Positions 1-64,000 of a DNA stretch of 64,000 nucleotides are shown here, in pieces. The position numbers and the translations under genes are program-made. This DNA comes from Sphingobacterium sp. UGAL515B_05. GTDB lineage: Bacteria > Bacteroidota > Bacteroidia > Sphingobacteriales > Sphingobacteriaceae. The DNA lies in contig NZ_CP109907.1 in NCBI RefSeq assembly GCF_033097525.1, forward strand, positions 186,001 through 250,000, written 5' to 3'. Below the pieces are notes generated by a model. That model ran no database searches. It had not been told where the DNA came from and was given only the letters and a program-made list of their open reading frames with translations. The stretch's first letter is position 1, and the number at the start of each line of letters is the position of its first letter.

Positions 1-571
1 CGTTCAAGTCTGCCAGGATTTGATTCCAGACATCATCTTCCGAACTACGTCCTTTGATGGCCTCGGCTGCAGTAAACGGCTCAAGGTAGATGGGAACCCC
101 TTTGTAGAGCTGATTGAGCCGAAAATAAAAGTAAGCACGTAGAAATTTAGCTTCCGCAATATATTTCGCTTTTTTTTCCGCTGTAGAAGGCGATTTTAGG
201 GGAATATTCTTTAAGGCATCGTTTGCACGTTGGATACCTTCATATTGAATCTTCCAAACATTCACAAATAAGGGATCACCGGCGGTGATGGTACCGGTCA
301 ATAAGGGTTCATCAAAACGTGCCTGCCCAGTATAGGAGAAACGGTCAAACTGATAAAGTTCATAAGGTGAGATCAGTCCGCTATGCCCCATTAAGAGTCG
401 AAAGGAACTATAGATCCCCGCAATCCCTAAATCAGTTAAATTGTCGGTTGTCCACATCGTTGCGGTGGAGACCGATGAATAGGGGGAAGTATCCAAAAGA
501 TCTTTTTTGCAACCCAATATACTTGTTAGCAATACAATTGCTATTATTTTTTTCATCATTTTCATTGTCAT
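1..571 (-). CDS. SusD/RagB-like surface glycan-binding lipoprotein (3' end outside window)
   Basis: The reading frame is open from an ATG at 571 to the window edge, giving about 190 N-terminal residues. The start has a lipoprotein signal with a lipobox ending LTSILGC, then the usual SusD opening (KKDLLDTSP). Further on, EAKFLRAYFYFRLNQLYKGVPIYLEP is the helical TPR-like region typical of SusD family proteins (the quoted stretch is read from about residues 140 to 165). SusD proteins sit on the outer face of the outer membrane and act as the lid over SusC during glycan uptake. The ATG lies 5 nt after the stop of the upstream SusC gene, so the two are almost certainly co-transcribed. Further in-frame ATG codons at 565, 559 and 556 make the exact start uncertain. 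The C-terminal part is missing because of the window boundary, not a mutation. Confidence 0.93.
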   Translation of the reverse strand, partial: MTMKMMKKIIAIVLLTSILGCKKDLLDTSPYSSVSTATMWTTDNLTDLGIAGIYSSFRLLMGHSGLISPYELYQFDRFSYTGQARFDEPLLTGTITAGDPLFVNVWKIQYEGIQRANDALKNIPLKSPSTAEKKAKYIAEAKFLRAYFYFRLNQLYKGVPIYLEPFTAAEAIKGRSSEDDVWNQILADLN

Positions 572-576
572 TCGGA

Positions 577-3500
577 TTAAAAAGTAAGATTCAAACCCAG
601 TGAATATTGCCGCATGGAAGGGTAATTTGTTGTTGAACCTATCTCAGGATCTAAACCAGGATATTTCGTAAATGTCAGCAAGTTTTCACCCGCTAAATAG
701 ATCCGTAATTTTGCAATTGATAGACGGTTTGCCAAGCTTTCTGGAAGCGAATAACCCAATTGTAGGTTACGTAGCTTCACAAAAGAAGCGTTATACAAAT
801 AATAATCGCTGGTACGTCCATTCTGTGCATCTGTCACTCCTTTTAAGCGTGGATAATAACCAGTTAGCCGGTTGTTGGGATCGGAAGGATTTGCGGCATT
901 ATAATAGTAATGATCGTTGGCAACCAATGCTGGCACCGATTTTCCCTGCGCAACGATGGAAGAATTGAGATAGAGTTCATTCCAGTAATACGCCATACCT
1001 GAAGAAGCAGACCAAATCATGGATGCATCAAATCCTTTATAGGCCATGTTGATACTGAGGCCGTAATTGAATGCAGGAGTTTCTCTTTTGCCCATAAACT
1101 TTTGGTCATAGACGTTCCCGTAGATACCATCATCGTTCATATCCGAATAGATCAAGTCACCATACCATATCTTGGTAGGGTCTATGCCATCGGCAGGCTG
1201 AAATGAGTAACCTGCAGCGACCATAGCCTTCAACCATTCCATATCCTGTTCCGTCCGGATCATACCGTCGCGCGGCCCTCCATTTTTATCGACAGAACCA
1301 TCTGCTAAAAAATGGCTTCCCGAACCTCGGTATACATTGTACAAGTAAAATTCATTGATTTCGTGTCCTTCTAAAATACGCTGGTTGACACCGGTAGAAA
1401 CCATACCGATGTTGGACTGGTAAACACGATTACCGGCCGCATCCGTTACATAGCCCTCCGACAATGCCCCTTTATATTTTTCTACCCGATTGGTATTATA
1501 GGCGAAGTTGGCCGATATTCCATAGTTAAAACCGTTGATTTTATCTTGGTATCCCAGCGTCAATTCAATCCCCCGCTTGCTAACTTCGGCAATATTCATC
1601 GTTGCCGCTGTAGCGGTTCCAGTTGTGGCTGGAATGGTCGGAACATATAGGATTCCATCGGTATAAGCACGGTAGGCATCAAAATCGACTGTTAATTTAT
1701 TTTTCAATGCCGTGGCTGTAAAACCTACATTTGTTGTTGTGGTCGTTTCCCAGTGTAAAAGATCGTTTCCTAGTTTAGTCTGTGCCAATCCTCGAACAGC
1801 CTGATTATTGAAAGAATAGTTGACCGTACCATACGAGGGAAGATGATCGTAATTACCCGGAGAGGCATTATTTCCGGTTCTCCCCCAAGAGGCCCTTACT
1901 CGCAAATCATTCACAAAAGATTTGAGTGGGCTCATAAAAGATTCTTCCGAAATACGCCATCCCGCAGAGAAGGCGGGAAAGAACCCCCAACGTTTGGCAT
2001 TTCCAAATCGAGATGATCCATCGTAGCGTACCACCGCTTCCGCAAGGTATTTATTAGCGTAAGCATAATTTGCGCGACCAAAAAAGGACCGCAACCCGTA
2101 GTCAAGCTCATCCCCCGTAATGGAACTCATTGTCGTCGCCGAATTAAATGTTGTCAGGTCTGGATGCACAAGTCCAAGTTTGGCCGCTCCGATATTATAC
2201 TGGTTAAAGTACTGTTCATTATATCCCAAGATACCGCCCACATCGTGTTTGCCAAAAGATCCTGAATAACGCAATACATTATCAAGAATCACATTGTAGC
2301 TCTTGGTTAACCCATACTGGGTAGTTATTTGTCCTGGAGACAGCGCTGCCGTACTTAATTTGTTGGTTGCAAAATTCCATTTTTCATAAGGCACCTGATG
2401 AGAATTCGTTTCGGTATAGGCATGATTATAATTTACCCTTGATTCAAACTCCAAGCCTTTCATGAGATTTAACTTCGCAAATATTGTGGTATTGAATCGA
2501 TTGACCTGGTTCTTTCCCCCCATCCCATTTAGAAAAGCCAAGGCATTGTTTGCAGTAGCCGATTCTTCGGCAGCAGCCGGGAAACCATAGACCCCGTTGT
2601 AAAAAGGATAAACTCCAGGTACAGTTTGGGTCAGATAAGAATATGCTGTGACCACATCGGCGACGCTCAAATTCTGCATATCGCCAAAGGTCTGGGTACC
2701 CACAGTTAAAAACTTGGCAACTTTAGACTGCAAGTTAATACGCAGACGTATCTTGTCTGCTCCTGTTTCGGGCATCGTCCCCGGATTGTTGAAATAGCCC
2801 ACTGAAAAGAGGTATTGCGTCTGTTCGCTGCCGCCATTTAGAGAAAGATTATGATTTTGTAAAAGTTTGCGTTGTCCAAAAAGCACATCACCCCAATTGG
2901 TATTTGGATATGCGACTTCATTTGGAATACCAAATTCAGTTAACCCTGTTGGATTTTTCTTCGCTTCTTCCCAGAGGTTGATTGTTGCTTCAGTATAAAC
3001 AGCCGCTTGCCCTAAATTTTTGAAGCCTTCATTAACAAGGCGCATATGTTGTGCGTAATCGGTAATAAATTCAGGTACATTATTGGGGCGCAACATCGAA
3101 ACCATGCCTGTATAAGACACATTATTTTTTCCCTTGGCTCCCTTTTTTGTCGTAATTAAAATAACGCCATTCGACCCCAAAGATCCATAGATCGCTGCTG
3201 TTGCCGCATCTTTTAAAATCGAAATTGACTCCACATCGTTGGGATTAACGGCATCCATAGATCCGACAATACCATCGATCACAACCAAGGGGGACGTATT
3301 GTTTAAAGTTCCCTTTCCACGAATCAGTATACTAGCACCGTCTGCACCTGGTTTTCCCGTTGTGGCCTGTACGTTAACACCCGCCGCGAGTCCAGCCAGT
3401 GAAGAACTAAGTGTGGATGTTGACCTATTCTCTACCGAACTTCCGTTCACGGTTGACACGGCACCAATTACATTTGCGCGTTTCTGGCTTCCATACCCTA

Positions 3501-4143
3501 CGACGACCACCTCATCCAGACCACTTACCTCTTCCTGAAGTACAATGGTTAATTCATCATTTCCAGTGACACTTTTTTCCAAACGTTGATAGCCTACGTT
3601 TGAAAATACCAAAGTGCCATTTGCCGTTGGTAACTGAATCGTAAACCTTCCATCCTGGTCCGTGACCGTGGAAATATTAGCTCCCTTCACTGTAATGGTT
3701 GTTCCTACCAGGGCTTGTCCTTTGCCATTAACAACTTTACCAGCAATGCTCCGCTGCAGGACTTCTTTGCGTTCGGTATTTGGCGGATTTCTTTTGGGTT
3801 TTATCACGATCACCTCATCTTTTTTGATCCACTCCAGATCCAAAGGTGCTACGATAGCATTTAATGCATCTTCCAATTTGGCATGCTGTATATTGACTGA
3901 CAAACGTGCCTGAGCCAATGACTTGCCAGTTAAGAAAAAATTAACACCACTCTGTTTTTGGATATCGCGCATCACCTCATTTAAGGTGACGTGCTTAGCG
4001 GTTAAGTTTATGGTCTGCGCATTTCCCTCTGCAAACAGCTGCATCGCGGTCAGTAAAGAAATGAGTACGATCAATTTCATAATCAGTATACTTCGTAAAG
4101 TTAAACTCCACGGGTGTAGCCTAACAAATGGATAAAAAATCAT
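577..4143 (-). CDS. SusC/RagA-family TonB-dependent transporter with N-terminal STN signalling domain
   Basis: This 1188-residue protein is an outer-membrane TonB-dependent importer. After an extended signal region (to about residue 43) comes an STN (secretin/TonB short N-terminal) domain at about 44-115, a carboxypeptidase-regulatory-like beta-sandwich (about 130-205), the hallmark EVVVVGYGSQK segment, then a plug and beta-barrel ending in the expected C-terminal aromatic residue (LNLTF). In Bacteroidota the STN domain contacts a FecR-type anti-sigma factor, so transport is coupled to transcription. That fits the FecR and sigma genes immediately upstream on the same strand. A SusD gene follows after 5 nt. 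Substrate cannot be read from the sequence, and no enzyme gene of this locus lies inside the window. Confidence 0.95.
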   Translation of the reverse strand: MIFYPFVRLHPWSLTLRSILIMKLIVLISLLTAMQLFAEGNAQTINLTAKHVTLNEVMRDIQKQSGVNFFLTGKSLAQARLSVNIQHAKLEDALNAIVAPLDLEWIKKDEVIVIKPKRNPPNTERKEVLQRSIAGKVVNGKGQALVGTTITVKGANISTVTDQDGRFTIQLPTANGTLVFSNVGYQRLEKSVTGNDELTIVLQEEVSGLDEVVVVGYGSQKRANVIGAVSTVNGSSVENRSTSTLSSSLAGLAAGVNVQATTGKPGADGASILIRGKGTLNNTSPLVVIDGIVGSMDAVNPNDVESISILKDAATAAIYGSLGSNGVILITTKKGAKGKNNVSYTGMVSMLRPNNVPEFITDYAQHMRLVNEGFKNLGQAAVYTEATINLWEEAKKNPTGLTEFGIPNEVAYPNTNWGDVLFGQRKLLQNHNLSLNGGSEQTQYLFSVGYFNNPGTMPETGADKIRLRINLQSKVAKFLTVGTQTFGDMQNLSVADVVTAYSYLTQTVPGVYPFYNGVYGFPAAAEESATANNALAFLNGMGGKNQVNRFNTTIFAKLNLMKGLEFESRVNYNHAYTETNSHQVPYEKWNFATNKLSTAALSPGQITTQYGLTKSYNVILDNVLRYSGSFGKHDVGGILGYNEQYFNQYNIGAAKLGLVHPDLTTFNSATTMSSITGDELDYGLRSFFGRANYAYANKYLAEAVVRYDGSSRFGNAKRWGFFPAFSAGWRISEESFMSPLKSFVNDLRVRASWGRTGNNASPGNYDHLPSYGTVNYSFNNQAVRGLAQTKLGNDLLHWETTTTTNVGFTATALKNKLTVDFDAYRAYTDGILYVPTIPATTGTATAATMNIAEVSKRGIELTLGYQDKINGFNYGISANFAYNTNRVEKYKGALSEGYVTDAAGNRVYQSNIGMVSTGVNQRILEGHEINEFYLYNVYRGSGSHFLADGSVDKNGGPRDGMIRTEQDMEWLKAMVAAGYSFQPADGIDPTKIWYGDLIYSDMNDDGIYGNVYDQKFMGKRETPAFNYGLSINMAYKGFDASMIWSASSGMAYYWNELYLNSSIVAQGKSVPALVANDHYYYNAANPSDPNNRLTGYYPRLKGVTDAQNGRTSDYYLYNASFVKLRNLQLGYSLPESLANRLSIAKLRIYLAGENLLTFTKYPGLDPEIGSTTNYPSMRQYSLGLNLTF

Positions 4144-4230
4144 ATGTTTGTACGGTTTGTATGTTATTTATAAATGGTTATCAAAAATTTGCCTTTGGGC
4201 AACACTTGTAAGTATATGCATCCAATTCAA

Positions 4231-4252
4231 GGCAGTGCCCCCCAGCACTGCC
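4231..4252 (-). other. intercistronic hairpin between fecR and susC
   Basis: A perfect 7-bp inverted repeat (GGCAGTG / CACTGCC) encloses an 8-nt C-rich loop in the 190-bp gap between the FecR gene and SusC. On the minus (coding) strand no T-run follows it, so it is a poor intrinsic terminator in that direction. It may act as an RNA-processing or partial termination element, separating low expression of the regulators from high expression of SusCD. Read on the plus strand it is followed by CTTTTTG. Confidence 0.4.
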
Positions 4253-4333
4253 CTTTTTGTTTTGCTTATACCCTTTTCCGGATTAAGTGGAATCCATGAT
4301 CATTTCTTTTTTCATCTTTATTTAGGGTTTTAA

Positions 4334-5560
4334 TTACAACGGTCTAACATATAGGATATTCTTTTCATCGCTTTTGCTCAGCTCAAAACGCAATCCACCT
4401 TCTTCCAATACGTCAAGTACCTCGCGAAGTGGCTTGCTTCGTTTTATACGACCATAGAAATGTGTTTGCGGTACCTCGCCCTTATACTTCACTTCGACAT
4501 TATACCAGCGACCGATCTGCTGCAGTGCATCCGAAAGCGGTGTTTCGTCAAAATAAAACAAACCTTCTTTCCAGGCTGTAAAGGGTGCTGTATCCACATT
4601 TGCGAGCTGTATTTTTCCGTTATTGGTATTGGTCGATTGCTGGCCTGGTAGCAGGTATATTGCTTCTGAATATCGATTATTGTTCGATAATTTAACCTTT
4701 CCCTTGACTAAAGTCGTCTTAATCGCTGTATTATCGGGATAAGCATTGACGTTAAAGGCAGTCCCCAGCACCTCAATTTCCTGTCCTTTACTCAGCACTT
4801 TGAAAGGTCGTGCGCTATCTTTCGTCACTTCAAAAAAGGCCTCGCCTTCCAAACGAACTCTTCGTTCATTTTTAGCAAAGCTCATCGGATATTTTAGCGA
4901 AGAGCCCGCATTGAGCCATACTTTTGTCCCGTCGGGTAAAGTAATCTGGTATATGCCTCCTAATGGAGTGGCTAACTCCAATATAAGCTTACTTGGATCT
5001 GCCGCCATCGCCTGTTTATCTAATGCCGCAGCAGCGATAGACTTTCCATTTTCGTAGGTAATACTTTCTCCCATCACAATTCCCGATGCCTGTTTATCGA
5101 GTTCTAAAAGTGTGCCGTTCGCTAAACGCAGGGTAGCACTGTTTCCGCCAGGATTTACAACATCACCCGTTGTATCTTGCATCCTCACGAGGTTAATGTC
5201 TGCCTGAACAGGACTCGTCTGTTGCTGCCAGAATAGCATTGTAAAAATAAAGAGCAGTAGGCAAGCCGCCGCAGCCCAATAGGGCCATCCGATTGAAAAC
5301 TTAGGTTTATCGCGCTCCTGTGTGCCTTGCTGAATTTGCTTTTTGATATTTCCGAGCACTATTTTTTGCCTGGATTCACTCATTTTTCCTGCAGCAGAAG
5401 GCTGGAGTAAACTAGTGACTATAGCCTGATCGATGGCATCCTGATCCCCGATGTCGGTAGCAGAAAGCGCATGTTGTAGCCATTCGATCTCTTCAAGCGA
5501 ACAGTTCCCTTCTTTATATTTTTGAAGTAATTGGTCTATTTTAGATTTATTGGTCTCCAC
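4334..5560 (-). CDS. FecR-family anti-sigma factor
   Basis: This 408-residue inner-membrane protein has a short cytoplasmic N-terminus (about 1-90) that would bind the sigma factor, a single hydrophobic helix (about 92-112) and a periplasmic FecR domain. The FecR core shows LPDGTKVWLNAGSSLKYP and RRVRLEGEAFFEV. The C-terminal portion (about 325-408) resembles DUF4974, a fold related to STN. In the known scheme, the STN domain of a loaded SusC signals to the periplasmic part and the N-terminus releases or activates the ECF sigma factor. It lies between its presumed sigma factor (64-nt gap) and SusC. Assignment to the family is firm; the ligand is unknown. Confidence 0.94.
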   Translation of the reverse strand: METNKSKIDQLLQKYKEGNCSLEEIEWLQHALSATDIGDQDAIDQAIVTSLLQPSAAGKMSESRQKIVLGNIKKQIQQGTQERDKPKFSIGWPYWAAAACLLLFIFTMLFWQQQTSPVQADINLVRMQDTTGDVVNPGGNSATLRLANGTLLELDKQASGIVMGESITYENGKSIAAAALDKQAMAADPSKLILELATPLGGIYQITLPDGTKVWLNAGSSLKYPMSFAKNERRVRLEGEAFFEVTKDSARPFKVLSKGQEIEVLGTAFNVNAYPDNTAIKTTLVKGKVKLSNNNRYSEAIYLLPGQQSTNTNNGKIQLANVDTAPFTAWKEGLFYFDETPLSDALQQIGRWYNVEVKYKGEVPQTHFYGRIKRSKPLREVLDVLEEGGLRFELSKSDEKNILYVRPL

Positions 5561-5624
5561 TGAGCTGTATTTTTACTAGTAAATACACACTTCGTAGCAT
5601 AAAGGTCTGCTCTAGAAAAAAAAA

Positions 5625-6224
5625 TTAATTTGCAGCATGTAGAAGCAGAATCATTAGGAGGGCCGAGAAGCCATTGTCCTGCAATGCACCATGTCGGATA
5701 AATTTATTGGCTTTAACAATATGGTCACGAACAGTAGCAATCGAAATATCCATTTCTTCGGCAATCTCCTTATAGCTTTTGCCTTCAAGCTTAGATAACC
5801 TAAATATTTTTTGGCGTTGTTTCGGCAATCTGCTCAACAAGTTTTCTACCAAGACCATGGCCTCCTTGGAATCGAGCACTTTATCAATGGTATTTTCAGA
5901 TTCCAATGCGCCATAGGCGAGCTGGACTTCAGATTCCATCTCCAATTTCAAGCGTCGCTTGAAATTAAATGTGATGTTACGCGAACAGGTAAATAGAAAT
6001 GCTGCAAAAGATTGTTCAGGATCTATTTTTGACCTATTTTCCCAGATGCGTAGAAAAACATCCTGCAGTAAATCTTCGGCACTAGTTTCATTTTTCAGAA
6101 ACTTAAGGATATTGGCATAGATAATCTGGCTATAACGATGGTACAAGATATCAAAAGCCTGTATATCTCCATGATGGAGTTGGCACAAGAGTTCCTTCTC
6201 AGGCAGATTTTGATTGATGTCCAT
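5625..6224 (-). CDS. ECF-type RNA polymerase sigma factor
   Basis: The 199-residue protein has the two-domain ECF layout. Sigma region 2 covers about residues 20-90, with DILYHRYSQIIYANILKFL and the conserved EDLLQDVFLRIWENR stretch. Region 4 covers about 125-185, with LPKQRQKIFRLSKLEGKSYKEIAEEMDIS, a helix-turn-helix that reads the -35 element. It is the first gene of the minus-strand locus sigma-FecR-SusC-SusD and should direct transcription of the susCD operon when the transporter is occupied. The hydrophobic tail (ALLMILLLHAAN) is common in this Bacteroidota group. The 156-bp gap to the divergent gene at 6381 should hold its promoter. Confidence 0.94.
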   Translation of the reverse strand: MDINQNLPEKELLCQLHHGDIQAFDILYHRYSQIIYANILKFLKNETSAEDLLQDVFLRIWENRSKIDPEQSFAAFLFTCSRNITFNFKRRLKLEMESEVQLAYGALESENTIDKVLDSKEAMVLVENLLSRLPKQRQKIFRLSKLEGKSYKEIAEEMDISIATVRDHIVKANKFIRHGALQDNGFSALLMILLLHAAN

Positions 6225-6380
6225 AATTGATTATTCTAGGCATGAAGTTAATTACTTCGCTGCAATAATTCAAATGAAATTTCTGAACACCAGTAAACTT
6301 ATGTTATTTTTTTCTTAATTTGCAGTAGCTAATCCCCCCATAGCGACGAAACCAATCGATAAACGTATCCATTTAGAACC

Positions 6381-7529
6381 ATGCAAAATTTCATATATTT
6401 ATTTTTTGGCCTACAGGCCCAAACCACTCAATTTTTAAAAATAGGATTGACCTTGTTGATAGTCTGTCTATTTATTTGGCCTTCACATGGTCATGGGCAA
6501 TCCTTAATGCACCCCATTACCCAGATCAATTATGTTAAATCACAAATCAACAAAAAATCCGAACCTGTATATGCGGCATACAAGCAGTTGATTACGCTGG
6601 CCGATTCTCTTTTATTAACTGACCATCATGCAGTTGAAGATTTTAGTGTACCCGGCTTTTATAGCGATAAAGAAGGCCAACGTGCTATGGCAAAAAAGCT
6701 CCATGCGGATGCTTTCGCTGCCTATTGTACGGCCTTGGCGTATACCTTAAACGGAGAGCAAAAGTATGCATCCAAGGCCTTATATTTCATTAACTCCTGG
6801 GCCACAATCAATAAAAAATACAGTCAGTTTGACGGACCAGTTGTGCTTTCTTATGCGGGAGCCGGATTAATGATTGCTGCCGAATTACTTAAAAACGATC
6901 CCCTTTGGGCGAAGAAAGATCGCGATCATTTTAAGGTCTGGGCCATCGATGTCTATCAAAAAGCGACACATTTCTTACGCGAAAGATCCAATAATATTGC
7001 GGATTGGGCGAGGTTTGCGAATCTACTTTCGGCAAACTTTCTTGATGACCAAAAAGAGCTTTCTTTTACAATAGACTTGATCAAGGCTGATCTTTTCGAA
7101 AAGATCGCAGCTGATGGTCATCTTATTGAGGAAGTAAAACGGGGTGAGAAAGGTTTATGGTACACCTACTTTTCTTTAGCACCATTGACAGCCTCCATGT
7201 GGTGTATACACAATGCCACGGGAGAAAACCTATTTACCGCCACAAAGGATGGAAAATCGGTTAGGCAGGCCCTTGACTATTTATATTATTACAATCAACA
7301 TCCAACTGAATGGCCTTGGTTTAAAAATCCGGACGTTGACATGCTAGACAGGACAGCAGGAGTTTGGCCCTCCAATCTCTTTGAGGCCATGAAGGATATT
7401 TATAATACATCGAAATTTGATCCGTATCTTTCCATGTACCGTCCAATAGTTTACAAAAAAAATCATTTTGCGTGGACTTTCCCCACACTAATGCCAGCAC
7501 ACTTGCATCTCGAAAATAAGACCAAGTAG
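6381..7529 (+). CDS. secreted alginate_lyase-domain protein (polysaccharide lyase-like)
   Basis: This 382-residue protein has a long N-terminal region with a hydrophobic signal segment (about 20-36), then an all-alpha toroid-like sequence. The pattern HADAFAAYCTALAYTLNGEQKYASKAL at about 108-134, the following INSWATIN and the conserved NNIADWA segment near residue 211 match the alginate_lyase (PF05426) superfamily used by PL5-like and glucuronan/mannuronan lyases. It would cleave an anionic polysaccharide by beta-elimination in the periplasm or outside the cell. The true substrate is not readable. It stands alone, divergent from the sigma factor at 6224 and convergent with the fructan locus, and ends in a hairpin terminator. 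Membership of the sigma-controlled locus A is possible but unproven. Fold assignment is fairly safe, function less so. Confidence 0.72.
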   Translation: MQNFIYLFFGLQAQTTQFLKIGLTLLIVCLFIWPSHGHGQSLMHPITQINYVKSQINKKSEPVYAAYKQLITLADSLLLTDHHAVEDFSVPGFYSDKEGQRAMAKKLHADAFAAYCTALAYTLNGEQKYASKALYFINSWATINKKYSQFDGPVVLSYAGAGLMIAAELLKNDPLWAKKDRDHFKVWAIDVYQKATHFLRERSNNIADWARFANLLSANFLDDQKELSFTIDLIKADLFEKIAADGHLIEEVKRGEKGLWYTYFSLAPLTASMWCIHNATGENLFTATKDGKSVRQALDYLYYYNQHPTEWPWFKNPDVDMLDRTAGVWPSNLFEAMKDIYNTSKFDPYLSMYRPIVYKKNHFAWTFPTLMPAHLHLENKTK

Positions 7530-7537
7530 CGAAGTAT

Positions 7538-7569
7538 AAAGCGATCCTTGTCTTATCAAGGATCGCTTT
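7538..7569. terminator. bidirectional hairpin terminator
   Basis: A perfect 13-bp inverted repeat (AAAGCGATCCTTG / CAAGGATCGCTTT) with a 6-nt loop lies between the convergent genes ending at 7529 (+) and 7589 (-). The A-run and T-run at the stem ends serve either strand, so it probably terminates both transcripts. Confidence 0.8.
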
Positions 7570-7588
7570 AATGGCAAAAATCCAGCTC

Positions 7589-9094
7589 TTATCTCTTAAA
7601 TGCAGAAATACCGATTTCCTGAAACTCCAGCTTTTTATCGCCTACGATACGCAGCTTGGTTATCGGCGTTTTTGGAAAAAATAAACTGGTCATTACCGTT
7701 AGCCCCTCGTCTGCAAAAAGTTCCACAGAGCTCACATCAACATACAAACTGAAAGAAAGTGCTCCCTTATTTAGCAGCCGTTGTGCCAAAGCTGTCTTTG
7801 AGAAATCTCCATTAAAAGACACTTCACCGGACTTAGAACGATCGATATAATAGGTATTTTGGTCTTCACGATAACCAATAACCAATTCGTCGCCAGATTC
7901 ATTTGATAAGATGACTTTAAAAGCCTGCTGCTTCAAATTTTTGAGGTCCAAACGGTACGCTTGTGGGAGATGTTGGCCGAACGAAACTTCCTTCGTTCCA
8001 CCGCCATGGTATTTTTTTAGTGGACGAAATGCGGTTTCAATTTCTTTGGGAACAGTACTCGAAACGTAGAACGACTGTCCAACTTTTCCTAAAGATAAAA
8101 CACGGGGTATGGTTGAGGAAGAACGCCATTTTGTGGTAGGAACCACATTGGCATATTGCCAGTTGCTCATCCAGCCAATCATCAGGTGCCTATCCCCTAG
8201 GTTACTCCAGGTTACGCCGGCATAGTTATCGGGTCCCCAATCCAACCACTTTATTTTAGTATCCGCTGTTCGGAACTGATGCCCATCAAAGTCACCCACA
8301 AAATATTGTGTCACCGAGCCACCGTTGGGTCCACCTGGATTGATGCTCACCAGCAAAACCCATTTTGTAGCTCCTTTGTAATCCATGGGGATAAGATCAG
8401 GGCATTCCCAGACACCGCCATGGGCCCCCACCTCTTTGCCAAACTCACTTTCCTTCTGCCATGTTTTCAAATCTTTGGAAGAATAGAAAGTAATACAATC
8501 TTTTGTAGCCAAGGTCATAATCCAACGCTGACTATGCGCATGCCACATCACCTTTGGATCTCTGAAATCCCATATGCCCGGGTTTGGCAATACCGGATTG
8601 CCTGTATACTTCGTCCAGGTAAGCCCCTTGTCCAAACTATAAGCCAAACTTTGATTTTGATGCAATCCTGTTTTTCGGTCCTCTTCCTGATGATTGTGAT
8701 GGGTAAAAATAGCGACCATAGCACCTTTTCCAAAACCTGCCGTGTTATCTTTATCGATTACAGCACTACCGGAGAAAATAGTCCCCAAACTATCGGGATA
8801 CAATGCGATCTTCTGCTCGTCCCAATGGATTAAATCTTTACTGATCGCATGGCCCCAGTGCATAGGCCCCCAAACGGGGTTTTCAGGATTATGCTGAAAA
8901 AAAAGATGATAATTACCGTCCAGATAAACCAGTCCATTGGGGTCGTTCATCCAGCCCTGCTGTGGGGTAAAATGGTAAAGTGGGCGATACTTCTCTTCGG
9001 GATCCCCTTGTTTATGCTGTCCTTTCTGTGCCAGACTCGTACCAAAAACACTTAGCAGAAGCATTAAAACACTGTATTTCTTTAATCTTATCAT
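7589..9094 (-). CDS. GH32 fructan hydrolase (levanase/inulinase/fructanase-like), secreted
   Basis: The start chosen at 9094 gives a 501-residue protein with a clear signal peptide (MIRLKKYSVLMLLLSVFGTSLA). An upstream in-frame ATG at 9157 would add 21 polar residues before it and is less likely. Three GH32 active-site blocks are present: GWMNDPNG (nucleophile Asp, about residue 51), FRDPKVMW (transition-state stabiliser) and WECPDL (acid/base Glu). A C-terminal beta-sandwich follows (from about 360), containing SLYVDVSSVELFADEG. The family hydrolyses beta-fructosides such as levan, inulin or sucrose with retention. It is the last gene of the fructan operon, after a GH32-like lipoprotein. Endo or exo action and linkage preference cannot be told from the sequence. 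Confidence 0.95.
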   Translation of the reverse strand: MIRLKKYSVLMLLLSVFGTSLAQKGQHKQGDPEEKYRPLYHFTPQQGWMNDPNGLVYLDGNYHLFFQHNPENPVWGPMHWGHAISKDLIHWDEQKIALYPDSLGTIFSGSAVIDKDNTAGFGKGAMVAIFTHHNHQEEDRKTGLHQNQSLAYSLDKGLTWTKYTGNPVLPNPGIWDFRDPKVMWHAHSQRWIMTLATKDCITFYSSKDLKTWQKESEFGKEVGAHGGVWECPDLIPMDYKGATKWVLLVSINPGGPNGGSVTQYFVGDFDGHQFRTADTKIKWLDWGPDNYAGVTWSNLGDRHLMIGWMSNWQYANVVPTTKWRSSSTIPRVLSLGKVGQSFYVSSTVPKEIETAFRPLKKYHGGGTKEVSFGQHLPQAYRLDLKNLKQQAFKVILSNESGDELVIGYREDQNTYYIDRSKSGEVSFNGDFSKTALAQRLLNKGALSFSLYVDVSSVELFADEGLTVMTSLFFPKTPITKLRIVGDKKLEFQEIGISAFKR

Positions 9095-9160
9095 TTTTCT
9101 TTTGTTTACATTTCTAATTAGGTTATTGTTCGCTTCAATAGGCAAATATTGCCTCAATTG

Positions 9161-10765
9161 TCAGGAAGATTTTTCGATTTTCAACCCATTCACTTTTACT
9201 GTTCCTTGATCCGCGAAAATAGTCCAAGGGTTTTGATCCATTTTATAGATCCGGTTGGTAAAAGCAACACGATCATTCACATATACGATACCAATCGATT
9301 TTTCGATAATAATTTTCACGTTAAAAAGCCGGTTGGTCGGTACTGTAAGTGGCGTAAAATTAAGTTCTGTTTTGCTTCCGCTGCCATTGCGTGCCTCTTT
9401 GTTCATAAACAGTGCGGGCATATTCCAGCGATTGGATGAAGTCAGATCAAAAGCAATGCTATATACTTCGGTCGGATCATCACATGCGCCAAATGAAAAA
9501 CCAAATTTGCTGGATTGGGAAGCATCAATCGTCATTGTCACTTTCACGGATGAAATGTTCCGGTTAAATTGTGCATAACTTCTTCCGCCAGATTGCGCTG
9601 TCAAACTATAGGTTTTATTCGATTCGGAAACTTGACCAACATTGCTCAGTTTTTCAAAGGCGACTTCCTTATTGAATTTACTGTTTAGGGCTTCCGGAAT
9701 TTTAGGATATAAACGTCCTGAAGCTCCCTGAACCAACTGATGTGAAATTAAATTTCCAGCCCAGGGCAGTTCGTTGTTATTATTTACTGTTTGCCCGGTC
9801 GAACACCAGCCCGAAAGATAACGTGTTGTACCGTCGCTAGCCGTCTTCCCCGCATAGAGATAAAGTCCATCAAAGGTTTCATGATGTCCTTCGCTATCCC
9901 GACAGATCGTCCAGGGGCCATCCGGAGAATCCGCAACACGATAAAATGTCTTGCGGTGTTCATCCCGGTTGATCCGCGAAAACAAGAGATACCATTTATT
10001 GCCCATTTTAAATAAATCCGGGCATTCCAATAGTTCTGCATCTGTTTCGATTCCATATTTCTCTACTGTACCTGTGGTCGCAACGAGCGGTTCAATCATA
10101 GACCAACTGCTTAAATCTGTCGACTGATAACGTGCCAGCGTTCCTTTTCCGTCTTTTCGTGTCGTGACCAGCATGACGTAGGCATTGCGGCCTTCATCCC
10201 AATAAACCTGTGGATCACGAAAATTATTTCGATCATAGCCCGGGGCAGCCTGCAGCGCCATCGCTGGTTGCTTGGTCCAATTCATTAAATCAGTTGACGT
10301 AGCCAACATAATCTTTTCCGCAGGCGTAAAAATATTGTTATGCCCCGTATAGAAACAGTAATACAATGTTCCTTTTTTAATAAAACTTCCTGTTCCGATC
10401 CATTCATCCTGACTCCCTACAGCACCCGACGACAATACTTCGGTATACCCCTCAAATGTTCCGTAATCACATGTCCGTGTGCTATAGATGGGATGCCTGT
10501 TGGCATTTTCATAGAGATAAAACAAGTAGAACTTGTTATCGTTGGCATTGTAGTACGGCATTGGATCGCCCACAAACCCCTGCTGGGGTCTGTAGAACCT
10601 TTGATAGGGTCCCACCTCCTGTCCCGAAATACAAGCCGTAGAGCTGTCCACAGGCAGTATTTCCATGGGCCTATCCAGCCCTGTCGAACTCTCGTCCCCA
10701 TTCTTGCAACTTGTCAACAAGCTTAGCAAGAATACTGTCGGAAACAAATACATCTTTGGTCTCAT
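9161..10765 (-). CDS. GH32-like lipoprotein with non-canonical first motif
   Basis: This 534-residue protein carries a lipoprotein signal (lipobox LLTSC, Cys20). It has a five-bladed-propeller-type sequence: QGFVGDPMPYY around residue 67 replaces the usual WMNDPN block but keeps the Asp, NNFRDPQVYW keeps the RDP block, and LLECPDLF keeps the EC block. A C-terminal jelly-roll-like domain follows (about 390-534). All three expected carboxylates are present, so it is probably an active fructosidase, perhaps surface-exposed, with a specificity differing from the neighbouring GH32 enzyme. A fructan-binding role is the alternative. It lies 66 nt upstream of that GH32 gene and 75 nt after the glycan-binding lipoprotein gene in the same operon. 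Confidence 0.85.
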   Translation of the reverse strand: MRPKMYLFPTVFLLSLLTSCKNGDESSTGLDRPMEILPVDSSTACISGQEVGPYQRFYRPQQGFVGDPMPYYNANDNKFYLFYLYENANRHPIYSTRTCDYGTFEGYTEVLSSGAVGSQDEWIGTGSFIKKGTLYYCFYTGHNNIFTPAEKIMLATSTDLMNWTKQPAMALQAAPGYDRNNFRDPQVYWDEGRNAYVMLVTTRKDGKGTLARYQSTDLSSWSMIEPLVATTGTVEKYGIETDAELLECPDLFKMGNKWYLLFSRINRDEHRKTFYRVADSPDGPWTICRDSEGHHETFDGLYLYAGKTASDGTTRYLSGWCSTGQTVNNNNELPWAGNLISHQLVQGASGRLYPKIPEALNSKFNKEVAFEKLSNVGQVSESNKTYSLTAQSGGRSYAQFNRNISSVKVTMTIDASQSSKFGFSFGACDDPTEVYSIAFDLTSSNRWNMPALFMNKEARNGSGSKTELNFTPLTVPTNRLFNVKIIIEKSIGIVYVNDRVAFTNRIYKMDQNPWTIFADQGTVKVNGLKIEKSS

Positions 10766-10840
10766 GATTTAAATCTTTCTATTAATCCCTGATTAGCTAT
10801 CATTTTTGTTTTTATAATAACTTGTTTTGTTTGTACTCGA

Positions 10841-11953
10841 TTACTCTTTGGGTAATGCCTTCAATTCGTCCCAGAACATCCGTTGGGTAGGAAATGCCAC
10901 GGGCTGCCCATTAGGATGCTCATGTGGCATTACCAGTATATTGTTAATGATAGCTTTTCTTCCGGTAGGAATCTGAAAAACCAATTCTTGCCACTCACCG
11001 ATATGATCTTTCGAATAATTGGCACGCAACCAATCTTTATTCTGTTCGCCATCCGATTGAATTTCCAATTGCACATCACCAGCTACATCTTTCAATACCA
11101 TCATCGAGAAACGCCCGTATTCTGCCGGATTTATCGTCACTTTATTTGCATTCCAGAGCGCTCCACCGTGCCAGCCTTCACCAGTTTTATTGTCCCGTAT
11201 AAAAGACGCACAGAAAGGTGTTGCATTAATTCCAGTGGTTTTCGGATTGGGATAAGGTGAATCCACCGTACTCACCCCTAACCCGTCGAAATGTGGAACG
11301 CTGGTTTCGCCATTATAAATCATAAAGATTTGTTTGGGTTCTGTACCCAATAGGGCAGTTACCGTGTATTGGAAAGTCTGCCCCATATACGCAAGGCTGT
11401 ATTTTATGGGGGAACTTAAATCCACGGGCCCACTCTGATTGGGCGTTATGCTTGCTCCGGCTGTAAATTCTATCGCAGGTGATAGGTTCTTTAGGTCTGT
11501 CCCCAGGGGTAAGTAAATTTTAATGCTTTTATTTTTCTGATCAATGATCCCTGCTTTTTCTCCGATGCGGAATGCCGTTATTTCTGCTTTGATTTCTTTG
11601 ACGGTTACCTGGTAGGTATTGAAAAGATTACCATTAAACACGCGGTAAGTAATCGGTGTTGTGCCAGAAAATGAAAAATTCTGGGCGATGCCTGAAGCTG
11701 GAGAAACCTTTGCATTGCTGGGCAATTCAATTGTCGGAGCTACCGCCGAAAGATCTGTACCTTCAGGAACCATGACAAGAATGGTACCTTTTGCCTGATC
11801 TACTTTCCCAATGGTATTGCCGACCTTGAAAGAAAGTACATCTACATCTGCACTCAAATTGAGTGTACTATCGGCATCACGCTTGCAGGCAGCGAGAAGC
11901 CCGATAAGTAGGATAGTAATCCCTACTTTTATATAATTGTTTAATGTGTTCAT
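10841..11953 (-). CDS. surface glycan-binding lipoprotein (SusE-position, DUF5018-like repeats)
   Basis: The 370-residue protein has a lipobox (LIGLLAAC). Two Ig-like repeats follow at about 35-115 and 116-200. Both carry the related phrases ITAFRIGEKAGIIDQ / LSFKVGNTIGKVDQ and PEGTDLSAVAPTIEL / PLGTDLKNLSPAIEF, typical of DUF5018-type domains. The C-terminal 165 residues look like a galactose-binding or CBM-like jelly roll (FDGLGVSTVDS, YGRFSMMVLKD, PTQRMFWDELKAL). Its place directly after SusD matches the levan-binding lipoprotein of the Bacteroides levan locus. It would hold fructan at the cell surface. Binding specificity is inferred from context only. Confidence 0.82.
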   Translation of the reverse strand: MNTLNNYIKVGITILLIGLLAACKRDADSTLNLSADVDVLSFKVGNTIGKVDQAKGTILVMVPEGTDLSAVAPTIELPSNAKVSPASGIAQNFSFSGTTPITYRVFNGNLFNTYQVTVKEIKAEITAFRIGEKAGIIDQKNKSIKIYLPLGTDLKNLSPAIEFTAGASITPNQSGPVDLSSPIKYSLAYMGQTFQYTVTALLGTEPKQIFMIYNGETSVPHFDGLGVSTVDSPYPNPKTTGINATPFCASFIRDNKTGEGWHGGALWNANKVTINPAEYGRFSMMVLKDVAGDVQLEIQSDGEQNKDWLRANYSKDHIGEWQELVFQIPTGRKAIINNILVMPHEHPNGQPVAFPTQRMFWDELKALPKE

Positions 11954-11996
11954 TGGAATAATTGGTTATGCTAATCGTTCAACAATAAATGCCTGT

Positions 11997-13679
11997 TTAA
12001 TAGCCTGGATTTTGTTTGTACAGATACTTACTTAATCTGATCTGTGCTTCGGGAATGGGCAGATATTCATTCCTATCTGCTGTAAAATGTGCCGAGGAAT
12101 AATAAGATCGACGTGACTTTTCTACATCATAATAGGCATTCATGGCCTGGTCTGCAATTCCCCAACGTACCAGATCAAAGAATCTTCCATTTTCCATTGC
12201 AAGCTCCAAGCGTCTTTCCCAACGTAACGCCTTCCGGGCATTTTCTTCGGTCCATACAATATTATCTCCATTTTTGTACGTTTCGATCAGCGTTTTATCA
12301 TTTGCATATCCTGTAAGTGAGGTGCTATTTTTTGCCCGCGTACGCACTTGATTGATCAATGGCAGTGCTTCAGCCGAACGATGCAGCTCGATAAGCGCCT
12401 CTGCCCGCATCAACAGCACATCGGCAAAGCGCAATACAATTCGATTCTTTGTATTCGCATAGAAGGGAACCATCGGAACGAAACAATCACAGTCGGGATC
12501 AACATTTTCTTTTAACGATGCATAAACAGCATACTCTGCCGGATTACGATTCCAGCTTTCTTCGTATGTTCTTTTGCTACTATACTTGTACGGTAAGCCC
12601 GGAATTGCAACTGTATGGAATAACCTCGGGTCATACTTCTCGGAGGTATTAAAGCTATTCAACGCATTATAATTATCCAGTGGTAGACCTTTACCCGTTG
12701 TGCGAAACGCATTGACAAGGCTTTGACTCGGTTTATTGAAATCACAACAGCCCACCCCCATAGGTACAGATAGTACATCAGAAAAGTTAACACGCCCAAA
12801 TTTTGTCCCGTCATCTTTTGAAAACTGAACTGAAAACAGCGCCTCTGTTCCATTTTCATATTTGCCCGGCAAGAAGTTAAATGCAAAGTCGGTTTCCAAC
12901 GTATGGTTCGATGAAAGCACAATATCCGTATTTTGTACAACCTTTTCCAAATCTCCCGCATCGATACCCGTCACCATATTACGTTCGGCATTGTCCTGAC
13001 GGTATCCCTTATACAGGTAAGCTTTGGCGAGATAAGCGGCGGCGGCGATACGATTGGCCCGACCGACCTCCGTTTGCACAGCAGGAAGATGATCTACCGC
13101 ATACTGAAAATCCGCTACAATCTTTTGCCATAGTGCATCGTTGCTTAGGGCTCTATTCGATACGGTTTCATAGCTGTCTACCGGTACATTTTCATCGATA
13201 TAAGGCACATATTTGAAAAGGATCTTGAGCATAAAGTAAAAATGCCCCCGCAGAAAACGTGCTTCACCCAGTTTTTCTTCCTTCCCATCGAAATTGTCCA
13301 TTTCCTGTATGGTCTTGATTGTCGTATTGGCACGCGAAATCGCAACGTACAACTGAAACCATAATTTATCCAACTCCGCAAAATTGGTTGTAATGTTATT
13401 TGAGACCTCAAGAAAATGAAAGGTCTGGATATCCTGTGGTCCCGATCCGCCTTTATAAGCATCGTCCGAGCGAACCGTACCATAGGGCCATAAGCTAAAA
13501 GGGACATCATAATGATCGTTGCCCAAAGCAGCATAGGTCGCTGTCAATAATCGTTCTGGCTCTTTAACCTGATCGGAGCTCAGTACACCATTGGGTGTTT
13601 GATCCAAAAATTTGGTACATCCCGGAAGTAGTCCAGCAAGAACCATAAGTATCGCTATTTTGGTGGTTATTTTTTTCAT
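11997..13679 (-). CDS. SusD-family nutrient-binding lipoprotein of the fructan locus
   Basis: A 560-residue SusD/RagB protein. It has a signal with lipobox LAGLLPGC, the opening FLDQTPNGVLSSDQ, and the helical core EARFLRGHFYFMLKILFKYVP (read from about residues 137-157). The C-terminal signature ARKALRWERRLELAMENGRFFDLVRWG is followed by PIPEAQIRLS. It should form the surface lid of the adjacent SusC and bind fructan oligosaccharides. It lies 44 nt after SusC and 43 nt before the glycan-binding lipoprotein. Family assignment is certain; substrate is inferred from the GH32 and fructokinase neighbours. Confidence 0.95.
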   Translation of the reverse strand: MKKITTKIAILMVLAGLLPGCTKFLDQTPNGVLSSDQVKEPERLLTATYAALGNDHYDVPFSLWPYGTVRSDDAYKGGSGPQDIQTFHFLEVSNNITTNFAELDKLWFQLYVAISRANTTIKTIQEMDNFDGKEEKLGEARFLRGHFYFMLKILFKYVPYIDENVPVDSYETVSNRALSNDALWQKIVADFQYAVDHLPAVQTEVGRANRIAAAAYLAKAYLYKGYRQDNAERNMVTGIDAGDLEKVVQNTDIVLSSNHTLETDFAFNFLPGKYENGTEALFSVQFSKDDGTKFGRVNFSDVLSVPMGVGCCDFNKPSQSLVNAFRTTGKGLPLDNYNALNSFNTSEKYDPRLFHTVAIPGLPYKYSSKRTYEESWNRNPAEYAVYASLKENVDPDCDCFVPMVPFYANTKNRIVLRFADVLLMRAEALIELHRSAEALPLINQVRTRAKNSTSLTGYANDKTLIETYKNGDNIVWTEENARKALRWERRLELAMENGRFFDLVRWGIADQAMNAYYDVEKSRRSYYSSAHFTADRNEYLPIPEAQIRLSKYLYKQNPGY

Positions 13680-13723
13680 CCGTATAAATTATTTATAAGT
13701 GTATAGCCTTATTTCTCCCCTTT

Positions 13724-16700
13724 TTAAAATCCAATATTTACTCCAGCTGTCCAGGTCGTTGGAATTGGATACCCCCAACCTACATTTTCAGGATCTACAC
13801 CTGTAAAATTCTTTGACTTAACGGTAAATAGGTTCTGACCGGTCACATAGATCCTTAGCCGGCTCATACGCAGGCGTGAGGCTGTTGCTGTTGGCAAGGT
13901 ATAGCCCAGAGACAGATTCCGGAGTTTCATATAAGATCCATTCTCAATAAAGTAATTTGACAGGCGGCCCTCGTCATTGTTGTTTGTCGTTTGTAAGGCC
14001 GGAATCGTCGACGTTGGATTTTGTGGTGTCCATGCATTCAGCAACCGAAGGCCTTTATTGGAATTGACGTCATCCACGCTCCAGAAGTCTGTTTGCTTTT
14101 TCAGCCAGTTTTCGACATCTATCCCCTGTACCCCCTGAAAGTATGCCGATAGGTCAAACCCTTTATATTTCAGCACAATATTGAGACTATAGGAAAAATC
14201 AGGATGTGGACTACCGATCCAGGTACGGTCCATATCCGTAATCTGCTTGTCCGCATCATAGACGTTGACGTAACGTAAACGCCCTATCCCCTTACCGGTC
14301 TGATTGACGTGCGCATCCACTTCGTCCTGATTCTGAAAAATACCGTCGGTGACATAGCCATAGAATGATCCCAGCGGCCGGCCGATAATATTATCGCCCT
14401 GACGACCTCCGTAGGAGTTTTCTACCGCTTCGGGCAAATGTGTCACCTTGTTTTTATAGGTAGAGAACACAGCCATCACATCATAATCCAGTCCAAACGA
14501 TGTTTTATTGCGATATCCAGCCGATACGTCCAAACCTTTATTTTCCATGGAGGCACCATTCGCCCAACGGTAACCGCCCTCTCCGACCACACCGATATAG
14601 GCTGGATTGATCAACATATCTTTAGTTGCTTTGACATACCAATCAATCGAACCATAGAGACTTTGCTTAAACAATGAAAAGTCCAAACCGATATTCGTCT
14701 GCGTTGTGGTTTCCCATTTCAGGTCATTGTTTTCTGTTTGAATTTTGCGATATCCCGACGGTAATTTTCCCGTTCCTGCGCCCGAGAGGTCGTATGCTGT
14801 GCCATCCACGATGTTCCATGTGGGATCAGCAACACCATATTCGGGGACGAACAGCGCATAGGTAGCCAGATTACCTATCCCTTGGTTACCTGTCTGCCCC
14901 CATCCAACACGCAGCTTGAGGTCCGAAATAAAGTTTTTTGTACTTGCCATAAAACGCTCGGACGAAATCCGCCACCCCGCTGTTACCGCCGGGAAAGTGG
15001 CAAAGCGGTTATTTTTACCGAAGCGGGAAGAGCCATCGTGCCGCACGGTGAAGGAAGCCAGATAGCGGTCATCATAGGAATAATTGGCCTTTCCAAAATA
15101 GGATAACAGCGAGAATCCCGTAGAGCCACCACCTACTGCCGCTGTGCCCGTACTCACACCTGGCCACATATACTCAGGTGTCTCTATGGCAAAGGCGCCA
15201 TCTCCGGCAGTATAGGCATTAAAATTGATATCATTCTGACGGTTCATTTCCATACCGGCAAGCACATCTAAGGTATGTTTATCAATCTCTTTCCGATAAG
15301 TTGCCGTATTGGACCAAGTCCACTTCATCCCATGGGACTGTTCCATATTAACCCCACTCCGGCTGCTGTTCATGAATCCCGAACGATAGGATACTTCCAA
15401 ATTACGTTTGTAAAAATTACTATAATCCAAACCGTAACTGGTGCGGACATGCAAACCTTTTATGACCTGTAGATCGGCATAGGCATTTCCAAACAACCGC
15501 CAATAATTATATTTATTGTTCCGGTTGTCATAAAGTACACGCATGGGATTATGGCGGTCGTTCATCCCCAATGATGGCCCACCCCATCCTATTCCATCTA
15601 CTGTATGGACAGGAATAATGGGCAATGCTTTTAACGAAAGGTCAAGCACATCGCCCGGTACCTGCACTTCACCGGTATTGTTTACCGTAAAATTCTCGCC
15701 CACCACCAAGCGTCCATCGAATAATTTATAATCGGCATTCATCCGGGCTGATATCCGCTGGAAATCCGTGTAACGGAGTGTCCCATTGTTGTGCAAATAA
15801 CCTAAGGAGAAAAAGGAACTGGACTTTTCTGTACCGGAGCTTAATGTCGCATTGTAAGATTGTTGCAATCCCGGTTTTGAAACTTCCTTAAACCAATCGG
15901 TATCAGAAGCGTACATGGTATGTTCACGGTCGATATACTTGGAAACAAAAACAGTATTGAGCTGAGGTACGCCATTTGCGTCGTTATTCCATTCAAACTG
16001 ATAACCAATATTATTTCCGTTAGGGTTTCCACCATTATTGATGGTGGCCTGCCACAATGCACGACCATATTGTTGGGCATCCAGCACTTTCATGCGATTA
16101 TTAAAATGCGTACTGGTAGCATAGGCGTCTACCGTAAGTTTAGGGGCACCTATCTTTCCTTTTTTTGTTGTGATGACAATAACACCATTCGCTGCGCGCG
16201 AGCCATAGATACTCGCCGAAGAAGCGTCCTTTAAAACCTGAATACTTTCGATATCATTCGAATTGAGCTCGTGCATTCCTCCCTGTGTGGGGGTTCCATC
16301 AATGACATACAAGGGATCCTGACTACTATTGATGGAACTGATTCCGCGCATACGCACTGTTGCCGCTCCACTCGGACTACCATCCGAAGTTACGGTCATA
16401 CCAGCGACCCGTCCTTGCAGCGCTTTCATCGGGTTATTTTCCGGAGCCTTCATCATCTCAGCAACATTAACAACACTCACTGCACCCGTCAAATCCTTCT
16501 TCCGTTCTGTTTGATATCCCGTAACGACCACTTCATCGAGCCCTTTTTCGGTAGGTGCAAGCTGAATATCGAGGAACTTTCTTCCTGCTACAGCAATCGC
16601 CTGGGAGGCATAGCCGACATAGCTTATTTCCAATGTACCCTGATTGCCCGAAGTCTGAAGGACAAATTCTCCCTTTTCATTTGTCTTGGTGGCTATTGTG

Positions 16701-16849
16701 GTTCCCTTCACCACTAAAGATGCCCCTACTATAGGTGCTGCTGTCCCGCTATCCGTAATTCTTCCCCGGATTTCAGTCTGTTGCGCAAATGCGACAACAG
16801 AAAAAAGTGCCAAAGACGGGAGCAGCATTGCTTTCTGTCTTGTAAACAT
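13724..16849 (-). CDS. SusC-family TonB-dependent transporter of the fructan locus (no STN)
   Basis: This 1041-residue outer-membrane importer has a signal peptide ending near AFAQ. The carboxypeptidase-regulatory-like domain (RGRITDSGTAAPIVGASLVV) begins straight after it, with no STN domain. The SusC marker LDEVVVTGYQTERKKDLTGAVS, the plug with SSINSSQDPLYVIDGTP and a barrel ending in NIGF follow. The missing STN domain agrees with control by the hybrid two-component system at 19700 rather than by a sigma/FecR pair. It is followed by SusD and preceded by fructokinase with a hairpin in between. It would import levan or inulin oligosaccharides with TonB energy. Confidence 0.95.
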   Translation of the reverse strand: MFTRQKAMLLPSLALFSVVAFAQQTEIRGRITDSGTAAPIVGASLVVKGTTIATKTNEKGEFVLQTSGNQGTLEISYVGYASQAIAVAGRKFLDIQLAPTEKGLDEVVVTGYQTERKKDLTGAVSVVNVAEMMKAPENNPMKALQGRVAGMTVTSDGSPSGAATVRMRGISSINSSQDPLYVIDGTPTQGGMHELNSNDIESIQVLKDASSASIYGSRAANGVIVITTKKGKIGAPKLTVDAYATSTHFNNRMKVLDAQQYGRALWQATINNGGNPNGNNIGYQFEWNNDANGVPQLNTVFVSKYIDREHTMYASDTDWFKEVSKPGLQQSYNATLSSGTEKSSSFFSLGYLHNNGTLRYTDFQRISARMNADYKLFDGRLVVGENFTVNNTGEVQVPGDVLDLSLKALPIIPVHTVDGIGWGGPSLGMNDRHNPMRVLYDNRNNKYNYWRLFGNAYADLQVIKGLHVRTSYGLDYSNFYKRNLEVSYRSGFMNSSRSGVNMEQSHGMKWTWSNTATYRKEIDKHTLDVLAGMEMNRQNDINFNAYTAGDGAFAIETPEYMWPGVSTGTAAVGGGSTGFSLLSYFGKANYSYDDRYLASFTVRHDGSSRFGKNNRFATFPAVTAGWRISSERFMASTKNFISDLKLRVGWGQTGNQGIGNLATYALFVPEYGVADPTWNIVDGTAYDLSGAGTGKLPSGYRKIQTENNDLKWETTTQTNIGLDFSLFKQSLYGSIDWYVKATKDMLINPAYIGVVGEGGYRWANGASMENKGLDVSAGYRNKTSFGLDYDVMAVFSTYKNKVTHLPEAVENSYGGRQGDNIIGRPLGSFYGYVTDGIFQNQDEVDAHVNQTGKGIGRLRYVNVYDADKQITDMDRTWIGSPHPDFSYSLNIVLKYKGFDLSAYFQGVQGIDVENWLKKQTDFWSVDDVNSNKGLRLLNAWTPQNPTSTIPALQTTNNNDEGRLSNYFIENGSYMKLRNLSLGYTLPTATASRLRMSRLRIYVTGQNLFTVKSKNFTGVDPENVGWGYPIPTTWTAGVNIGF

Positions 16850-16909
16850 AATTGGTTATAAGTAAATGGTTAATGATTTAGATTGATTATTTGATTATGA
16901 TAACGGGTA

Positions 16910-16932
16910 AACTGCTTCGTAAAGAAGCAGTT
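16910..16932 (-). other. hairpin between fructokinase and susC
   Basis: A perfect 9-bp inverted repeat (AACTGCTTC / GAAGCAGTT) with a 5-nt loop begins 3 nt after the fructokinase stop. On the minus strand it is followed by only a short T-run (TTTACC), so it could be a weak terminator or a processing site in front of the susC leader. A separate susC promoter could lie in the remaining 60 bp. Confidence 0.5.
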
Positions 16933-16935
16933 CAC

Positions 16936-17886
16936 CTACTGTTGCTTCTGAGCTCCATTGAAGATCGGATGCAACCATTGGAATCGATTGATGACCGCAT
17001 CGTTATATTCAGGACAAGCCCCCCGGCTCTGTGTCACAAATCCACTTAATGTGGCCGCAAATTCCAGTACTTCCTCCAGCTGAACACCTTCCTGCATCTG
17101 AAACCTTTTGGTCAGGAAAGCCGCCAAAAAAGAATCACCACTTCCGATGGTATCTTCTACCTGAACTTTCAAGGCTGGAAAATGATAACTGATATTGTCT
17201 TTTTTAAAATGATATACCGCTCCATCTGCACCATAGGTTACAATTGCCTCCTGAATTGCAAAACGCTCCATGATCAGGTCTACACGCTGCTGATCGGTAT
17301 AGGCATCCGTCGCGCCATTCCAGTCTGAAATAACATGCAGTTCCTCGGCATTCATTTTCACAAAATCAGCGTATCCCAACAGTGTATGTATTTTTTCCGG
17401 ACCAAAATAAGGTGTACGCAGGTTGACATCCATCACCCGGAAGCGGGCTTTTTCCAGCAATAATAGCAAGCTTTGAAAACTTACTTCATCCCGACAGGCC
17501 AGACTGCCATACACCAAAAAATCCACCGCTGCAACTGCCTCAAGAACAACATTGTCCACCGCTATTCTATCCCAAGCTACAGGATAAACGATATCGTAAT
17601 GCACGTCGCGTTTTGCATCGATCGAAACCTCTACTGTTGAAGTTGGTAACACGTCATCGTACTGGAAGAAATCGGTCGGGATACCCAGATCTTCACATAC
17701 ATTACGCAGTTCGTAACCATTATCGTCACGCCCTGTACGCGTTAGCATACGCGTTGTAACCCCCAATTTATTGAGGTGATAAGCCACATTCAAAGGCGCA
17801 CCGCCTAATTTTTTACCTGTAGGAAGATTGTCCCAAAGAACTTCGCCAAAACAAATACCCTGTATTGATTTATCTCCGTTTTTCAT
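16936..17886 (-). CDS. PfkB-family fructokinase
   Basis: A 316-residue ribokinase/PfkB sugar kinase. The N-terminal signature GGAPLNVAYHLNKLG (about 31-45) binds sugar. The C-terminal signature DTIGSGDSFLAAFL (about 244-257) carries the catalytic Asp and the anion hole. In this setting it should phosphorylate cytoplasmic fructose released by the GH32 enzymes and imported by the MFS protein, feeding glycolysis. The start is well supported by an AAGGAG Shine-Dalgarno at 17892-17897. It lies between the transporter gene and susC in the same orientation. Fructose is the best guess for the substrate; other ketoses are possible. Confidence 0.92.
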   Translation of the reverse strand: MKNGDKSIQGICFGEVLWDNLPTGKKLGGAPLNVAYHLNKLGVTTRMLTRTGRDDNGYELRNVCEDLGIPTDFFQYDDVLPTSTVEVSIDAKRDVHYDIVYPVAWDRIAVDNVVLEAVAAVDFLVYGSLACRDEVSFQSLLLLLEKARFRVMDVNLRTPYFGPEKIHTLLGYADFVKMNAEELHVISDWNGATDAYTDQQRVDLIMERFAIQEAIVTYGADGAVYHFKKDNISYHFPALKVQVEDTIGSGDSFLAAFLTKRFQMQEGVQLEEVLEFAATLSGFVTQSRGACPEYNDAVINRFQWLHPIFNGAQKQQ

Positions 17887-18085
17887 ATTTTCTCCTTTTT
17901 ATACAAAGCTTCGGCCGAGCGCCAAAAACCAAGTAACAAATTGATTATTATATTTCCCTTTAAATTCAATGTTGACAATAGATACACGCAACATGCTATC
18001 ACATTGTCTTTGATTAAATAACTTTCGATAGGCGCCGGTCGCTTCATGGCTACTCCGACGTCTATTAGCGTAGTCCAGCTAAAGA

Positions 18086-19408
18086 CTAATGTAGATTGAT
18101 GGTATGCCCAAGATCTTCCAATGATTTCCCTTTTGTCTCCGGCATAAACTTAAGCACATAAACAAGCTGCAGCACCATAAATAGAGCAAAGATCAAGAAG
18201 GTACCGCCGCCGCCGAGCATTTCCGTCAAGGCTGGAAAGCAAAAAGTGATAATCGCCGCCATCACCCAATGTGTCAAGCTACCAAATGTCTGCCCTTTGG
18301 CACGTACGTCGTTCGGAAAAATTTCCGAAATAAACACCCAAATCACCGCACCTTGCGAGAATGCGAAAAAGGCAATGAAACTCATCAGATAGATTGTGAT
18401 CGCAAAACCCGTCGTTTGGTTGGTATAAAAAGCATGGGAAACGAGTGCCAATGAAACAATCAGCCCGATCGAGCCCACCAACATTAATTTTCTTCTGCCC
18501 ACCTTATCGATGAAATTGATCGCCAACAACGTAAAAATAAAATTGACAACCCCTATACCTACTGTCGAAAGCAATGAACTCTGTGAGCCCAAACCAGCCA
18601 TTTCAAATACGCGGGGCGCATAATATATAATCGCGTTGATACCCGAAACTTGATTGAACAGCGCAAAACAAAAGGCCAATAAAATAGGTTTGGCATTTTC
18701 GCGAACGAAGAGTTTGCCTTCTCCTGTGGAATTGTTTTTGGACTCCTGAATTTTTGAAATCTCCAGCTCGTAACCATCTGAATTAATTTTTTTCATAATC
18801 CGTGTTGCCTCGGCCAAATTCCCCCTGTGCAGCAGCAACCATCTCGGACTTTCCGGGATGAGGAAGATCAAACAGAAGAATAACAACGACGGGAAGCACT
18901 GCACCCCCAGCATCCAGCGCCAGGACTCTTCGCCAACCTGACCGATAAAATAGTTGGACAAATAGGCAATCAAAATACCTAATACAACGTTGAATTGAAA
19001 AAGCCCTACCAACTTACCCCGCGATGCTGCCGGGGAGATTTCTGATATATAGATTGGTGCCGTTACCGAAGAGACGCCAACTCCTATGCCACCCAAAAAG
19101 CGGAATAAAATAAATATCGTCCAGTCATTCGCCAGTGCACTACCAATCGCTGAAATAAAGTAAAGGGCTGCAACAGCAAATAAGGTATTTTTACGGCCTA
19201 GTTTATCCGAAGGCAGTGCACCTAATGCTGCGCCGACAACTGTCCCTATCAAGGCGATGGCCATTGTCAGTCCATGCTGAAACTCACTCAAATGCCAGTG
19301 CTCCTGAACGGCCTTTTCTGCTCCCGAAATAACCGCTGTATCAAATCCAAATAAAAATCCGCCTAAAGCCACTACAAAGGACCAAGCTAATACCGTGTTT
19401 TTGTTCAT
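18086..19408 (-). CDS. MFS sugar porter (fructose/hexose uptake)
   Basis: The 440-residue membrane protein has about 12 hydrophobic segments and the sugar-porter family motifs: FLFGFDTAVISGAE in helix 1, SDKLGRKNTLF after helix 2, PESPRWLL after helix 6, and the final PETKGKSLEDLG. Such proteins carry hexoses across the inner membrane, usually with protons. Next to fructokinase and GH32 genes it is the expected fructose importer, matching the transporter of the Bacteroides levan locus. Its upstream region, shared with the hybrid regulator, contains a striking 11-bp inverted repeat (19431-19470) that may form its promoter or operator. Confidence 0.93.
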   Translation of the reverse strand: MNKNTVLAWSFVVALGGFLFGFDTAVISGAEKAVQEHWHLSEFQHGLTMAIALIGTVVGAALGALPSDKLGRKNTLFAVAALYFISAIGSALANDWTIFILFRFLGGIGVGVSSVTAPIYISEISPAASRGKLVGLFQFNVVLGILIAYLSNYFIGQVGEESWRWMLGVQCFPSLLFFCLIFLIPESPRWLLLHRGNLAEATRIMKKINSDGYELEISKIQESKNNSTGEGKLFVRENAKPILLAFCFALFNQVSGINAIIYYAPRVFEMAGLGSQSSLLSTVGIGVVNFIFTLLAINFIDKVGRRKLMLVGSIGLIVSLALVSHAFYTNQTTGFAITIYLMSFIAFFAFSQGAVIWVFISEIFPNDVRAKGQTFGSLTHWVMAAIITFCFPALTEMLGGGGTFLIFALFMVLQLVYVLKFMPETKGKSLEDLGHTINLH

Positions 19409-19430
19409 GTGATGATCTATAATTGATTAA

Positions 19431-19470
19431 TCCAAATTTAACACGTGCTTCATCTTAACTTAAATTTGGA
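19431..19470. promoter_or_regulatory. 11-bp perfect inverted repeat with back-to-back promoter-like elements
   Basis: Arms TCCAAATTTAA (19431-19441) and TTAAATTTGGA (19460-19470) are perfect reverse complements with an 18-bp spacer. Each arm contains TAAATTTG, an exact match to the Bacteroidota -7 consensus TAnnTTTG. On each strand a TTTA lies 20 nt upstream of that element, where a TTTG -33 box is expected. This reads either as overlapping divergent promoters for the transporter (-) and the hybrid regulator (+), or as a dimer operator. Confidence 0.6.
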
Positions 19471-19616
19471 CTTCGCAAAAACATTTATTTATGTAACATT
19501 TTTTTAAAAACGTTAAAACACTAAAAATCTGACAGTTAAACTAAGTCTGTTTTTTAAAACTTTCACTTTTTAAACAGAAAATTTAGAAAATGATACATTT
19601 TTGAAGGCTCCTATTT

Positions 19617-19635
19617 TAGTGTAAAATATACACTA
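19617..19635. promoter_or_regulatory. inverted repeat upstream of the hybrid regulator gene
   Basis: TAGTGTA and TACACTA form a perfect 7-bp inverted repeat with a 5-nt spacer, ending 64 nt before the regulator ATG. It could be an operator or an mRNA leader stem-loop. No T-run follows, so it is not a terminator. Confidence 0.4.
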
Positions 19636-19699
19636 ACACTATCCCTGTTATCCTAAAAAATCTAAATAATGTATATTCGGATATTTAAGGGGAAAAATC

Positions 19700-22453
19700 A
19701 TGGGAAAATATTTCATTTTTAGTGGCATATTGACCTTGCTTCTTTTTTGTGGATGTCAACCAATGGTCCGAAAGAAAAAGCAGGTGATCGCTTTTTCGCA
19801 GTGTATCGGAAACGATGCCTGGCGACAAACGATGCTCGAGGAAATGAAAAGGGAACTTTCCTTCAATCCTGATATTGACTTTCTTTATCGCGACGCACAT
19901 GGCGACAATAATGTACAGATCAATCAAATTCGCGAATTAGTCAAACAGGATATCGATCTTCTGATTGTATCCCCAAATGAGGCCGAGCCACTCACGCCAA
20001 TTGTGGATTCTGTATTCCAACGCAATATACCTGTCATCGTAACAGACCGTAAGACGTCATCCGGCCAATATAATGCTTATGTGGGCGCCGACAATCTCGC
20101 CATCGGGAAACTGGCCGGTCAATATAGCCGCACGATTTTGCAAGGAAAGGGTTCGGTCGGATTAGTCACAGGGCTATCGGGCACTTCGGCTTCAATAGAG
20201 CGTGAAAAAGGCTTTATGCAGCAAATTGGAGATGCCACAGCGGTTCGGGTGAGCGGCGTCATTCACGGCGGCTGGGAGAAAAATAAAGCCTATCTGGAAA
20301 TGCGTAAGCATATAAACGTCATGAGCCAGAGTGATATCATCTTTACATTCAATGATCAGATGGCCATGGGGGTAAAAAAAGCATTGGACGAAGCCCAGAT
20401 CAAAAAGGATATTAAGATAATTGGTGTTGATGCTCTTCCTGGTCCCGGAAATGGCCTTGAACAGATCATACAGGGCAAAATGTTTGCTTCCATACTCTAT
20501 CCCACTGGCGGGGCCGAAGCCATTCGAACGGCCTTGGCTATCATCAACCACCAAAACTACCGCCGCGAGAATATCCTCGCAACCTCAGTCATCGATAAAA
20601 CCAACGCGGAGTTGCTTGCCCTGCAGTCGGATAAAATAAAACAACAGCAGCTCGATATTGACAAAAGACAGGAGTTCATTACAGAACAGAATAAGATTTA
20701 CCAAAGCCAAAAGTCCGTTCTTAATGTATTGGTCGTTAGCTTGGTGCTAGCTGTTGTCTTTGGGGGAATTTCTATTATCGTGATCAGGAGCAACTGGGAA
20801 AAGAACAAACATCTGGAAATCCAGAATAGCGAGATTCTTGCGCAACAAAAACAGATCGTCGAAATGAACAGTCAAATTCAGCAAGCGGCAGAAATCAAAA
20901 ATAATTTCTTCACCAATATCTCGCATGAATTTAAAACCCCGCTAACCCTTATCATCGCGCCTATCGAGGACCTTGAATTACGAAAAGATCTTACCGAAGA
21001 GGTCAGAGAACAGCTGTCACGCATCAAACGGAATGCAAAAAAACTACAACGTTTGGTCAGCGACCTCATTGATATCCATCGCATCAGTAAATCGAAGATT
21101 AAGCTACATGCGGCCATCGTTTACATTGACCCATTTATTCAGCAGGTAATAGGTAGTTTCAAGCCCTTATTTAAGAAAAACAGGATCTCCGTCAGTTATG
21201 TCAACAAAACAAGCTTGAAAGAGGTTTGGATGGACGAATACCTGATGGAACAGGTCTTATCCAATTTATTGTCCAACGCGATCAAACATACGGCGGCAAG
21301 TGGCAGAATTGAAATTATATTGGAAGAAAACAATTTCAAAGACTATTTCTATCTACGGGTTTTGGATAATGGCCTGGGGATTGCCCCAAGTGATATTGAG
21401 CACATTTTTGATCCATTTTATCAGGGCGCCAGTAGCCGTAATGGCTCCGGAATCGGCCTCGCCTACACCAAACAGATCATCGAACTGCATCATGGCCAAA
21501 TCACTGTGAGTAGCAAACCCGGCCATGGGTCGATATTCACCCTACGTATGCCAATTGGAAATAGTCACTACGAGCCTGCTGAACTGGCCGATTTCGACAA
21601 GGGAGAAAAACCGCTGTTTCAACAAGACGACATAGTGGACGCCACACGAAAGATGGTAGACAACAATCTTTCTTTTCGATCCAACAGATCAAAAAGTATT
21701 ATGGTCGTTGAAGATAATGATGAGATCAGAGATTATCTCCGCTCCCTCTTAGAAAGGGATTACAATCTTTTCCTGGCAAAAGATGTGCAACAAGCCAATG
21801 GAATGTTGAAGACACATTTTCCAGATCTAGTCATTACGGATATTATGCTTCCCGATGGTAGCGGTCTGGATATTCTAAAGGACATCAAAGCATTTTATCA
21901 GACCGCACATATTCCCGTCATCTTACTGAGTGCGCTCGCCAACGAAGATACGATGCTCGAAGGAAGTAAATTGATGGCTGATGACTACATTACTAAGCCA
22001 TTCAACGCCGAATTACTGCGGACACGGATTTCAAACATCCTACAGTCACGCCATCAGCTTAAAGAAAAATACAGCAGCAATGTGGAACAGTTTGATAGCG
22101 CTCAAGCGGAGCAGGTCAATGATAACGATAGACGTTTTCTGAACAATTTCTCAGCGATTGTCGAATCCAAATTATCAGACCCGCGATTGAGTGTCGATGG
22201 CATTGCCAACGAGCTTCATCTCTCCCGCGTGCAGCTCTACCGTAAAGTCAAACAGTTACTTGACTGCAGCGTCAATGATTACATTATCGAGCGAAGATTA
22301 AAGAAAGCCAAAAGCCTCATGGCTGAAGGACTAAACATCAACGAAATATTTAGCAGTGTCGGTTTTTCCTCAGCATCCTATTTCGCTTCCGCCTTTAAAA
22401 AGAAATATGGCCAGTCCCCAAGTACTTATAAAAAAGAACTTGACAAAAAATAG
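19700..22453 (+). CDS. hybrid two-component system regulator with periplasmic sugar-binding domain (fructan sensor)
   Basis: This 917-residue one-protein signalling system starts with a short signal (LLLFCGCQ). A periplasmic binding-protein-like domain follows (about 30-310, Peripla_BP_4 type: VIAFSQCIGNDAWRQTM, VIVTDRKTS, IIGVDALPGPGNG). Then come a membrane helix (338-362), a short coiled coil, HisKA with NISHEFKTPL (phospho-His near 409), and a HATPase domain with SNLLSNAIKHT and GSGIGLA. The receiver domain has VITDIMLPDGSG (phospho-Asp near 713) and the tail is an AraC-type DNA-binding domain (about 815-917). This architecture matches the fructose-binding regulator of the Bacteroides levan locus. 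It should switch on the divergent fructan genes. AAGGGG lies just before the ATG. Confidence 0.95.
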   Translation: MGKYFIFSGILTLLLFCGCQPMVRKKKQVIAFSQCIGNDAWRQTMLEEMKRELSFNPDIDFLYRDAHGDNNVQINQIRELVKQDIDLLIVSPNEAEPLTPIVDSVFQRNIPVIVTDRKTSSGQYNAYVGADNLAIGKLAGQYSRTILQGKGSVGLVTGLSGTSASIEREKGFMQQIGDATAVRVSGVIHGGWEKNKAYLEMRKHINVMSQSDIIFTFNDQMAMGVKKALDEAQIKKDIKIIGVDALPGPGNGLEQIIQGKMFASILYPTGGAEAIRTALAIINHQNYRRENILATSVIDKTNAELLALQSDKIKQQQLDIDKRQEFITEQNKIYQSQKSVLNVLVVSLVLAVVFGGISIIVIRSNWEKNKHLEIQNSEILAQQKQIVEMNSQIQQAAEIKNNFFTNISHEFKTPLTLIIAPIEDLELRKDLTEEVREQLSRIKRNAKKLQRLVSDLIDIHRISKSKIKLHAAIVYIDPFIQQVIGSFKPLFKKNRISVSYVNKTSLKEVWMDEYLMEQVLSNLLSNAIKHTAASGRIEIILEENNFKDYFYLRVLDNGLGIAPSDIEHIFDPFYQGASSRNGSGIGLAYTKQIIELHHGQITVSSKPGHGSIFTLRMPIGNSHYEPAELADFDKGEKPLFQQDDIVDATRKMVDNNLSFRSNRSKSIMVVEDNDEIRDYLRSLLERDYNLFLAKDVQQANGMLKTHFPDLVITDIMLPDGSGLDILKDIKAFYQTAHIPVILLSALANEDTMLEGSKLMADDYITKPFNAELLRTRISNILQSRHQLKEKYSSNVEQFDSAQAEQVNDNDRRFLNNFSAIVESKLSDPRLSVDGIANELHLSRVQLYRKVKQLLDCSVNDYIIERRLKKAKSLMAEGLNINEIFSSVGFSSASYFASAFKKKYGQSPSTYKKELDKK

Positions 22454-22474
22454 CCCATTAGGTGTGCCTACAAA

Positions 22475-22699
22475 TTAGAACTGTCCTTTCCGCTTGAATA
22501 AGCAAAAACTGATCAATAGAAATATGACGAGCATCAGTAAGTTCCTGTAGTCTAGCCGTGCAAGGGAATCATTCTCAGATAAGATATTCATTACCGCATT
22601 ATATGCCCCAGTATAAGGGATAAAATTCGAAAAACTTTTCTGTGCGACAAGCACGGAAAAGACCAACATAAACATGCCTATTCCAATTGGGTAGATCAT
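22475..22699 (-). CDS. small two-helix membrane protein or permease relic
   Basis: This frame encodes 74 residues with two hydrophobic stretches (about 3-19 and 50-67) joined by a soluble loop, and it ends in a basic tail (LFKRKGQF). The look of a membrane span, an IPY loop and a final helix followed by Lys/Arg resembles the C-terminus of multi-pass ABC-2-type permeases. It may be a surviving fragment of such a gene instead of a genuine small protein. No clear Shine-Dalgarno precedes the ATG. It converges with the hybrid regulator (21 nt between stops). I do not recognise a family; existence as an expressed gene is uncertain. Confidence 0.35.
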   Translation of the reverse strand: MIYPIGIGMFMLVFSVLVAQKSFSNFIPYTGAYNAVMNILSENDSLARLDYRNLLMLVIFLLISFCLFKRKGQF

Positions 22700-22821
22700 T
22701 TAAGATGATCAATTTTTCCTACTCCACAAAAAATTACACAAAAAAAATAGAAATATAACATGACAATAAAAAGGCGGTAAATCTTTATATTCAACTGCGG
22801 TAAAATTAGCTATTCACAGCG

Positions 22822-22859
22822 TATTAATACTTTATTAATGGACTATTAATTGAGTTAAT
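22822..22859 (+). promoter_or_regulatory. array of TATTAAT heptamers with 11-bp period upstream of the GH99-like operon
   Basis: TATTAAT occurs exactly at 22822-22828, 22833-22839 and 22844-22850, separated by 4-nt spacers (ACTT, GGAC). A related AGTTAAT follows at 22853-22859. The array ends 35 nt before the ATG at 22895. Heptamers with 4-nt spacers are the documented binding format of SARP-type winged-helix activators in Streptomyces. The same motif in the same orientation relative to its gene appears upstream of the SusC at 36154. Confidence 0.55.
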
Positions 22860-22894
22860 CGATATTTAGCAGAATAACTTAATTATAAATCGAT

Positions 22895-24139
22895 ATGATA
22901 GCTAAAACGCTCAAATTCCATCTTCTTGGCATCTACCTGCTTTTTTCGGTAGGCTTACTATTCGCACAAAAACAATACGATTCCTATCGCGGCCTCGTTA
23001 TGGCCGGCTACCAAGGCTGGTTCAATAGTCCTACTGATGGTGCAGACCGCGGATGGTACCATTACCGTGGTAAAAACGGATTCCAACCCGGTTCTACAAA
23101 TATCGATTTTTGGCCAGACGTCAGCACCTATCAAATAACCTATGACAGTCCTTTTATGACAAAAGATGGAAAGCCCGCTAAACTCTATAGCGCACATGAC
23201 TATTCTTCGGTAAACCTTCATTTTAAATGGATGCAACAATACGGAATCGATGGTGTATTTATGCAACGATTCGTGGGTGAGATTGCTAACCCCAGTGGTC
23301 GCAACCACTTCAACACAGTGTTGACTTCGGCTATTCGTTCAGCCAATGAATTTGATCGCGCCATCTGCGTCATGTACGACCTTAGCGGAATTAAAGATGG
23401 TGACGACAAAATCCTAATGGACGATGTAGCCGCCCTTGAAAAAGAATGGAACCTCAAAAAGCGTGATCGCGCCAAAACCTATCTTTTTCATCATGGCAAA
23501 CCACTGATTGCCGTTTGGGGTATCGGATTTAACGACGGTCGCAAATATAATCTCAAAACAGCCGAACGGATTGTCAATTACCTCAAACAAAACGGCTATA
23601 GCGTGCTTCTTGGCGTACCGACTTATTGGCGTGAATTGCGTCAGGATACCGAATCCGATCCATTTTTGCATGAACTCATCAAAAAATCAGATATCATTAT
23701 GCCTTGGTTTGTTGGTCGATATAATCAGGCCGGATTCGATCAGTTCAAATCCCTGATCAAAGATGATATGGACTGGTGCAAACAACATCAAATCGATTAT
23801 GCTCCACTTTGCTTCCCGGGATTCTCCTGGACGAACATGACCGGTAGCTCCCGTGCTTTTGTCCCACGTGATTCCGGAAATTTCCTGTGGAAACAATTAC
23901 AGTATAACCTTTCTATTGGTGCTCAAATGCTCTACATCGCCATGTTTGATGAAGTCGATGAAGGTACCGCCATATTCAAGACACTGCATCAAAAAGATGT
24001 CCCACTTAATGGAACAGGCTCATTTGTCGGTATTGAAGATAATCTTCCAAATGATCATTATCTTTGGTTAACCGGACAGGCAAGCAAATACCTAAAAACC
24101 AAAACCGCAGCCCCCGTAAAACAACCAAAAAGAAACTAA
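22895..24139 (+). CDS. GH71/GH99-like secreted glycoside hydrolase
   Basis: A 414-residue protein with a signal peptide (to about FAQ, residue 25). MAGYQGWFNSPTDGADRGWYHY at about 36-57 is characteristic of GH71/GH99-like proteins, which share an (alpha/beta)8 barrel. Other matching segments are HFKWMQQYGIDGVFMQRFVGE near residue 120 and IIMPWFVGRYNQ near 270. GH99 members are endo-alpha-1,2-mannosidases or mannanases and GH71 members are alpha-1,3-glucanases. Given the GH92 and GH95 genes nearby, an alpha-mannoside target is plausible but not shown. It is the first gene of a two-gene operon, with GH95 starting 3 nt after its stop. Confidence 0.82.
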   Translation: MIAKTLKFHLLGIYLLFSVGLLFAQKQYDSYRGLVMAGYQGWFNSPTDGADRGWYHYRGKNGFQPGSTNIDFWPDVSTYQITYDSPFMTKDGKPAKLYSAHDYSSVNLHFKWMQQYGIDGVFMQRFVGEIANPSGRNHFNTVLTSAIRSANEFDRAICVMYDLSGIKDGDDKILMDDVAALEKEWNLKKRDRAKTYLFHHGKPLIAVWGIGFNDGRKYNLKTAERIVNYLKQNGYSVLLGVPTYWRELRQDTESDPFLHELIKKSDIIMPWFVGRYNQAGFDQFKSLIKDDMDWCKQHQIDYAPLCFPGFSWTNMTGSSRAFVPRDSGNFLWKQLQYNLSIGAQMLYIAMFDEVDEGTAIFKTLHQKDVPLNGTGSFVGIEDNLPNDHYLWLTGQASKYLKTKTAAPVKQPKRN

Positions 24140-24142
24140 AAG

Positions 24143-26629
24143 ATGAAAATAAAAACGTTCCTATACTGCGCACTGCTACTGATGGGCAACACTACAATTA
24201 AGGCACAGCAGTCCACTAAAATAATAGATGCCCCAGCTAGTCAGCGGCAACATAAGATCACGCAATTCTGGACAGACCGCACACAGATTCAATCGGCTGC
24301 AAGTCTCTCCGCAGGCCCTTTAACGTTATCCTATGCACGTCCCGCAGGAGTTTGGGAGGAAGCTCTACCGCTCGGTAACGGTCAGCTCGGTGCCATGGTT
24401 TTTGGTGGTGTCGCCGATGAACGCGTCCAACTGAACGAAAGTACACTTTGGGCCGGTCATCCGCAGGATCCCAATAATCCCAAGGGGAAAATGTATCTGC
24501 CCCGGATACAACAACTTCTTTTTGAAGGTAAAAATAAAGAAGCAATCGACCTTGCAGACACAACGTTGATGGGCTTACCCAAAAACATCAAACCCTATCA
24601 GTCGCTTGGCGAACTATGGTTTGATATGCCCCATCTTAAAGCTGAACAGTATATGCGCTCGCTTGATCTTGAGCGTGCATTGCAACAAACAAGCTACGTG
24701 TATAATGGTGTCAAGTTCTTTCGCGAGTCATTCATTTCAGCTCCTGCCAACGCGATGGTCATGCATTATACAGCAAACAAGAAACAGGCACTCGATTTAA
24801 ACTTCACCTGGAAAAGAACCCAGGATTTCAGTTGCACCGCTGATCCGACAGATCCTACGCAATTGCTACTTCAGGGGCAGATTGGCCAATCTGCTCATGC
24901 CCATGAGCGCGGAACAAAGTTTGCCGCAATTGCAAAAGTAATCCTTAAAGGCGGTAAACTTATCAATGCAGACGGCCGCATAGCGATTACCGGAGCAGAT
25001 GAGATTACCATCATCGTCACCGCTGCTACTGATTATCCCGGATTGAAGCATATCGCCTATCCACAAACCCCGGTGGATATTGATCCACTTGCAAGCTGCC
25101 GCAAGGTAATCAGTAGCCTGAACAAACAGCATTATCAACAGTTAAAACAAGCTCATATAGAAGATTATCAACAGTATTTTAATCGGGTCAAGTTGAATCT
25201 TCCAGATCCAGAACAAGATAAACTCGCAAAACTACCCACTGATTCACTCATTCGGCTGACAAAAGAATTGCAAAAGGTACCTAATACTTTAGTCAACAAA
25301 TTCTTTCAGTTTGGTCGTTACCTTTTAATCAGCAGTTCACGTCCAGGACATATGCCGGCAAATTTGCAGGGCTTATGGGCTTGGCAGATGGATCCACCTT
25401 GGAATGCTGATTTTCATACCAATATTAATTTGCAAATGAACTATTGGCCCGCTGAGGTAACCAATCTTTCTGAATTGCATAAGCCCCTATTTGACCTCAC
25501 AAAGGCATTAATCCCTTTTGGTGAGCGTACCGCAAGCAAGCTTTATGGAGCCAAAGGCTGGGTGGTACATCATCTCACCGATGCCTGGGGCTACACAGCT
25601 CCAGCCGATGGGGTACAGGGCATTTGGCCAATGGGATCGGCCTGGATGGCGCAGCACCCCTGGGAACATTATAACTATACTGGCGACCGAGAATTTTTAA
25701 AAGTCCAGGCTTATCCTATTATGAAAGGAGCGGCTGAATTTATTTTGGATTTTATGGTCAAAATCCCCCAAGGTAAATCATTTGCCGGTTATTGGACCAC
25801 CAACCCTTCGCATTCCCCTGAGAATAGTTTTATCCTACCATCGGGTGAAGTTTCCAGTTTTACCTACGGTGCCACCATGGATACACAGATTATCCGCGAC
25901 CTCCTGCAAAATTGTGTTGAAGCTACAAAGCTCTTAGATTGCGATCCTGATTTCAGACAACGCTGTCAAGCTGCCTTAACCAAACTTATTCCAACACAAA
26001 TCAGCAAAGAAACAGGTCGCATTATGGAATGGATCGAAGATTATAAAGAGACTGAGGTAAATCACAGGCATACGTCACATTTATTTGGTTTGCATCCGAG
26101 CAACCAGATTTCAATCGTTAATACGCCCGAACTAGCCGAAGCTGCAAAAAAGACGCTATTAAGTCGGGGCGATCATGGCACAGGTTGGAGTCTGGCCTGG
26201 AAAATCAATATGTGGAATAGATTGCATGACGGAGAACATGCCTACCGCTTATTGTATAACCTGATCAGTGATAAGACACTGCCCAATCTGTTCGATAATC
26301 ACCCACCCTTCCAGATTGACGGGAACTTTGGCGCAACCGCAGCGATTGCCGAAATGCTGCTGCAAAGTCAGGTCAGGGACAAAAACAACAATTACCTCAT
26401 CGAGCTGCTACCCGCTTTAAGCCACAACATGGATCAGGGAAGCGTAACCGGACTTAAAGCAAGAGGAAATCGTACGGTGAATATACAGTGGGAAAACGGT
26501 AAGCTTAAGAAAGCTGAAATCCTCCCCAGCAGTAATGGTCCGGTCTGTATCAGCTATGCAGGTAAACAGATCGAACGGAATGGAACAAAAGGTACAGCAG
26601 TCTTGATTACCCCCGATATGTTTCAATAA
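24143..26629 (+). CDS. GH95-family alpha-L-fucosidase/alpha-L-galactosidase-like enzyme
   Basis: This 828-residue secreted enzyme (signal to about KAQ, residue 22) begins its N-terminal domain with RPAGVWEEALPLGNGQLGAMVFG and VQLNESTLWAGHPQDPNNP. The (alpha/alpha)6 barrel carries NINLQMNYWPAEVTN (about 427), PSHSPENSF with the probable acid Glu (about 558), HRHTSHLFGLHPS and DGNFGATAAIAEMLL (Asp about 726), all matching GH95. Known members remove alpha-1,2-linked L-fucose, or L-galactose in plant glycans, with inversion. It ends before a strong hairpin terminator and is translationally close-coupled to the GH99-like gene. Which terminal sugar it prefers cannot be decided here. Confidence 0.94.
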   Translation: MKIKTFLYCALLLMGNTTIKAQQSTKIIDAPASQRQHKITQFWTDRTQIQSAASLSAGPLTLSYARPAGVWEEALPLGNGQLGAMVFGGVADERVQLNESTLWAGHPQDPNNPKGKMYLPRIQQLLFEGKNKEAIDLADTTLMGLPKNIKPYQSLGELWFDMPHLKAEQYMRSLDLERALQQTSYVYNGVKFFRESFISAPANAMVMHYTANKKQALDLNFTWKRTQDFSCTADPTDPTQLLLQGQIGQSAHAHERGTKFAAIAKVILKGGKLINADGRIAITGADEITIIVTAATDYPGLKHIAYPQTPVDIDPLASCRKVISSLNKQHYQQLKQAHIEDYQQYFNRVKLNLPDPEQDKLAKLPTDSLIRLTKELQKVPNTLVNKFFQFGRYLLISSSRPGHMPANLQGLWAWQMDPPWNADFHTNINLQMNYWPAEVTNLSELHKPLFDLTKALIPFGERTASKLYGAKGWVVHHLTDAWGYTAPADGVQGIWPMGSAWMAQHPWEHYNYTGDREFLKVQAYPIMKGAAEFILDFMVKIPQGKSFAGYWTTNPSHSPENSFILPSGEVSSFTYGATMDTQIIRDLLQNCVEATKLLDCDPDFRQRCQAALTKLIPTQISKETGRIMEWIEDYKETEVNHRHTSHLFGLHPSNQISIVNTPELAEAAKKTLLSRGDHGTGWSLAWKINMWNRLHDGEHAYRLLYNLISDKTLPNLFDNHPPFQIDGNFGATAAIAEMLLQSQVRDKNNNYLIELLPALSHNMDQGSVTGLKARGNRTVNIQWENGKLKKAEILPSSNGPVCISYAGKQIERNGTKGTAVLITPDMFQ

Positions 26630-26739
26630 GGGAGTGTTCATCCAAATTTGAGCTGCTTACCATAATTTTGGTTGTTCAGTTTAAAGCAAGGTGAACATCT
26701 TATCGCAAATAGCTAATGGAAAACAGCTATCTATAAACT

Positions 26740-26774
26740 AAAGCGCTGTTGATCGACGATCAACAGCGCTTTTT
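26740..26774. terminator. bidirectional intrinsic terminator
   Basis: A perfect 16-bp palindromic stem (left arm from 26740, right arm to 26772, one central base) is followed by a T-run on the plus strand and by A/T-rich sequence on the other. It sits between the convergent GH95 (+) and GH92 (-) genes and should stop transcription from both sides. Confidence 0.88.
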
Positions 26775-26819
26775 AATTTTTTTACTTTCTGGCATACACA
26801 TGCTGGTAAGCAGGCTTTG

Positions 26820-29084
26820 TTAGTTCCCCCAATTTCGATTTGCGCTATCCCCCATCACAAATTCCAATGTACCACCTTTCAGCACATCGGCATGGGTCAA
26901 CTGTGGAACGTTCAGCGGCTGCCCATTTAATTTCGCCGATTGAATGTATTTGTTTTTTGCAGATGCATTCTTGCCGATAATGACAAAAGACTTGCCATTA
27001 GGAAGCTGTATGCTCACTTTCTGAAAAAATGGAGATCCGATGCTGTAGGAAGTCAGCCCTGGTGTTACGGGATAGAAGCCCATTTGGGAAAAGACCACAA
27101 AAGCAGACATCCCGCCACCGTCTTCATCGCCAGGTACCCCCATTAGATCGTTTCGAAACCACTCACCGATCAGTTTATGGATCCGTTTCTGTGTCATCCA
27201 AGGTTGTCCGGCATAATTATAGAGATAAGGAATATGCAAAGCCGGCTCATTCGCCATGGAAAATTGTCCAACATTACCTGTATGATCGGGAAGCTGCGCA
27301 TAAAAATCAAATTTCGACCGCCCCAAAGGCTGCTGAAACATCTCATCGAGGTACTTGACAAACAATTCATTTCCCCCCATCAATTTGATCAGATCCGGAA
27401 TATTGTGCTGTACATCCCAGCGATAGATCCAGGCATTGTTTTCACCATAATACTCGCGTGCTCCCTGTCCGCCAGAAAACACATAATCAAAAGGCATGAT
27501 AAAATTTCCCTTGTCATCTTTGGGATGGAAAAATTTGGTCTGTTCGTTGAAAAGATTTCTATAATTGAAAGATTGCTTCATAAAGAGATCATAATCAGCC
27601 TGAATACCCAATTCTTGAGCAAGCTGTGCCAAACACCATAAGTCATAAGAAGTGCCCAAGGTTACAGCGACAGGTTGTCTCCGTTCAAAACCGTTTACTT
27701 CTGGTATCGTTTCTTTTTCACCTGGGTACAATGCTGGAATATAGCCTTTCTCCTTAAAAAATTCGTCTAATTTCCCCGCGGCTTTACCCGACCAAGGAGC
27801 CAGCGTCTTTTCTGTAATCGCACCTTTTGCTGCCAGATAGGCTTTCTTGATATCAAAATTACGCACGCCTTTGCGGTATGCATCCAACAAAGTTGCTACA
27901 CCATGGTTGGAATTCATCCTTCGACTATCACCGGTAATCTCAGGGAAAGTAGGCAGCCAAGGCTGCTCCATTTGTTCAGACATCCGGACAAAAGAATTGA
28001 GGATCAAGGATTCTGTGCCAGGCTCCAACAATACCCGTAATGGATGATGTGCACGGTAGGAGTCCCAGATCCAGTCATCGGTAAAAAAAGGTTTGCCCTC
28101 GTCCTGATGTACCTTACCATCGAACGCACTATAATAACGGCCATCCTCAGAAATATTGACTGGGCGTTCATAGGTGCGGTATAAGGAGGTATAAAACACA
28201 TGTTTATTAGACTCATTGTCGCCTTCCACAGCTATTTTACCTAAAGCGTCGTTCCATATTTTACGCCCTTTTTCAGCGAGCTTCTTTTGATCAAAGTCGC
28301 TGATTTCACGCTTTAAATTGGCTTTTGCCTGTGCGACATCGATAAATGAAACGCCATATTTCATGCGCAGGCTAGTCCCTGCCTGATTAAACTCCAATAC
28401 CATACAGGAATTCTTACCAACAGCTTCTGTTGCATTTTCCAGTTGTTGCCCCTGCAGTCGCTTTACCGCAACAGGCTTGGATTCGGGAATAGCATAAATA
28501 TACACGTGCGTACCATTACCAATATCCTGTGTACCCGAAAGTCCCTGTCCGTCCCATTGAAGTTTCCCTTCCTGTGAGTTGAACTGAAGGTATTTTGTCG
28601 AAGTTGTCGGAAACGTAAAGGTATACATCCCCGACTGATGCGACAGCGCATAGTCTACCTGAATATTCTCTTGATCCAATAGCACCGAATAGGCATACGG
28701 ATGTATTTCCTCCTGATCGTAACTATACAGTTGTACCGGTTTCAAACTGCCTGGCAATTTCACCATGGGACTAAGATTGAAAGCCGATTTTCCACGATGA
28801 CTGGTAACGATAAGCGGCAGACCAAACAGACGGTCTGACGTATAGTCTCCCCGCTCAGGATAAACGCGCAAAAGGCTGTTTGGCAAGTGAACCGTTGGAT
28901 AGGTTGGTACCAATAAATGGCTGATGTTTCCCATATAAGGATTGACATAATCAACATAATCTTTCGTCATTTTAGCTTGGGAAAAACCTTTTAGCATACT
29001 GACCGAAAGAAGAGAACAGCAACATAGTGTGCGTAACAATGTATTGGTTTTACGTTTGATATTCTTCGTTAGCATTTTAAACAA
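26820..29084 (-). CDS. GH92-family alpha-mannosidase
   Basis: A 754-residue secreted protein with a signal peptide in the first 36 residues. GH92 blocks are YVDYVNPYMGNISHLLVPTYP, FFTDDWIWDSYRAHHPL, GENNAWIYRWDVQHN (Glu near 548, the presumed acid), EPALHIPYLYNYAGQPW and GDEDGGGMSAFVVFSQMGFYP (near 651, the calcium/base region with two Asp). The family consists of calcium-dependent exo-acting inverting alpha-mannosidases used on N-glycans and yeast mannan. It is the last gene of the SusC operon, separated from GH43 by a stem-loop. Linkage preference is not determined. Confidence 0.94.
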   Translation of the reverse strand: MFKMLTKNIKRKTNTLLRTLCCCSLLSVSMLKGFSQAKMTKDYVDYVNPYMGNISHLLVPTYPTVHLPNSLLRVYPERGDYTSDRLFGLPLIVTSHRGKSAFNLSPMVKLPGSLKPVQLYSYDQEEIHPYAYSVLLDQENIQVDYALSHQSGMYTFTFPTTSTKYLQFNSQEGKLQWDGQGLSGTQDIGNGTHVYIYAIPESKPVAVKRLQGQQLENATEAVGKNSCMVLEFNQAGTSLRMKYGVSFIDVAQAKANLKREISDFDQKKLAEKGRKIWNDALGKIAVEGDNESNKHVFYTSLYRTYERPVNISEDGRYYSAFDGKVHQDEGKPFFTDDWIWDSYRAHHPLRVLLEPGTESLILNSFVRMSEQMEQPWLPTFPEITGDSRRMNSNHGVATLLDAYRKGVRNFDIKKAYLAAKGAITEKTLAPWSGKAAGKLDEFFKEKGYIPALYPGEKETIPEVNGFERRQPVAVTLGTSYDLWCLAQLAQELGIQADYDLFMKQSFNYRNLFNEQTKFFHPKDDKGNFIMPFDYVFSGGQGAREYYGENNAWIYRWDVQHNIPDLIKLMGGNELFVKYLDEMFQQPLGRSKFDFYAQLPDHTGNVGQFSMANEPALHIPYLYNYAGQPWMTQKRIHKLIGEWFRNDLMGVPGDEDGGGMSAFVVFSQMGFYPVTPGLTSYSIGSPFFQKVSIQLPNGKSFVIIGKNASAKNKYIQSAKLNGQPLNVPQLTHADVLKGGTLEFVMGDSANRNWGN

Positions 29085-29099
29085 TTAAGTGTTCGATGG

Positions 29100-29131
29100 T
29101 TTAAGGGCGAAACAGTTGTTCCGCCCTTAAA
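29100..29131 (-). other. intercistronic stem-loop between GH43 and GH92 genes
   Basis: Perfect 10-bp arms (TTTAAGGGCG / CGCCCTTAAA) enclose 12 nt that can partly pair further. In the coding (minus) direction no T-run follows, so it looks more like an mRNA stability or processing element than a full terminator. On the plus strand it is followed by eight T residues. Confidence 0.5.
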
Positions 29132-29172
29132 GTTAATTTTTTTTGGCAACATATCGTCTTCGTGCCCATCGA

Positions 29173-30153
29173 TTATTTGGGACCTGTCAATAAGCCCGTC
29201 TGCTTTACCTTCTTGATACTGCCGTCCTTATTGTACTCCAAGCGGTCTACGCAGATGGAACGAAGCCAATCGTTGAATTCGCCATTTTTTTGTGACAATT
29301 CACTGTTATGGTAAAAAGCGTACCATTTACCTTTAAACTTGACAATGGAGCCATGGTTTGTATAGCTATTCGTCGGATCCATATAGATGCCCATTGATTT
29401 CCATGGTCCCATTGGGTTATCACTTACCGCATAGCGCATGCGGTTATCTCCTTTTACTCCATCTTTCCAGTTCTCATCGTGGTTGTCAGAATAGGACAGA
29501 TAATATTTTCCATTATACTTGTGTACCCATGAAGCTTCGTGGAAATCTTCCAAACCTTCCATCTTTTGCAATTCACCATCAATCTCCATCATATTGTCTT
29601 TGAGCTTACCTGCTTTACAGACGCCACCGCCCCCCTGATAAAAATAGGCCTGTCCATTATCATCGATAAAGATATGCGGATCAATAAGTGCTTCGGCACC
29701 TTTTACATAACCCTGTACCACAAAATCTTTTGCTGGTGATTTACTCGTAGCTACACCAATTTTCCAGGTCTTATTCCACTCCGTACCACTTGGGTGTGGA
29801 AAATAAAAATAATAAGTACCATTTTTATAGACACAATCCGGAGCCCACATAAATCCACCTTCTTTTCTGCCCCAAGGGACTTGTGAGGCGCGCAATATTT
29901 CGCCATGATCGGTCCATGTTTTCATATCCGCCGTCGAAAACACATGATATTGATCCATCAGATCGCAACCTTGAGGCGGAGCAATATCATGTGAAGCGTA
30001 CACATACAGGCGGCCATCGGCCCATACCCGTGCCGAAGGGTCTGCGGTATACATATGTTTGATAAATGGGTTATCTTGCGCCTGCAAGTGTGTCGCAAAA
30101 AATAATGTCATGCCCAATAGGCATCTGGAACCTGCTTTAATAAATTGTTTCAT
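29173..30153 (-). CDS. GH43-family glycoside hydrolase (arabinofuranosidase/xylosidase-like)
   Basis: This 326-residue single-domain secreted enzyme has a signal peptide to about LQAQ (residue 26). The five-bladed propeller carries MYTADPSARVWADGRLYVYASHD with the catalytic base Asp38, a middle block ALIDPHIFIDDNGQAYFYQGG with the pKa-modulating Asp, and FHEASWVHKYNGKYYLSYS with the acid Glu near residue 205. GH43 enzymes usually act on alpha-L-arabinofuranosides, beta-xylosides or beta-galactofuranosides. The last would suit a glycan with furanosyl caps but is a guess. It lies after the DUF3823 gene with a small stem-loop between. Confidence 0.92.
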   Translation of the reverse strand: MKQFIKAGSRCLLGMTLFFATHLQAQDNPFIKHMYTADPSARVWADGRLYVYASHDIAPPQGCDLMDQYHVFSTADMKTWTDHGEILRASQVPWGRKEGGFMWAPDCVYKNGTYYFYFPHPSGTEWNKTWKIGVATSKSPAKDFVVQGYVKGAEALIDPHIFIDDNGQAYFYQGGGGVCKAGKLKDNMMEIDGELQKMEGLEDFHEASWVHKYNGKYYLSYSDNHDENWKDGVKGDNRMRYAVSDNPMGPWKSMGIYMDPTNSYTNHGSIVKFKGKWYAFYHNSELSQKNGEFNDWLRSICVDRLEYNKDGSIKKVKQTGLLTGPK

Positions 30154-30183
30154 CCGAATAATTATTTAGTATTGAGTAGTAGT

Positions 30184-30203
30184 AGCGGGCACCAAGTCCC
30201 GCT
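30184..30203 (-). other. intercistronic stem-loop between DUF3823 and GH43 genes
   Basis: AGCGGG and CCCGCT form a 6-bp GC-rich stem with an 8-nt loop in the 69-bp gap. No T-run follows in the coding direction. It may modulate readthrough from susCD into the enzyme genes. Confidence 0.35.
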
Positions 30204-30222
30204 TATTGTTTAGATTCTTTCC

Positions 30223-30954
30223 TTAAGGTACTTTAATAACCTCCACTTCCGAATAATTGAATTTTTCGTAGGTGTCGCGCACCTTTGCGCCCATACGTAC
30301 ATAATAGGTATACCCTGATTTCAATGGAATATCCTTGATCGTGTAGGTTTCCTTCCCTTCTCCGGTCTGCATATTGCCGATATTTTCCCAGTTTTGATTG
30401 ATCAATGCGCGATATTCATCCTTATAATACGCATCAATACGGTTACCAGCCCCACAGTATGGTGTCAGACTCAGGAATGGGCGAACCTCAATCACTTGCG
30501 GCAATCCACCCGTAATAGGTGCGGCAAGCGTACAGGAAATTTCCAGTTTATTTTCCGCTTTTAAGGTCCACTTCACATTTTTGATCTGTAGGTAGGGCGT
30601 CACCTCAAAGTTTTGCTCTGCATTAGCCCCCAGTTGGTAACCTTCGATTTTCTGCGCTGGCCAAAATGCACCACCATAGGGCTGGAGGGTATAGGTCGCC
30701 TGAAAGAGTTTTGTATGATTATACGATCCGTCCTGCTTGACGGCAATATCCTGCGGTGCGGGATTGTCGCTCCAACTGGTTTCTAGCAGACGGATGCTAA
30801 ATTCGCCCTGTCCGGTCAGGAAGGGTTTATTCGTTACCTTGTCTATGACCTGCCCTTTCATAGTCGCATTCGGACCATCGTAATTATCTGTTTTCGAACA
30901 GGCATTTAAAAATAACAAGCCTGTCAATGCTGTAAATAAATATATCGTTCTCAT
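30223..30954 (-). CDS. DUF3823 lipoprotein (SusD-partner surface protein)
   Basis: This 243-residue protein has a lipobox (GLLFLNAC). DNYDGPNATMKGQVIDKVTNKPF opens a beta-sandwich typical of DUF3823, with QDGSYNHTKLFQATYTLQPYGGAFWP in the middle and a second fibronectin-like half (about 130-243) ending SGYTYYVRMGAKV. Proteins of this family are commonly encoded directly after a SusD and are thought to be accessory surface glycan-binding lipoproteins. Here the ATG lies 10 nt after the SusD stop, which fits that role. No catalytic residues are apparent. Confidence 0.88.
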   Translation of the reverse strand: MRTIYLFTALTGLLFLNACSKTDNYDGPNATMKGQVIDKVTNKPFLTGQGEFSIRLLETSWSDNPAPQDIAVKQDGSYNHTKLFQATYTLQPYGGAFWPAQKIEGYQLGANAEQNFEVTPYLQIKNVKWTLKAENKLEISCTLAAPITGGLPQVIEVRPFLSLTPYCGAGNRIDAYYKDEYRALINQNWENIGNMQTGEGKETYTIKDIPLKSGYTYYVRMGAKVRDTYEKFNYSEVEVIKVP

Positions 30955-30964
30955 TTCCGCTCAA

Positions 30965-32938
30965 TTAGTAAATAGGGTTCTGTGGATATAGATTAGGGTT
31001 TTTGTTCAGTTCTCCACCCGGAATAGGTTCATAATACCATTTCTTTTCAAAGTTGAACGTCTTATTCCAAGGCTCTTTTTCGCGAATAAAAATAAAGGAG
31101 TTGATCCGTTCACCGCCCGGAGTATATTTCAGTTCATCCAATACAAGGTAAGGCATCAGCGAATTGGGCACAAAGTTATTGAGCTCCACATCTGCAATGC
31201 GCCATCTCCGCATATCCCACCAATGGTGATTTTCAAAGCAAAGTTCACGTTCGCGCTCCTCGCGTATAAACTGCAGATTTCCATCCAGGGGATAACCATA
31301 TTTACCGGAGAGGTTTGCCGAAGCAGCTGTATAGAGATAAGGCTTGGCACCAGCACGATTACGGATCTGCGCGATGTATTGGAATGCTTCCTGTTTAAGC
31401 GTTTCATCATTTTTGATCAGGCCGAGTTCATAAGCAGCTTCAGCCTTATTCAAAAGTATCTCCGCGAGCCTAAAGACCTTCCAGGGTTGTGTACTGTTAT
31501 ACAACTTCACATCCTTGGTAGACATTTTATAGTTAATGTATTTACGGATGTAAAATCCAGTTCGGGTGTTGTTGGCATGTCCATCTTTCCACATGCCATG
31601 CTCCCCTGTTATATTGATCTTCGTACCATTGTAGTCAAACAGGCTATTTTTGGGGCCAGCCAGGATTCGATTTGACTCGCTATTTATCGCCGCAGTACCC
31701 GCGCCCATCTGTGCATCAGCAGCCTTACCGGGAAAGGTTTTATAGAGTCCACGCTGAATATCGAAACTCCGTCTTTCGGCGCCTTCACGTAATTCCATCC
31801 CTGAGAAGTAAAATGTGGCCCGCTGACGAGGTTCCAAATCGGCATACAGCTGTTTACGGTCCGTGTAACGTACTGGTTTCCCTCCGGCATCAGTGATTGG
31901 AAGTTCACCGAATAACTCCACGACATTCAATACGGGATATGCCGCAGACTCATTGTCACTCGAAAAGGTCGGATTGGGTAAGTGGGTAGCGTCATAGCTG
32001 TGTTTGAGACGGTTGTTGTGCGGTGCGGTCAGACTATACTCCTTGATCAGAATATCCTCAGGACTGTCTAAGTCCAAAAACAAATTTACGTAGTTGAGTT
32101 CCTTATCCTGTGCATTTTTATTATACAGACTGTACGGTCCTGCCAGCACGGTTGTTGCAGCATCATAAGCCTGTTTGAAGAACCATTCTGCTTCTTCCTT
32201 TTTGATACCGACCAACTGCATGTCTGTTGCATCACCAGAGAGATTGCTGTACGAACTATATTTAGCAATACTACCGGCATACAACATGGCGCGGGAAAGT
32301 AGAGCTGCTGCCACATATTTGTTGGCGCGGCCGCGTTCGCTGCTTCCAGACATCATTGAAATAGCCACCTGCAAGTCTTCATTGATAAAATGATAAACCT
32401 CAGATTCTTTATTTCTGCTGACTAAGAGCTGTTCTTTATCAGCTGTTGGATCCTGCACGTCCTTTATAATAGGTACCCCACCGTAGCGTTTAACCAAAGC
32501 AAAATAATAGAAAGCACGCAGGAAATGGGCTTCCCCAAAGATCTGGTTGTACCCCTGCTCGGTGTAATTGGCTTTGTATTTAGGCAGGCCTGCAATCAGG
32601 GTATTGACATTCCGGATGCGATCATATGGCCAGTAACCAAAACCCTGTGCTCCAGCTACCCCCCAAAATTGTCCGGTCATCTCGCCGCTCATGGCCGCAA
32701 GTGTTTCCGAATTTTGCCAATAATTGTCCCATCTAAATCCTCTTTCAGGATGATATACAAAGTCTTCTATGGGCAGATAGCTGTACATTCCAGCGACATA
32801 TTTACGTGCTCCAGCCTCATTTCCAAAAAGCGCATCTTCACCCAATACCCCTAGTGGATCCAGATCCATTTTTTTACAGGATTGCATGCCCGAGCACAGA
32901 AAAAGGCCAATGATTGCTATAGCGATTGATTTTTTCAT
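30965..32938 (-). CDS. SusD-family lipoprotein (long, 657 residues)
   Basis: A SusD/RagB protein with lipobox CSGMQSC, opening MDLDPLGVLGEDALF, helical core EAHFLRAFYYFALVKRYGGVP (about 134-154), and the C-terminal ERERELCFENHHWWDMRRWRIADVEL followed by PGGELNKNPNLYPQNPIY. It is about 100 residues longer than most SusD proteins, the extra length lying in the middle surface loops. It sits 18 nt after SusC and 10 nt before the DUF3823 gene, as is usual for this sub-group. It is expected to bind the complex glycan that the GH92, GH43 and associated enzymes degrade. Confidence 0.94.
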   Translation of the reverse strand: MKKSIAIAIIGLFLCSGMQSCKKMDLDPLGVLGEDALFGNEAGARKYVAGMYSYLPIEDFVYHPERGFRWDNYWQNSETLAAMSGEMTGQFWGVAGAQGFGYWPYDRIRNVNTLIAGLPKYKANYTEQGYNQIFGEAHFLRAFYYFALVKRYGGVPIIKDVQDPTADKEQLLVSRNKESEVYHFINEDLQVAISMMSGSSERGRANKYVAAALLSRAMLYAGSIAKYSSYSNLSGDATDMQLVGIKKEEAEWFFKQAYDAATTVLAGPYSLYNKNAQDKELNYVNLFLDLDSPEDILIKEYSLTAPHNNRLKHSYDATHLPNPTFSSDNESAAYPVLNVVELFGELPITDAGGKPVRYTDRKQLYADLEPRQRATFYFSGMELREGAERRSFDIQRGLYKTFPGKAADAQMGAGTAAINSESNRILAGPKNSLFDYNGTKINITGEHGMWKDGHANNTRTGFYIRKYINYKMSTKDVKLYNSTQPWKVFRLAEILLNKAEAAYELGLIKNDETLKQEAFQYIAQIRNRAGAKPYLYTAASANLSGKYGYPLDGNLQFIREERERELCFENHHWWDMRRWRIADVELNNFVPNSLMPYLVLDELKYTPGGERINSFIFIREKEPWNKTFNFEKKWYYEPIPGGELNKNPNLYPQNPIY

Positions 32939-32956
32939 GTTTTGTTCGTTTTGAGA

Positions 32957-35900
32957 TTAAAATTTAATGGATGCTCCAATGTTGTAGGTTTTATTGATGG
33001 GATATTTGTACACATCAATATCACCCGATGAAGAACCTCCGGCAGATCCTGGGTGCTCGGGATCGGTATATTTGAGACCTGTCCATGTCAACAGGTTATA
33101 AGCACTCGCATAGATCCTGAGATTCTTTATTTTTAGTGTCTTCAACCATTGTTGCGGGAGAGAATACCCCAGTTCTAAGGTTTTCAGACGCAGATAGGAG
33201 GCATTTTGAACTGCCCGGGTTCCTTCGGCCATGGCAGAGCCCGTAGAAGGATAATATCCAGCAAGCCATTGGGTACTTGGGTTAAATAGATCGGCACCGG
33301 CATCAACTGGTCTCCAGCGATCCAAAAACTGCGTCAAAGCACCGCCGTCAAACTGCAATGGCCCTGCCAGTACCTCACTATACTGTACATACACTTTTGC
33401 TGCACCCTGAAAATTCATCGTCAGATCCAGACCGCGCCACGATCCTCCTAAGGTAAAACCATAGTTGATCAAAGGCATATTATACGTTGCAATAGGATGA
33501 TTGTCGGCATCGTTGATCACTCCATCGCCATTCCAGTCCTGATAGTAATAATCACCAGGCAATGTACCGCTACTTACCAATGTTGGGTGGTTATAAATCT
33601 GCTCATACGATCCAAACTGTCCGGCATATTCCTTGCCCCACCAGATATCCTTATTACGATTAGAGTAGCGGTTACGCCAGTTGTCGTACGAATTACCTGC
33701 TTTTGATTCTACGCGGTTTACAAATTGACTTTTCGTAGAAGAGACCTGCGCATTAATATAATAATTGAAATCATTGATCTTATTGCGATGTGTCAAAGAG
33801 AGCTCATAACCGAAGGTGCGATCGCTTTCCAGATTTTCCTGCGGTAGGTTGGCACCAACAGTACCGGGGATCAAGTCAAGGCTTGTCGCTAGAAGGCCTG
33901 AGCGATTACGGTTAAAATAATCAAAAGTCAAGCCCAGCTTGCCGTTCCATAGATCCATATCCAAACCCACGTCAGCAGTTTTGGACGTATACCAGGTGAG
34001 ATTAGGGTTGGGAATTGCTGTCGGCAGGGCCCCATTCACGAGGTTTCCACCAAAGATCCATCCCGTTTCATTGGGTTCCAGTGCATAACCAACGATGGTT
34101 GAAGGGTAATTACCTGCCGAACGGTCATCCCCAAGCTTACCATAGGATGCCCTTATTTTTAAGTTATTGATAAAACTGTAGTTGTTTTTAATAAACCCTT
34201 CTTCGCTGATACGCCAGCCCACCGAGGCCGCCGGGAAAAATCCCCAGCGTGATTCTTTTGGAAATTTAGAGGAGCCATCATAACGAAAACTAAATTCGGC
34301 GATGTATTTACCCAAATAATCGTAATTGAACTTACCGACCAAACCTCGCGCTGTACGTTCGCCAATACCTTCCATATTTGCCAATTGGTTCTTGTCCTCA
34401 CCAGCAAATAGATATTCCGAATTGACCATGATCTCCCGTTGTGCATAGAAGCTATCCCATTTGTTATATTCTTCGACGAAAAGCAACAAACCGGAGACCT
34501 GGTGTTTTTCGGCAAAACGACGGTTATAATTCAACGAGAACTGCATCAGGGAATGCGTATCCGGATAGGAACTCCGCCTCACGGTCGTAGGGGCATTTTT
34601 CTCATGTGCATTATACTTTTCAGGGGTTATAATCTGGCCGTTACCATCATAGACAGGTGGTGTATAGCTATATAAAAAATAGGACTTTTTGAAATCCGTA
34701 TTGTCACTGTACTTGAAGTCATAATTATAGGTTGCCTTCGCATTTAATCCTTCCACAAAGGGCACTTTATAGTCTAAAGCGATAATACCGTTGAATTGCT
34801 TACGCAAAAATTTACGATAGCCCGTCTGTTTGGAATCCGTTACCACGACCGGATTTTCGTTATCGATCATCTCGAAATTCGGATAAAGGGGATTGTCGTT
34901 GACATAGATCGGAACAATAGGTCTTTGTCTCCAGGCCTGTTTGTAGACGGCCCAGATATCCGTACGTGGTTGGTTGGTCTCATCGGCATACCCGCCCACA
35001 TCCAAAGACGCTTTCAGACGATCTGTGATCTGCGCATCGATGTTGGAGCGAAAATTCCAGCGATTATAGTTGAGGCTCTTGCTTTTGTAAGCGCCCATCT
35101 GATCCATATGGCCCAGGTTGAAGAAATAATTAACTTTCTTGCCGCCACCGTTGATGGAAAGATTGTGCTGGTATTGCGGCGATACTTTGTCGAATGCTGC
35201 ATCCACATAATTGGATGTCTTTTTTGTGCCGTTCTGATACGCTTCAAAATCTGCCGGCCCAAAAATATGAGGCATCTTCGCCGGATAATTGCTATTAAAA
35301 TGGCGACCTATCTGTTCGTTTTTAAGCTGCATATAGGCAAGGGCATCCACCGTATTGGGAACATAAAGAAACTTTTGCCAGGCACGATTATAGGAATAGT
35401 TTATTTCAAAGTTTCCATCTTCGTTACTTCCCCGGCGTGTGGTCACCAAAAGAACACCATTCGCCGAGCGCACACCGTAAACAGCTGCTGAAGCATCCTT
35501 TAATACGGATACACTTTCGATTTCATTGGCATCCATGCGTGACAGATAATCTTTATCACGGGGGATCCCGTCGACCACAATCAGGGGCTCACCCATTCCG
35601 CGGATGTCGATATTTGATTCAAACGATCCCGGTTGGCTCGACTGTTGGCTGATACGCACACCGGGCATCTTACCGGCTAACATATTGACCACATTTTCAT
35701 TTTTTGTTACCGTGATTTCTTTATTGTTCACCGATGATATCGCCCCTGTTAACGAAGCCTTTTTCTGCGTGCCATACCCCACAACCACGACCTCTTCCAA
35801 GCTTGTATTATCTTCGTTGAGCAACACATCCATGAGGCGTTGTTGCCCAACGATCATTTCAGTCTTGCGGTAACCGACGTAAGTGATCACGAGTTTGTCT

Positions 35901-36154
35901 CCCGGCGATGCGTTAATTTTGAAGCGTCCCTGACCATCAGACGATGTTGTCTGCCCGGTGCGGAGGTCTGTAATGGAAGCCCCAGCGATCGGCTTATCAT
36001 TTAAAGTCTGCACCTTACCTTCGATCTGCTGTTGCTGCGCGATGGTTGCCATTGGAGACAATAGCAGCAGCGAGGACAATGCCCACTGCCAAGGGTAACT
36101 ACGGAGCTTGTTCCACGGCAGTGGCCTTTCATTAAAAATGAAGTTTGTTTTCAT
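32957..36154 (-). CDS. SusC-family TonB-dependent transporter (no STN)
   Basis: A 1065-residue outer-membrane importer. A long N-terminal region with the signal helix (to about ATIAQ, residue 39) is followed directly by the carboxypeptidase-regulatory-like domain (IEGKVQTLNDKPIAGASI), then EEVVVVGYGTQKKASLTGAIS, the plug with DIRGMGEPLIVVDGIP, and the barrel ending in GASIKF. There is no STN domain, so it cannot signal to a FecR protein in the usual way. The only regulator next to it is the SARP-type membrane protein at 36414. Its 259-bp upstream region contains heptamer direct repeats and palindromes. SusD follows after 18 nt. Confidence 0.95.
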   Translation of the reverse strand: MKTNFIFNERPLPWNKLRSYPWQWALSSLLLLSPMATIAQQQQIEGKVQTLNDKPIAGASITDLRTGQTTSSDGQGRFKINASPGDKLVITYVGYRKTEMIVGQQRLMDVLLNEDNTSLEEVVVVGYGTQKKASLTGAISSVNNKEITVTKNENVVNMLAGKMPGVRISQQSSQPGSFESNIDIRGMGEPLIVVDGIPRDKDYLSRMDANEIESVSVLKDASAAVYGVRSANGVLLVTTRRGSNEDGNFEINYSYNRAWQKFLYVPNTVDALAYMQLKNEQIGRHFNSNYPAKMPHIFGPADFEAYQNGTKKTSNYVDAAFDKVSPQYQHNLSINGGGKKVNYFFNLGHMDQMGAYKSKSLNYNRWNFRSNIDAQITDRLKASLDVGGYADETNQPRTDIWAVYKQAWRQRPIVPIYVNDNPLYPNFEMIDNENPVVVTDSKQTGYRKFLRKQFNGIIALDYKVPFVEGLNAKATYNYDFKYSDNTDFKKSYFLYSYTPPVYDGNGQIITPEKYNAHEKNAPTTVRRSSYPDTHSLMQFSLNYNRRFAEKHQVSGLLLFVEEYNKWDSFYAQREIMVNSEYLFAGEDKNQLANMEGIGERTARGLVGKFNYDYLGKYIAEFSFRYDGSSKFPKESRWGFFPAASVGWRISEEGFIKNNYSFINNLKIRASYGKLGDDRSAGNYPSTIVGYALEPNETGWIFGGNLVNGALPTAIPNPNLTWYTSKTADVGLDMDLWNGKLGLTFDYFNRNRSGLLATSLDLIPGTVGANLPQENLESDRTFGYELSLTHRNKINDFNYYINAQVSSTKSQFVNRVESKAGNSYDNWRNRYSNRNKDIWWGKEYAGQFGSYEQIYNHPTLVSSGTLPGDYYYQDWNGDGVINDADNHPIATYNMPLINYGFTLGGSWRGLDLTMNFQGAAKVYVQYSEVLAGPLQFDGGALTQFLDRWRPVDAGADLFNPSTQWLAGYYPSTGSAMAEGTRAVQNASYLRLKTLELGYSLPQQWLKTLKIKNLRIYASAYNLLTWTGLKYTDPEHPGSAGGSSSGDIDVYKYPINKTYNIGASIKF

Positions 36155-36207
36155 GTATTGTTTTAAATTGGTTATTGAATTATGTATTAGGTTTATGTAT
36201 TTAGGGA

Positions 36208-36253
36208 GGACCTGTTTGCTACAAACAGTCCATTACCGCTATTCCCTAGGGAA
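36208..36253. promoter_or_regulatory. two palindromic elements in the susC leader region
   Basis: An interrupted inverted repeat at 36208-36231 pairs GGAC/GTCC and TGTTTG/CAAACA around a 3-nt centre with one bulged base. TTCCCTAGGGAA at 36242-36253 is a perfect 12-bp palindrome. Both lie 54-100 nt upstream of the SusC start and downstream of the heptamer array. They may be operators or leader RNA structures. Confidence 0.4.
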
Positions 36254-36334
36254 GAGCTGAAGATAATTTTTCGCTTTCATTTGATTGGTTATTAAGTATG
36301 AAAACGAATATATTGGCGAGGGGTATAATAGAAC

Positions 36335-36397
36335 ATTAACAGAAGATTAACAGGTATTCAAAAACACTATTAACAACTGTATATCAACACATTAAAA
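36335..36397 (-). promoter_or_regulatory. array of TGTTAAT heptamers upstream of susC
   Basis: On the minus (coding) strand TGTTAAT occurs at 36375-36369, 36352-36346 and 36341-36335, with TTTTAAT at 36397-36391. Offsets are 22, 23 and 11 bp, so all copies face nearly the same side of the helix, and the two proximal copies are separated by 4 nt. A TATTATA sequence lies a few nt downstream of the last copy and could serve as a -10/-7 element. The array sits between the SARP-type regulator gene and its presumed target susC. Confidence 0.55.
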
Positions 36398-36413
36398 TTT
36401 TAAATATTTTTTC

Positions 36414-39017
36414 TTAATCTAGACAGTCTTTAAAACTTTTGGGGTAAGCTTCACCATATAAACGAGCGTAGATCTGACAGAAATTCTCATAGCACTGTAA
36501 GGCCAGGCTGTGATAGCCCAGCTGTAACAAGGAACGACATTTATGAACCATTGCCTCCTCATTGATTTCATCAAAATAGAATATCTTATTGCAGATCTCA
36601 ATAATCAGTTCAGCATTATCCTGCACATTCAGATTTTCAATAAAATTGCCCAACGTTGTGAGCACCAGAATAGACATTTCACTTTTAAAATTATCGAGCC
36701 ACTCATAGTCCACTTCGAAAAGGAAGCCGCCTTTGTCAATTATATCGAGTAATTCCCTAATTTCAGTTTCTGTAAAATATTTTTTATTGGATACCATCCT
36801 GCTGAAGCGGAGGTAATCGATATACACGGTATCCATTGGTTCTATGCACCAGTAACCACTTTTTTTGGTCACCCTAAAATCACCCAATTGCTCGAGTAAA
36901 CTATTGAGCTTGGCGATGTTCACTGACCGATTATTACGCGCACTGGACTGGCTCTTATCGGACCAAAATAGCTCAGTCAGCTTCTCTGAGCTAATTCCCC
37001 GCTCCCATCGTACAGTATAGAGAATAAAAATCAGCAGCATTTCCTTAAGCAGTGGCGAAAACTTCTTTGTGATTTCTTTGCCAGCAAGATCCACAATCTG
37101 AAGGTCGCCACCGAAAAGGTAGATTCCGGCGCCATGTCGGGTTTCAAATCCCTTGGCCACTTTCTTGGGTTGCGAAAGATCAACCAATTGCCCACTTTTA
37201 TCTTGTTCCCTCTCCTTCAAAGGTGCTGCCTGTAGGTGCGGCTCTTCTATTTTATCGGTTTTTATGACCGGAATAGCCTGTTTTTTTTGCTTGCTTCTTT
37301 TTCGATACCACCAGATCAAGAGCGATAATCCCATTACAGCGAGGACATAAAGGCTGTATTTAAGCAGCATAGGCTTAGCCAAAGGCATTATACCCTGTTC
37401 AGACGGTAAGGGAGGAGCCAGTAAAGTATAAATCGTTGCCTTAGTCAGATCGGTCTTGTCATCATAAAACAAGGTGACTGCAACAAAGGACTTAGATTTC
37501 GGCGCATAATAGAGATCGGCAAAAGAACGGATGTCATGAAAATCGAAGGGTATACTGCTCCCCAAAAACTGGTATTGTGTTCCTTTGAGGCTACTTGCCA
37601 CCAGTTGTAAATGTGTTTTGAATTTATTGTTCGGGAAAATCAATCCATAAAACAGTCCACTACTATCTTCAACGACCAGACTATTGGCCCATACCATATC
37701 GGCGAATGCAGATGAAAATTCGTGAACTTTTAACGACTTGCGGTTTTTGAAATCAAGCTTAAGAAAATCATTTGAAATGCGGGGATTCAACATTTGATCT
37801 CCTGTGGAACTACCATAACCTCCGGCCAGATATACCCCATCTCTTCCCTGCCCCATTCCCGCAAGATAATGCGGAAAAATTTCATCACCTGTAAAAGGAA
37901 TGCTATCCCAAGATTGTGTAGGCAGATGATAACGCAATACGCCCGCTTTGTATTTAAAATGGCCATAGCCCCCGATCATATAGATACTCGTGTCGGACGA
38001 ATTAAAATATTTGTTGAACAGCCAATAGTTTGTGCCTACCGCAGGAAAATCAAATTGTTTATTCCATGTTCGACTGGTGGAATCATAAGCAGCAACAATT
38101 TTTTGGTCGATGGAGATATTCAGGACGTTCTTTTTGATCGGATCAAAAAGCGATTGACTGCCATTGACGAGCAAAAGCTTGCCATCGGCATATTCCTGCG
38201 AACGTACGTCACTACCACCAATTTTATTGATCATCAAACGCTTATTTCCAACAAAAAACAGTGTTTCTTGATTTTTGTCAAAGGCCACGCTAGCTTGTCC
38301 TTCCAGTGTAAAAGAAGCCTGTGTTTTCCATTCACTACGTTGCCGCTTGATCCAGATCGGATTACCGATTTCCGCTGTGCTCTTTTTTTGCGCATCTAAA
38401 CTCTTGGTCCCGGAAGACTCATCCAATGGCCAATAGTATTTAAGTTTGCTATTATCCGCAATTCGAATATCCTTTAAGCGCATGGGAGGAACATCCATTG
38501 TCTGGAAGTTTTTCATCATATTTGCACCAAAAACAAGCTTAAACTGAGGCGCAAACTGTTTGTTGAGCCGATAGGAATACCGGGCCTTTCCGACCTCAAA
38601 GTAAAGCTCCTTTTTATCCATATCGAGCTCGAGGCACATTGGCGTCCAGTTATAATACAACTGTAAGGCTGTGATATTGAAAGATACCGGGGTAAAGTCC
38701 TCCCCAACTACCAATTTAAAATGTTTGTCCTGATCAAGCCGCCGATCGTATATCAGATCGATATTGACACCATCATCCGTAATCAGTCGAAAGATATAAC
38801 CAAAATAATCCTGTTGGAGTGGCAAAAAGGAAAGATCGAATGAAACAGACAGTTTATGCTGAAAAGAAATTGATTCGTTGGTACCGATCTGCAGGCTAGT
38901 CCGCTTATCCGCCTCCATGTTGTGGCTGGCAAATTCTAACCCATATTGCGCCGATCCAATCTGACAGATCAGTACAAACCAGAAAACCAGAAAAAGATGT
39001 CTTGATTTTTTCTTCAC
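36414..39017 (-). CDS. membrane-spanning SARP/BTAD-type regulator with LamG- and Kelch-like periplasmic sensor
   Basis: This 867-residue protein has a signal peptide (1-23), then a LamG/concanavalin-like region (about 25-200). A beta-propeller-like region with Kelch-style phrases follows (about 240-540: IYMIGGYGHFKYKAGVLRYH, GVYLAGGYGSSTGD), then one membrane helix (about 551-571, LLKYSLYVLAVMGLSLLIWW) and basic residues. The cytoplasmic part has an OmpR-like winged helix (about 625-725: KFSPLLKEMLLIFILYT, LTELFW, ARNNRSVNIAKLNSLLEQLG) and a helical BTAD/TPR-like tail (about 735-867). That order matches Streptomyces antibiotic regulatory proteins (SARP), here tethered to the membrane. It should sense a glycan outside and activate transcription inside. 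It lies upstream of the STN-less susC operon and divergent from GH110. The Kelch part can lead to a misleading galactose-oxidase label. Confidence 0.85.
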   Translation of the reverse strand: MKKKSRHLFLVFWFVLICQIGSAQYGLEFASHNMEADKRTSLQIGTNESISFQHKLSVSFDLSFLPLQQDYFGYIFRLITDDGVNIDLIYDRRLDQDKHFKLVVGEDFTPVSFNITALQLYYNWTPMCLELDMDKKELYFEVGKARYSYRLNKQFAPQFKLVFGANMMKNFQTMDVPPMRLKDIRIADNSKLKYYWPLDESSGTKSLDAQKKSTAEIGNPIWIKRQRSEWKTQASFTLEGQASVAFDKNQETLFFVGNKRLMINKIGGSDVRSQEYADGKLLLVNGSQSLFDPIKKNVLNISIDQKIVAAYDSTSRTWNKQFDFPAVGTNYWLFNKYFNSSDTSIYMIGGYGHFKYKAGVLRYHLPTQSWDSIPFTGDEIFPHYLAGMGQGRDGVYLAGGYGSSTGDQMLNPRISNDFLKLDFKNRKSLKVHEFSSAFADMVWANSLVVEDSSGLFYGLIFPNNKFKTHLQLVASSLKGTQYQFLGSSIPFDFHDIRSFADLYYAPKSKSFVAVTLFYDDKTDLTKATIYTLLAPPLPSEQGIMPLAKPMLLKYSLYVLAVMGLSLLIWWYRKRSKQKKQAIPVIKTDKIEEPHLQAAPLKEREQDKSGQLVDLSQPKKVAKGFETRHGAGIYLFGGDLQIVDLAGKEITKKFSPLLKEMLLIFILYTVRWERGISSEKLTELFWSDKSQSSARNNRSVNIAKLNSLLEQLGDFRVTKKSGYWCIEPMDTVYIDYLRFSRMVSNKKYFTETEIRELLDIIDKGGFLFEVDYEWLDNFKSEMSILVLTTLGNFIENLNVQDNAELIIEICNKIFYFDEINEEAMVHKCRSLLQLGYHSLALQCYENFCQIYARLYGEAYPKSFKDCLD

Positions 39018-39304
39018 AATTTAGATTAAGCCTGATCTCAAAAATATAAAATTTTAAATAGAAATCTAAAATTTCTGCAACTATTACCTTAGTAGGTGTA
39101 GCGATATTTTGCCTAGCAGCAAATTTCTTCTTCATCGTGTATGTTGCTTCCATTTATGAGTAAAACCATGTTTTTCACATGCGTAAAAAAAACGCTACGC
39201 TTCACGACTTCATTTGGATGTTGAGCGATTATCCCTATATTCGACGAGCCAAATCCCATAGGGAAATTGTGCGAAATAAACCAATTTATCAATAGCAGGA
39301 CATC

Positions 39305-41134
39305 ATGAACATCCTAAAACCTTATTTGCTTATCTTTCTCCTACCATTCGTGTATTTTGACAGCCTTGCGCAGTCCGCAACGAAGAGTATCGATCTTTCC
39401 ACCTATGGGGTTATTCCCAACACGGGCAACAATAGTACGGCATTGGTCAATAAAGCTATTCAATCCATCCTCAGCAAGAGTGGCAAGAAAGAAGCTATTA
39501 TTTTAAAATTCAAAAAGGGACGTTATGACTTTCATCCAGAAGGGGCGCTAAGCCGCAAATACTACATCTCCAATCACGATCAGGACAACCCCAAGACCGT
39601 AGGTATGGCATTTGAAAATTGCGACAACATCACAATTGATGGACAAGGATCAGACTTTATCTATCATGGCCGCATGTTACCTATCGCATTGATCGAGAAT
39701 AAAAACCTCACGTTGAAAAATATCCACATCGATTTTGAGCGCCCCCAGATCTGCCAGGTCAAGATTTTACAAAACGATACAACCAACGGTACAATTACCT
39801 ATCAAACTGCACCTTGGGTAACCTATACAATCAAAGACAGCATATTTTACAATACCGGTGAAGGCTGGCAACTGAGACCGACATCGGGGATTGCCTTTGA
39901 AGAAAAGACCAAACGGATAGTCTATAATACAAGCGATATCCGCGTGGGCACAACCAAAGTGAAAGAGCTCTCTCCGGGTATTATTCAAGCGCAGCAATGG
40001 AAGAACAGCAAGCTTATACCGGGCACCATCGTTGCCATGCGCGCTGGATTTCGTCCCAACCCGGGTGTATTTGTCCATAAAGGAAAAAATATTCGACTTG
40101 AAAATATTGCCGTCCATTACGCCGAAGGCATGGGCTTGTTAGCTCAATTAACGGACAACATCACATTGGAAGGTTTCCGAATTGCACTTCGCGGCGATCA
40201 GGATCCGCGTTATTTTACGGCTCAGGCTGACGCGACACATTTTTCGGGTTGTAAGGGTATCATTGTATCGAAGAATGGACTGTATGAAAATATGATGGAT
40301 GATGCCATCAATATCCATGGTACCTACCTGAAGATCACCAAACGACTAGATGACAAAACATTGATCGGTCGTTATATGCACGATCAATCCTACGGATTTG
40401 ACTGGGGCTACCAGGGGGATACGGTCCAATTTATCCGATCCAGTACAATGGAACTCTGGGACCAGAAAAATAAGGTCCAATCCATTACCGTTTTACGCGA
40501 GAAAGCCTCAGACCCAATCCGTGAATTCAAGATTACTTTAAGTAATGCTTTGGACCCGGCTATTGACCCAACAAAAATGGATATTGGCATCGAAAACCTC
40601 ACATGGACGCCAAGTGTGCTATTTAGCGGGAATACCATACGCCACAATCGAGCACGAGGTGCTCTATTCAGTACGCCAAAAAAGACCCTGGTAGAAAACA
40701 ACTGCTTTGATCATACTTCAGGTACAGCTATTCTCCTGTGTGGCGATGCCAATGGTTGGTACGAAACGGGTAGCTGCCACGATATTCGCATCCGGAACAA
40801 TACTTTCATCAATGCCTTGACCAATATGTTTCAATTTACCAATGCGATTATATCGATCTATCCAGAAATTCCGGATTTAAAAAATCAGCAGAAATACTTC
40901 CATAGCCATATCGTCATCGAAGACAACCGCTTTGAAACCTTCGATAAGCCTATTCTTTACGCCAAATCAGTCAATGGATTGGTCTTTCGCAACAACCAAA
41001 TCAAGACCAATCAGGAATATCCTGCATTTCATTGGAATAAAAAGCCCTTATTTTTTGAACGTGTCGCAAATAGCAGTATTTCAAACAATACGGTAAATGG
41101 CAAACAAAGTGATTTACAAACGTTGGATCAATAG
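39305..41134 (+). CDS. GH110-family alpha-1,3-galactosidase-like parallel beta-helix enzyme
   Basis: A 609-residue secreted protein (signal to about SLAQ, residue 23) that opens with KSIDLSTYGVIPNTGNNSTALVNKAIQSI, as in pectin-lyase-fold proteins. Repeated right-handed beta-helix turns follow (FENCDNITIDGQGSDFIY, NKNLTLKNIHIDF, DNITLEGFRIALRG). The block ADATHFSGCKG with ENMMDDAINIHGTYL (about 310-340) is characteristic of GH110 enzymes, which remove terminal alpha-1,3-galactose, for example from blood group B or alpha-Gal epitopes. It is transcribed away from the SARP-type regulator across a 287-bp gap and is a likely member of the same regulon. It could alternatively be another beta-helix glycosidase. 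Confidence 0.88.
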   Translation: MNILKPYLLIFLLPFVYFDSLAQSATKSIDLSTYGVIPNTGNNSTALVNKAIQSILSKSGKKEAIILKFKKGRYDFHPEGALSRKYYISNHDQDNPKTVGMAFENCDNITIDGQGSDFIYHGRMLPIALIENKNLTLKNIHIDFERPQICQVKILQNDTTNGTITYQTAPWVTYTIKDSIFYNTGEGWQLRPTSGIAFEEKTKRIVYNTSDIRVGTTKVKELSPGIIQAQQWKNSKLIPGTIVAMRAGFRPNPGVFVHKGKNIRLENIAVHYAEGMGLLAQLTDNITLEGFRIALRGDQDPRYFTAQADATHFSGCKGIIVSKNGLYENMMDDAINIHGTYLKITKRLDDKTLIGRYMHDQSYGFDWGYQGDTVQFIRSSTMELWDQKNKVQSITVLREKASDPIREFKITLSNALDPAIDPTKMDIGIENLTWTPSVLFSGNTIRHNRARGALFSTPKKTLVENNCFDHTSGTAILLCGDANGWYETGSCHDIRIRNNTFINALTNMFQFTNAIISIYPEIPDLKNQQKYFHSHIVIEDNRFETFDKPILYAKSVNGLVFRNNQIKTNQEYPAFHWNKKPLFFERVANSSISNNTVNGKQSDLQTLDQ

Positions 41135-41153
41135 AGATTTTACTATCTTAGTA

Positions 41154-41196
41154 TATTCTTCACGAAGTTGGTAACAGCCGAATTTCGTGAAGAATA
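41154..41196. other. 13-bp perfect inverted repeat between GH110 and sigma factor genes
   Basis: TATTCTTCACGAA (41154-41166) and its exact reverse complement (41184-41196) enclose 17 nt. It starts 19 nt after the GH110 stop. No T-run follows on either strand, so it may be a non-classical terminator, an operator for the downstream sigma operon, or both. Confidence 0.5.
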
Positions 41197-41280
41197 GCTT
41201 ACGTTCAATAAAGCAAACATCTAACCGGGTGTAATAGTCGGATGATCTAGGCACGCTATACACAACATTTATAACAGCAT

Positions 41281-41874
41281 TTGAAAGACAACATTGCCAT
41301 ATTGTACAAATTATCCCAGGGTAATCAAATTGCCCTGAAGATACTTTATGATAAATATGCGCAAATGGTTTACCAATTTGCGCATCATATTTTAAAGGAT
41401 GAGCAGATTGCGGAAGAAATTGTACAGGATACTTTTCTCCAGCTATGGGACTCAAGAGAAAAAATAGATATAGACAGCAATATTCGAACATTTATCTATG
41501 TAATCAGTCGAAATAAATGCTTCAATAGGCTCAAACAGCTTAAAAGATACCATAACCTCTTCGAACCCCTATGCTCCGAAGGATCTCATGATTGCATTTT
41601 TGAACAAGACCCTTTGGCGGAAAAAGAAGTGAACGAAGCACTGGAACAATTGGTTCAAAAGCTACCCACAAAACAACAGCTCGTATTTCGTATGAGTCGA
41701 TTCGAGGGACTGTCACATCAGGAAATAGCGCAACAGTTATCCATTTCGACAAATACCGTAAAAAATCATTTGGTGTCTTCTTTAAAATTTATCAAAGAAG
41801 AACTCAAGCGTACCCCAGGAGATTCTTCGATCATCTATCCCTTATTATTTTTTACTTTTTTTTTCATCGACTAG
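41281..41874 (+). CDS. ECF-type RNA polymerase sigma factor (TTG start)
   Basis: A 197-residue ECF sigma factor. Region 2 includes ALKILYDKYAQMVYQFAHHIL and EEIVQDTFLQLWDSREKID, and region 4 includes LPTKQQLVFRMSRFEGLSHQEIAQQLSIS. An in-frame TAA at 41272 and no ATG before 41365 (which would remove the start of region 2) leave TTG at 41281 as the best start. That suggests low, tightly held translation. It heads the plus-strand locus sigma-FecR-SusC-SusD-GH29-sulfatase, with FecR starting 45 nt later. It should activate the susC promoter once the STN-FecR signal arrives. Confidence 0.92.
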   Translation: MKDNIAILYKLSQGNQIALKILYDKYAQMVYQFAHHILKDEQIAEEIVQDTFLQLWDSREKIDIDSNIRTFIYVISRNKCFNRLKQLKRYHNLFEPLCSEGSHDCIFEQDPLAEKEVNEALEQLVQKLPTKQQLVFRMSRFEGLSHQEIAQQLSISTNTVKNHLVSSLKFIKEELKRTPGDSSIIYPLLFFTFFFID

Positions 41875-41919
41875 TCCTTAGCCCAACTCAATATTGTTCT
41901 TATAATAAAGACCAATATC

Positions 41920-43095
41920 ATGATGACCAATTCTGAGTTTGAAAACTTAGTCAAAGACTATCTCGAAAATAAACTTAGTCCAGAACAGGAACGACAATTA
42001 ATAGTTCTATTGACCACTGATCCCAGTGCCGATCTTTTGGCTAAATTTGACAAATTTTACCTCAAATATTCCAAGGAAGTCGCGCTGGAAAAAAATAAAA
42101 AAGACAAGATTTGGTCCAATATCCATGCGCATTTAGTTCAAGATACCCCGTATCAAACTGGTGCCATAAAAAATAGCCGTTGGAAAACCTTCCTTCCTTA
42201 TGCAGCCATTTTCATTGGTATAATTTCTCTTGCGACACTTTTATTTACGCTTACCTACAAAGATAAGGATGAGACCCATCAACACAACACGACAGTAAAT
42301 CAAATCTTTCTGAAAAAACATAGCGGTCTCATTTATGCCAGCAATAACACTAACGGCAACAACATCCCATTGAAGCAATCCGAGTTCAAAACCTATGGGA
42401 TTGTCAAGGATTCAGCGGGCACTCTTGTTTTTCGACAAGGCGACAAACATGTTTTAGCCAACAACACGAAATTGACTATTCAAACCCAAAAAGGGCAAAC
42501 ACAAGCACTTGTTCTACCTGACGGTTCAAAAGTATGGATCAATAGCAATTCACAGATTACGTTTCCGAGAAGCTTTAACGAAAAGGAACGTCAGGTACAA
42601 TTAGTCGGCGAAGGGTATTTTGAGGTCACTCATCTCGATCGACAGCCCTTCTCTGTCCAAGGATTACATTATACTACCGAGGTGCTGGGAACACATTTTA
42701 ATATCCAAAGTTACCCTAACAGTATAGAAAGGATTTCATTACTGGAAGGGAAAGTAAAGGTTCGTAGTCCAAAGACTGTGATCCACCTTTCTCCTGGGCA
42801 GCAAGCATACGGAGAAACTGCAACGCCTAAAAAAATCGGAATAGATACAACGGATATCTTGGCATGGCAGCAAGGTTATTTTAAATTCGAGAATGTGGAT
42901 ATTTATCAATTAACCGAACAAATTAGAGACTGGTATGATGTTAAATTTATTAAGATCAACTCACAAAGCGAGGATAGATTTTCAGGAACCTATCGACGCA
43001 CCAATGATCTAAGTGATCTACTCAACAATCTAGAGGAAGTTTCCAACCTGAGATTCAACATAAAAGAAGGAGGCATTTATGTAACCAATAAATAA
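41920..43095 (+). CDS. FecR-family anti-sigma factor
   Basis: This 391-residue protein has a cytoplasmic N-terminus beginning MMTNSEFENLVKDYLENKLSPE, one membrane helix (about 88-111), and a periplasmic FecR domain (VLPDGSKVWINSNSQITFPRSF, RQVQLVGEGYFEV). The C-terminal DUF4974-like part (about 305-391) contains WQQGYFKFENVDIYQLTEQIRDWYDV. It lies between its sigma factor and an STN-containing SusC, the classical trans-envelope signalling order. Two adjacent ATG codons make the start ambiguous by one residue. Confidence 0.94.
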   Translation: MMTNSEFENLVKDYLENKLSPEQERQLIVLLTTDPSADLLAKFDKFYLKYSKEVALEKNKKDKIWSNIHAHLVQDTPYQTGAIKNSRWKTFLPYAAIFIGIISLATLLFTLTYKDKDETHQHNTTVNQIFLKKHSGLIYASNNTNGNNIPLKQSEFKTYGIVKDSAGTLVFRQGDKHVLANNTKLTIQTQKGQTQALVLPDGSKVWINSNSQITFPRSFNEKERQVQLVGEGYFEVTHLDRQPFSVQGLHYTTEVLGTHFNIQSYPNSIERISLLEGKVKVRSPKTVIHLSPGQQAYGETATPKKIGIDTTDILAWQQGYFKFENVDIYQLTEQIRDWYDVKFIKINSQSEDRFSGTYRRTNDLSDLLNNLEEVSNLRFNIKEGGIYVTNK

Positions 43096-43187
43096 ACTTT
43101 AAATAAAAAAACGGAAGTGCTCCAACACTCCCGCAGTTAGATAACGACCAACAAAACGAAAATTATTAATCAATTTATCCAGTTCAA

Positions 43188-46100
43188 ATGTATAAAACTT
43201 CTTATTCATTTCGATATCCTACGACCAGGATTATCGTAAAAACTATGATTTTTATGAAACTGATTATCCTGTTTCTAGTAATAGCCACGTTCCATGTCAC
43301 TGCAAATAGTTATGGACAAAACATTTCGCTACATGTGAAAGGTGAAAGCTTCAAATCTATTTTAACAAAGATTAGAAAACAGAGTGGCAAAGACTTTCTT
43401 TACAATTCTCAACAAATTGATGAAGACAAAAAAATGAATCTCAGCATTACCAACAAGCCTTTAGCCGAAGCACTACGCATATTACTAGCCGATCAGCAAT
43501 TGACCTATAGCGTGCGTAATAATGCAATTTTGATCCATCCCAATGCTTCTGCTTCAACCACAGCTGGAAAAGACAATACATTTCAACAGGATCTTCGGGG
43601 CAAATTAAAAGACAATACTGGAAAGCCTATTGCCGGAGCCACTATTCTGCTCGTCGGTACCGGACAATCTGTGGCGACAGACGAACATGGTGATTTTCAA
43701 TTTGCCAAGACTCCGCCCAGTGGTGAGCTTCGCATTAATTTTATTGGATTTAAAGAGAAAACAATATCTTTTCAACGGTCCCAACAGCTCGTCATTACTT
43801 TAGAGCCTCAAATCAATGAAATGGAGGAAGTCGTTGTTGTGGGCTATGGTGTTCAAAAAAAATCAGACCTCACAGGTTCAATTTCTGCCGTTCAAGCTAA
43901 GGATTTCACACAAGGATCCAATATCAACGCCCTTCAGTTGATCAATGGTAAGGCACCAGGTGTAACCATCAGCCAAACCAATTCGGCGCCTGGGGCAGGA
44001 ACCAAAATACAGGTCAGAGGTGCTGGTTCCATTAACAGTAGTAATGATGCCCTGATTGTCGTAGATGGGCTACCTGGTATCGACCCTAGTAGTTTAAGTC
44101 CGGATGACATCGAATCCATAGACATTTTAAAAGATGCCTCAGCAGCTGCTATTTATGGTACTCGTGCTGCAAGCGGTGTAGTGCTTATTACAACAAAAAA
44201 AGGAAAATCTGGCACAGCTATAGCGAAATATGATAGTTATATCGGGTTTCAAAATGTATCAAAAAAATTGGATGTCCTTAACGGAAAGCAGTACATGCAA
44301 GTTCTGAATGCTATCCGAAAAGATGCAAACAAAGACGCCATTTTTACGGAAGACCAGATCAACAACATGGGAGAAGGAACCAATTGGCAGAATGAAATAT
44401 TTAGAAAAAATGCGGTCGTACAGAATCATCAACTAAGCTTTTCCGGCGGTGGGGACAAGAGTAATTTCTATACCGCTCTAAATTATTTCAACCAAGATGG
44501 TCTAGTAAAAAACTCGGGCTACGCTAAAATTAATTTCAGAACAAATCTGGAATTTCGACCAAAGGATTATATAAAATTCAATATAAATGGAAATTATACC
44601 CGTGGTAACCAGCAAGCAATCTATACATCCAATGGCGTGAATGAAGCCGCGGGCCCGCTCAATAGCGCACTGCAATTTGACCCCACGCTACCGGCACACC
44701 TCAATGAACATGGTCGATACTACCTTAATAACTTTATCGCTTTAGACAATCCATTGGCCCTAATCAATGGTAAGGAGAATAGAAATATCTCCAATACCTT
44801 TTACGGATTGATTACCGCAGAAATTAAACCTTTTACCGACTTTACAGCAACATTACGTGTTGGTGGAAGTACCGCCAACATGATGAACTCCAGTTATACG
44901 GACCGATCGACCATAAACGGTCTTGCCAATGGCGGATTGGGTTCAAAAAATGCGTCAAGTGGCCACCAATGGTTGGGCGAGTTTTTACTCAACTACAATA
45001 AAAAAATTGGAAAACATCAATTGGCTTTCTTATTGGGAACAACATTTGAAGAGTTTCAAAGTGAAGGCGTGGGAGCCAGTTCAATGAAATTTTTATCTGA
45101 CGTCACTTCTTACAACCTTTTACAGAGTGGAGATGGTGATAAAGGCGACAATGTAAGTTCTAGTAAAAGCCGAAACAGACTCAATGGTGTATTAGGCCGT
45201 ATCAATTATAATTTTAACGATCGTTATTTTATTACAGCCTCTTTGCGTTCAGATGGTACATCGCGCTTTTCTGAAGAAAACAAGTTTGCATTTTTTCCTT
45301 CCGGAGCTTTTGCCTGGAAATTAACGGATGAAGATTTTCTTTCCCCTTTGAAAGAAAATGGTACCACGCTTAAACTGAGATTTGGATATGGACGATTAGG
45401 AAACCAAGGAATAGACAATTACCAAACAATCAACACCTTGGTCGCGTCGGGAAATGCTGTCTTTGGTGATAAGATTTATCAGGGTGTTGTCCCAGCGAGA
45501 CTACCTAATAAAAATCTACGGTGGGAATCTACGGAAGAAATAAATCTAGGATTAGATTTTGAGCTTTTGCGTGGGCGAATTACGGGATCTGTCGACGCGT
45601 ACAAACGTAATACTAAGGATCAACTATTCAGTAAGCCCATTTCTTCAGTGGTGGGTTTTAGCAACTACATGGTCAATTTTGGAAATGTTGAAAACCGTGG
45701 TATTGATTTACAGTTAAACAGTAAAAATATTATTCGTGATCAATGGCAATGGAACAGTCTATTTAATTTGGCTTTACTAAAAAATGAAGTCAAAGAGCTA
45801 CCAGATTTTATTCCACAACTTATTACGGGATCTATTGCCAGTTTTATCTCCAACTATCAACTTGTAGAACGGGGTCAACCCATGTTATCTTTCTATGGGT
45901 ATGAGACGGAGGGAATATTTCAGAACGATGCGGAGATAAAAAACTCAGCACAACCTGAAGCAAAGCCGGGGCATATTCGCTTTAAAGATCAGAATCAAGA
46001 TGGGAAAATAGACTTAAAAGATCGAACCACTTTAGGAAAACCTTTTCCTTCAATCAATCTGAGCCTTTCCAATACGTTCAAGTATAAAGATGTTTCACTG

Positions 46101-46544
46101 GACTTCCTACTTCAATACGTGGGCGGAATTAGTATGTTAGACGCCAATATCACCGAAACTCTCTATCCTACCAACGAATACCGCAACAGGTTATCCGAAT
46201 ACTACCTGAATAGGTGGACTGCAGAAAACCCGACCAATCAATATCCGAGCGGCGTAAACCCCACTGCCTATGGTGGCGACTATATTATCAATTCAATGAC
46301 GGTAAGAGATGCATCGTTTTTAAGACTCAAAAATATCAATTTAAACTACGAGGTATTGAAAAATGGAAAATCAGTCAATCGCGTCAATATATTTCTGGCA
46401 CTAGAGAATTTGGCAACTTGGACCAAATATAAAGGTTATGATCCTGATGCAAGTGCGACAGGAACTAATGCCGTTTCCAAAGTGAGCTACAATAGCTACC
46501 CCTTAGCACGCACGATTCGATTGGGATTAAACCTTACACTCTAA
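43188..46544 (+). CDS. SusC-family TonB-dependent transporter with STN domain
   Basis: A 1118-residue importer. It has an extended N-terminus with the signal helix (MKLIILFLVIATFHVTANSYG), an STN domain (about 45-115: ISLHVKGESFKSILTKIRKQSGKDFLY), a carboxypeptidase-regulatory-like domain (LRGKLKDNTGKPIAGATILL), MEEVVVVGYGVQKKSDLTGSIS, a plug with GAGSINSSNDALIVVDGLPG, and a barrel ending LNLTL. The STN domain pairs it with the FecR gene 92 nt upstream. The gap also contains a weak AGTG/CACT stem-loop near 43113-43132. SusD follows after 11 nt. With GH29 and sulfatase genes downstream, it probably imports fucosylated, sulfated oligosaccharides. Confidence 0.95.
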   Translation: MYKTSYSFRYPTTRIIVKTMIFMKLIILFLVIATFHVTANSYGQNISLHVKGESFKSILTKIRKQSGKDFLYNSQQIDEDKKMNLSITNKPLAEALRILLADQQLTYSVRNNAILIHPNASASTTAGKDNTFQQDLRGKLKDNTGKPIAGATILLVGTGQSVATDEHGDFQFAKTPPSGELRINFIGFKEKTISFQRSQQLVITLEPQINEMEEVVVVGYGVQKKSDLTGSISAVQAKDFTQGSNINALQLINGKAPGVTISQTNSAPGAGTKIQVRGAGSINSSNDALIVVDGLPGIDPSSLSPDDIESIDILKDASAAAIYGTRAASGVVLITTKKGKSGTAIAKYDSYIGFQNVSKKLDVLNGKQYMQVLNAIRKDANKDAIFTEDQINNMGEGTNWQNEIFRKNAVVQNHQLSFSGGGDKSNFYTALNYFNQDGLVKNSGYAKINFRTNLEFRPKDYIKFNINGNYTRGNQQAIYTSNGVNEAAGPLNSALQFDPTLPAHLNEHGRYYLNNFIALDNPLALINGKENRNISNTFYGLITAEIKPFTDFTATLRVGGSTANMMNSSYTDRSTINGLANGGLGSKNASSGHQWLGEFLLNYNKKIGKHQLAFLLGTTFEEFQSEGVGASSMKFLSDVTSYNLLQSGDGDKGDNVSSSKSRNRLNGVLGRINYNFNDRYFITASLRSDGTSRFSEENKFAFFPSGAFAWKLTDEDFLSPLKENGTTLKLRFGYGRLGNQGIDNYQTINTLVASGNAVFGDKIYQGVVPARLPNKNLRWESTEEINLGLDFELLRGRITGSVDAYKRNTKDQLFSKPISSVVGFSNYMVNFGNVENRGIDLQLNSKNIIRDQWQWNSLFNLALLKNEVKELPDFIPQLITGSIASFISNYQLVERGQPMLSFYGYETEGIFQNDAEIKNSAQPEAKPGHIRFKDQNQDGKIDLKDRTTLGKPFPSINLSLSNTFKYKDVSLDFLLQYVGGISMLDANITETLYPTNEYRNRLSEYYLNRWTAENPTNQYPSGVNPTAYGGDYIINSMTVRDASFLRLKNINLNYEVLKNGKSVNRVNIFLALENLATWTKYKGYDPDASATGTNAVSKVSYNSYPLARTIRLGLNLTL

Positions 46545-46555
46545 ATTCGACTAAC

Positions 46556-48034
46556 ATGACAACATTAAAACTTAAATATCTCACCATACTATTGCTATCC
46601 CTATCGACGATAGGCTGCAATTCATTTTTGAAAGAAGAAGTATATACAGAATACGACCCCAACAAATTCTTGGCCGATGAGACCGGCATTGATGCACTAC
46701 TTACAGGAGCTTACGCGCAATCCCGTATTATTGCTTATGATCATCGTAACTATACCTATATGATGAATGAGTTCAACACAGATATTGCCTTTGAAACTGG
46801 CGGTGGCCTTGAAAAAGATGCCGCTCCATTTATTCAGTTTAATTGGTCTGTCAATAATAGTTTTTTAAACTCATTCTGGGAGAAAATGTATAAAGCCATT
46901 GCCAGTGCAAACTCGGTTATCATTCTATCCAATCAGCTCAACGGCTTAGACCCGGCCAAACTCAACAAAATACAAGCCGAAGCCAAGTTTATCCGCTCGT
47001 CATCTTATTATTTCCTTTATAATTTATTCGGCCCTACCCCCTTGATTGACATCCCCGTCGGCGCCAGTCCCCAGGAGATCGAAGAAATTGGAAAAAATGC
47101 CAAAAGAGCCGACAGAGATGCCTTTGTCAACTATATCATCAGTGATCTTGAATTTGCCAAACAATATTTACCGCTTACAGAAAGTCCAATAGGCAGGGCA
47201 ACAAAAGGTGCCGCTCTTGGGTATTTAATGAAGATTTATCTCAAAGAAAAAAATTGGAAAAAGCTGACCGATGTCACTCAGGAAATTATAGACCTTCATC
47301 AATATGAACTGTATAGTAATTATCCACGACTTTTTGCCATTGAAGGAGAAAGCAATAAAGAATACATCTTTAGGGCACCTTGTATCGCGCAGGCAGGCTA
47401 CCAAAATAACTACATGGCACATGCTTTCCCGCCAAACTACCCTATTCTCACCAACTGGGTCAATTTTGGTGCACAATTCCGTACCTATAGTGCATTTTAC
47501 AAAACCTTTGAATCGAACGATAAAAGACGTGAACTTCTCATACGAAACTATACCGATATCTCTGGTAGAAATGTGGAATTGCTCGAGGATAACAATGGTA
47601 AAGCCCTCAATGATGTACGAAGCTTCAAATACTGGCCAGATCCAAACGGTGTGGGCGAAAATATGGGTAACGATATTGTCTACATACGTTATGCCGATGT
47701 TCTTTTAAGTCGTGCTGAAGCACTTAATGAGCTAAATGGTCCTAATCAAGAGAGTATCGACCTCATCAATCAGGTTCGTCAACGTGCTAATACAACTTTA
47801 CTCAAATTTGCAGACTATAATGACAAATTATTGTTGCGTGATTTTCTACTGGCGGAACGTGGGCGAGAGTTCTTTTCTGAAGGATTACGTCGCGAAGACT
47901 TGATTCGACATGGAAAATTTATCCAGTCAGCCAAAGAGCGAGGTTATGCAGCCAAAGAATACCAGGTCGTTTATCCTATCCCACTCCAACAAATTGATGC
48001 AAACCCAAATTTAACGCAAAATGAGGGTTACTAA
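46556..48034 (+). CDS. SusD-family nutrient-binding lipoprotein
   Basis: A 492-residue SusD/RagB protein with lipobox LSLSTIGC, opening NSFLKEEVYTEYDPNKF, helical core EAKFIRSSSYYFLYNLFGPTPL (about 142-163) and C-terminal LLAERGREFFSEGLRREDLIRHGKF then YPIPLQQIDANPNLTQNEGY. It is the surface lid of the SusC encoded 11 nt upstream. Its last 14 nt overlap the GH29 start: ATGAGGGTTACTAA contains the next gene's ATG and this gene's TAA. That overlap suggests translational coupling. Confidence 0.95.
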   Translation: MTTLKLKYLTILLLSLSTIGCNSFLKEEVYTEYDPNKFLADETGIDALLTGAYAQSRIIAYDHRNYTYMMNEFNTDIAFETGGGLEKDAAPFIQFNWSVNNSFLNSFWEKMYKAIASANSVIILSNQLNGLDPAKLNKIQAEAKFIRSSSYYFLYNLFGPTPLIDIPVGASPQEIEEIGKNAKRADRDAFVNYIISDLEFAKQYLPLTESPIGRATKGAALGYLMKIYLKEKNWKKLTDVTQEIIDLHQYELYSNYPRLFAIEGESNKEYIFRAPCIAQAGYQNNYMAHAFPPNYPILTNWVNFGAQFRTYSAFYKTFESNDKRRELLIRNYTDISGRNVELLEDNNGKALNDVRSFKYWPDPNGVGENMGNDIVYIRYADVLLSRAEALNELNGPNQESIDLINQVRQRANTTLLKFADYNDKLLLRDFLLAERGREFFSEGLRREDLIRHGKFIQSAKERGYAAKEYQVVYPIPLQQIDANPNLTQNEGY

Positions 48035-49424
48035 ACCATACCACGATTTATTGCTGTTCATTATCATGCTTGGGCTTTCCTGTCCAAGCATATATGCTCA
48101 AGTTGTCGCCCTCCCAAATAAACAGCAGCTCGCATGGCAGAGAGCCGAATTTGGTATCATCTTTCACTATGATCTGCATGTCTTTGACCGGAAGGCATAT
48201 CAACAGCAATCCAATCGCATTGTTCCGGTTCCTGATATACACATTTTCCAGCCGCAACAACTGGATGTCGAGCAATGGGTGCTGAGTGCAAAACTAGCCG
48301 GGGCTAAATTCGCACTCATTACCGCGACTCATGAAACTGGATTTGCCCTTTATCCTTCGAAAGTCAATCCCTATAATACGAGTGCTTTAGGGTGGAAAAA
48401 CGGGAAAGAAGATCTTGTTGGTGATTTTATAAAAGCCTGTATCAAACACGGGATAAAACCAGGTATTTATGTAGGGATTCGTTGGAACGCTTACCTCGGT
48501 ATTCACGATTTTAAAGCAATCGGTACTGGACAGCAGCAAATAGAACGGCAAAAATACTATAATAAAATGGTCGAGGGAATGGTACAGGAGCTATGCACAT
48601 GGTACGGTCCACTGTTTGAGATTTGGTTTGATGGTGGAGCCAGCAGCCCTGAAAAAGGTGCTCCAAATGTGCTCCAAATTGTAAAAAAATATCAACCTAA
48701 TTGCCTTTTTTATCATAACGACGAACTGGCAGAAGCAAGATGGGGCGGTTCAGAGTCTGGAACAGTACATTATCCGTGCTGGTCGATGTTTCCTTTTCCT
48801 TATACCGGTGCAGGAGAGAGTTGTCCAAGGGCAATTTCCGCAAACGATTTCTTACTCTTAAAAACCGGTGATCCGGATGGAACCTATTTTATGCCTGCAA
48901 TGGCTGATGCCCCGCTCCGCGGAGCAAACGGTCGACACGAATGGTTTTGGGAGCCAAATGACGAAAATTCGATATTTTCTCTTAACCACCTTGTGGATAT
49001 GTATCAAAAGTCTGTCGGCAGAAATGCAACATTGATCTTAGGAGTTACACCCGACACCCTGGGGCTTGTACCACAAATAGATCGGCGGCGATTAGAAGAA
49101 CTTGGAAGTGAGATCAAACGTCAATATGGTAGTCCGATAAAGGATCTAGACCCAAAACAAGAGCTTATTCGCTTTAAAAAAGCAAAAGCTGTTAGCCAGT
49201 TAATGATTGAAGAAAGCCTTGAGCAAGGACAACGTATACGTGCTTTCCACATCACTGCGAAAACAAAGCAGGGATGGCAAACACTATTTACGGGTTCATC
49301 CGTTGGTAACAAATGTATCATTCAATTGAAAGGCCCGATTCGCTGTACACAAATTAAATTAACAATAGATAAGGCCATTGGCCAACCTATTATTCATACT
49401 TTTAATGCTTATGATACTTTCTAA
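48021..49424 (+). CDS. GH29-family alpha-L-fucosidase
   Basis: This 467-residue secreted enzyme has a signal peptide (to about IYAQ, residue 26). The (alpha/beta)8 barrel sequence shows WQRAEFGIIFHYDLHVFD, AGAKFALITATHETGFALYPSK, KACIKHGIKPGIYVGIRWN and PLFEIWFDGGASSP with the nucleophile Asp near residue 204, all typical of GH29. A C-terminal beta domain follows. It should release alpha-linked L-fucose. The usual His-His of the HxGxxS block is altered, so it may belong to the GH29-B or a divergent subgroup. It overlaps SusD and the sulfatase by 14 nt each, so the three are co-translated. Confidence 0.9.
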   Translation: MRVTKPYHDLLLFIIMLGLSCPSIYAQVVALPNKQQLAWQRAEFGIIFHYDLHVFDRKAYQQQSNRIVPVPDIHIFQPQQLDVEQWVLSAKLAGAKFALITATHETGFALYPSKVNPYNTSALGWKNGKEDLVGDFIKACIKHGIKPGIYVGIRWNAYLGIHDFKAIGTGQQQIERQKYYNKMVEGMVQELCTWYGPLFEIWFDGGASSPEKGAPNVLQIVKKYQPNCLFYHNDELAEARWGGSESGTVHYPCWSMFPFPYTGAGESCPRAISANDFLLLKTGDPDGTYFMPAMADAPLRGANGRHEWFWEPNDENSIFSLNHLVDMYQKSVGRNATLILGVTPDTLGLVPQIDRRRLEELGSEIKRQYGSPIKDLDPKQELIRFKKAKAVSQLMIEESLEQGQRIRAFHITAKTKQGWQTLFTGSSVGNKCIIQLKGPIRCTQIKLTIDKAIGQPIIHTFNAYDTF

Positions 49425-50997
49425 GAAAAATAGCAAATTTATCCTATTAGCGACCCTATTTACAAATTTAGGGTTATTGCAGCAGGCGCAGAGCCAAACC
49501 AAGGCACAACTTGGTCCCACAACAGAACGCCCCAATATTGTCGTGTTTTTTGTGGATGACCTCGGTTGGCAGGACATGTCCGAACCATTTTACAAGGTCA
49601 AAACACCGATCAACGAAAAGTTTCATACCCCCAATCTGGAAACATTGGCCAAAGAAGCCATTAAATTTACCAATGCGTATGCAACACCGGTGTGCACACC
49701 TTCCCGGGTGAGCTTTCTGACCGGTTTAAATGCTGCTCATCATCGTGTCACCAATTGGACCCATCCCAAAGCTGACACCCCGACCGATAGCAAAGATGAA
49801 TTGTTGAATCCACCGGATTGGAATATCAACGGACTAAGTCCTGTGCCCAATGTACCACATACCATATATGCTACTCCATTTCCAAGCATCCTTAAGGCCA
49901 ATGGTTACTATACCATTCATGTGGGCAAAGCACATTGGGGATCTGCCGGAACACCTGGCGCCAGCCCTTTAAATTTGGGTTTTATGGTCAATATTGCAGG
50001 ACACTCCGCTGGGCACCCACAAAACTACTATGGCGAGCAGAATTACGGTAACCTTCCTGGTAAAGCCGGTTATCAGGCAGTTCCCGACCTTATGGAATAC
50101 CATGGCACATCCACATTTCTAACGGAAGCCTTAACCCGAGAGGCGCTGAAGGCACTGGAGGAGCCTATACGCCGTAAGGAGCCTTTTTTCCTTAATTTTT
50201 CCAACTATGCGGTGCATGTCCCGATCCAACCCGATCCACGTTTTGTACAAAAATACCTCGACCGCGGCTTAGATTCCACTGAAGCAGCTTATGCGTCACT
50301 GGTCGAAGGTTATGACAAAAGTATGGGTGATATCGTTCAATTTCTTAAAGACAAAAACCTATACGATAACACCGTCATTATTTTCCTTAGCGACAATGGC
50401 GGACTAAGCCTCAGCCCTATGCGCACCGGACCAAGCCATACACAGAACCTGCCATTAAAAGCTGGGAAAGGGTCGGTTTACGAAGGTGGAATCCGGGTTC
50501 CTCTGTTGATCAAACAGGCCAAACAGCACCCTGCAAGTACAGATGCTACCCCTGTTATGGTCGAAGATCTCTTTCCAACGATTCTCAGTTTAGCCAAAAT
50601 AGATCACTATCAGCTCGTACAGGAAAAACCAGATGGAAAGAATCTTTTGCCATTAATGGAAGGCAACAGGTCCGACAATTGGAACAGCCGGCCATTGGTG
50701 TGGAATATCCCCAACAAGTGGACAGTGCCAGACGGCCCTGGAATCAACTTTTTCTCGGCAATAAGACAAGGTGATTATAAGTTGCTTTACGACATGAAAA
50801 ATGGGAAGCTTGAACTTTATAACCTGCAGCAAGATATCGGTGAACTCAACAACCTTGCCCCAAAAATGAAAGGAAAAACCAGCGAGCTCAGCAAATTACT
50901 TTCTGATCAACTCCGGACCTGGAAGGCTCAGTTGCCGACCTACAAAGCTACGGGACAGCAGATCCCCTATCCTGATCAAATTAAGCTGATGGATTAA
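49411..50997 (+). CDS. type I sulfatase (arylsulfatase superfamily, secreted)
   Basis: The start at 49411 (ATGATACTTTCTAA, overlapping the GH29 stop) gives 528 residues with a good signal peptide (ILLATLFTNLGLLQQAQS). An upstream in-frame ATG at 49378 would add only 11 residues. The N-terminus has NIVVFFVDDLGWQDMS (metal-binding Asp pair) and PVCTPSRVSFLTG near residue 94. The Cys in C-T-P-S-R is the residue converted to formylglycine. Further markers are HVGKAHWG and VIIFLSDNGG. It should remove sulfate esters from a carbohydrate, opening it to the fucosidase. No formylglycine-generating or anaerobic maturase gene is in the window, so maturation must come from elsewhere. Confidence 0.93.
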   Translation: MILSKKNSKFILLATLFTNLGLLQQAQSQTKAQLGPTTERPNIVVFFVDDLGWQDMSEPFYKVKTPINEKFHTPNLETLAKEAIKFTNAYATPVCTPSRVSFLTGLNAAHHRVTNWTHPKADTPTDSKDELLNPPDWNINGLSPVPNVPHTIYATPFPSILKANGYYTIHVGKAHWGSAGTPGASPLNLGFMVNIAGHSAGHPQNYYGEQNYGNLPGKAGYQAVPDLMEYHGTSTFLTEALTREALKALEEPIRRKEPFFLNFSNYAVHVPIQPDPRFVQKYLDRGLDSTEAAYASLVEGYDKSMGDIVQFLKDKNLYDNTVIIFLSDNGGLSLSPMRTGPSHTQNLPLKAGKGSVYEGGIRVPLLIKQAKQHPASTDATPVMVEDLFPTILSLAKIDHYQLVQEKPDGKNLLPLMEGNRSDNWNSRPLVWNIPNKWTVPDGPGINFFSAIRQGDYKLLYDMKNGKLELYNLQQDIGELNNLAPKMKGKTSELSKLLSDQLRTWKAQLPTYKATGQQIPYPDQIKLMD

Positions 50998-51022
50998 GGG
51001 GCTGCTTGGATGACTTATACAA

Positions 51023-51053
51023 CGAAGCCCCGAAAGTATATATCGGGGCTTCG
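51023..51053. terminator. hairpin after the sulfatase gene
   Basis: Perfect 10-bp GC-rich arms (CGAAGCCCCG / CGGGGCTTCG) with an 11-nt loop lie 26 nt after the sulfatase stop. A T-run is nearly absent on both strands, so efficiency is uncertain. It also sits 60 nt beyond the stop of the minus-strand TlpA relic and could have been that gene's terminator. Confidence 0.6.
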
Positions 51054-51112
51054 CTGGTTTATCCTCCCCTCTGAGGATACGATTTAGCAAAATATGTTGC
51101 TATCCATGACAA

Positions 51113-51190
51113 CTATCCTTTTTTCTCTTTTTTTGCAGATTCAATCAGTTCACGCATTTCTAACTTAATGTAATCAACATTAGGGGTCTT
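51113..51190 (-). pseudogene. 3' relic of a TlpA-like thioredoxin gene
   Basis: On the minus strand the frame ends TPNVDYIKLEM, then RELIESAKKEKKG and a TAG stop. The last 24 residues match the C-terminus of the intact TlpA-like protein at 58060-59532 (TPNVDYIKLEM, KELIEAAKKPYKG) at 20 of 24 positions. Third codon positions differ widely, as expected of an old paralogue and not a recent copy. Upstream of the relic the frame meets a TAA (51191-51193) and the similarity stops. This is the tail of a lost gene lying in the opposite orientation to the present locus. Confidence 0.8.
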
Positions 51191-51476
51191 TTATTAATTT
51201 AAAATATTATTAAACTTTGACAATAAAAACCGAATTTTTTATTGCCCTGCACGCATAAAACAAGATAAATTTCAGTACCCATCCAAAAACAAATGTACTT
51301 TTGACTATTTATTCGAAAAATTAAAAGTGAATTCTATTTTAATTTTATTCAACCTAATTTTGAGTTAATTACGGCTCAAAAACCAATTTCTTATGAGTAT
51401 AAGCCCAAATGATGATGTCAAATGTTTAATGAATTTCAAAAGATTAAACACAAAAAATAAAAAATACGTACAGATC

Positions 51477-51507
51477 TTGACCTTATTTAATAAAATCTGT
51501 AATATTG
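51477..51507 (+). promoter_or_regulatory. candidate Bacteroidota promoter of the third sigma-FecR locus
   Basis: TTG (51477-51479), 20 nt, then TAATATTG (51500-51507) resembles the primary-sigma consensus TTTG-N19-21-TAnnTTTG with one mismatch in the -7 element. It lies about 60 nt upstream of the sigma gene ATG at 51569. Confidence 0.4.
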
Positions 51508-51568
51508 AAAAAAAGTTACATTCCTCAACCCTACCAATCCAAGGAATTCAACTTCACACTATCATATC

Positions 51569-52159
51569 ATGAAAAACGATAAATATCCAGCTCATAATGA
51601 TGCAAGCTTGTTAGCTCGGCTCCGAGAAGGCGATTTAGAGGCTTTCAATATTTTGTATGATAAATATTGGTCTTTACTTTTAGATGAATCTTACAAAAGG
51701 CTCGAAGATTTGGCTTCCTGTGAAGAGATTGTTCAGGATGTATTTATTGAACTTTGGGAACACTGTCCGAGTAGAGAAATTCACAACCTGAAATCCTACC
51801 TCATTGCATGCATGAAATACAAAGTCTTTGAAACCTATAAGAAAAACAAACGCAGAAATATCCTTATCGAAGAAAATCATCACCTTTATCGAAGTTATGA
51901 AATTCTGGAAGGAGATCAGTATGCCGAAAAGGATTTAAAATCTTTAATTGAACAATGGGTAGCCAATCTCCCACAAAAAAGAAAAGAAATCTTTAAAATG
52001 AGATACTTAGATGGACTTACCACAAAAGAAATTAGTGATTTGACAGAAACTTCCCAAAATACAGTTCAAAATCACCTCGGAGTATCAATTCAAAAATTAA
52101 AAAAACTTGTTATCCAACATTTTTTGACGCTACTATTAATTTTATACAACTGTAAATAA
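51569..52159 (+). CDS. ECF-type RNA polymerase sigma factor
   Basis: A 196-residue ECF sigma factor. Region 2 includes AFNILYDKYWSLLLDESYKRL and CEEIVQDVFIELWEH. Region 4 includes LPQKRKEIFKMRYLDGLTTKEISDLTETS followed by QNTVQNHLGVSIQKLKK. It is the first gene of the sigma-FecR-SusC-SusD-TlpA locus and has a candidate housekeeping promoter upstream. It should drive the susC operon after signal transfer through FecR. The tail is hydrophobic, as in the other two sigma factors of the window. Confidence 0.94.
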   Translation: MKNDKYPAHNDASLLARLREGDLEAFNILYDKYWSLLLDESYKRLEDLASCEEIVQDVFIELWEHCPSREIHNLKSYLIACMKYKVFETYKKNKRRNILIEENHHLYRSYEILEGDQYAEKDLKSLIEQWVANLPQKRKEIFKMRYLDGLTTKEISDLTETSQNTVQNHLGVSIQKLKKLVIQHFLTLLLILYNCK

Positions 52160-52242
52160 GCAAATTACAAATAAACACCAATTTAGACTAGTACATTTTT
52201 TCCTGTTAGGGGCACTATTTAAGTGAACATTGTACTAATCAT

Positions 52243-53259
52243 ATGCAATATCCTAACCAAGAGCTCGAAAAGCTAATTGACAAATACTTAAAAGGCGAAG
52301 CCAATTCGGAAGAAATAGACGTCGTGGAACGTTTTTTCGATTCATTTTCATCCCGACCGAATTTAAGCAAAACACTACCCGATCATGTACAGAAAGCACT
52401 CAAAGCACGCATTCATGGCAGAATTATAAAGAAACTGACTCGGAGGAATCAGAAAACATTCAATTTCCCTAGAATTGCAGCAGCTGCAGCTATCCTCTGT
52501 ATCGCTTTTACATCTCTTTATCTTTACAAAATTGCGCAATCAAACAATCAAGAACTTACGCTAACAAACGGACAACAGCAGCGAATTGTTCTAGAAGACG
52601 GTACAAAAGTTACACTTAATGCTTCGAGCAAAATAATCTACCCCGCCTCATTCAAAGATTCCAGCACACGTGAAGTTACTTTGATCGGGGAAGCATTTTT
52701 CGATGTCGCCAAAAATCCATCCAAGCCCTTCCTTATTCATACACCAAGAATGGAGATTAGCGTTCTGGGAACCGCTTTCAATGTGCGCGATTATGCCGAA
52801 GAAAATAATGCCGAAACAGCTTTGGTACGTGGCAAAGTCTCCATTTGGAAAAAAGGAACTGACAATCAGAAATTTATATTAAAGCCCAAAGAAAAGTTTG
52901 TGATCAGAAAGGTATATGGAGTTGAAAAGGAATTCCCATCGACAACTACTAAAACCGCATCGGCTCCCATGGCAATAGCTATTCAGCCATTTTCCATCTC
53001 TGAAAAAGACGGATCCGCTTTAGAAACCGAATGGTTATTAAATCGGATTACCATTCAAGATGATAGATTACTGGATATCGCCTTAAAGCTAGAGCGCATG
53101 TATGGCGTGGAAATTAAAATTACAAACAAAGCAGTTGCCAACCAACGCTACTCAGCAACATTCGAAAACGAACAACTAGAAAATATCCTAAAAGCATTAC
53201 AAACTGTCAATTACTTTCAAATTAAAAAAACGGGGAAAAATCAAATACAACTATTCTAA
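52243..53259 (+). CDS. FecR-family anti-sigma factor
   Basis: A 338-residue protein with a cytoplasmic sigma-binding N-terminus (about 1-75), one membrane helix (about 79-98), a periplasmic FecR domain (VLEDGTKVTLNASSKIIYPASF, REVTLIGEAFFDV), and a DUF4974-like C-terminal part containing EWLLNRITIQDDRLLDIALKLERMYGVEIKI. It lies 83 nt after the sigma gene and 24 nt before an STN-containing SusC, the normal arrangement for trans-envelope regulation. Confidence 0.94.
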   Translation: MQYPNQELEKLIDKYLKGEANSEEIDVVERFFDSFSSRPNLSKTLPDHVQKALKARIHGRIIKKLTRRNQKTFNFPRIAAAAAILCIAFTSLYLYKIAQSNNQELTLTNGQQQRIVLEDGTKVTLNASSKIIYPASFKDSSTREVTLIGEAFFDVAKNPSKPFLIHTPRMEISVLGTAFNVRDYAEENNAETALVRGKVSIWKKGTDNQKFILKPKEKFVIRKVYGVEKEFPSTTTKTASAPMAIAIQPFSISEKDGSALETEWLLNRITIQDDRLLDIALKLERMYGVEIKITNKAVANQRYSATFENEQLENILKALQTVNYFQIKKTGKNQIQLF

Positions 53260-53283
53260 AAACAATCAACCTATATAACTCAC

Positions 53284-56200
53284 ATGAACAAAACAAAACC
53301 CAAATTTAGAAAAGAGTCGAGATTGGCTTTACTGCTCATTTGTCTTAGCGCCATGCATATACAGAGCTTCGCCTATTCTCAAACTGAAAAAATTGATGTC
53401 TCCGTCCAGGGAGGAAAACTCGAAGATGTATTTCAAACAATCAATGACAAGAGCAAATACAAAATGTTCTTTAGCAAATCGACTCTCCCAAACTCGACAA
53501 TCAATATTGTTGGAAAGAAAATCAGTGTAAAAGATCTTCTTTCCCAGTCTCTGGCCGGGAGCAACCTAACATGGGAAGTATTGGACAATGATATTATCGC
53601 TATAAAAGAAAAAAAACAGAATCAGCAACACATTGCGGGCCAAGTAGTCAATGAAAATGGAACGCCTTTGGCAGGAGTATCTGTTATCATAAAGGACTGG
53701 CAAAAAGCAGAATATCGCAATATGCAAACGAGTACCGCAACGGATGTCAATGGACAATGGGGACTGCGTATTCCAAATGACGATGTCATTATTACTTTTT
53801 CTTTTATTGGTTATCAGAAGGTTGATATCACTGCGAAGCAGCTTATTGCCAATTCTACTCCTATTAAACTTAAACCGGAAGAAGGAAGCTTAGAAGAAGT
53901 GGTTGTTATTGGCTACGGTACGACAACACGTAGATTGAATACGGGATCAGTTGCTTCGATCACAGCGAAGGACATTACCTCTCAACCTGTAAGTAATCCC
54001 CTTGCCGCACTATCGGGAAGAATGTCCGGTGTATTGATCGCCCAAAACAATGGTGTGCCCGGAAGTGCCGTTCAGATTCAGATTAGGAATCAGGCGTCAT
54101 TAAGTGGAACGACCTCAGGTTCAATACCGCTATACGTGGTTGATGGAGTTCCCTTTACCAATTTTAACGGTGGACAACCTGCAACGGATAACCTCAATTC
54201 ATTTGGGATCTCAGCTTCCTCAGGCGGCTTAAGTCCCTTCAGCATGATTAATCCAGCGGATATTGAACGTATTGATGTCTTGAAAGATGCCGACGCTACA
54301 GCGATCTATGGTAGCCGGGGCGCAAATGGTGTCGTATTGATCACCACAAAAAAAGGATCTGCAGGTCGTACTCGCATTGGTGTCAACTTTAACACCGGAT
54401 TTACCGAGGTCAACCACTTTATCCCTATGTTGAACCTAGAACAATATCTCACGCTAAGAAAAGAGGCTTTTGCTAATGCTGGAGTTACACCTACAGCCGA
54501 TAACGCTCCAGATCTTATGTTATGGGATCAGAACAAATCGACAGATTGGCAGAAAATGCTGATTGGAAACAAAGGACATATTACCGACGTTCAAGCGAAT
54601 ATGTCTGGTGGAAACGAATCGACCCGCTTTTTCTTTAATTCGGGATATAGACGCGAGAGTACTGTTTTTTATGGGGACAGCAAAAACAGTCGCTTTACAT
54701 CACGGTTAAACTTGGATCACACCTCTTCTGACAAAAAATTCAATGCCGCTCTATCAGTTAGCTATGCCAACGACAATTCGGATATGCCTTCCTCTGATGT
54801 CACATCACTCTACAATTTGCCCCCCAATTATCCGATCTATAGTGACAATGGAAAATACTATTGGTTACCGTCATCAGCTTTTATTGACAACCCAATCGCC
54901 TTGCTCGAACGGAAATACTTTGGTAATACCAATAATCTGATCTCAAATGCCAATCTGAGCTACAAAATTATACCTGGACTGACAGCAAAAGCAAATTTTG
55001 GCTATACAATCACACAGTTGAACCAAAATAATCAACGGCCAATTACTTCCTTAAACAATACCGTTTCCAACCCGCTTGGTTCTTCTAGTTTCTCTAATAC
55101 AAAGGCCGAAAATTGGATTATTGAACCGACATTGGATTATGTAAAAAGTATCGGCGGAGGTAAATTTACGGCATTAATTGGAACAAGTTTTCAGCAAAAT
55201 TCATCCCGTTCACAGACAACCAATGGTTCTAATTATTCAAACGATGCACTTTTAGGTTCGCTAAGTGCCGCAGGATTATTCACTGCCAGCAATAACCTCG
55301 TATATTACAAATACAATGCACTATTCGGAAAAGTAAATTACGACTGGAAAGAGAAATATTTGTTTAATGGAACTTTTAGAAGAGATGGCTCATCTCGTTT
55401 TGGACCTAAAAACCGATTTGGAAATTTTGGAGCAATAGGGCTAGGATGGGTCTTTGGAAAAGAGGATTTTATACAAGATAATCTAACGTTTTTGAGTTTT
55501 GGTAAATTGAGAGCGAGCTATGGAACTACAGGTAATGATCAAATTTCAAATTACCTTTATCTTCCACTCTACTCTTCAACAACCGCGTATCTAAATAATC
55601 CTTCCATGAATATTGGAACACTTCCAAATGAATATATCAAGTGGGAAACAACCAAAAAACTGGAGTTTGCTTTAGATCTAGGTTTCTTGAAAGATCGAAT
55701 TTTGTTTACTGGAAACTTTTTCAGAAATCGTTCTTCTGATCAGATAACTGATTTAGTTTTAAGTACTCAAACGGGCTACAACAGTTACAAAGAAAACCTA
55801 CCAGCATTGATCCAAAATACAGGCTTGGAACTGGAGTTGAATACCACCAATATTACAAATGAAAATTTTACATGGAAAACATCTGCTAATTTCACGTTTT
55901 ATAAAAACAAACTTGTCGAATTTCCTGGAATTGAAAACACATTTTATTCAAGTAGCTTTCTAGTTGGTGAGCCGCTCAATATGGTCCGTTTATATCACTA
56001 TCAAGGTGTAGACCCCGGAACAGGAAGAGCGTTATACGAAGATCGCAATGGCGATGGGGCTATAACGGGCGATGACCGATACGTTGCTAACTTAGGTACA
56101 CCTTTCTATGGTGGATTTAACAATACTTTTTCCTACAAAGGCTTCGAGCTCGGCGTATTTTTTCAATTTAACCACCGCTTTGGAGTAACTAAAATCCTCA

Positions 56201-56634
56201 ACACAAGACCGGGTGCTATGCTCAACCAAAATGATTACTGGTTGGACAGATGGACACCAAATAACAGTAATACAAATATCCCGGGAGCAATTATCCCGAC
56301 AGTACCGGCATCTTCAGCTGATGGAGTTGCATTAAACAACTCTTATAATCAATATACCAGCTCTGATGCTGTCTATGGGGATGCTTCCTATATTAAATTG
56401 AGGTCTGTCAATTTATCTTACAACTTGCCCAAAAGCTGGACTTCGAGATTAAAAATGTCTAATTGTAATGTATTTATGCAAGGGCAAAATCTCTTTACTT
56501 GGGCCAAGAACAAATATGTCCTGGATACCGAAACGACCGTTCAAGGTGGCCCATCTGGTTTAGGAACGGGAACGATTGCCCAGGTATTGCCTCCATTGCG
56601 GACGATTGTATTTGGATTTAACTGTCAATTTTAA
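53284..56634 (+). CDS. SusC-family TonB-dependent transporter with STN domain
   Basis: This 1116-residue importer has a signal region ending near AYSQ, an STN domain (about 35-107: DVSVQGGKLEDVFQTINDKS), a carboxypeptidase-regulatory-like domain (AGQVVNENGTPLAGVSVII), LEEVVVIGYGTTTRRLNTGSVAS, a plug with ADIERIDVLKDADATAIYG, and a barrel ending NCQF. The plug insert between IPLYVVDGVPF and the ADIERI block is longer than in the other SusC proteins here. The STN domain links it to the FecR encoded 24 nt upstream. Downstream are SusD and a TlpA-like gene but no glycosidase, so the cargo is not obviously a polysaccharide. Confidence 0.94.
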   Translation: MNKTKPKFRKESRLALLLICLSAMHIQSFAYSQTEKIDVSVQGGKLEDVFQTINDKSKYKMFFSKSTLPNSTINIVGKKISVKDLLSQSLAGSNLTWEVLDNDIIAIKEKKQNQQHIAGQVVNENGTPLAGVSVIIKDWQKAEYRNMQTSTATDVNGQWGLRIPNDDVIITFSFIGYQKVDITAKQLIANSTPIKLKPEEGSLEEVVVIGYGTTTRRLNTGSVASITAKDITSQPVSNPLAALSGRMSGVLIAQNNGVPGSAVQIQIRNQASLSGTTSGSIPLYVVDGVPFTNFNGGQPATDNLNSFGISASSGGLSPFSMINPADIERIDVLKDADATAIYGSRGANGVVLITTKKGSAGRTRIGVNFNTGFTEVNHFIPMLNLEQYLTLRKEAFANAGVTPTADNAPDLMLWDQNKSTDWQKMLIGNKGHITDVQANMSGGNESTRFFFNSGYRRESTVFYGDSKNSRFTSRLNLDHTSSDKKFNAALSVSYANDNSDMPSSDVTSLYNLPPNYPIYSDNGKYYWLPSSAFIDNPIALLERKYFGNTNNLISNANLSYKIIPGLTAKANFGYTITQLNQNNQRPITSLNNTVSNPLGSSSFSNTKAENWIIEPTLDYVKSIGGGKFTALIGTSFQQNSSRSQTTNGSNYSNDALLGSLSAAGLFTASNNLVYYKYNALFGKVNYDWKEKYLFNGTFRRDGSSRFGPKNRFGNFGAIGLGWVFGKEDFIQDNLTFLSFGKLRASYGTTGNDQISNYLYLPLYSSTTAYLNNPSMNIGTLPNEYIKWETTKKLEFALDLGFLKDRILFTGNFFRNRSSDQITDLVLSTQTGYNSYKENLPALIQNTGLELELNTTNITNENFTWKTSANFTFYKNKLVEFPGIENTFYSSSFLVGEPLNMVRLYHYQGVDPGTGRALYEDRNGDGAITGDDRYVANLGTPFYGGFNNTFSYKGFELGVFFQFNHRFGVTKILNTRPGAMLNQNDYWLDRWTPNNSNTNIPGAIIPTVPASSADGVALNNSYNQYTSSDAVYGDASYIKLRSVNLSYNLPKSWTSRLKMSNCNVFMQGQNLFTWAKNKYVLDTETTVQGGPSGLGTGTIAQVLPPLRTIVFGFNCQF

Positions 56635-56645
56635 CACGAGAGATC

Positions 56646-58031
56646 ATGAAATTAAACATCAATAAAAATATACTATTATTAGCAATTACCAGTGGAACTC
56701 TTTTGACCAGCTCCTGCGAAAAATTTGTGGAATTGGGCGCTCCACCGACACAAGTTGTAGCTGGCGAAGCATTCTCCACAGATGCTTCTGCAAATAGTGT
56801 CATACGCGGATTGTATACCACAGCATTAAGCATCAATCTCGCTGGGACTTCAACCTTTTACACGGGAATCGCTGCAGACGACCTTCAATACAATGCGGCT
56901 GATGCAAATACCTCGGAATTCGCCAGCAATAACCTGCTGAGCACAAATGGGAATGTCGCTAATTTCTGGTCAAATTGTTACCAACTTGTCAAGAATGCAA
57001 ACAATGCGATATCCGGTCTCGAAGCATCCACCAGCCTTACCCCAAGTGTAAAAGATCAGCTCCTGGGCGAAGCGAAATTTTTTAGGGCCTATACCTATTT
57101 CTATCTCGTCAACCTTTATGGTGATGTGCCATTGCAATTACGTGATGACCTCCACGCTTTTGAAGATGCAATTCTTCCACGAACTTCTGCACAGCAAGTA
57201 TATGATCAGATTATTGCTGATCTAAAAGATGCGGAAAGTAAGATGGCGACGGCCTATGATGCAACAGCAAGCCCGAGAGGAAGAGCTAACAAAGCTGCTG
57301 CAAGTGCATTATTGGCAAGAGTTTATCTTTACCAAAAGGATTATCAAAATGCCGAATCTTATGCGACCAAAGTATTACAGTCATCTGATTATGGCATGCC
57401 GACGCCAGATAAAAATTTTGTAAACTCAAGTAATGAGGTTATCCTTCAACTTGGCAGTCAAACGGGAGTAACGACATTTGGCTCCAACTATATTACCGCG
57501 GCTACAGCTACACCCGGCTACACCCTACCGGACGCTGTGTATAATAGCTTTGAGACATCTCCGACGGTTGACTTAAGAAAAACAAATTGGACAAGTTCAA
57601 AGACGGTCTCCAACAAAATCTATTATGCCATAACCAAATATAAAGTATCCTCGGGAACAGGTTCCGAATACCATATTATGCTTCGCTTAGCCGAGCAGTA
57701 TCTTATTCGCGCAGAAGCGAGGGCTAAACTGGGAAAACTTGCCGAAGCCCGAACAGATGTGGATGCTGTCCGTTCTCGCGCTGGACTTGCAGGACTTAAT
57801 TCAAGCTTAAACCAAACACAATTACTATCTGCAATAGAAATGGAACGCCTGCACGAATTTTTCGGTGAGTTCGGCCATCGTTGGCTCGACCTCAAGCGGA
57901 CCGATCGTGCTACCGCTGTATTGTCTCCAATCAAATCAAACTGGCAGGCCACGGATGTCTTGTATCCCATTCCACAAGCCCAGATTTTGATCAACAATAA
58001 ACTGACACAGAATCCAGGATACCAAGATTAA
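56646..58031 (+). CDS. SusD-family nutrient-binding lipoprotein
   Basis: A compact 461-residue SusD/RagB protein with lipobox TLLTSSC, the core GEAKFFRAYTYFYLVNLYGDVPL (about 139-161), a TPR-like ARVYLYQKDYQNAESYATKVL segment, and the C-terminal IEMERLHEFFGEFGHRWLDLKRTDRA then YPIPQAQILINNKLTQNPGY. It starts 11 nt after SusC. It should act as the lid of that transporter. The substrate is unknown; the short form and lack of neighbouring glycosidases may point to a small oligosaccharide, peptide or other ligand. Confidence 0.94.
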   Translation: MKLNINKNILLLAITSGTLLTSSCEKFVELGAPPTQVVAGEAFSTDASANSVIRGLYTTALSINLAGTSTFYTGIAADDLQYNAADANTSEFASNNLLSTNGNVANFWSNCYQLVKNANNAISGLEASTSLTPSVKDQLLGEAKFFRAYTYFYLVNLYGDVPLQLRDDLHAFEDAILPRTSAQQVYDQIIADLKDAESKMATAYDATASPRGRANKAAASALLARVYLYQKDYQNAESYATKVLQSSDYGMPTPDKNFVNSSNEVILQLGSQTGVTTFGSNYITAATATPGYTLPDAVYNSFETSPTVDLRKTNWTSSKTVSNKIYYAITKYKVSSGTGSEYHIMLRLAEQYLIRAEARAKLGKLAEARTDVDAVRSRAGLAGLNSSLNQTQLLSAIEMERLHEFFGEFGHRWLDLKRTDRATAVLSPIKSNWQATDVLYPIPQAQILINNKLTQNPGYQD

Positions 58032-58059
58032 TGAATTTAAAAAATCATACAGACAAAAA

Positions 58060-59532
58060 ATGAAAACAAAAATCTTAACGGCTGCGTTGGTGTTTTCGCT
58101 AACAGCATCTTTTGCACAACAACCAGCAAAAAACAAATACCAACAGTATCTCCCAATTATAGAAAAAGGTACGTTGGTACAAAAGGATTCGCTTGCTAAT
58201 GTATTAATGAGCGAATTAAAGACTTATAAATCAGAAGAAGACTACCGTACTACAATCAACATTTTGCGTTCTTTAGGGAAAGAAGATCTGCAGGCATCTG
58301 CAGAAGTACTGGCTAAGAAAAAATATCCAAAAGGATCACTAACCCGTGATGCCTTTATCACAGATGTTTTTTACAATGCAAGTACGCCAGTACAAAAAGA
58401 AAAAGCTTATAACGACCTTATCAAAAAATGGCCAGTTAAAAACTTCAAGGAAGAACCACTGACTTATGATTATGTATTGGCTAATTTAGCACAAAGTTTT
58501 GCGAACGATGGGAATGCACAAAAAGCAGTATATTATCTAGAAGAAATGAAAGAACGATTCTGGCGCGGAAATGGATATATCCCTGTTGGTCAAATCCTCC
58601 TGAGAACAGGTGATACGACTACTGCAGCAACACTCTTAAAAACCGCTATGGATGATAGTTATTACTATTTAACCCTTCCAGAGGATCAAAAAGACAATAA
58701 GGCCCGGTTTGCGGCCATGGGGTATGCAAGCTCCATGTCAGCTTATGTCAATATACTCGTTTCACAGAAAAAATTTACCGAAGCACAAGGTTATATAGAA
58801 AATGCATTAAATGCAGCACCAGAGCAAGCGGATGGTCTAGCAATGGTATACTACAAATCTTTAATGGGCACAGGAAGAAAGCTTGAGGCATATAATATTC
58901 TCACCAAGTTATATGCTAAAGGACAATTTGCGGTCGAAAATGATCTTAAAAAATTATATACTGAATTGAACGGATCTGTTCAAGGCTACGAGAATTTTAA
59001 TGCATCCTTAAAAATAGAGTTAACGCAAAACATTCGCAACCATATCAAAGAAATGGCAACTTTTAAACCTGCACCTAATTTTGAATTACTCAATCTTAAA
59101 GGTGAAAAAGTATCCCTAGCCAGTTTAAAGGGAAAAGTTGTGGTATTGGATTTTTGGGCAACTTGGTGTCAGCCATGTATCCGTTCATTCCCAGGAATGA
59201 AGGCAGCACAGGACTCTTATGCAGATGATAAGGATGTACAATTCTTATTCATGAATACCTGGGAGCGCGATAAGAACTATAAAGAAAATGTGATATCCTT
59301 TATCACCAAGAATAACTATCCTTTTGAAGTTCTCTATGACGATCAAAAAGATCCACAAACCGGAGAAGTTATGGCCGCGAAATTCGGAGTCAAAGGAATT
59401 CCAGCAAAATTTATTATTGATAAGGAAGGGAATATACGCTATTTTCTTACAGGATCTACTCCAAATGTAGATTATATTAAATTAGAAATGAAAGAGCTCA
59501 TCGAAGCTGCTAAAAAACCTTATAAAGGCTAA
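58060..59532 (+). CDS. TlpA-like periplasmic thioredoxin-fold protein with helical N-terminal half
   Basis: A 490-residue exported protein (signal to about SFAQ, residue 21). The first 330 residues are helical and TPR-like (ALNAAPEQADGLAMVYYKSLM). The C-terminal thioredoxin domain (about 340-485) has PAPNFELLNLKGEKVSLASLKG and VVLDFWATWCQPCIRSFPG with the redox pair Cys-Gln-Pro-Cys near 370-373. VKGIPAKFIIDKEGNI carries the cis-Pro. TlpA-type proteins reduce disulfides outside the cytoplasm. It begins 28 nt after SusD and ends at a strong terminator, so it is the last gene of the locus. A relic of a paralogue lies at 51113-51190. Its role with SusCD is unclear. Confidence 0.92.
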   Translation: MKTKILTAALVFSLTASFAQQPAKNKYQQYLPIIEKGTLVQKDSLANVLMSELKTYKSEEDYRTTINILRSLGKEDLQASAEVLAKKKYPKGSLTRDAFITDVFYNASTPVQKEKAYNDLIKKWPVKNFKEEPLTYDYVLANLAQSFANDGNAQKAVYYLEEMKERFWRGNGYIPVGQILLRTGDTTTAATLLKTAMDDSYYYLTLPEDQKDNKARFAAMGYASSMSAYVNILVSQKKFTEAQGYIENALNAAPEQADGLAMVYYKSLMGTGRKLEAYNILTKLYAKGQFAVENDLKKLYTELNGSVQGYENFNASLKIELTQNIRNHIKEMATFKPAPNFELLNLKGEKVSLASLKGKVVVLDFWATWCQPCIRSFPGMKAAQDSYADDKDVQFLFMNTWERDKNYKENVISFITKNNYPFEVLYDDQKDPQTGEVMAAKFGVKGIPAKFIIDKEGNIRYFLTGSTPNVDYIKLEMKELIEAAKKPYKG

Positions 59533-59575
59533 AAAGAAGGGGGCTGTTCAATCTTTTGAACGCCCCCTTCTTTTT
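59531..59575 (+). terminator. intrinsic terminator of the SusCD-TlpA operon
   Basis: The stem pairs AAAAAGAAGGGGGC with GCCCCCTTCTTTTT, and GTTCAA with TTGAAC, with a single bulged T and a 4-nt loop, followed by a T-rich tract. It overlaps the TlpA-like stop codon region. This is one of the clearest terminators in the window. Confidence 0.9.
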
Positions 59576-59758
59576 ATAATCCAACCAACTGTAATCCAGC
59601 CAGCTCCTGAGCGTAAAAGAAGAATTTTTTGTGGGCTTTAAGGCTTTCTTAATATTGTGGATCGGAGAATCTGCCGAAATGAGCCATACAGCACATAAAT
59701 TTGAGCTATCAGCAAAAATAGATCTGTCTCAGCAGTCTTATCTTTGTTGTTATACAAT

Positions 59759-60888
59759 ATGCAGATGACAACAAGAAACAACAGCAATAAGTGGCTTCGG
59801 TTTTTGAAAAGAACAATCTTAGGACTGACTGTTCTCATCGCTCTTATCGGACTATATATGATGCATCCACAATTCGGCAAAAGACCCTCGGGTGAAAGAC
59901 TTCAACGCATACAGCTATCGAAACAGTTTAAAAACGGAAAATTCCAGAATAGCAGCCCCACACCACAGCTCACGCAGCCCTGGACGGTCGCCCTATACGA
60001 TTACTTTTTTAAACGCTCGAATGAAACAAGTCCCAAACACACTATTCCAACAGTGGATATCGACTGGGAAAAGTTGTTACGTCAGCCTCATGGGCTTGTT
60101 TGGTTTGGTCACTCCTCTTATTTCCTTCGTCTCGATGGTAAGAACATACTCGTCGATCCTGTCCTTAGCGGCAGTGCTTCCCCTATTCCAGGAAGTGTAA
60201 AAGCGTTTAAGGGAGCCGATGTCTCTACCGTATCTGCCCTACCGCCGATTGACTATCTATTCATATCACATGACCATTATGATCACATGGATTACAAGAC
60301 GTTAAAGGCACTACAACCCGGGTTGGAAAAGTCATTGTTGGTCTTGGTGTTGGCTCCCATCTTGAATATTGGGGATATCGTCCTGAACAGATCATCGAAA
60401 AAGATTGGTGGGACGAAATAAATTTGGGTGATGGTTTCAGTGTAACAGTTGCACCCGCCAGACATTTTTCAGGCCGCAGTATATTTACTGCCAATACATT
60501 ATGGGCATCCTATGCGCTCCAGACACCTTCCATGCGGCTCTATTTAGGCGGGGATAGCGGCTACGATAACCACTTCAAAGAGATAGGTAATCAATTGGGT
60601 CCTTTTGATCTGGCTATATTGGAAAATGGCCAATACGACCTTAGCTGGAAACATATACACATGATGCCGGAAGAGGTTGTCCAAGCGGCACATGATCTCA
60701 AAGCTTCCTTACTGTTTCCGGTTCATTCGTCCAAGTTTGTATTGGCCAATCATGCCTGGAATGAACCTTTAGAACGTATTTCCAAGGAAGCAATACGACA
60801 ACAACAGCCCTTGCTTACCCCCATGATCGGCCAGGTCATCGACCTCGATCAGCCACCTTTAACACCTAGTTATTGGTGGCGGAAATAG
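59759..60888 (+). pseudogene. UlaG/NAPE-PLD-like metallo-beta-lactamase-fold hydrolase, frameshifted
   Basis: Two overlapping parts of one protein lie in different frames. The first (to 60421) has a membrane anchor (TILGLTVLIALIGLYMM), LVWFGHSSYFLRLDGKNILVDPVLSG and the metal motif SHDHYDHMDY. After about 60320 the correct sequence continues in another frame (KVIVGLGVGSHLEYWGY, then DGFSVTVAPARHFSGR, YLGGDSGYDNHF and FPVHSSKFVLANHAW). A single missing base within the CCCGGG run near 60317-60322 explains the break. The family includes membrane-anchored phosphodiesterases/lactonases with a two-metal centre. The coding part converges with the AraC gene, 2 nt apart. It is either inactivated or a base-call error. 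The TTG at 59744 is an alternative start. Confidence 0.85.
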
Positions 60889-60890
60889 TT

Positions 60891-61706
60891 TTAAGCAACG
60901 GAATTGATAGTCGCTGGTGTTATGCCAAACTTCTCCTTGAAAGAAGCATAAAAATGAGAAAGGTTTTCAAAACCCAGATCAAGATAAAAATCAGCAGGTT
61001 TTTGCCGCTTATTTTCAATTAGATAATAAGCCTCAGAAAGACGTCTTTCTTGCAGCCATTTTCGGGGCGATGTCTGAAATATTTTCTCAAAATCACGTTT
61101 AAAGCTTGCTAAACTCCGCCCTGTTAGTTTCGCAAAGTTTTCTAAAGGTACATTGTACCGATAGTTTTTAACCATAAACTGCTCGAGATCAATTTTATGC
61201 GGCTCTGAAAAGTCAAAAAGCAGGTCTTTTAACTGTGGATAGCTTTCCAACAACAAGGTGATCAACTCGTAGATCTTTATATTTTCCATCTGTGGGCTTA
61301 CTCGGTCGATGGCTTCCGCATAGGGGGTCAGCGACTCAAAATAACTTTTTATAAACAGGTTACTTTCCAGTACAACATTGGACTCACCCTGATACTTTTT
61401 GTCTGAATTAAGGTGATGGTCCATCGCATATTGCTTCAGCCGATCAGCCCCCAGTAATACTGAAACAGATTTATAAACATTATTTTCTGCGGGATATTTA
61501 AAAGCTTTCGCCAGTTGGTTTCTACGGGCAACTACAATCTGACCTTCTGCCGCCACCAATTTTCCTTTCTGATGGTCCAGATGTGTTTCACCAGATAGCT
61601 GAAAAAAAACAACATGTTCGGGAATGAACTGTTCGTGCCCAAATGCTTTCTCGACATAACAGGAATATAAAAAAGCTTTTCCAAAATCTTTTTCCTCGAT
61701 GCTCAT
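60891..61706 (-). CDS. AraC-family transcriptional regulator
   Basis: A 271-residue regulator. The N-terminal half (about 1-150) is a cupin-like sensing region (FFQLSGETHLDHQKGKLVAAEGQIVVARRN). The C-terminal AraC domain has two helix-turn-helix units (about 178-268: FAKLTGRSLASFKRDFEKIFQTSP and ADFYLDLGFENLSHFYASFKEKFGITP). It probably controls a small metabolic or stress gene set. The neighbours are a frameshifted hydrolase (convergent) and an outer-membrane barrel gene upstream in the same orientation, 179 bp away. Its effector and targets cannot be read from the sequence. Confidence 0.92.
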   Translation of the reverse strand: MSIEEKDFGKAFLYSCYVEKAFGHEQFIPEHVVFFQLSGETHLDHQKGKLVAAEGQIVVARRNQLAKAFKYPAENNVYKSVSVLLGADRLKQYAMDHHLNSDKKYQGESNVVLESNLFIKSYFESLTPYAEAIDRVSPQMENIKIYELITLLLESYPQLKDLLFDFSEPHKIDLEQFMVKNYRYNVPLENFAKLTGRSLASFKRDFEKIFQTSPRKWLQERRLSEAYYLIENKRQKPADFYLDLGFENLSHFYASFKEKFGITPATINSVA

Positions 61707-61855
61707 TGCTATCTTTTACCAATTTATATGACAATATTTACCAATTTCTCAGAATCAATAAACAGAATCTAAAGATAACAAATATCCATTATCTTCCCGA
61801 ACATTTATTTGGTATACAGCTCAAATGTGATACATTCAAAAGCTCAAATTTGCAG

Positions 61856-61879
61856 CAACAACAACAACAACAACAACAA
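61856..61879 (+). repeat. CAA trinucleotide repeat, eight units
   Basis: Eight uninterrupted CAA units lie 7 nt from the stop of the outer-membrane barrel gene, in the gap before the AraC gene. Read on the coding (minus) strand it is (TTG)8. It lies outside any coding frame I support. Length change by slippage is possible. Confidence 0.95.
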
Positions 61880-61885
61880 TCAACC

Positions 61886-63268
61886 TTATAGATCAATTTT
61901 CAATGTAAGCGCATTGTAGAAGGTGCTTGCACTTTCGCCTGTTTGTTTTATAAACTGTCCGGCCGCAAAAAAATAGGTCTCGGAAGAAAGCAGTAGATTA
62001 GGTGCAAATCGATATTCTAACTTTACTCCAGGCTGCCAGCCGATGTAGCGTGCATTTGTCTGGTCGCCGCGTCGCAGTAGCGCTCGCGACGAAGAATACA
62101 ATCCGTCATCGAGCTGCGCCCGCCAATAAAAATCGGCCTCCAAGATCGTTTTAAACTTATCTCTGAAGACGAATTCGACCGAAGGATGAACATCGAACAT
62201 ATTCATGGCCGCAATTTGGTTGATCAAACCAAAATATGCAGGATTGTTAAACATCGGATTAAAAGTACCCAAATGGTTATCATCAACTTTACTATCGCCC
62301 GAAATATAATCCAACTTGATCCCATAGTCCATTGCAGTTTCTTGCAATTTCTTAATATAATGCCAATCCCCTTCGATTGAAAATGCTCGAATACGTTTAT
62401 CTGCAAGACTACCAAACTGATAGTTTACCTCGGAATTATACCGAAAACGATTGGCAATTAACCCCGAACGACGAAAGCCAATGGTATTCCTTGTTTCATG
62501 GCCGCCGCCTGCATTGTATTTATTGTCGGCTTTATAACCGAAATAATAAAAATCTGTAGATCCCCCAACAAGTTCACTTGATTTTAATACATTATAAACT
62601 CCCCAGGTATACGCTCCATGTGCGGAAGAGTTGTCAAATATTCCTGTAGGCACTCTTACTTCACGGCCGTACCAGGCTTGACTCGAAAATTTCTTTTCCT
62701 CATACATAATGCGCTCCATATCAAAGCTCCGACGTATATTGAGTCCTTCGCGGGTTGCCATTAACCTGCCTGTCCCCAAGAAGACTTCCTGTCGCCCAGT
62801 TCGAATGGTCAGTAAAGCTCTAGGAGTGACGTTGAATGTCAAATCGACAAAGGCCTGATTCAAGTCCAATTTATCACTTTGTGTGTAGACGGGTTCCTTT
62901 CTTGAGATCAAGCCATGCTGCAACTGCCCATAAAAACGGAGGTGTTTTTTTAAGTGTACGTCTGCATAAAATTGAATTCGCTGGGAGTAATAGTTTTCAT
63001 TTGCTTCAGCGGATCTACTCCAATTGGCATGGCGGGTTGTTTCCATCCGCGGTCGAAATTGCCCTCCAAAACTTAAGTAACTATCTCTTTTCTCATTCAG
63101 CGGAATATTTTTTATCCGTTCCAGCAGCCAATCTCCCAGTGTGTCTTTTGGGACAGGCCCCATATCCGCTGAGAAAATTTCAGATCTTTCAAAATAAGAC
63201 CGATTTTCGGCATTAAGTTTCATATAGAATAAACTTAATAGCACACATATACCTAAACTTTTTCGCAT
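61886..63268 (-). CDS. alginate_exp-family outer-membrane beta-barrel protein
   Basis: The ATG at 63268 is preferred over a GTG at 63280. It gives 460 residues with a signal peptide (MRKSLGICVLLSLFYMKLNA). The rest is rich in alternating strands: LSFGGQFRPRMETTRHANW, YYSQRIQFYADVHLKKHLRFYGQLQHG, NQAFVDLTFNVTPRALLTIRTGRQEVFLGTGRLM, ending in KIDL. This is the alginate export (PF13372) family of outer-membrane barrels, a broad group also seen without alginate biosynthesis. It probably forms a porin or small-molecule channel. It is transcribed toward the AraC gene, from a 215-bp upstream gap. Confidence 0.85.
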   Translation of the reverse strand: MRKSLGICVLLSLFYMKLNAENRSYFERSEIFSADMGPVPKDTLGDWLLERIKNIPLNEKRDSYLSFGGQFRPRMETTRHANWSRSAEANENYYSQRIQFYADVHLKKHLRFYGQLQHGLISRKEPVYTQSDKLDLNQAFVDLTFNVTPRALLTIRTGRQEVFLGTGRLMATREGLNIRRSFDMERIMYEEKKFSSQAWYGREVRVPTGIFDNSSAHGAYTWGVYNVLKSSELVGGSTDFYYFGYKADNKYNAGGGHETRNTIGFRRSGLIANRFRYNSEVNYQFGSLADKRIRAFSIEGDWHYIKKLQETAMDYGIKLDYISGDSKVDDNHLGTFNPMFNNPAYFGLINQIAAMNMFDVHPSVEFVFRDKFKTILEADFYWRAQLDDGLYSSSRALLRRGDQTNARYIGWQPGVKLEYRFAPNLLLSSETYFFAAGQFIKQTGESASTFYNALTLKIDL

Positions 63269-63444
63269 TTCTTGTTGCACTTACATAGTAGATTTCCACT
63301 TCCTCAAAGGAAGCCCCAATAGGTCAATTATCTTGTTTCCACTCGATTTTTTTGACGATTATAAAAGTAGGTCAATACATGCCGATCCTCCAATAACAAA
63401 TATTAAGTATTTGTCTTAATGAAGTTTAAGGAAAAGCAATAAAA

Positions 63445-63476
63445 AAGGGTAGCTACCTATACGGCAGACTACCCTT
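63445..63476 (-). terminator. terminator of the Crp/Fnr-family gene
   Basis: In the minus direction an 8-bp stem (AAGGGTAG / CTACCCTT) with a 16-nt partly pairing loop is followed by a run of Ts, 20 nt beyond the regulator stop. This is a standard intrinsic terminator. Confidence 0.75.
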
Positions 63477-63495
63477 CTCTATTTATTTTTTACCT

Positions 63496-64000
63496 CTATT
63501 TCTTTTTTTGCATTTGAAACATCATCTTGCTAAAGAATTCAGGTGTGACACCAATGAATGAAGCGATATACTTCTGCGGTAGCTGCATTACCAGAGAGGG
63601 ATAGAGCTTACAGAAACTTTCGTAACGCTCTCGCGCCGTGAATCCCATACTATTGACATACAATTGCTGGTAGGCCGCAAGTGAATTTTCGGCGAGAATA
63701 CGAAAAAAGCGTTCAAATTTGGGATGAACATCATATAGCTGATCTAAATCGACCTTTGAAATTTGACACACCTCGCTATCTTCGATTGCTTCTATGTTTA
63801 ATTCGCCAGGATTTTGACGCATAAAACTCTTCACATCCGCTATCCACCAGCCCGGAGGGGCAAACTGGAGATTGTGTTCGAAGCCTTTACTGTCTCGTAA
63901 AAAAATACGAAGAATACCAGACGTTACAAAATTGATATATTTATTGATTTCCGTTTCCTCAACGAGTAGCTGTCTTTTTCGGACTTTTTTATAGTGCAAC
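63496..64000 (-). CDS. Crp/Fnr-family transcriptional regulator (5' end outside window)
   Basis: The frame is open to the window edge, giving 167 C-terminal residues. Most is a cyclic-nucleotide-binding-type beta-barrel (KRQLLVEETEINKYINFVTSGILRIFL, FAPPGWWIADVKSFM, AIEDSEVCQISKVDLDQLYDVHPKF). A short helical C-terminal part follows (YESFCKLYPSLVMQLPQKYIASFIGVTPEFFSKM), where the winged helix is only partly kept, as is usual for this Bacteroidota subgroup. About 20-30 N-terminal residues are missing because of the boundary. Targets are unknown. Confidence 0.88.
   Translation of the reverse strand, partial: LHYKKVRKRQLLVEETEINKYINFVTSGILRIFLRDSKGFEHNLQFAPPGWWIADVKSFMRQNPGELNIEAIEDSEVCQISKVDLDQLYDVHPKFERFFRILAENSLAAYQQLYVNSMGFTARERYESFCKLYPSLVMQLPQKYIASFIGVTPEFFSKMMFQMQKKK

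Follow-up and report, generated by a model that had tools for sequence, protein, structure and literature searches.

The control of polysaccharide utilization loci (PULs) is usually credited to SusR-like proteins, hybrid two-component systems (HTCS) and sigma/anti-sigma pairs, and few operators are known. The known classes of PUL regulator in Bacteroidota are HTCS, SusR-like proteins and ECF sigma factors, and housekeeping promoters of this phylum have a -7 box of the form TAnnTTTG (PMC7366714). At promoters bound by AfsR, a Streptomyces antibiotic regulatory protein (SARP), the repeat pair occupies -40 to -30 and -29 to -19 and overlaps the -35 element, with region 4 of the sigma factor resting on the SARP dimer (PMC10936776). 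No paper on SARP-type regulators of PULs was found among the open-access papers searched.

The locus compared here with these systems lies in a window of 64,000 nucleotides (the whole stretch of DNA that was analysed) from Sphingobacterium sp. UGAL515B_05. It has a susC/susD pair, glycoside hydrolases and an adjacent regulator, and is thus a PUL. The GH99 labels are tentative, as the Pfam match was below cut-off or there was no match. The genes are as follows.

19700-22453: HTCS, AraC-type, with a Peripla_BP_4 sugar-binding sensor, adjoining the GH99 operon on its upstream side
22895-24139, plus strand: GH99-like endo-glycosidase gene (Pfam GH99 below cut-off)
24143-26629, plus strand: GH95 gene, second in the GH99-GH95 operon
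26820-29084, minus strand: GH92 (alpha-mannosidase family) gene
29173-30153, minus strand: GH43 gene
30223-30954, minus strand: DUF3823 gene
30965-32938, minus strand: susD
32957-36154, minus strand: susC (TonB-dependent receptor), first gene of the PUL operon
36414-39017, minus strand: regulator, 867 aa (structure model)

Two arrays of heptamers precede the two operons, with TATTAAT at 22822-22828, 22833-22839 and 22844-22850 on the plus strand before GH99 and mainly TGTTAAT on the minus strand before susC.

22822-22850, plus strand: candidate operator array 1, three TATTAAT with an 11-bp period before the GH99-like/GH95 operon, conserved in orthologous loci although the DNA preceding it diverges
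36346-36352, minus strand: candidate operator array 2, repeat 1, TGTTAAT, conserved in orthologs
36335-36341, minus strand: candidate operator array 2, repeat 2, TGTTAAT, conserved in orthologs
36324-36330, minus strand: candidate operator array 2, repeat 3, TATTATA, over the -33 region, kept in orthologs
36369-36375, minus strand: distal, possibly accessory TGTTAAT copy, 23 bp upstream in the susC array (ortholog comparison)
36391-36397, minus strand: distal TTTTAAT copy, 22 bp beyond the copy at 36369 (ortholog comparison), possibly only A/T-rich flank

A sequence-only reading of this DNA had reported the heptamers on both strands, their offsets of 11, 23 and 22 bp before susC and a shared orientation, and all of these were recovered, each array pointing toward its own downstream gene. 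The susC copies it listed are correct, but it missed the third in-register repeat (TATTATA, 36330-36324, minus strand); with this repeat included, both arrays are triplets. The pair T[AG]TTAAT-N4-T[AG]TTAAT occurred three times in the window compared to a mean of 0.03 in shuffled sequence, with none of 100 shuffles reaching three, and pattern searches across the 6.36-Mb genome returned seven matches compared to none for a reversed control pattern. The lone heptamer T[AG]TTAAT was not enriched in the window (23 observed, 36 expected), so the signal is the periodic arrangement. When the triplet was scanned genome-wide, the only zero-mismatch sites of the source genome were the two arrays of the window, which shows rarity rather than discovery since the pattern was derived from these same arrays. 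For single promoters the shuffle p of the 11-bp triple was modest (0.003-0.1), and its strength comes from recurrence across clades. Apart from the third-best site described below, the remaining 2-mismatch matches were rejected as further targets; they mostly do not lie before PUL genes and several fall in a GTTAACCCCCT-type intergenic repeat. Such intergenic tandem repeats, with an 11-bp GTTAACCCCCT-type unit and flanking inverted copies, were also seen in relatives (L161:6637-6664, L165:8709-8736 and similar sites); they fit the loose array pattern yet are not promoter-positioned.

The motif was present at orthologous promoters. The regulator, the susC array and the GH99 array were all kept in seven genomes (the source genome, G108, G105, G022, G098, G018 and G074; 75-91% identity), with the first GH99 repeat shifted by one base in the trio G098, G018 and G074. 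In G022 the GH99 array is intact even though the sequence on its 5' side is unrelated to that in the window. Every ortholog of at least 75% identity has repeat 3 of the susC array in the form T[AG]TTATA. The distal copies (36369, 36391) were fully retained only in the closest relatives, the copy at 36369 being present in G108, G105 and G022 and lost in G098, G018 and G074. Invariant positions at susC were concentrated in the repeats, with 19/21 compared to 127/230 in the flanks in clade A (p = 0.001) and 15/21 compared to 66/231 in clade B (p = 0.00014).

The regulator is predicted from its structure model to consist of a signal-like helix (residues 2-22), a beta domain (27-239), a kelch-type propeller (approximately 240-540), a TM helix (549-577), a disordered linker (578-627) and a C-terminal SARP-fold domain (628-867). 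The periplasmic beta domain and propeller are presumably the glycan sensor.

36417-37154, minus strand: cytoplasmic SARP-fold domain (winged helix and BTAD-like helices), predicted DNA-binding (AlphaFold model, pLDDT 92.7)

The model has the order typical of SARPs, an OmpR-type winged helix followed by a BTAD helical domain. Compared with the PDB over 228 residues it gave Z 15.9 for AfsR and Z 14.5 for EmbR, the next unrelated chain scoring 8.1. Sequence comparisons gave less. The curated cut-offs of Trans_reg_C and BTAD (Pfam) and SARP (NCBIfam) were not reached (best E ~0.01), a sequence-profile search of the PDB gave no usable match, and among 29 family members weak matches were found to Trans_reg_C in 5, BTAD in 1 and BagI/FevR SARP in 9. 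A C-terminal profile search of the source genome found no second member of the family. In G030 a regulator ortholog (L041:9105-10803; G030:C1) is split into two frames and runs, from about residue 574, into the final 105 residues of susD; a deletion took out the promoter array and susC together with the SARP domain and most of susD.

Triples were also found beside more distant members of the regulator family. Beside regulators of ~50% identity (G067, G096, G075, G082), TRTTAAT-like triples stand at 5/5 linked susC genes; in G082 a duplicated susC has one too. A pair at 41% identity (G071, G035) has triples at two promoters each, those of susC and of an isomerase-like gene. In the 32-35% identity clade the triples before linked susC are of AATTAA type and in a 26% member of CATTAAC type, in both cases at 11 bp. 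In the divergent subfamily at 27% identity, no 11-bp triple was found at the nearby susC genes. Clades with TRTTAAT arrays have NNRSVNIAK as recognition helix, compared to NNLLVNMGK or a similar sequence in the clade with the AATTAA word; the array word changes where the recognition helix does. The extra array of the 41% clade precedes a xylose-isomerase-like TIM-barrel gene (L119:3515-4357, L039:3344-4186), which in G071 is followed by GH99. The 26%-identical regulator (L045; G027:C1) lies beside a different susC, the one with the CATTAAC-type triple. One extra perfect triple array (L271; G067:C23:472613) has, within 3 kb, no obvious PUL gene downstream.

TTAA cores at 11-bp spacing scored at least 11/12 at all 12 scored linked susC promoters compared to 3 of 24 other susC promoters, so the motif is not equally frequent elsewhere. 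These counts follow labels corrected on inspection; L119 and L120, automatically labelled 'other', were relabelled as linked, and the automatic run had included the L226 relic. The difference between linked and other susC (Fisher p = 5e-7, with 23 rather than 24 controls) is optimistic since clade members are related and not independent. The firmer fact, as read from the promoters, is the recurrence of the triple in five diverged clades. This family linkage, together with the orthologs, the SARP fold and the position of a -7-like box, supports the proposal of the sequence-only reading that the arrays are candidate operators of the SARP-type regulator and join both operons in a shared regulon.

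Generic A/T-rich sequence as the source of the arrays was ruled out by the susC controls (3/24). A related explanation, that the repeats are UP-like elements contacted by the alpha subunits of RNA polymerase with no specific regulator, is hardly credible. The repeats are indeed A/T-rich, in helical phase and just upstream of the promoter, but triples are rare at other susC promoters, the pair is rare genome-wide, and the word is specific and differs between regulator clades.

AraC-type domains also bind direct repeats, and the gene directly upstream of GH99 in the window encodes an AraC-type HTCS (19700-22453), which might therefore read the arrays. Its distribution makes this very improbable. 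Its ortholog is absent (E <= 1e-150) from G067, G096, G075 and G082, all four of which keep the susC array, so the HTCS cannot be the common reader, and as reader of the susC arrays it is ruled out. It is present in 47/94 genomes of the genus, mostly without this PUL, and its position is not fixed either, being ~8 kb from GH99 in G022 and on a different contig from the relic array in G090.

A third promoter, unlinked to the window, is probably included in the regulon of the SARP-type regulator. The third-best genome-wide site (5594894-5594921, minus strand) is followed after 143 bp by a second GH99-like gene (GH99b), the product of which is ~32% identical to the GH99-like protein of the window. 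Its repeats are invariant at 20/21 positions compared to 184/271 in the flanks (p = 0.004). Besides G105, the GH99b array was retained in G090, G005 and G017. A family profile search found no member of the regulator family in G090 and G005 and only a distant one in G017. The main caveat of assigning the arrays to the regulator is this persistence of the GH99b array in regulator-less genomes (G090, G005; L168:8463-9752, L169-L173), for which recent loss of the regulator is one explanation and a second factor as reader another.

In genomes that lost the PUL and its regulator, the GH99 operon is gone or reduced to a stub. Of the locus, G017 and G090 keep GH92, 57 residues of GH43 as a stub and a relic GH99 array, the block from the regulator to GH43 and the GH99-GH95 pair having been deleted, and in G027 a GH99 stub with its array remains. 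The relic GH99 promoter arrays in these three genomes (G017, G090, G027) are at L224, L226 and L261, the PUL and regulator having been lost. A second transcription factor, reading the TRTTAAT arrays alone or jointly with the SARP-type regulator, would fit the conserved GH99b array of G090 and G005 and the few perfect triples in other genomes without the regulator (G008, G034, G095). Against such a factor, the array word covaries with the recognition helix of the SARP-type regulator, the triple is carried by all linked susC promoters and rarely by others, and the relic arrays of G017 and G090 are sites left behind by PUL loss. We consider its involvement unlikely.

The position of the promoter box bears on how the regulator would act. 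In the window, the following predicted boxes were found.

22861-22868, plus strand: weak -7-like box GATATTTA, 15 bp after the TTA core of repeat 3 (4/6 match to TAnnTTTG)
36305-36312, minus strand: -7-like box TATATTCG, 16 bp after the TTA core of susC repeat 3 (sequence match)

The GH99 box GATATTTA is among the weakest of the promoter set, the susC box TATATTCG was retained in 7/7 clade-A genomes, and the GH99b promoter has a perfect box (TAACTTTG). The best TAnnTTTG-like match began 14-16 bp past the TTA core of the third repeat in 11/12 promoters, with ties resolved toward 15 (binomial p ~1.6e-10 compared to a uniform offset; combined shuffle p 2e-7). The exception was the 26% member, in which the box starts at 27, approximately one helical turn further. 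If the -7 box begins at -12, the repeats would start near -29, -40 and -51, a register that would match that of the AfsR repeats. Binding of the regulator as a repressor, released by a glycan signal, is quite unlikely. A regulator bound across the -33 region could just as well obstruct RNA polymerase, and the membrane anchor does not fix the sign of the effect. The predicted register, however, matches that of AfsR, an activator that compensates for a poor -35 element.

We therefore favour, with a probability of roughly 80%, a one-component trans-envelope SARP-fold activator that acts on three 11-bp heptamers and switches on the PUL, GH99-GH95 and probably the unlinked GH99-like gene. The arrays, their conservation, the regulator linkage, the phase of the box, the SARP fold and the exclusion of the HTCS for susC were computed here; we infer binding, activation rather than repression, the stoichiometry of protein to repeat and the glycan signal. 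The periplasmic beta domain and kelch-type propeller would sense a glycan and the signal would cross the envelope through the single TM helix of the protein. Cytoplasmic SARP-fold protomers would then lie side by side on the three 11-bp-spaced T[AG]TTAAT heptamers, the last of which, ending 9-11 bp upstream of the predicted -7 box, would cover the -33 region. The bound protomers may recruit RNA polymerase with the housekeeping sigma factor, as AfsR does, turning on susC-susD-DUF3823-GH43-GH92, GH99-GH95 and probably the unlinked GH99-like gene. From the GH92, GH99-like and GH95 content, our guess for the inducing glycan is mannose-rich N-glycans or fungal mannans.

More broadly, we lean toward a separate class of PUL switch in Sphingobacterium, perhaps also in other Bacteroidota, that combines a trans-envelope propeller sensor with a SARP fold, an AfsR-like adaptation to the unusual housekeeping sigma factor of the phylum, a triple 11-bp operator and a word that co-evolves with the recognition helix. 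Owing to this co-evolution, targets, including unlinked ones, would be readable directly from genomes. Here the sequences of several diverged clades give operator, regulator and promoter geometry together. If true, SARP-type activation would extend to a sigma factor whose promoters have a different -10 signal, and glycan regulons would have a predictable operator code that includes genes far from the PUL.

Compared to AfsR and the SARPs (Streptomyces, afs box; PMC10936776), the regulator shares the winged helix and BTAD fold over the whole domain (228 residues), and its promoters share direct repeats at 11 bp, of which the 3' copy is just upstream of the -10/-7 element. SARPs activate transcription by contacting RNA polymerase and region 4 of sigma. 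The direct repeats at their target promoters are spaced by 11 or 22 bp, and 11-bp triples were found at all scored linked susC. In SARPs the 3' repeat lies 8 bp upstream of a -10 element of a different type, compared to 9-11 bp from the end of the heptamer to the sequence-predicted TAnnTTTG-like box in 11/12 promoters. AfsR uses two repeats and the Sphingobacterium regulator three, with a TTAA-core word and a TAnnTTTG-type box. Unlike SARPs, cytoplasmic proteins in which the SARP domain is N-terminal, the regulator carries it C-terminally behind a TM helix and propeller. Its sensor is a periplasmic propeller rather than NOD/TPR, its predicted role is the control of glycan uptake rather than of antibiotics, and its identity to AfsR is ~14%. 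EmbR of Mycobacterium tuberculosis also shares the winged helix and BTAD fold (Z 14.5), but it is soluble with a C-terminal FHA domain and has neither a membrane anchor nor a propeller. HTCS, SusR-like proteins and ECF sigma factors likewise couple sensing at the envelope to PUL promoters beside the regulator gene; the Sphingobacterium regulator, in contrast, has no kinase, receiver, AraC domain or sigma factor and is one polypeptide with a SARP-fold output. ToxR/CadC-type regulators are also membrane-anchored one-component proteins, with a sensor in the periplasm, a single TM helix and an OmpR-type winged helix in the cytoplasm; the domain order of the Sphingobacterium regulator is the opposite, with its winged helix C-terminal, and it adds BTAD-like helices and a kelch-type sensor. 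Because it falls short of the sequence models and has a different domain order and sensor, we do not class the regulator as a member of the SARPs. It resembles them in fold and promoter geometry but not in domain order, sensor, DNA word or phylum.
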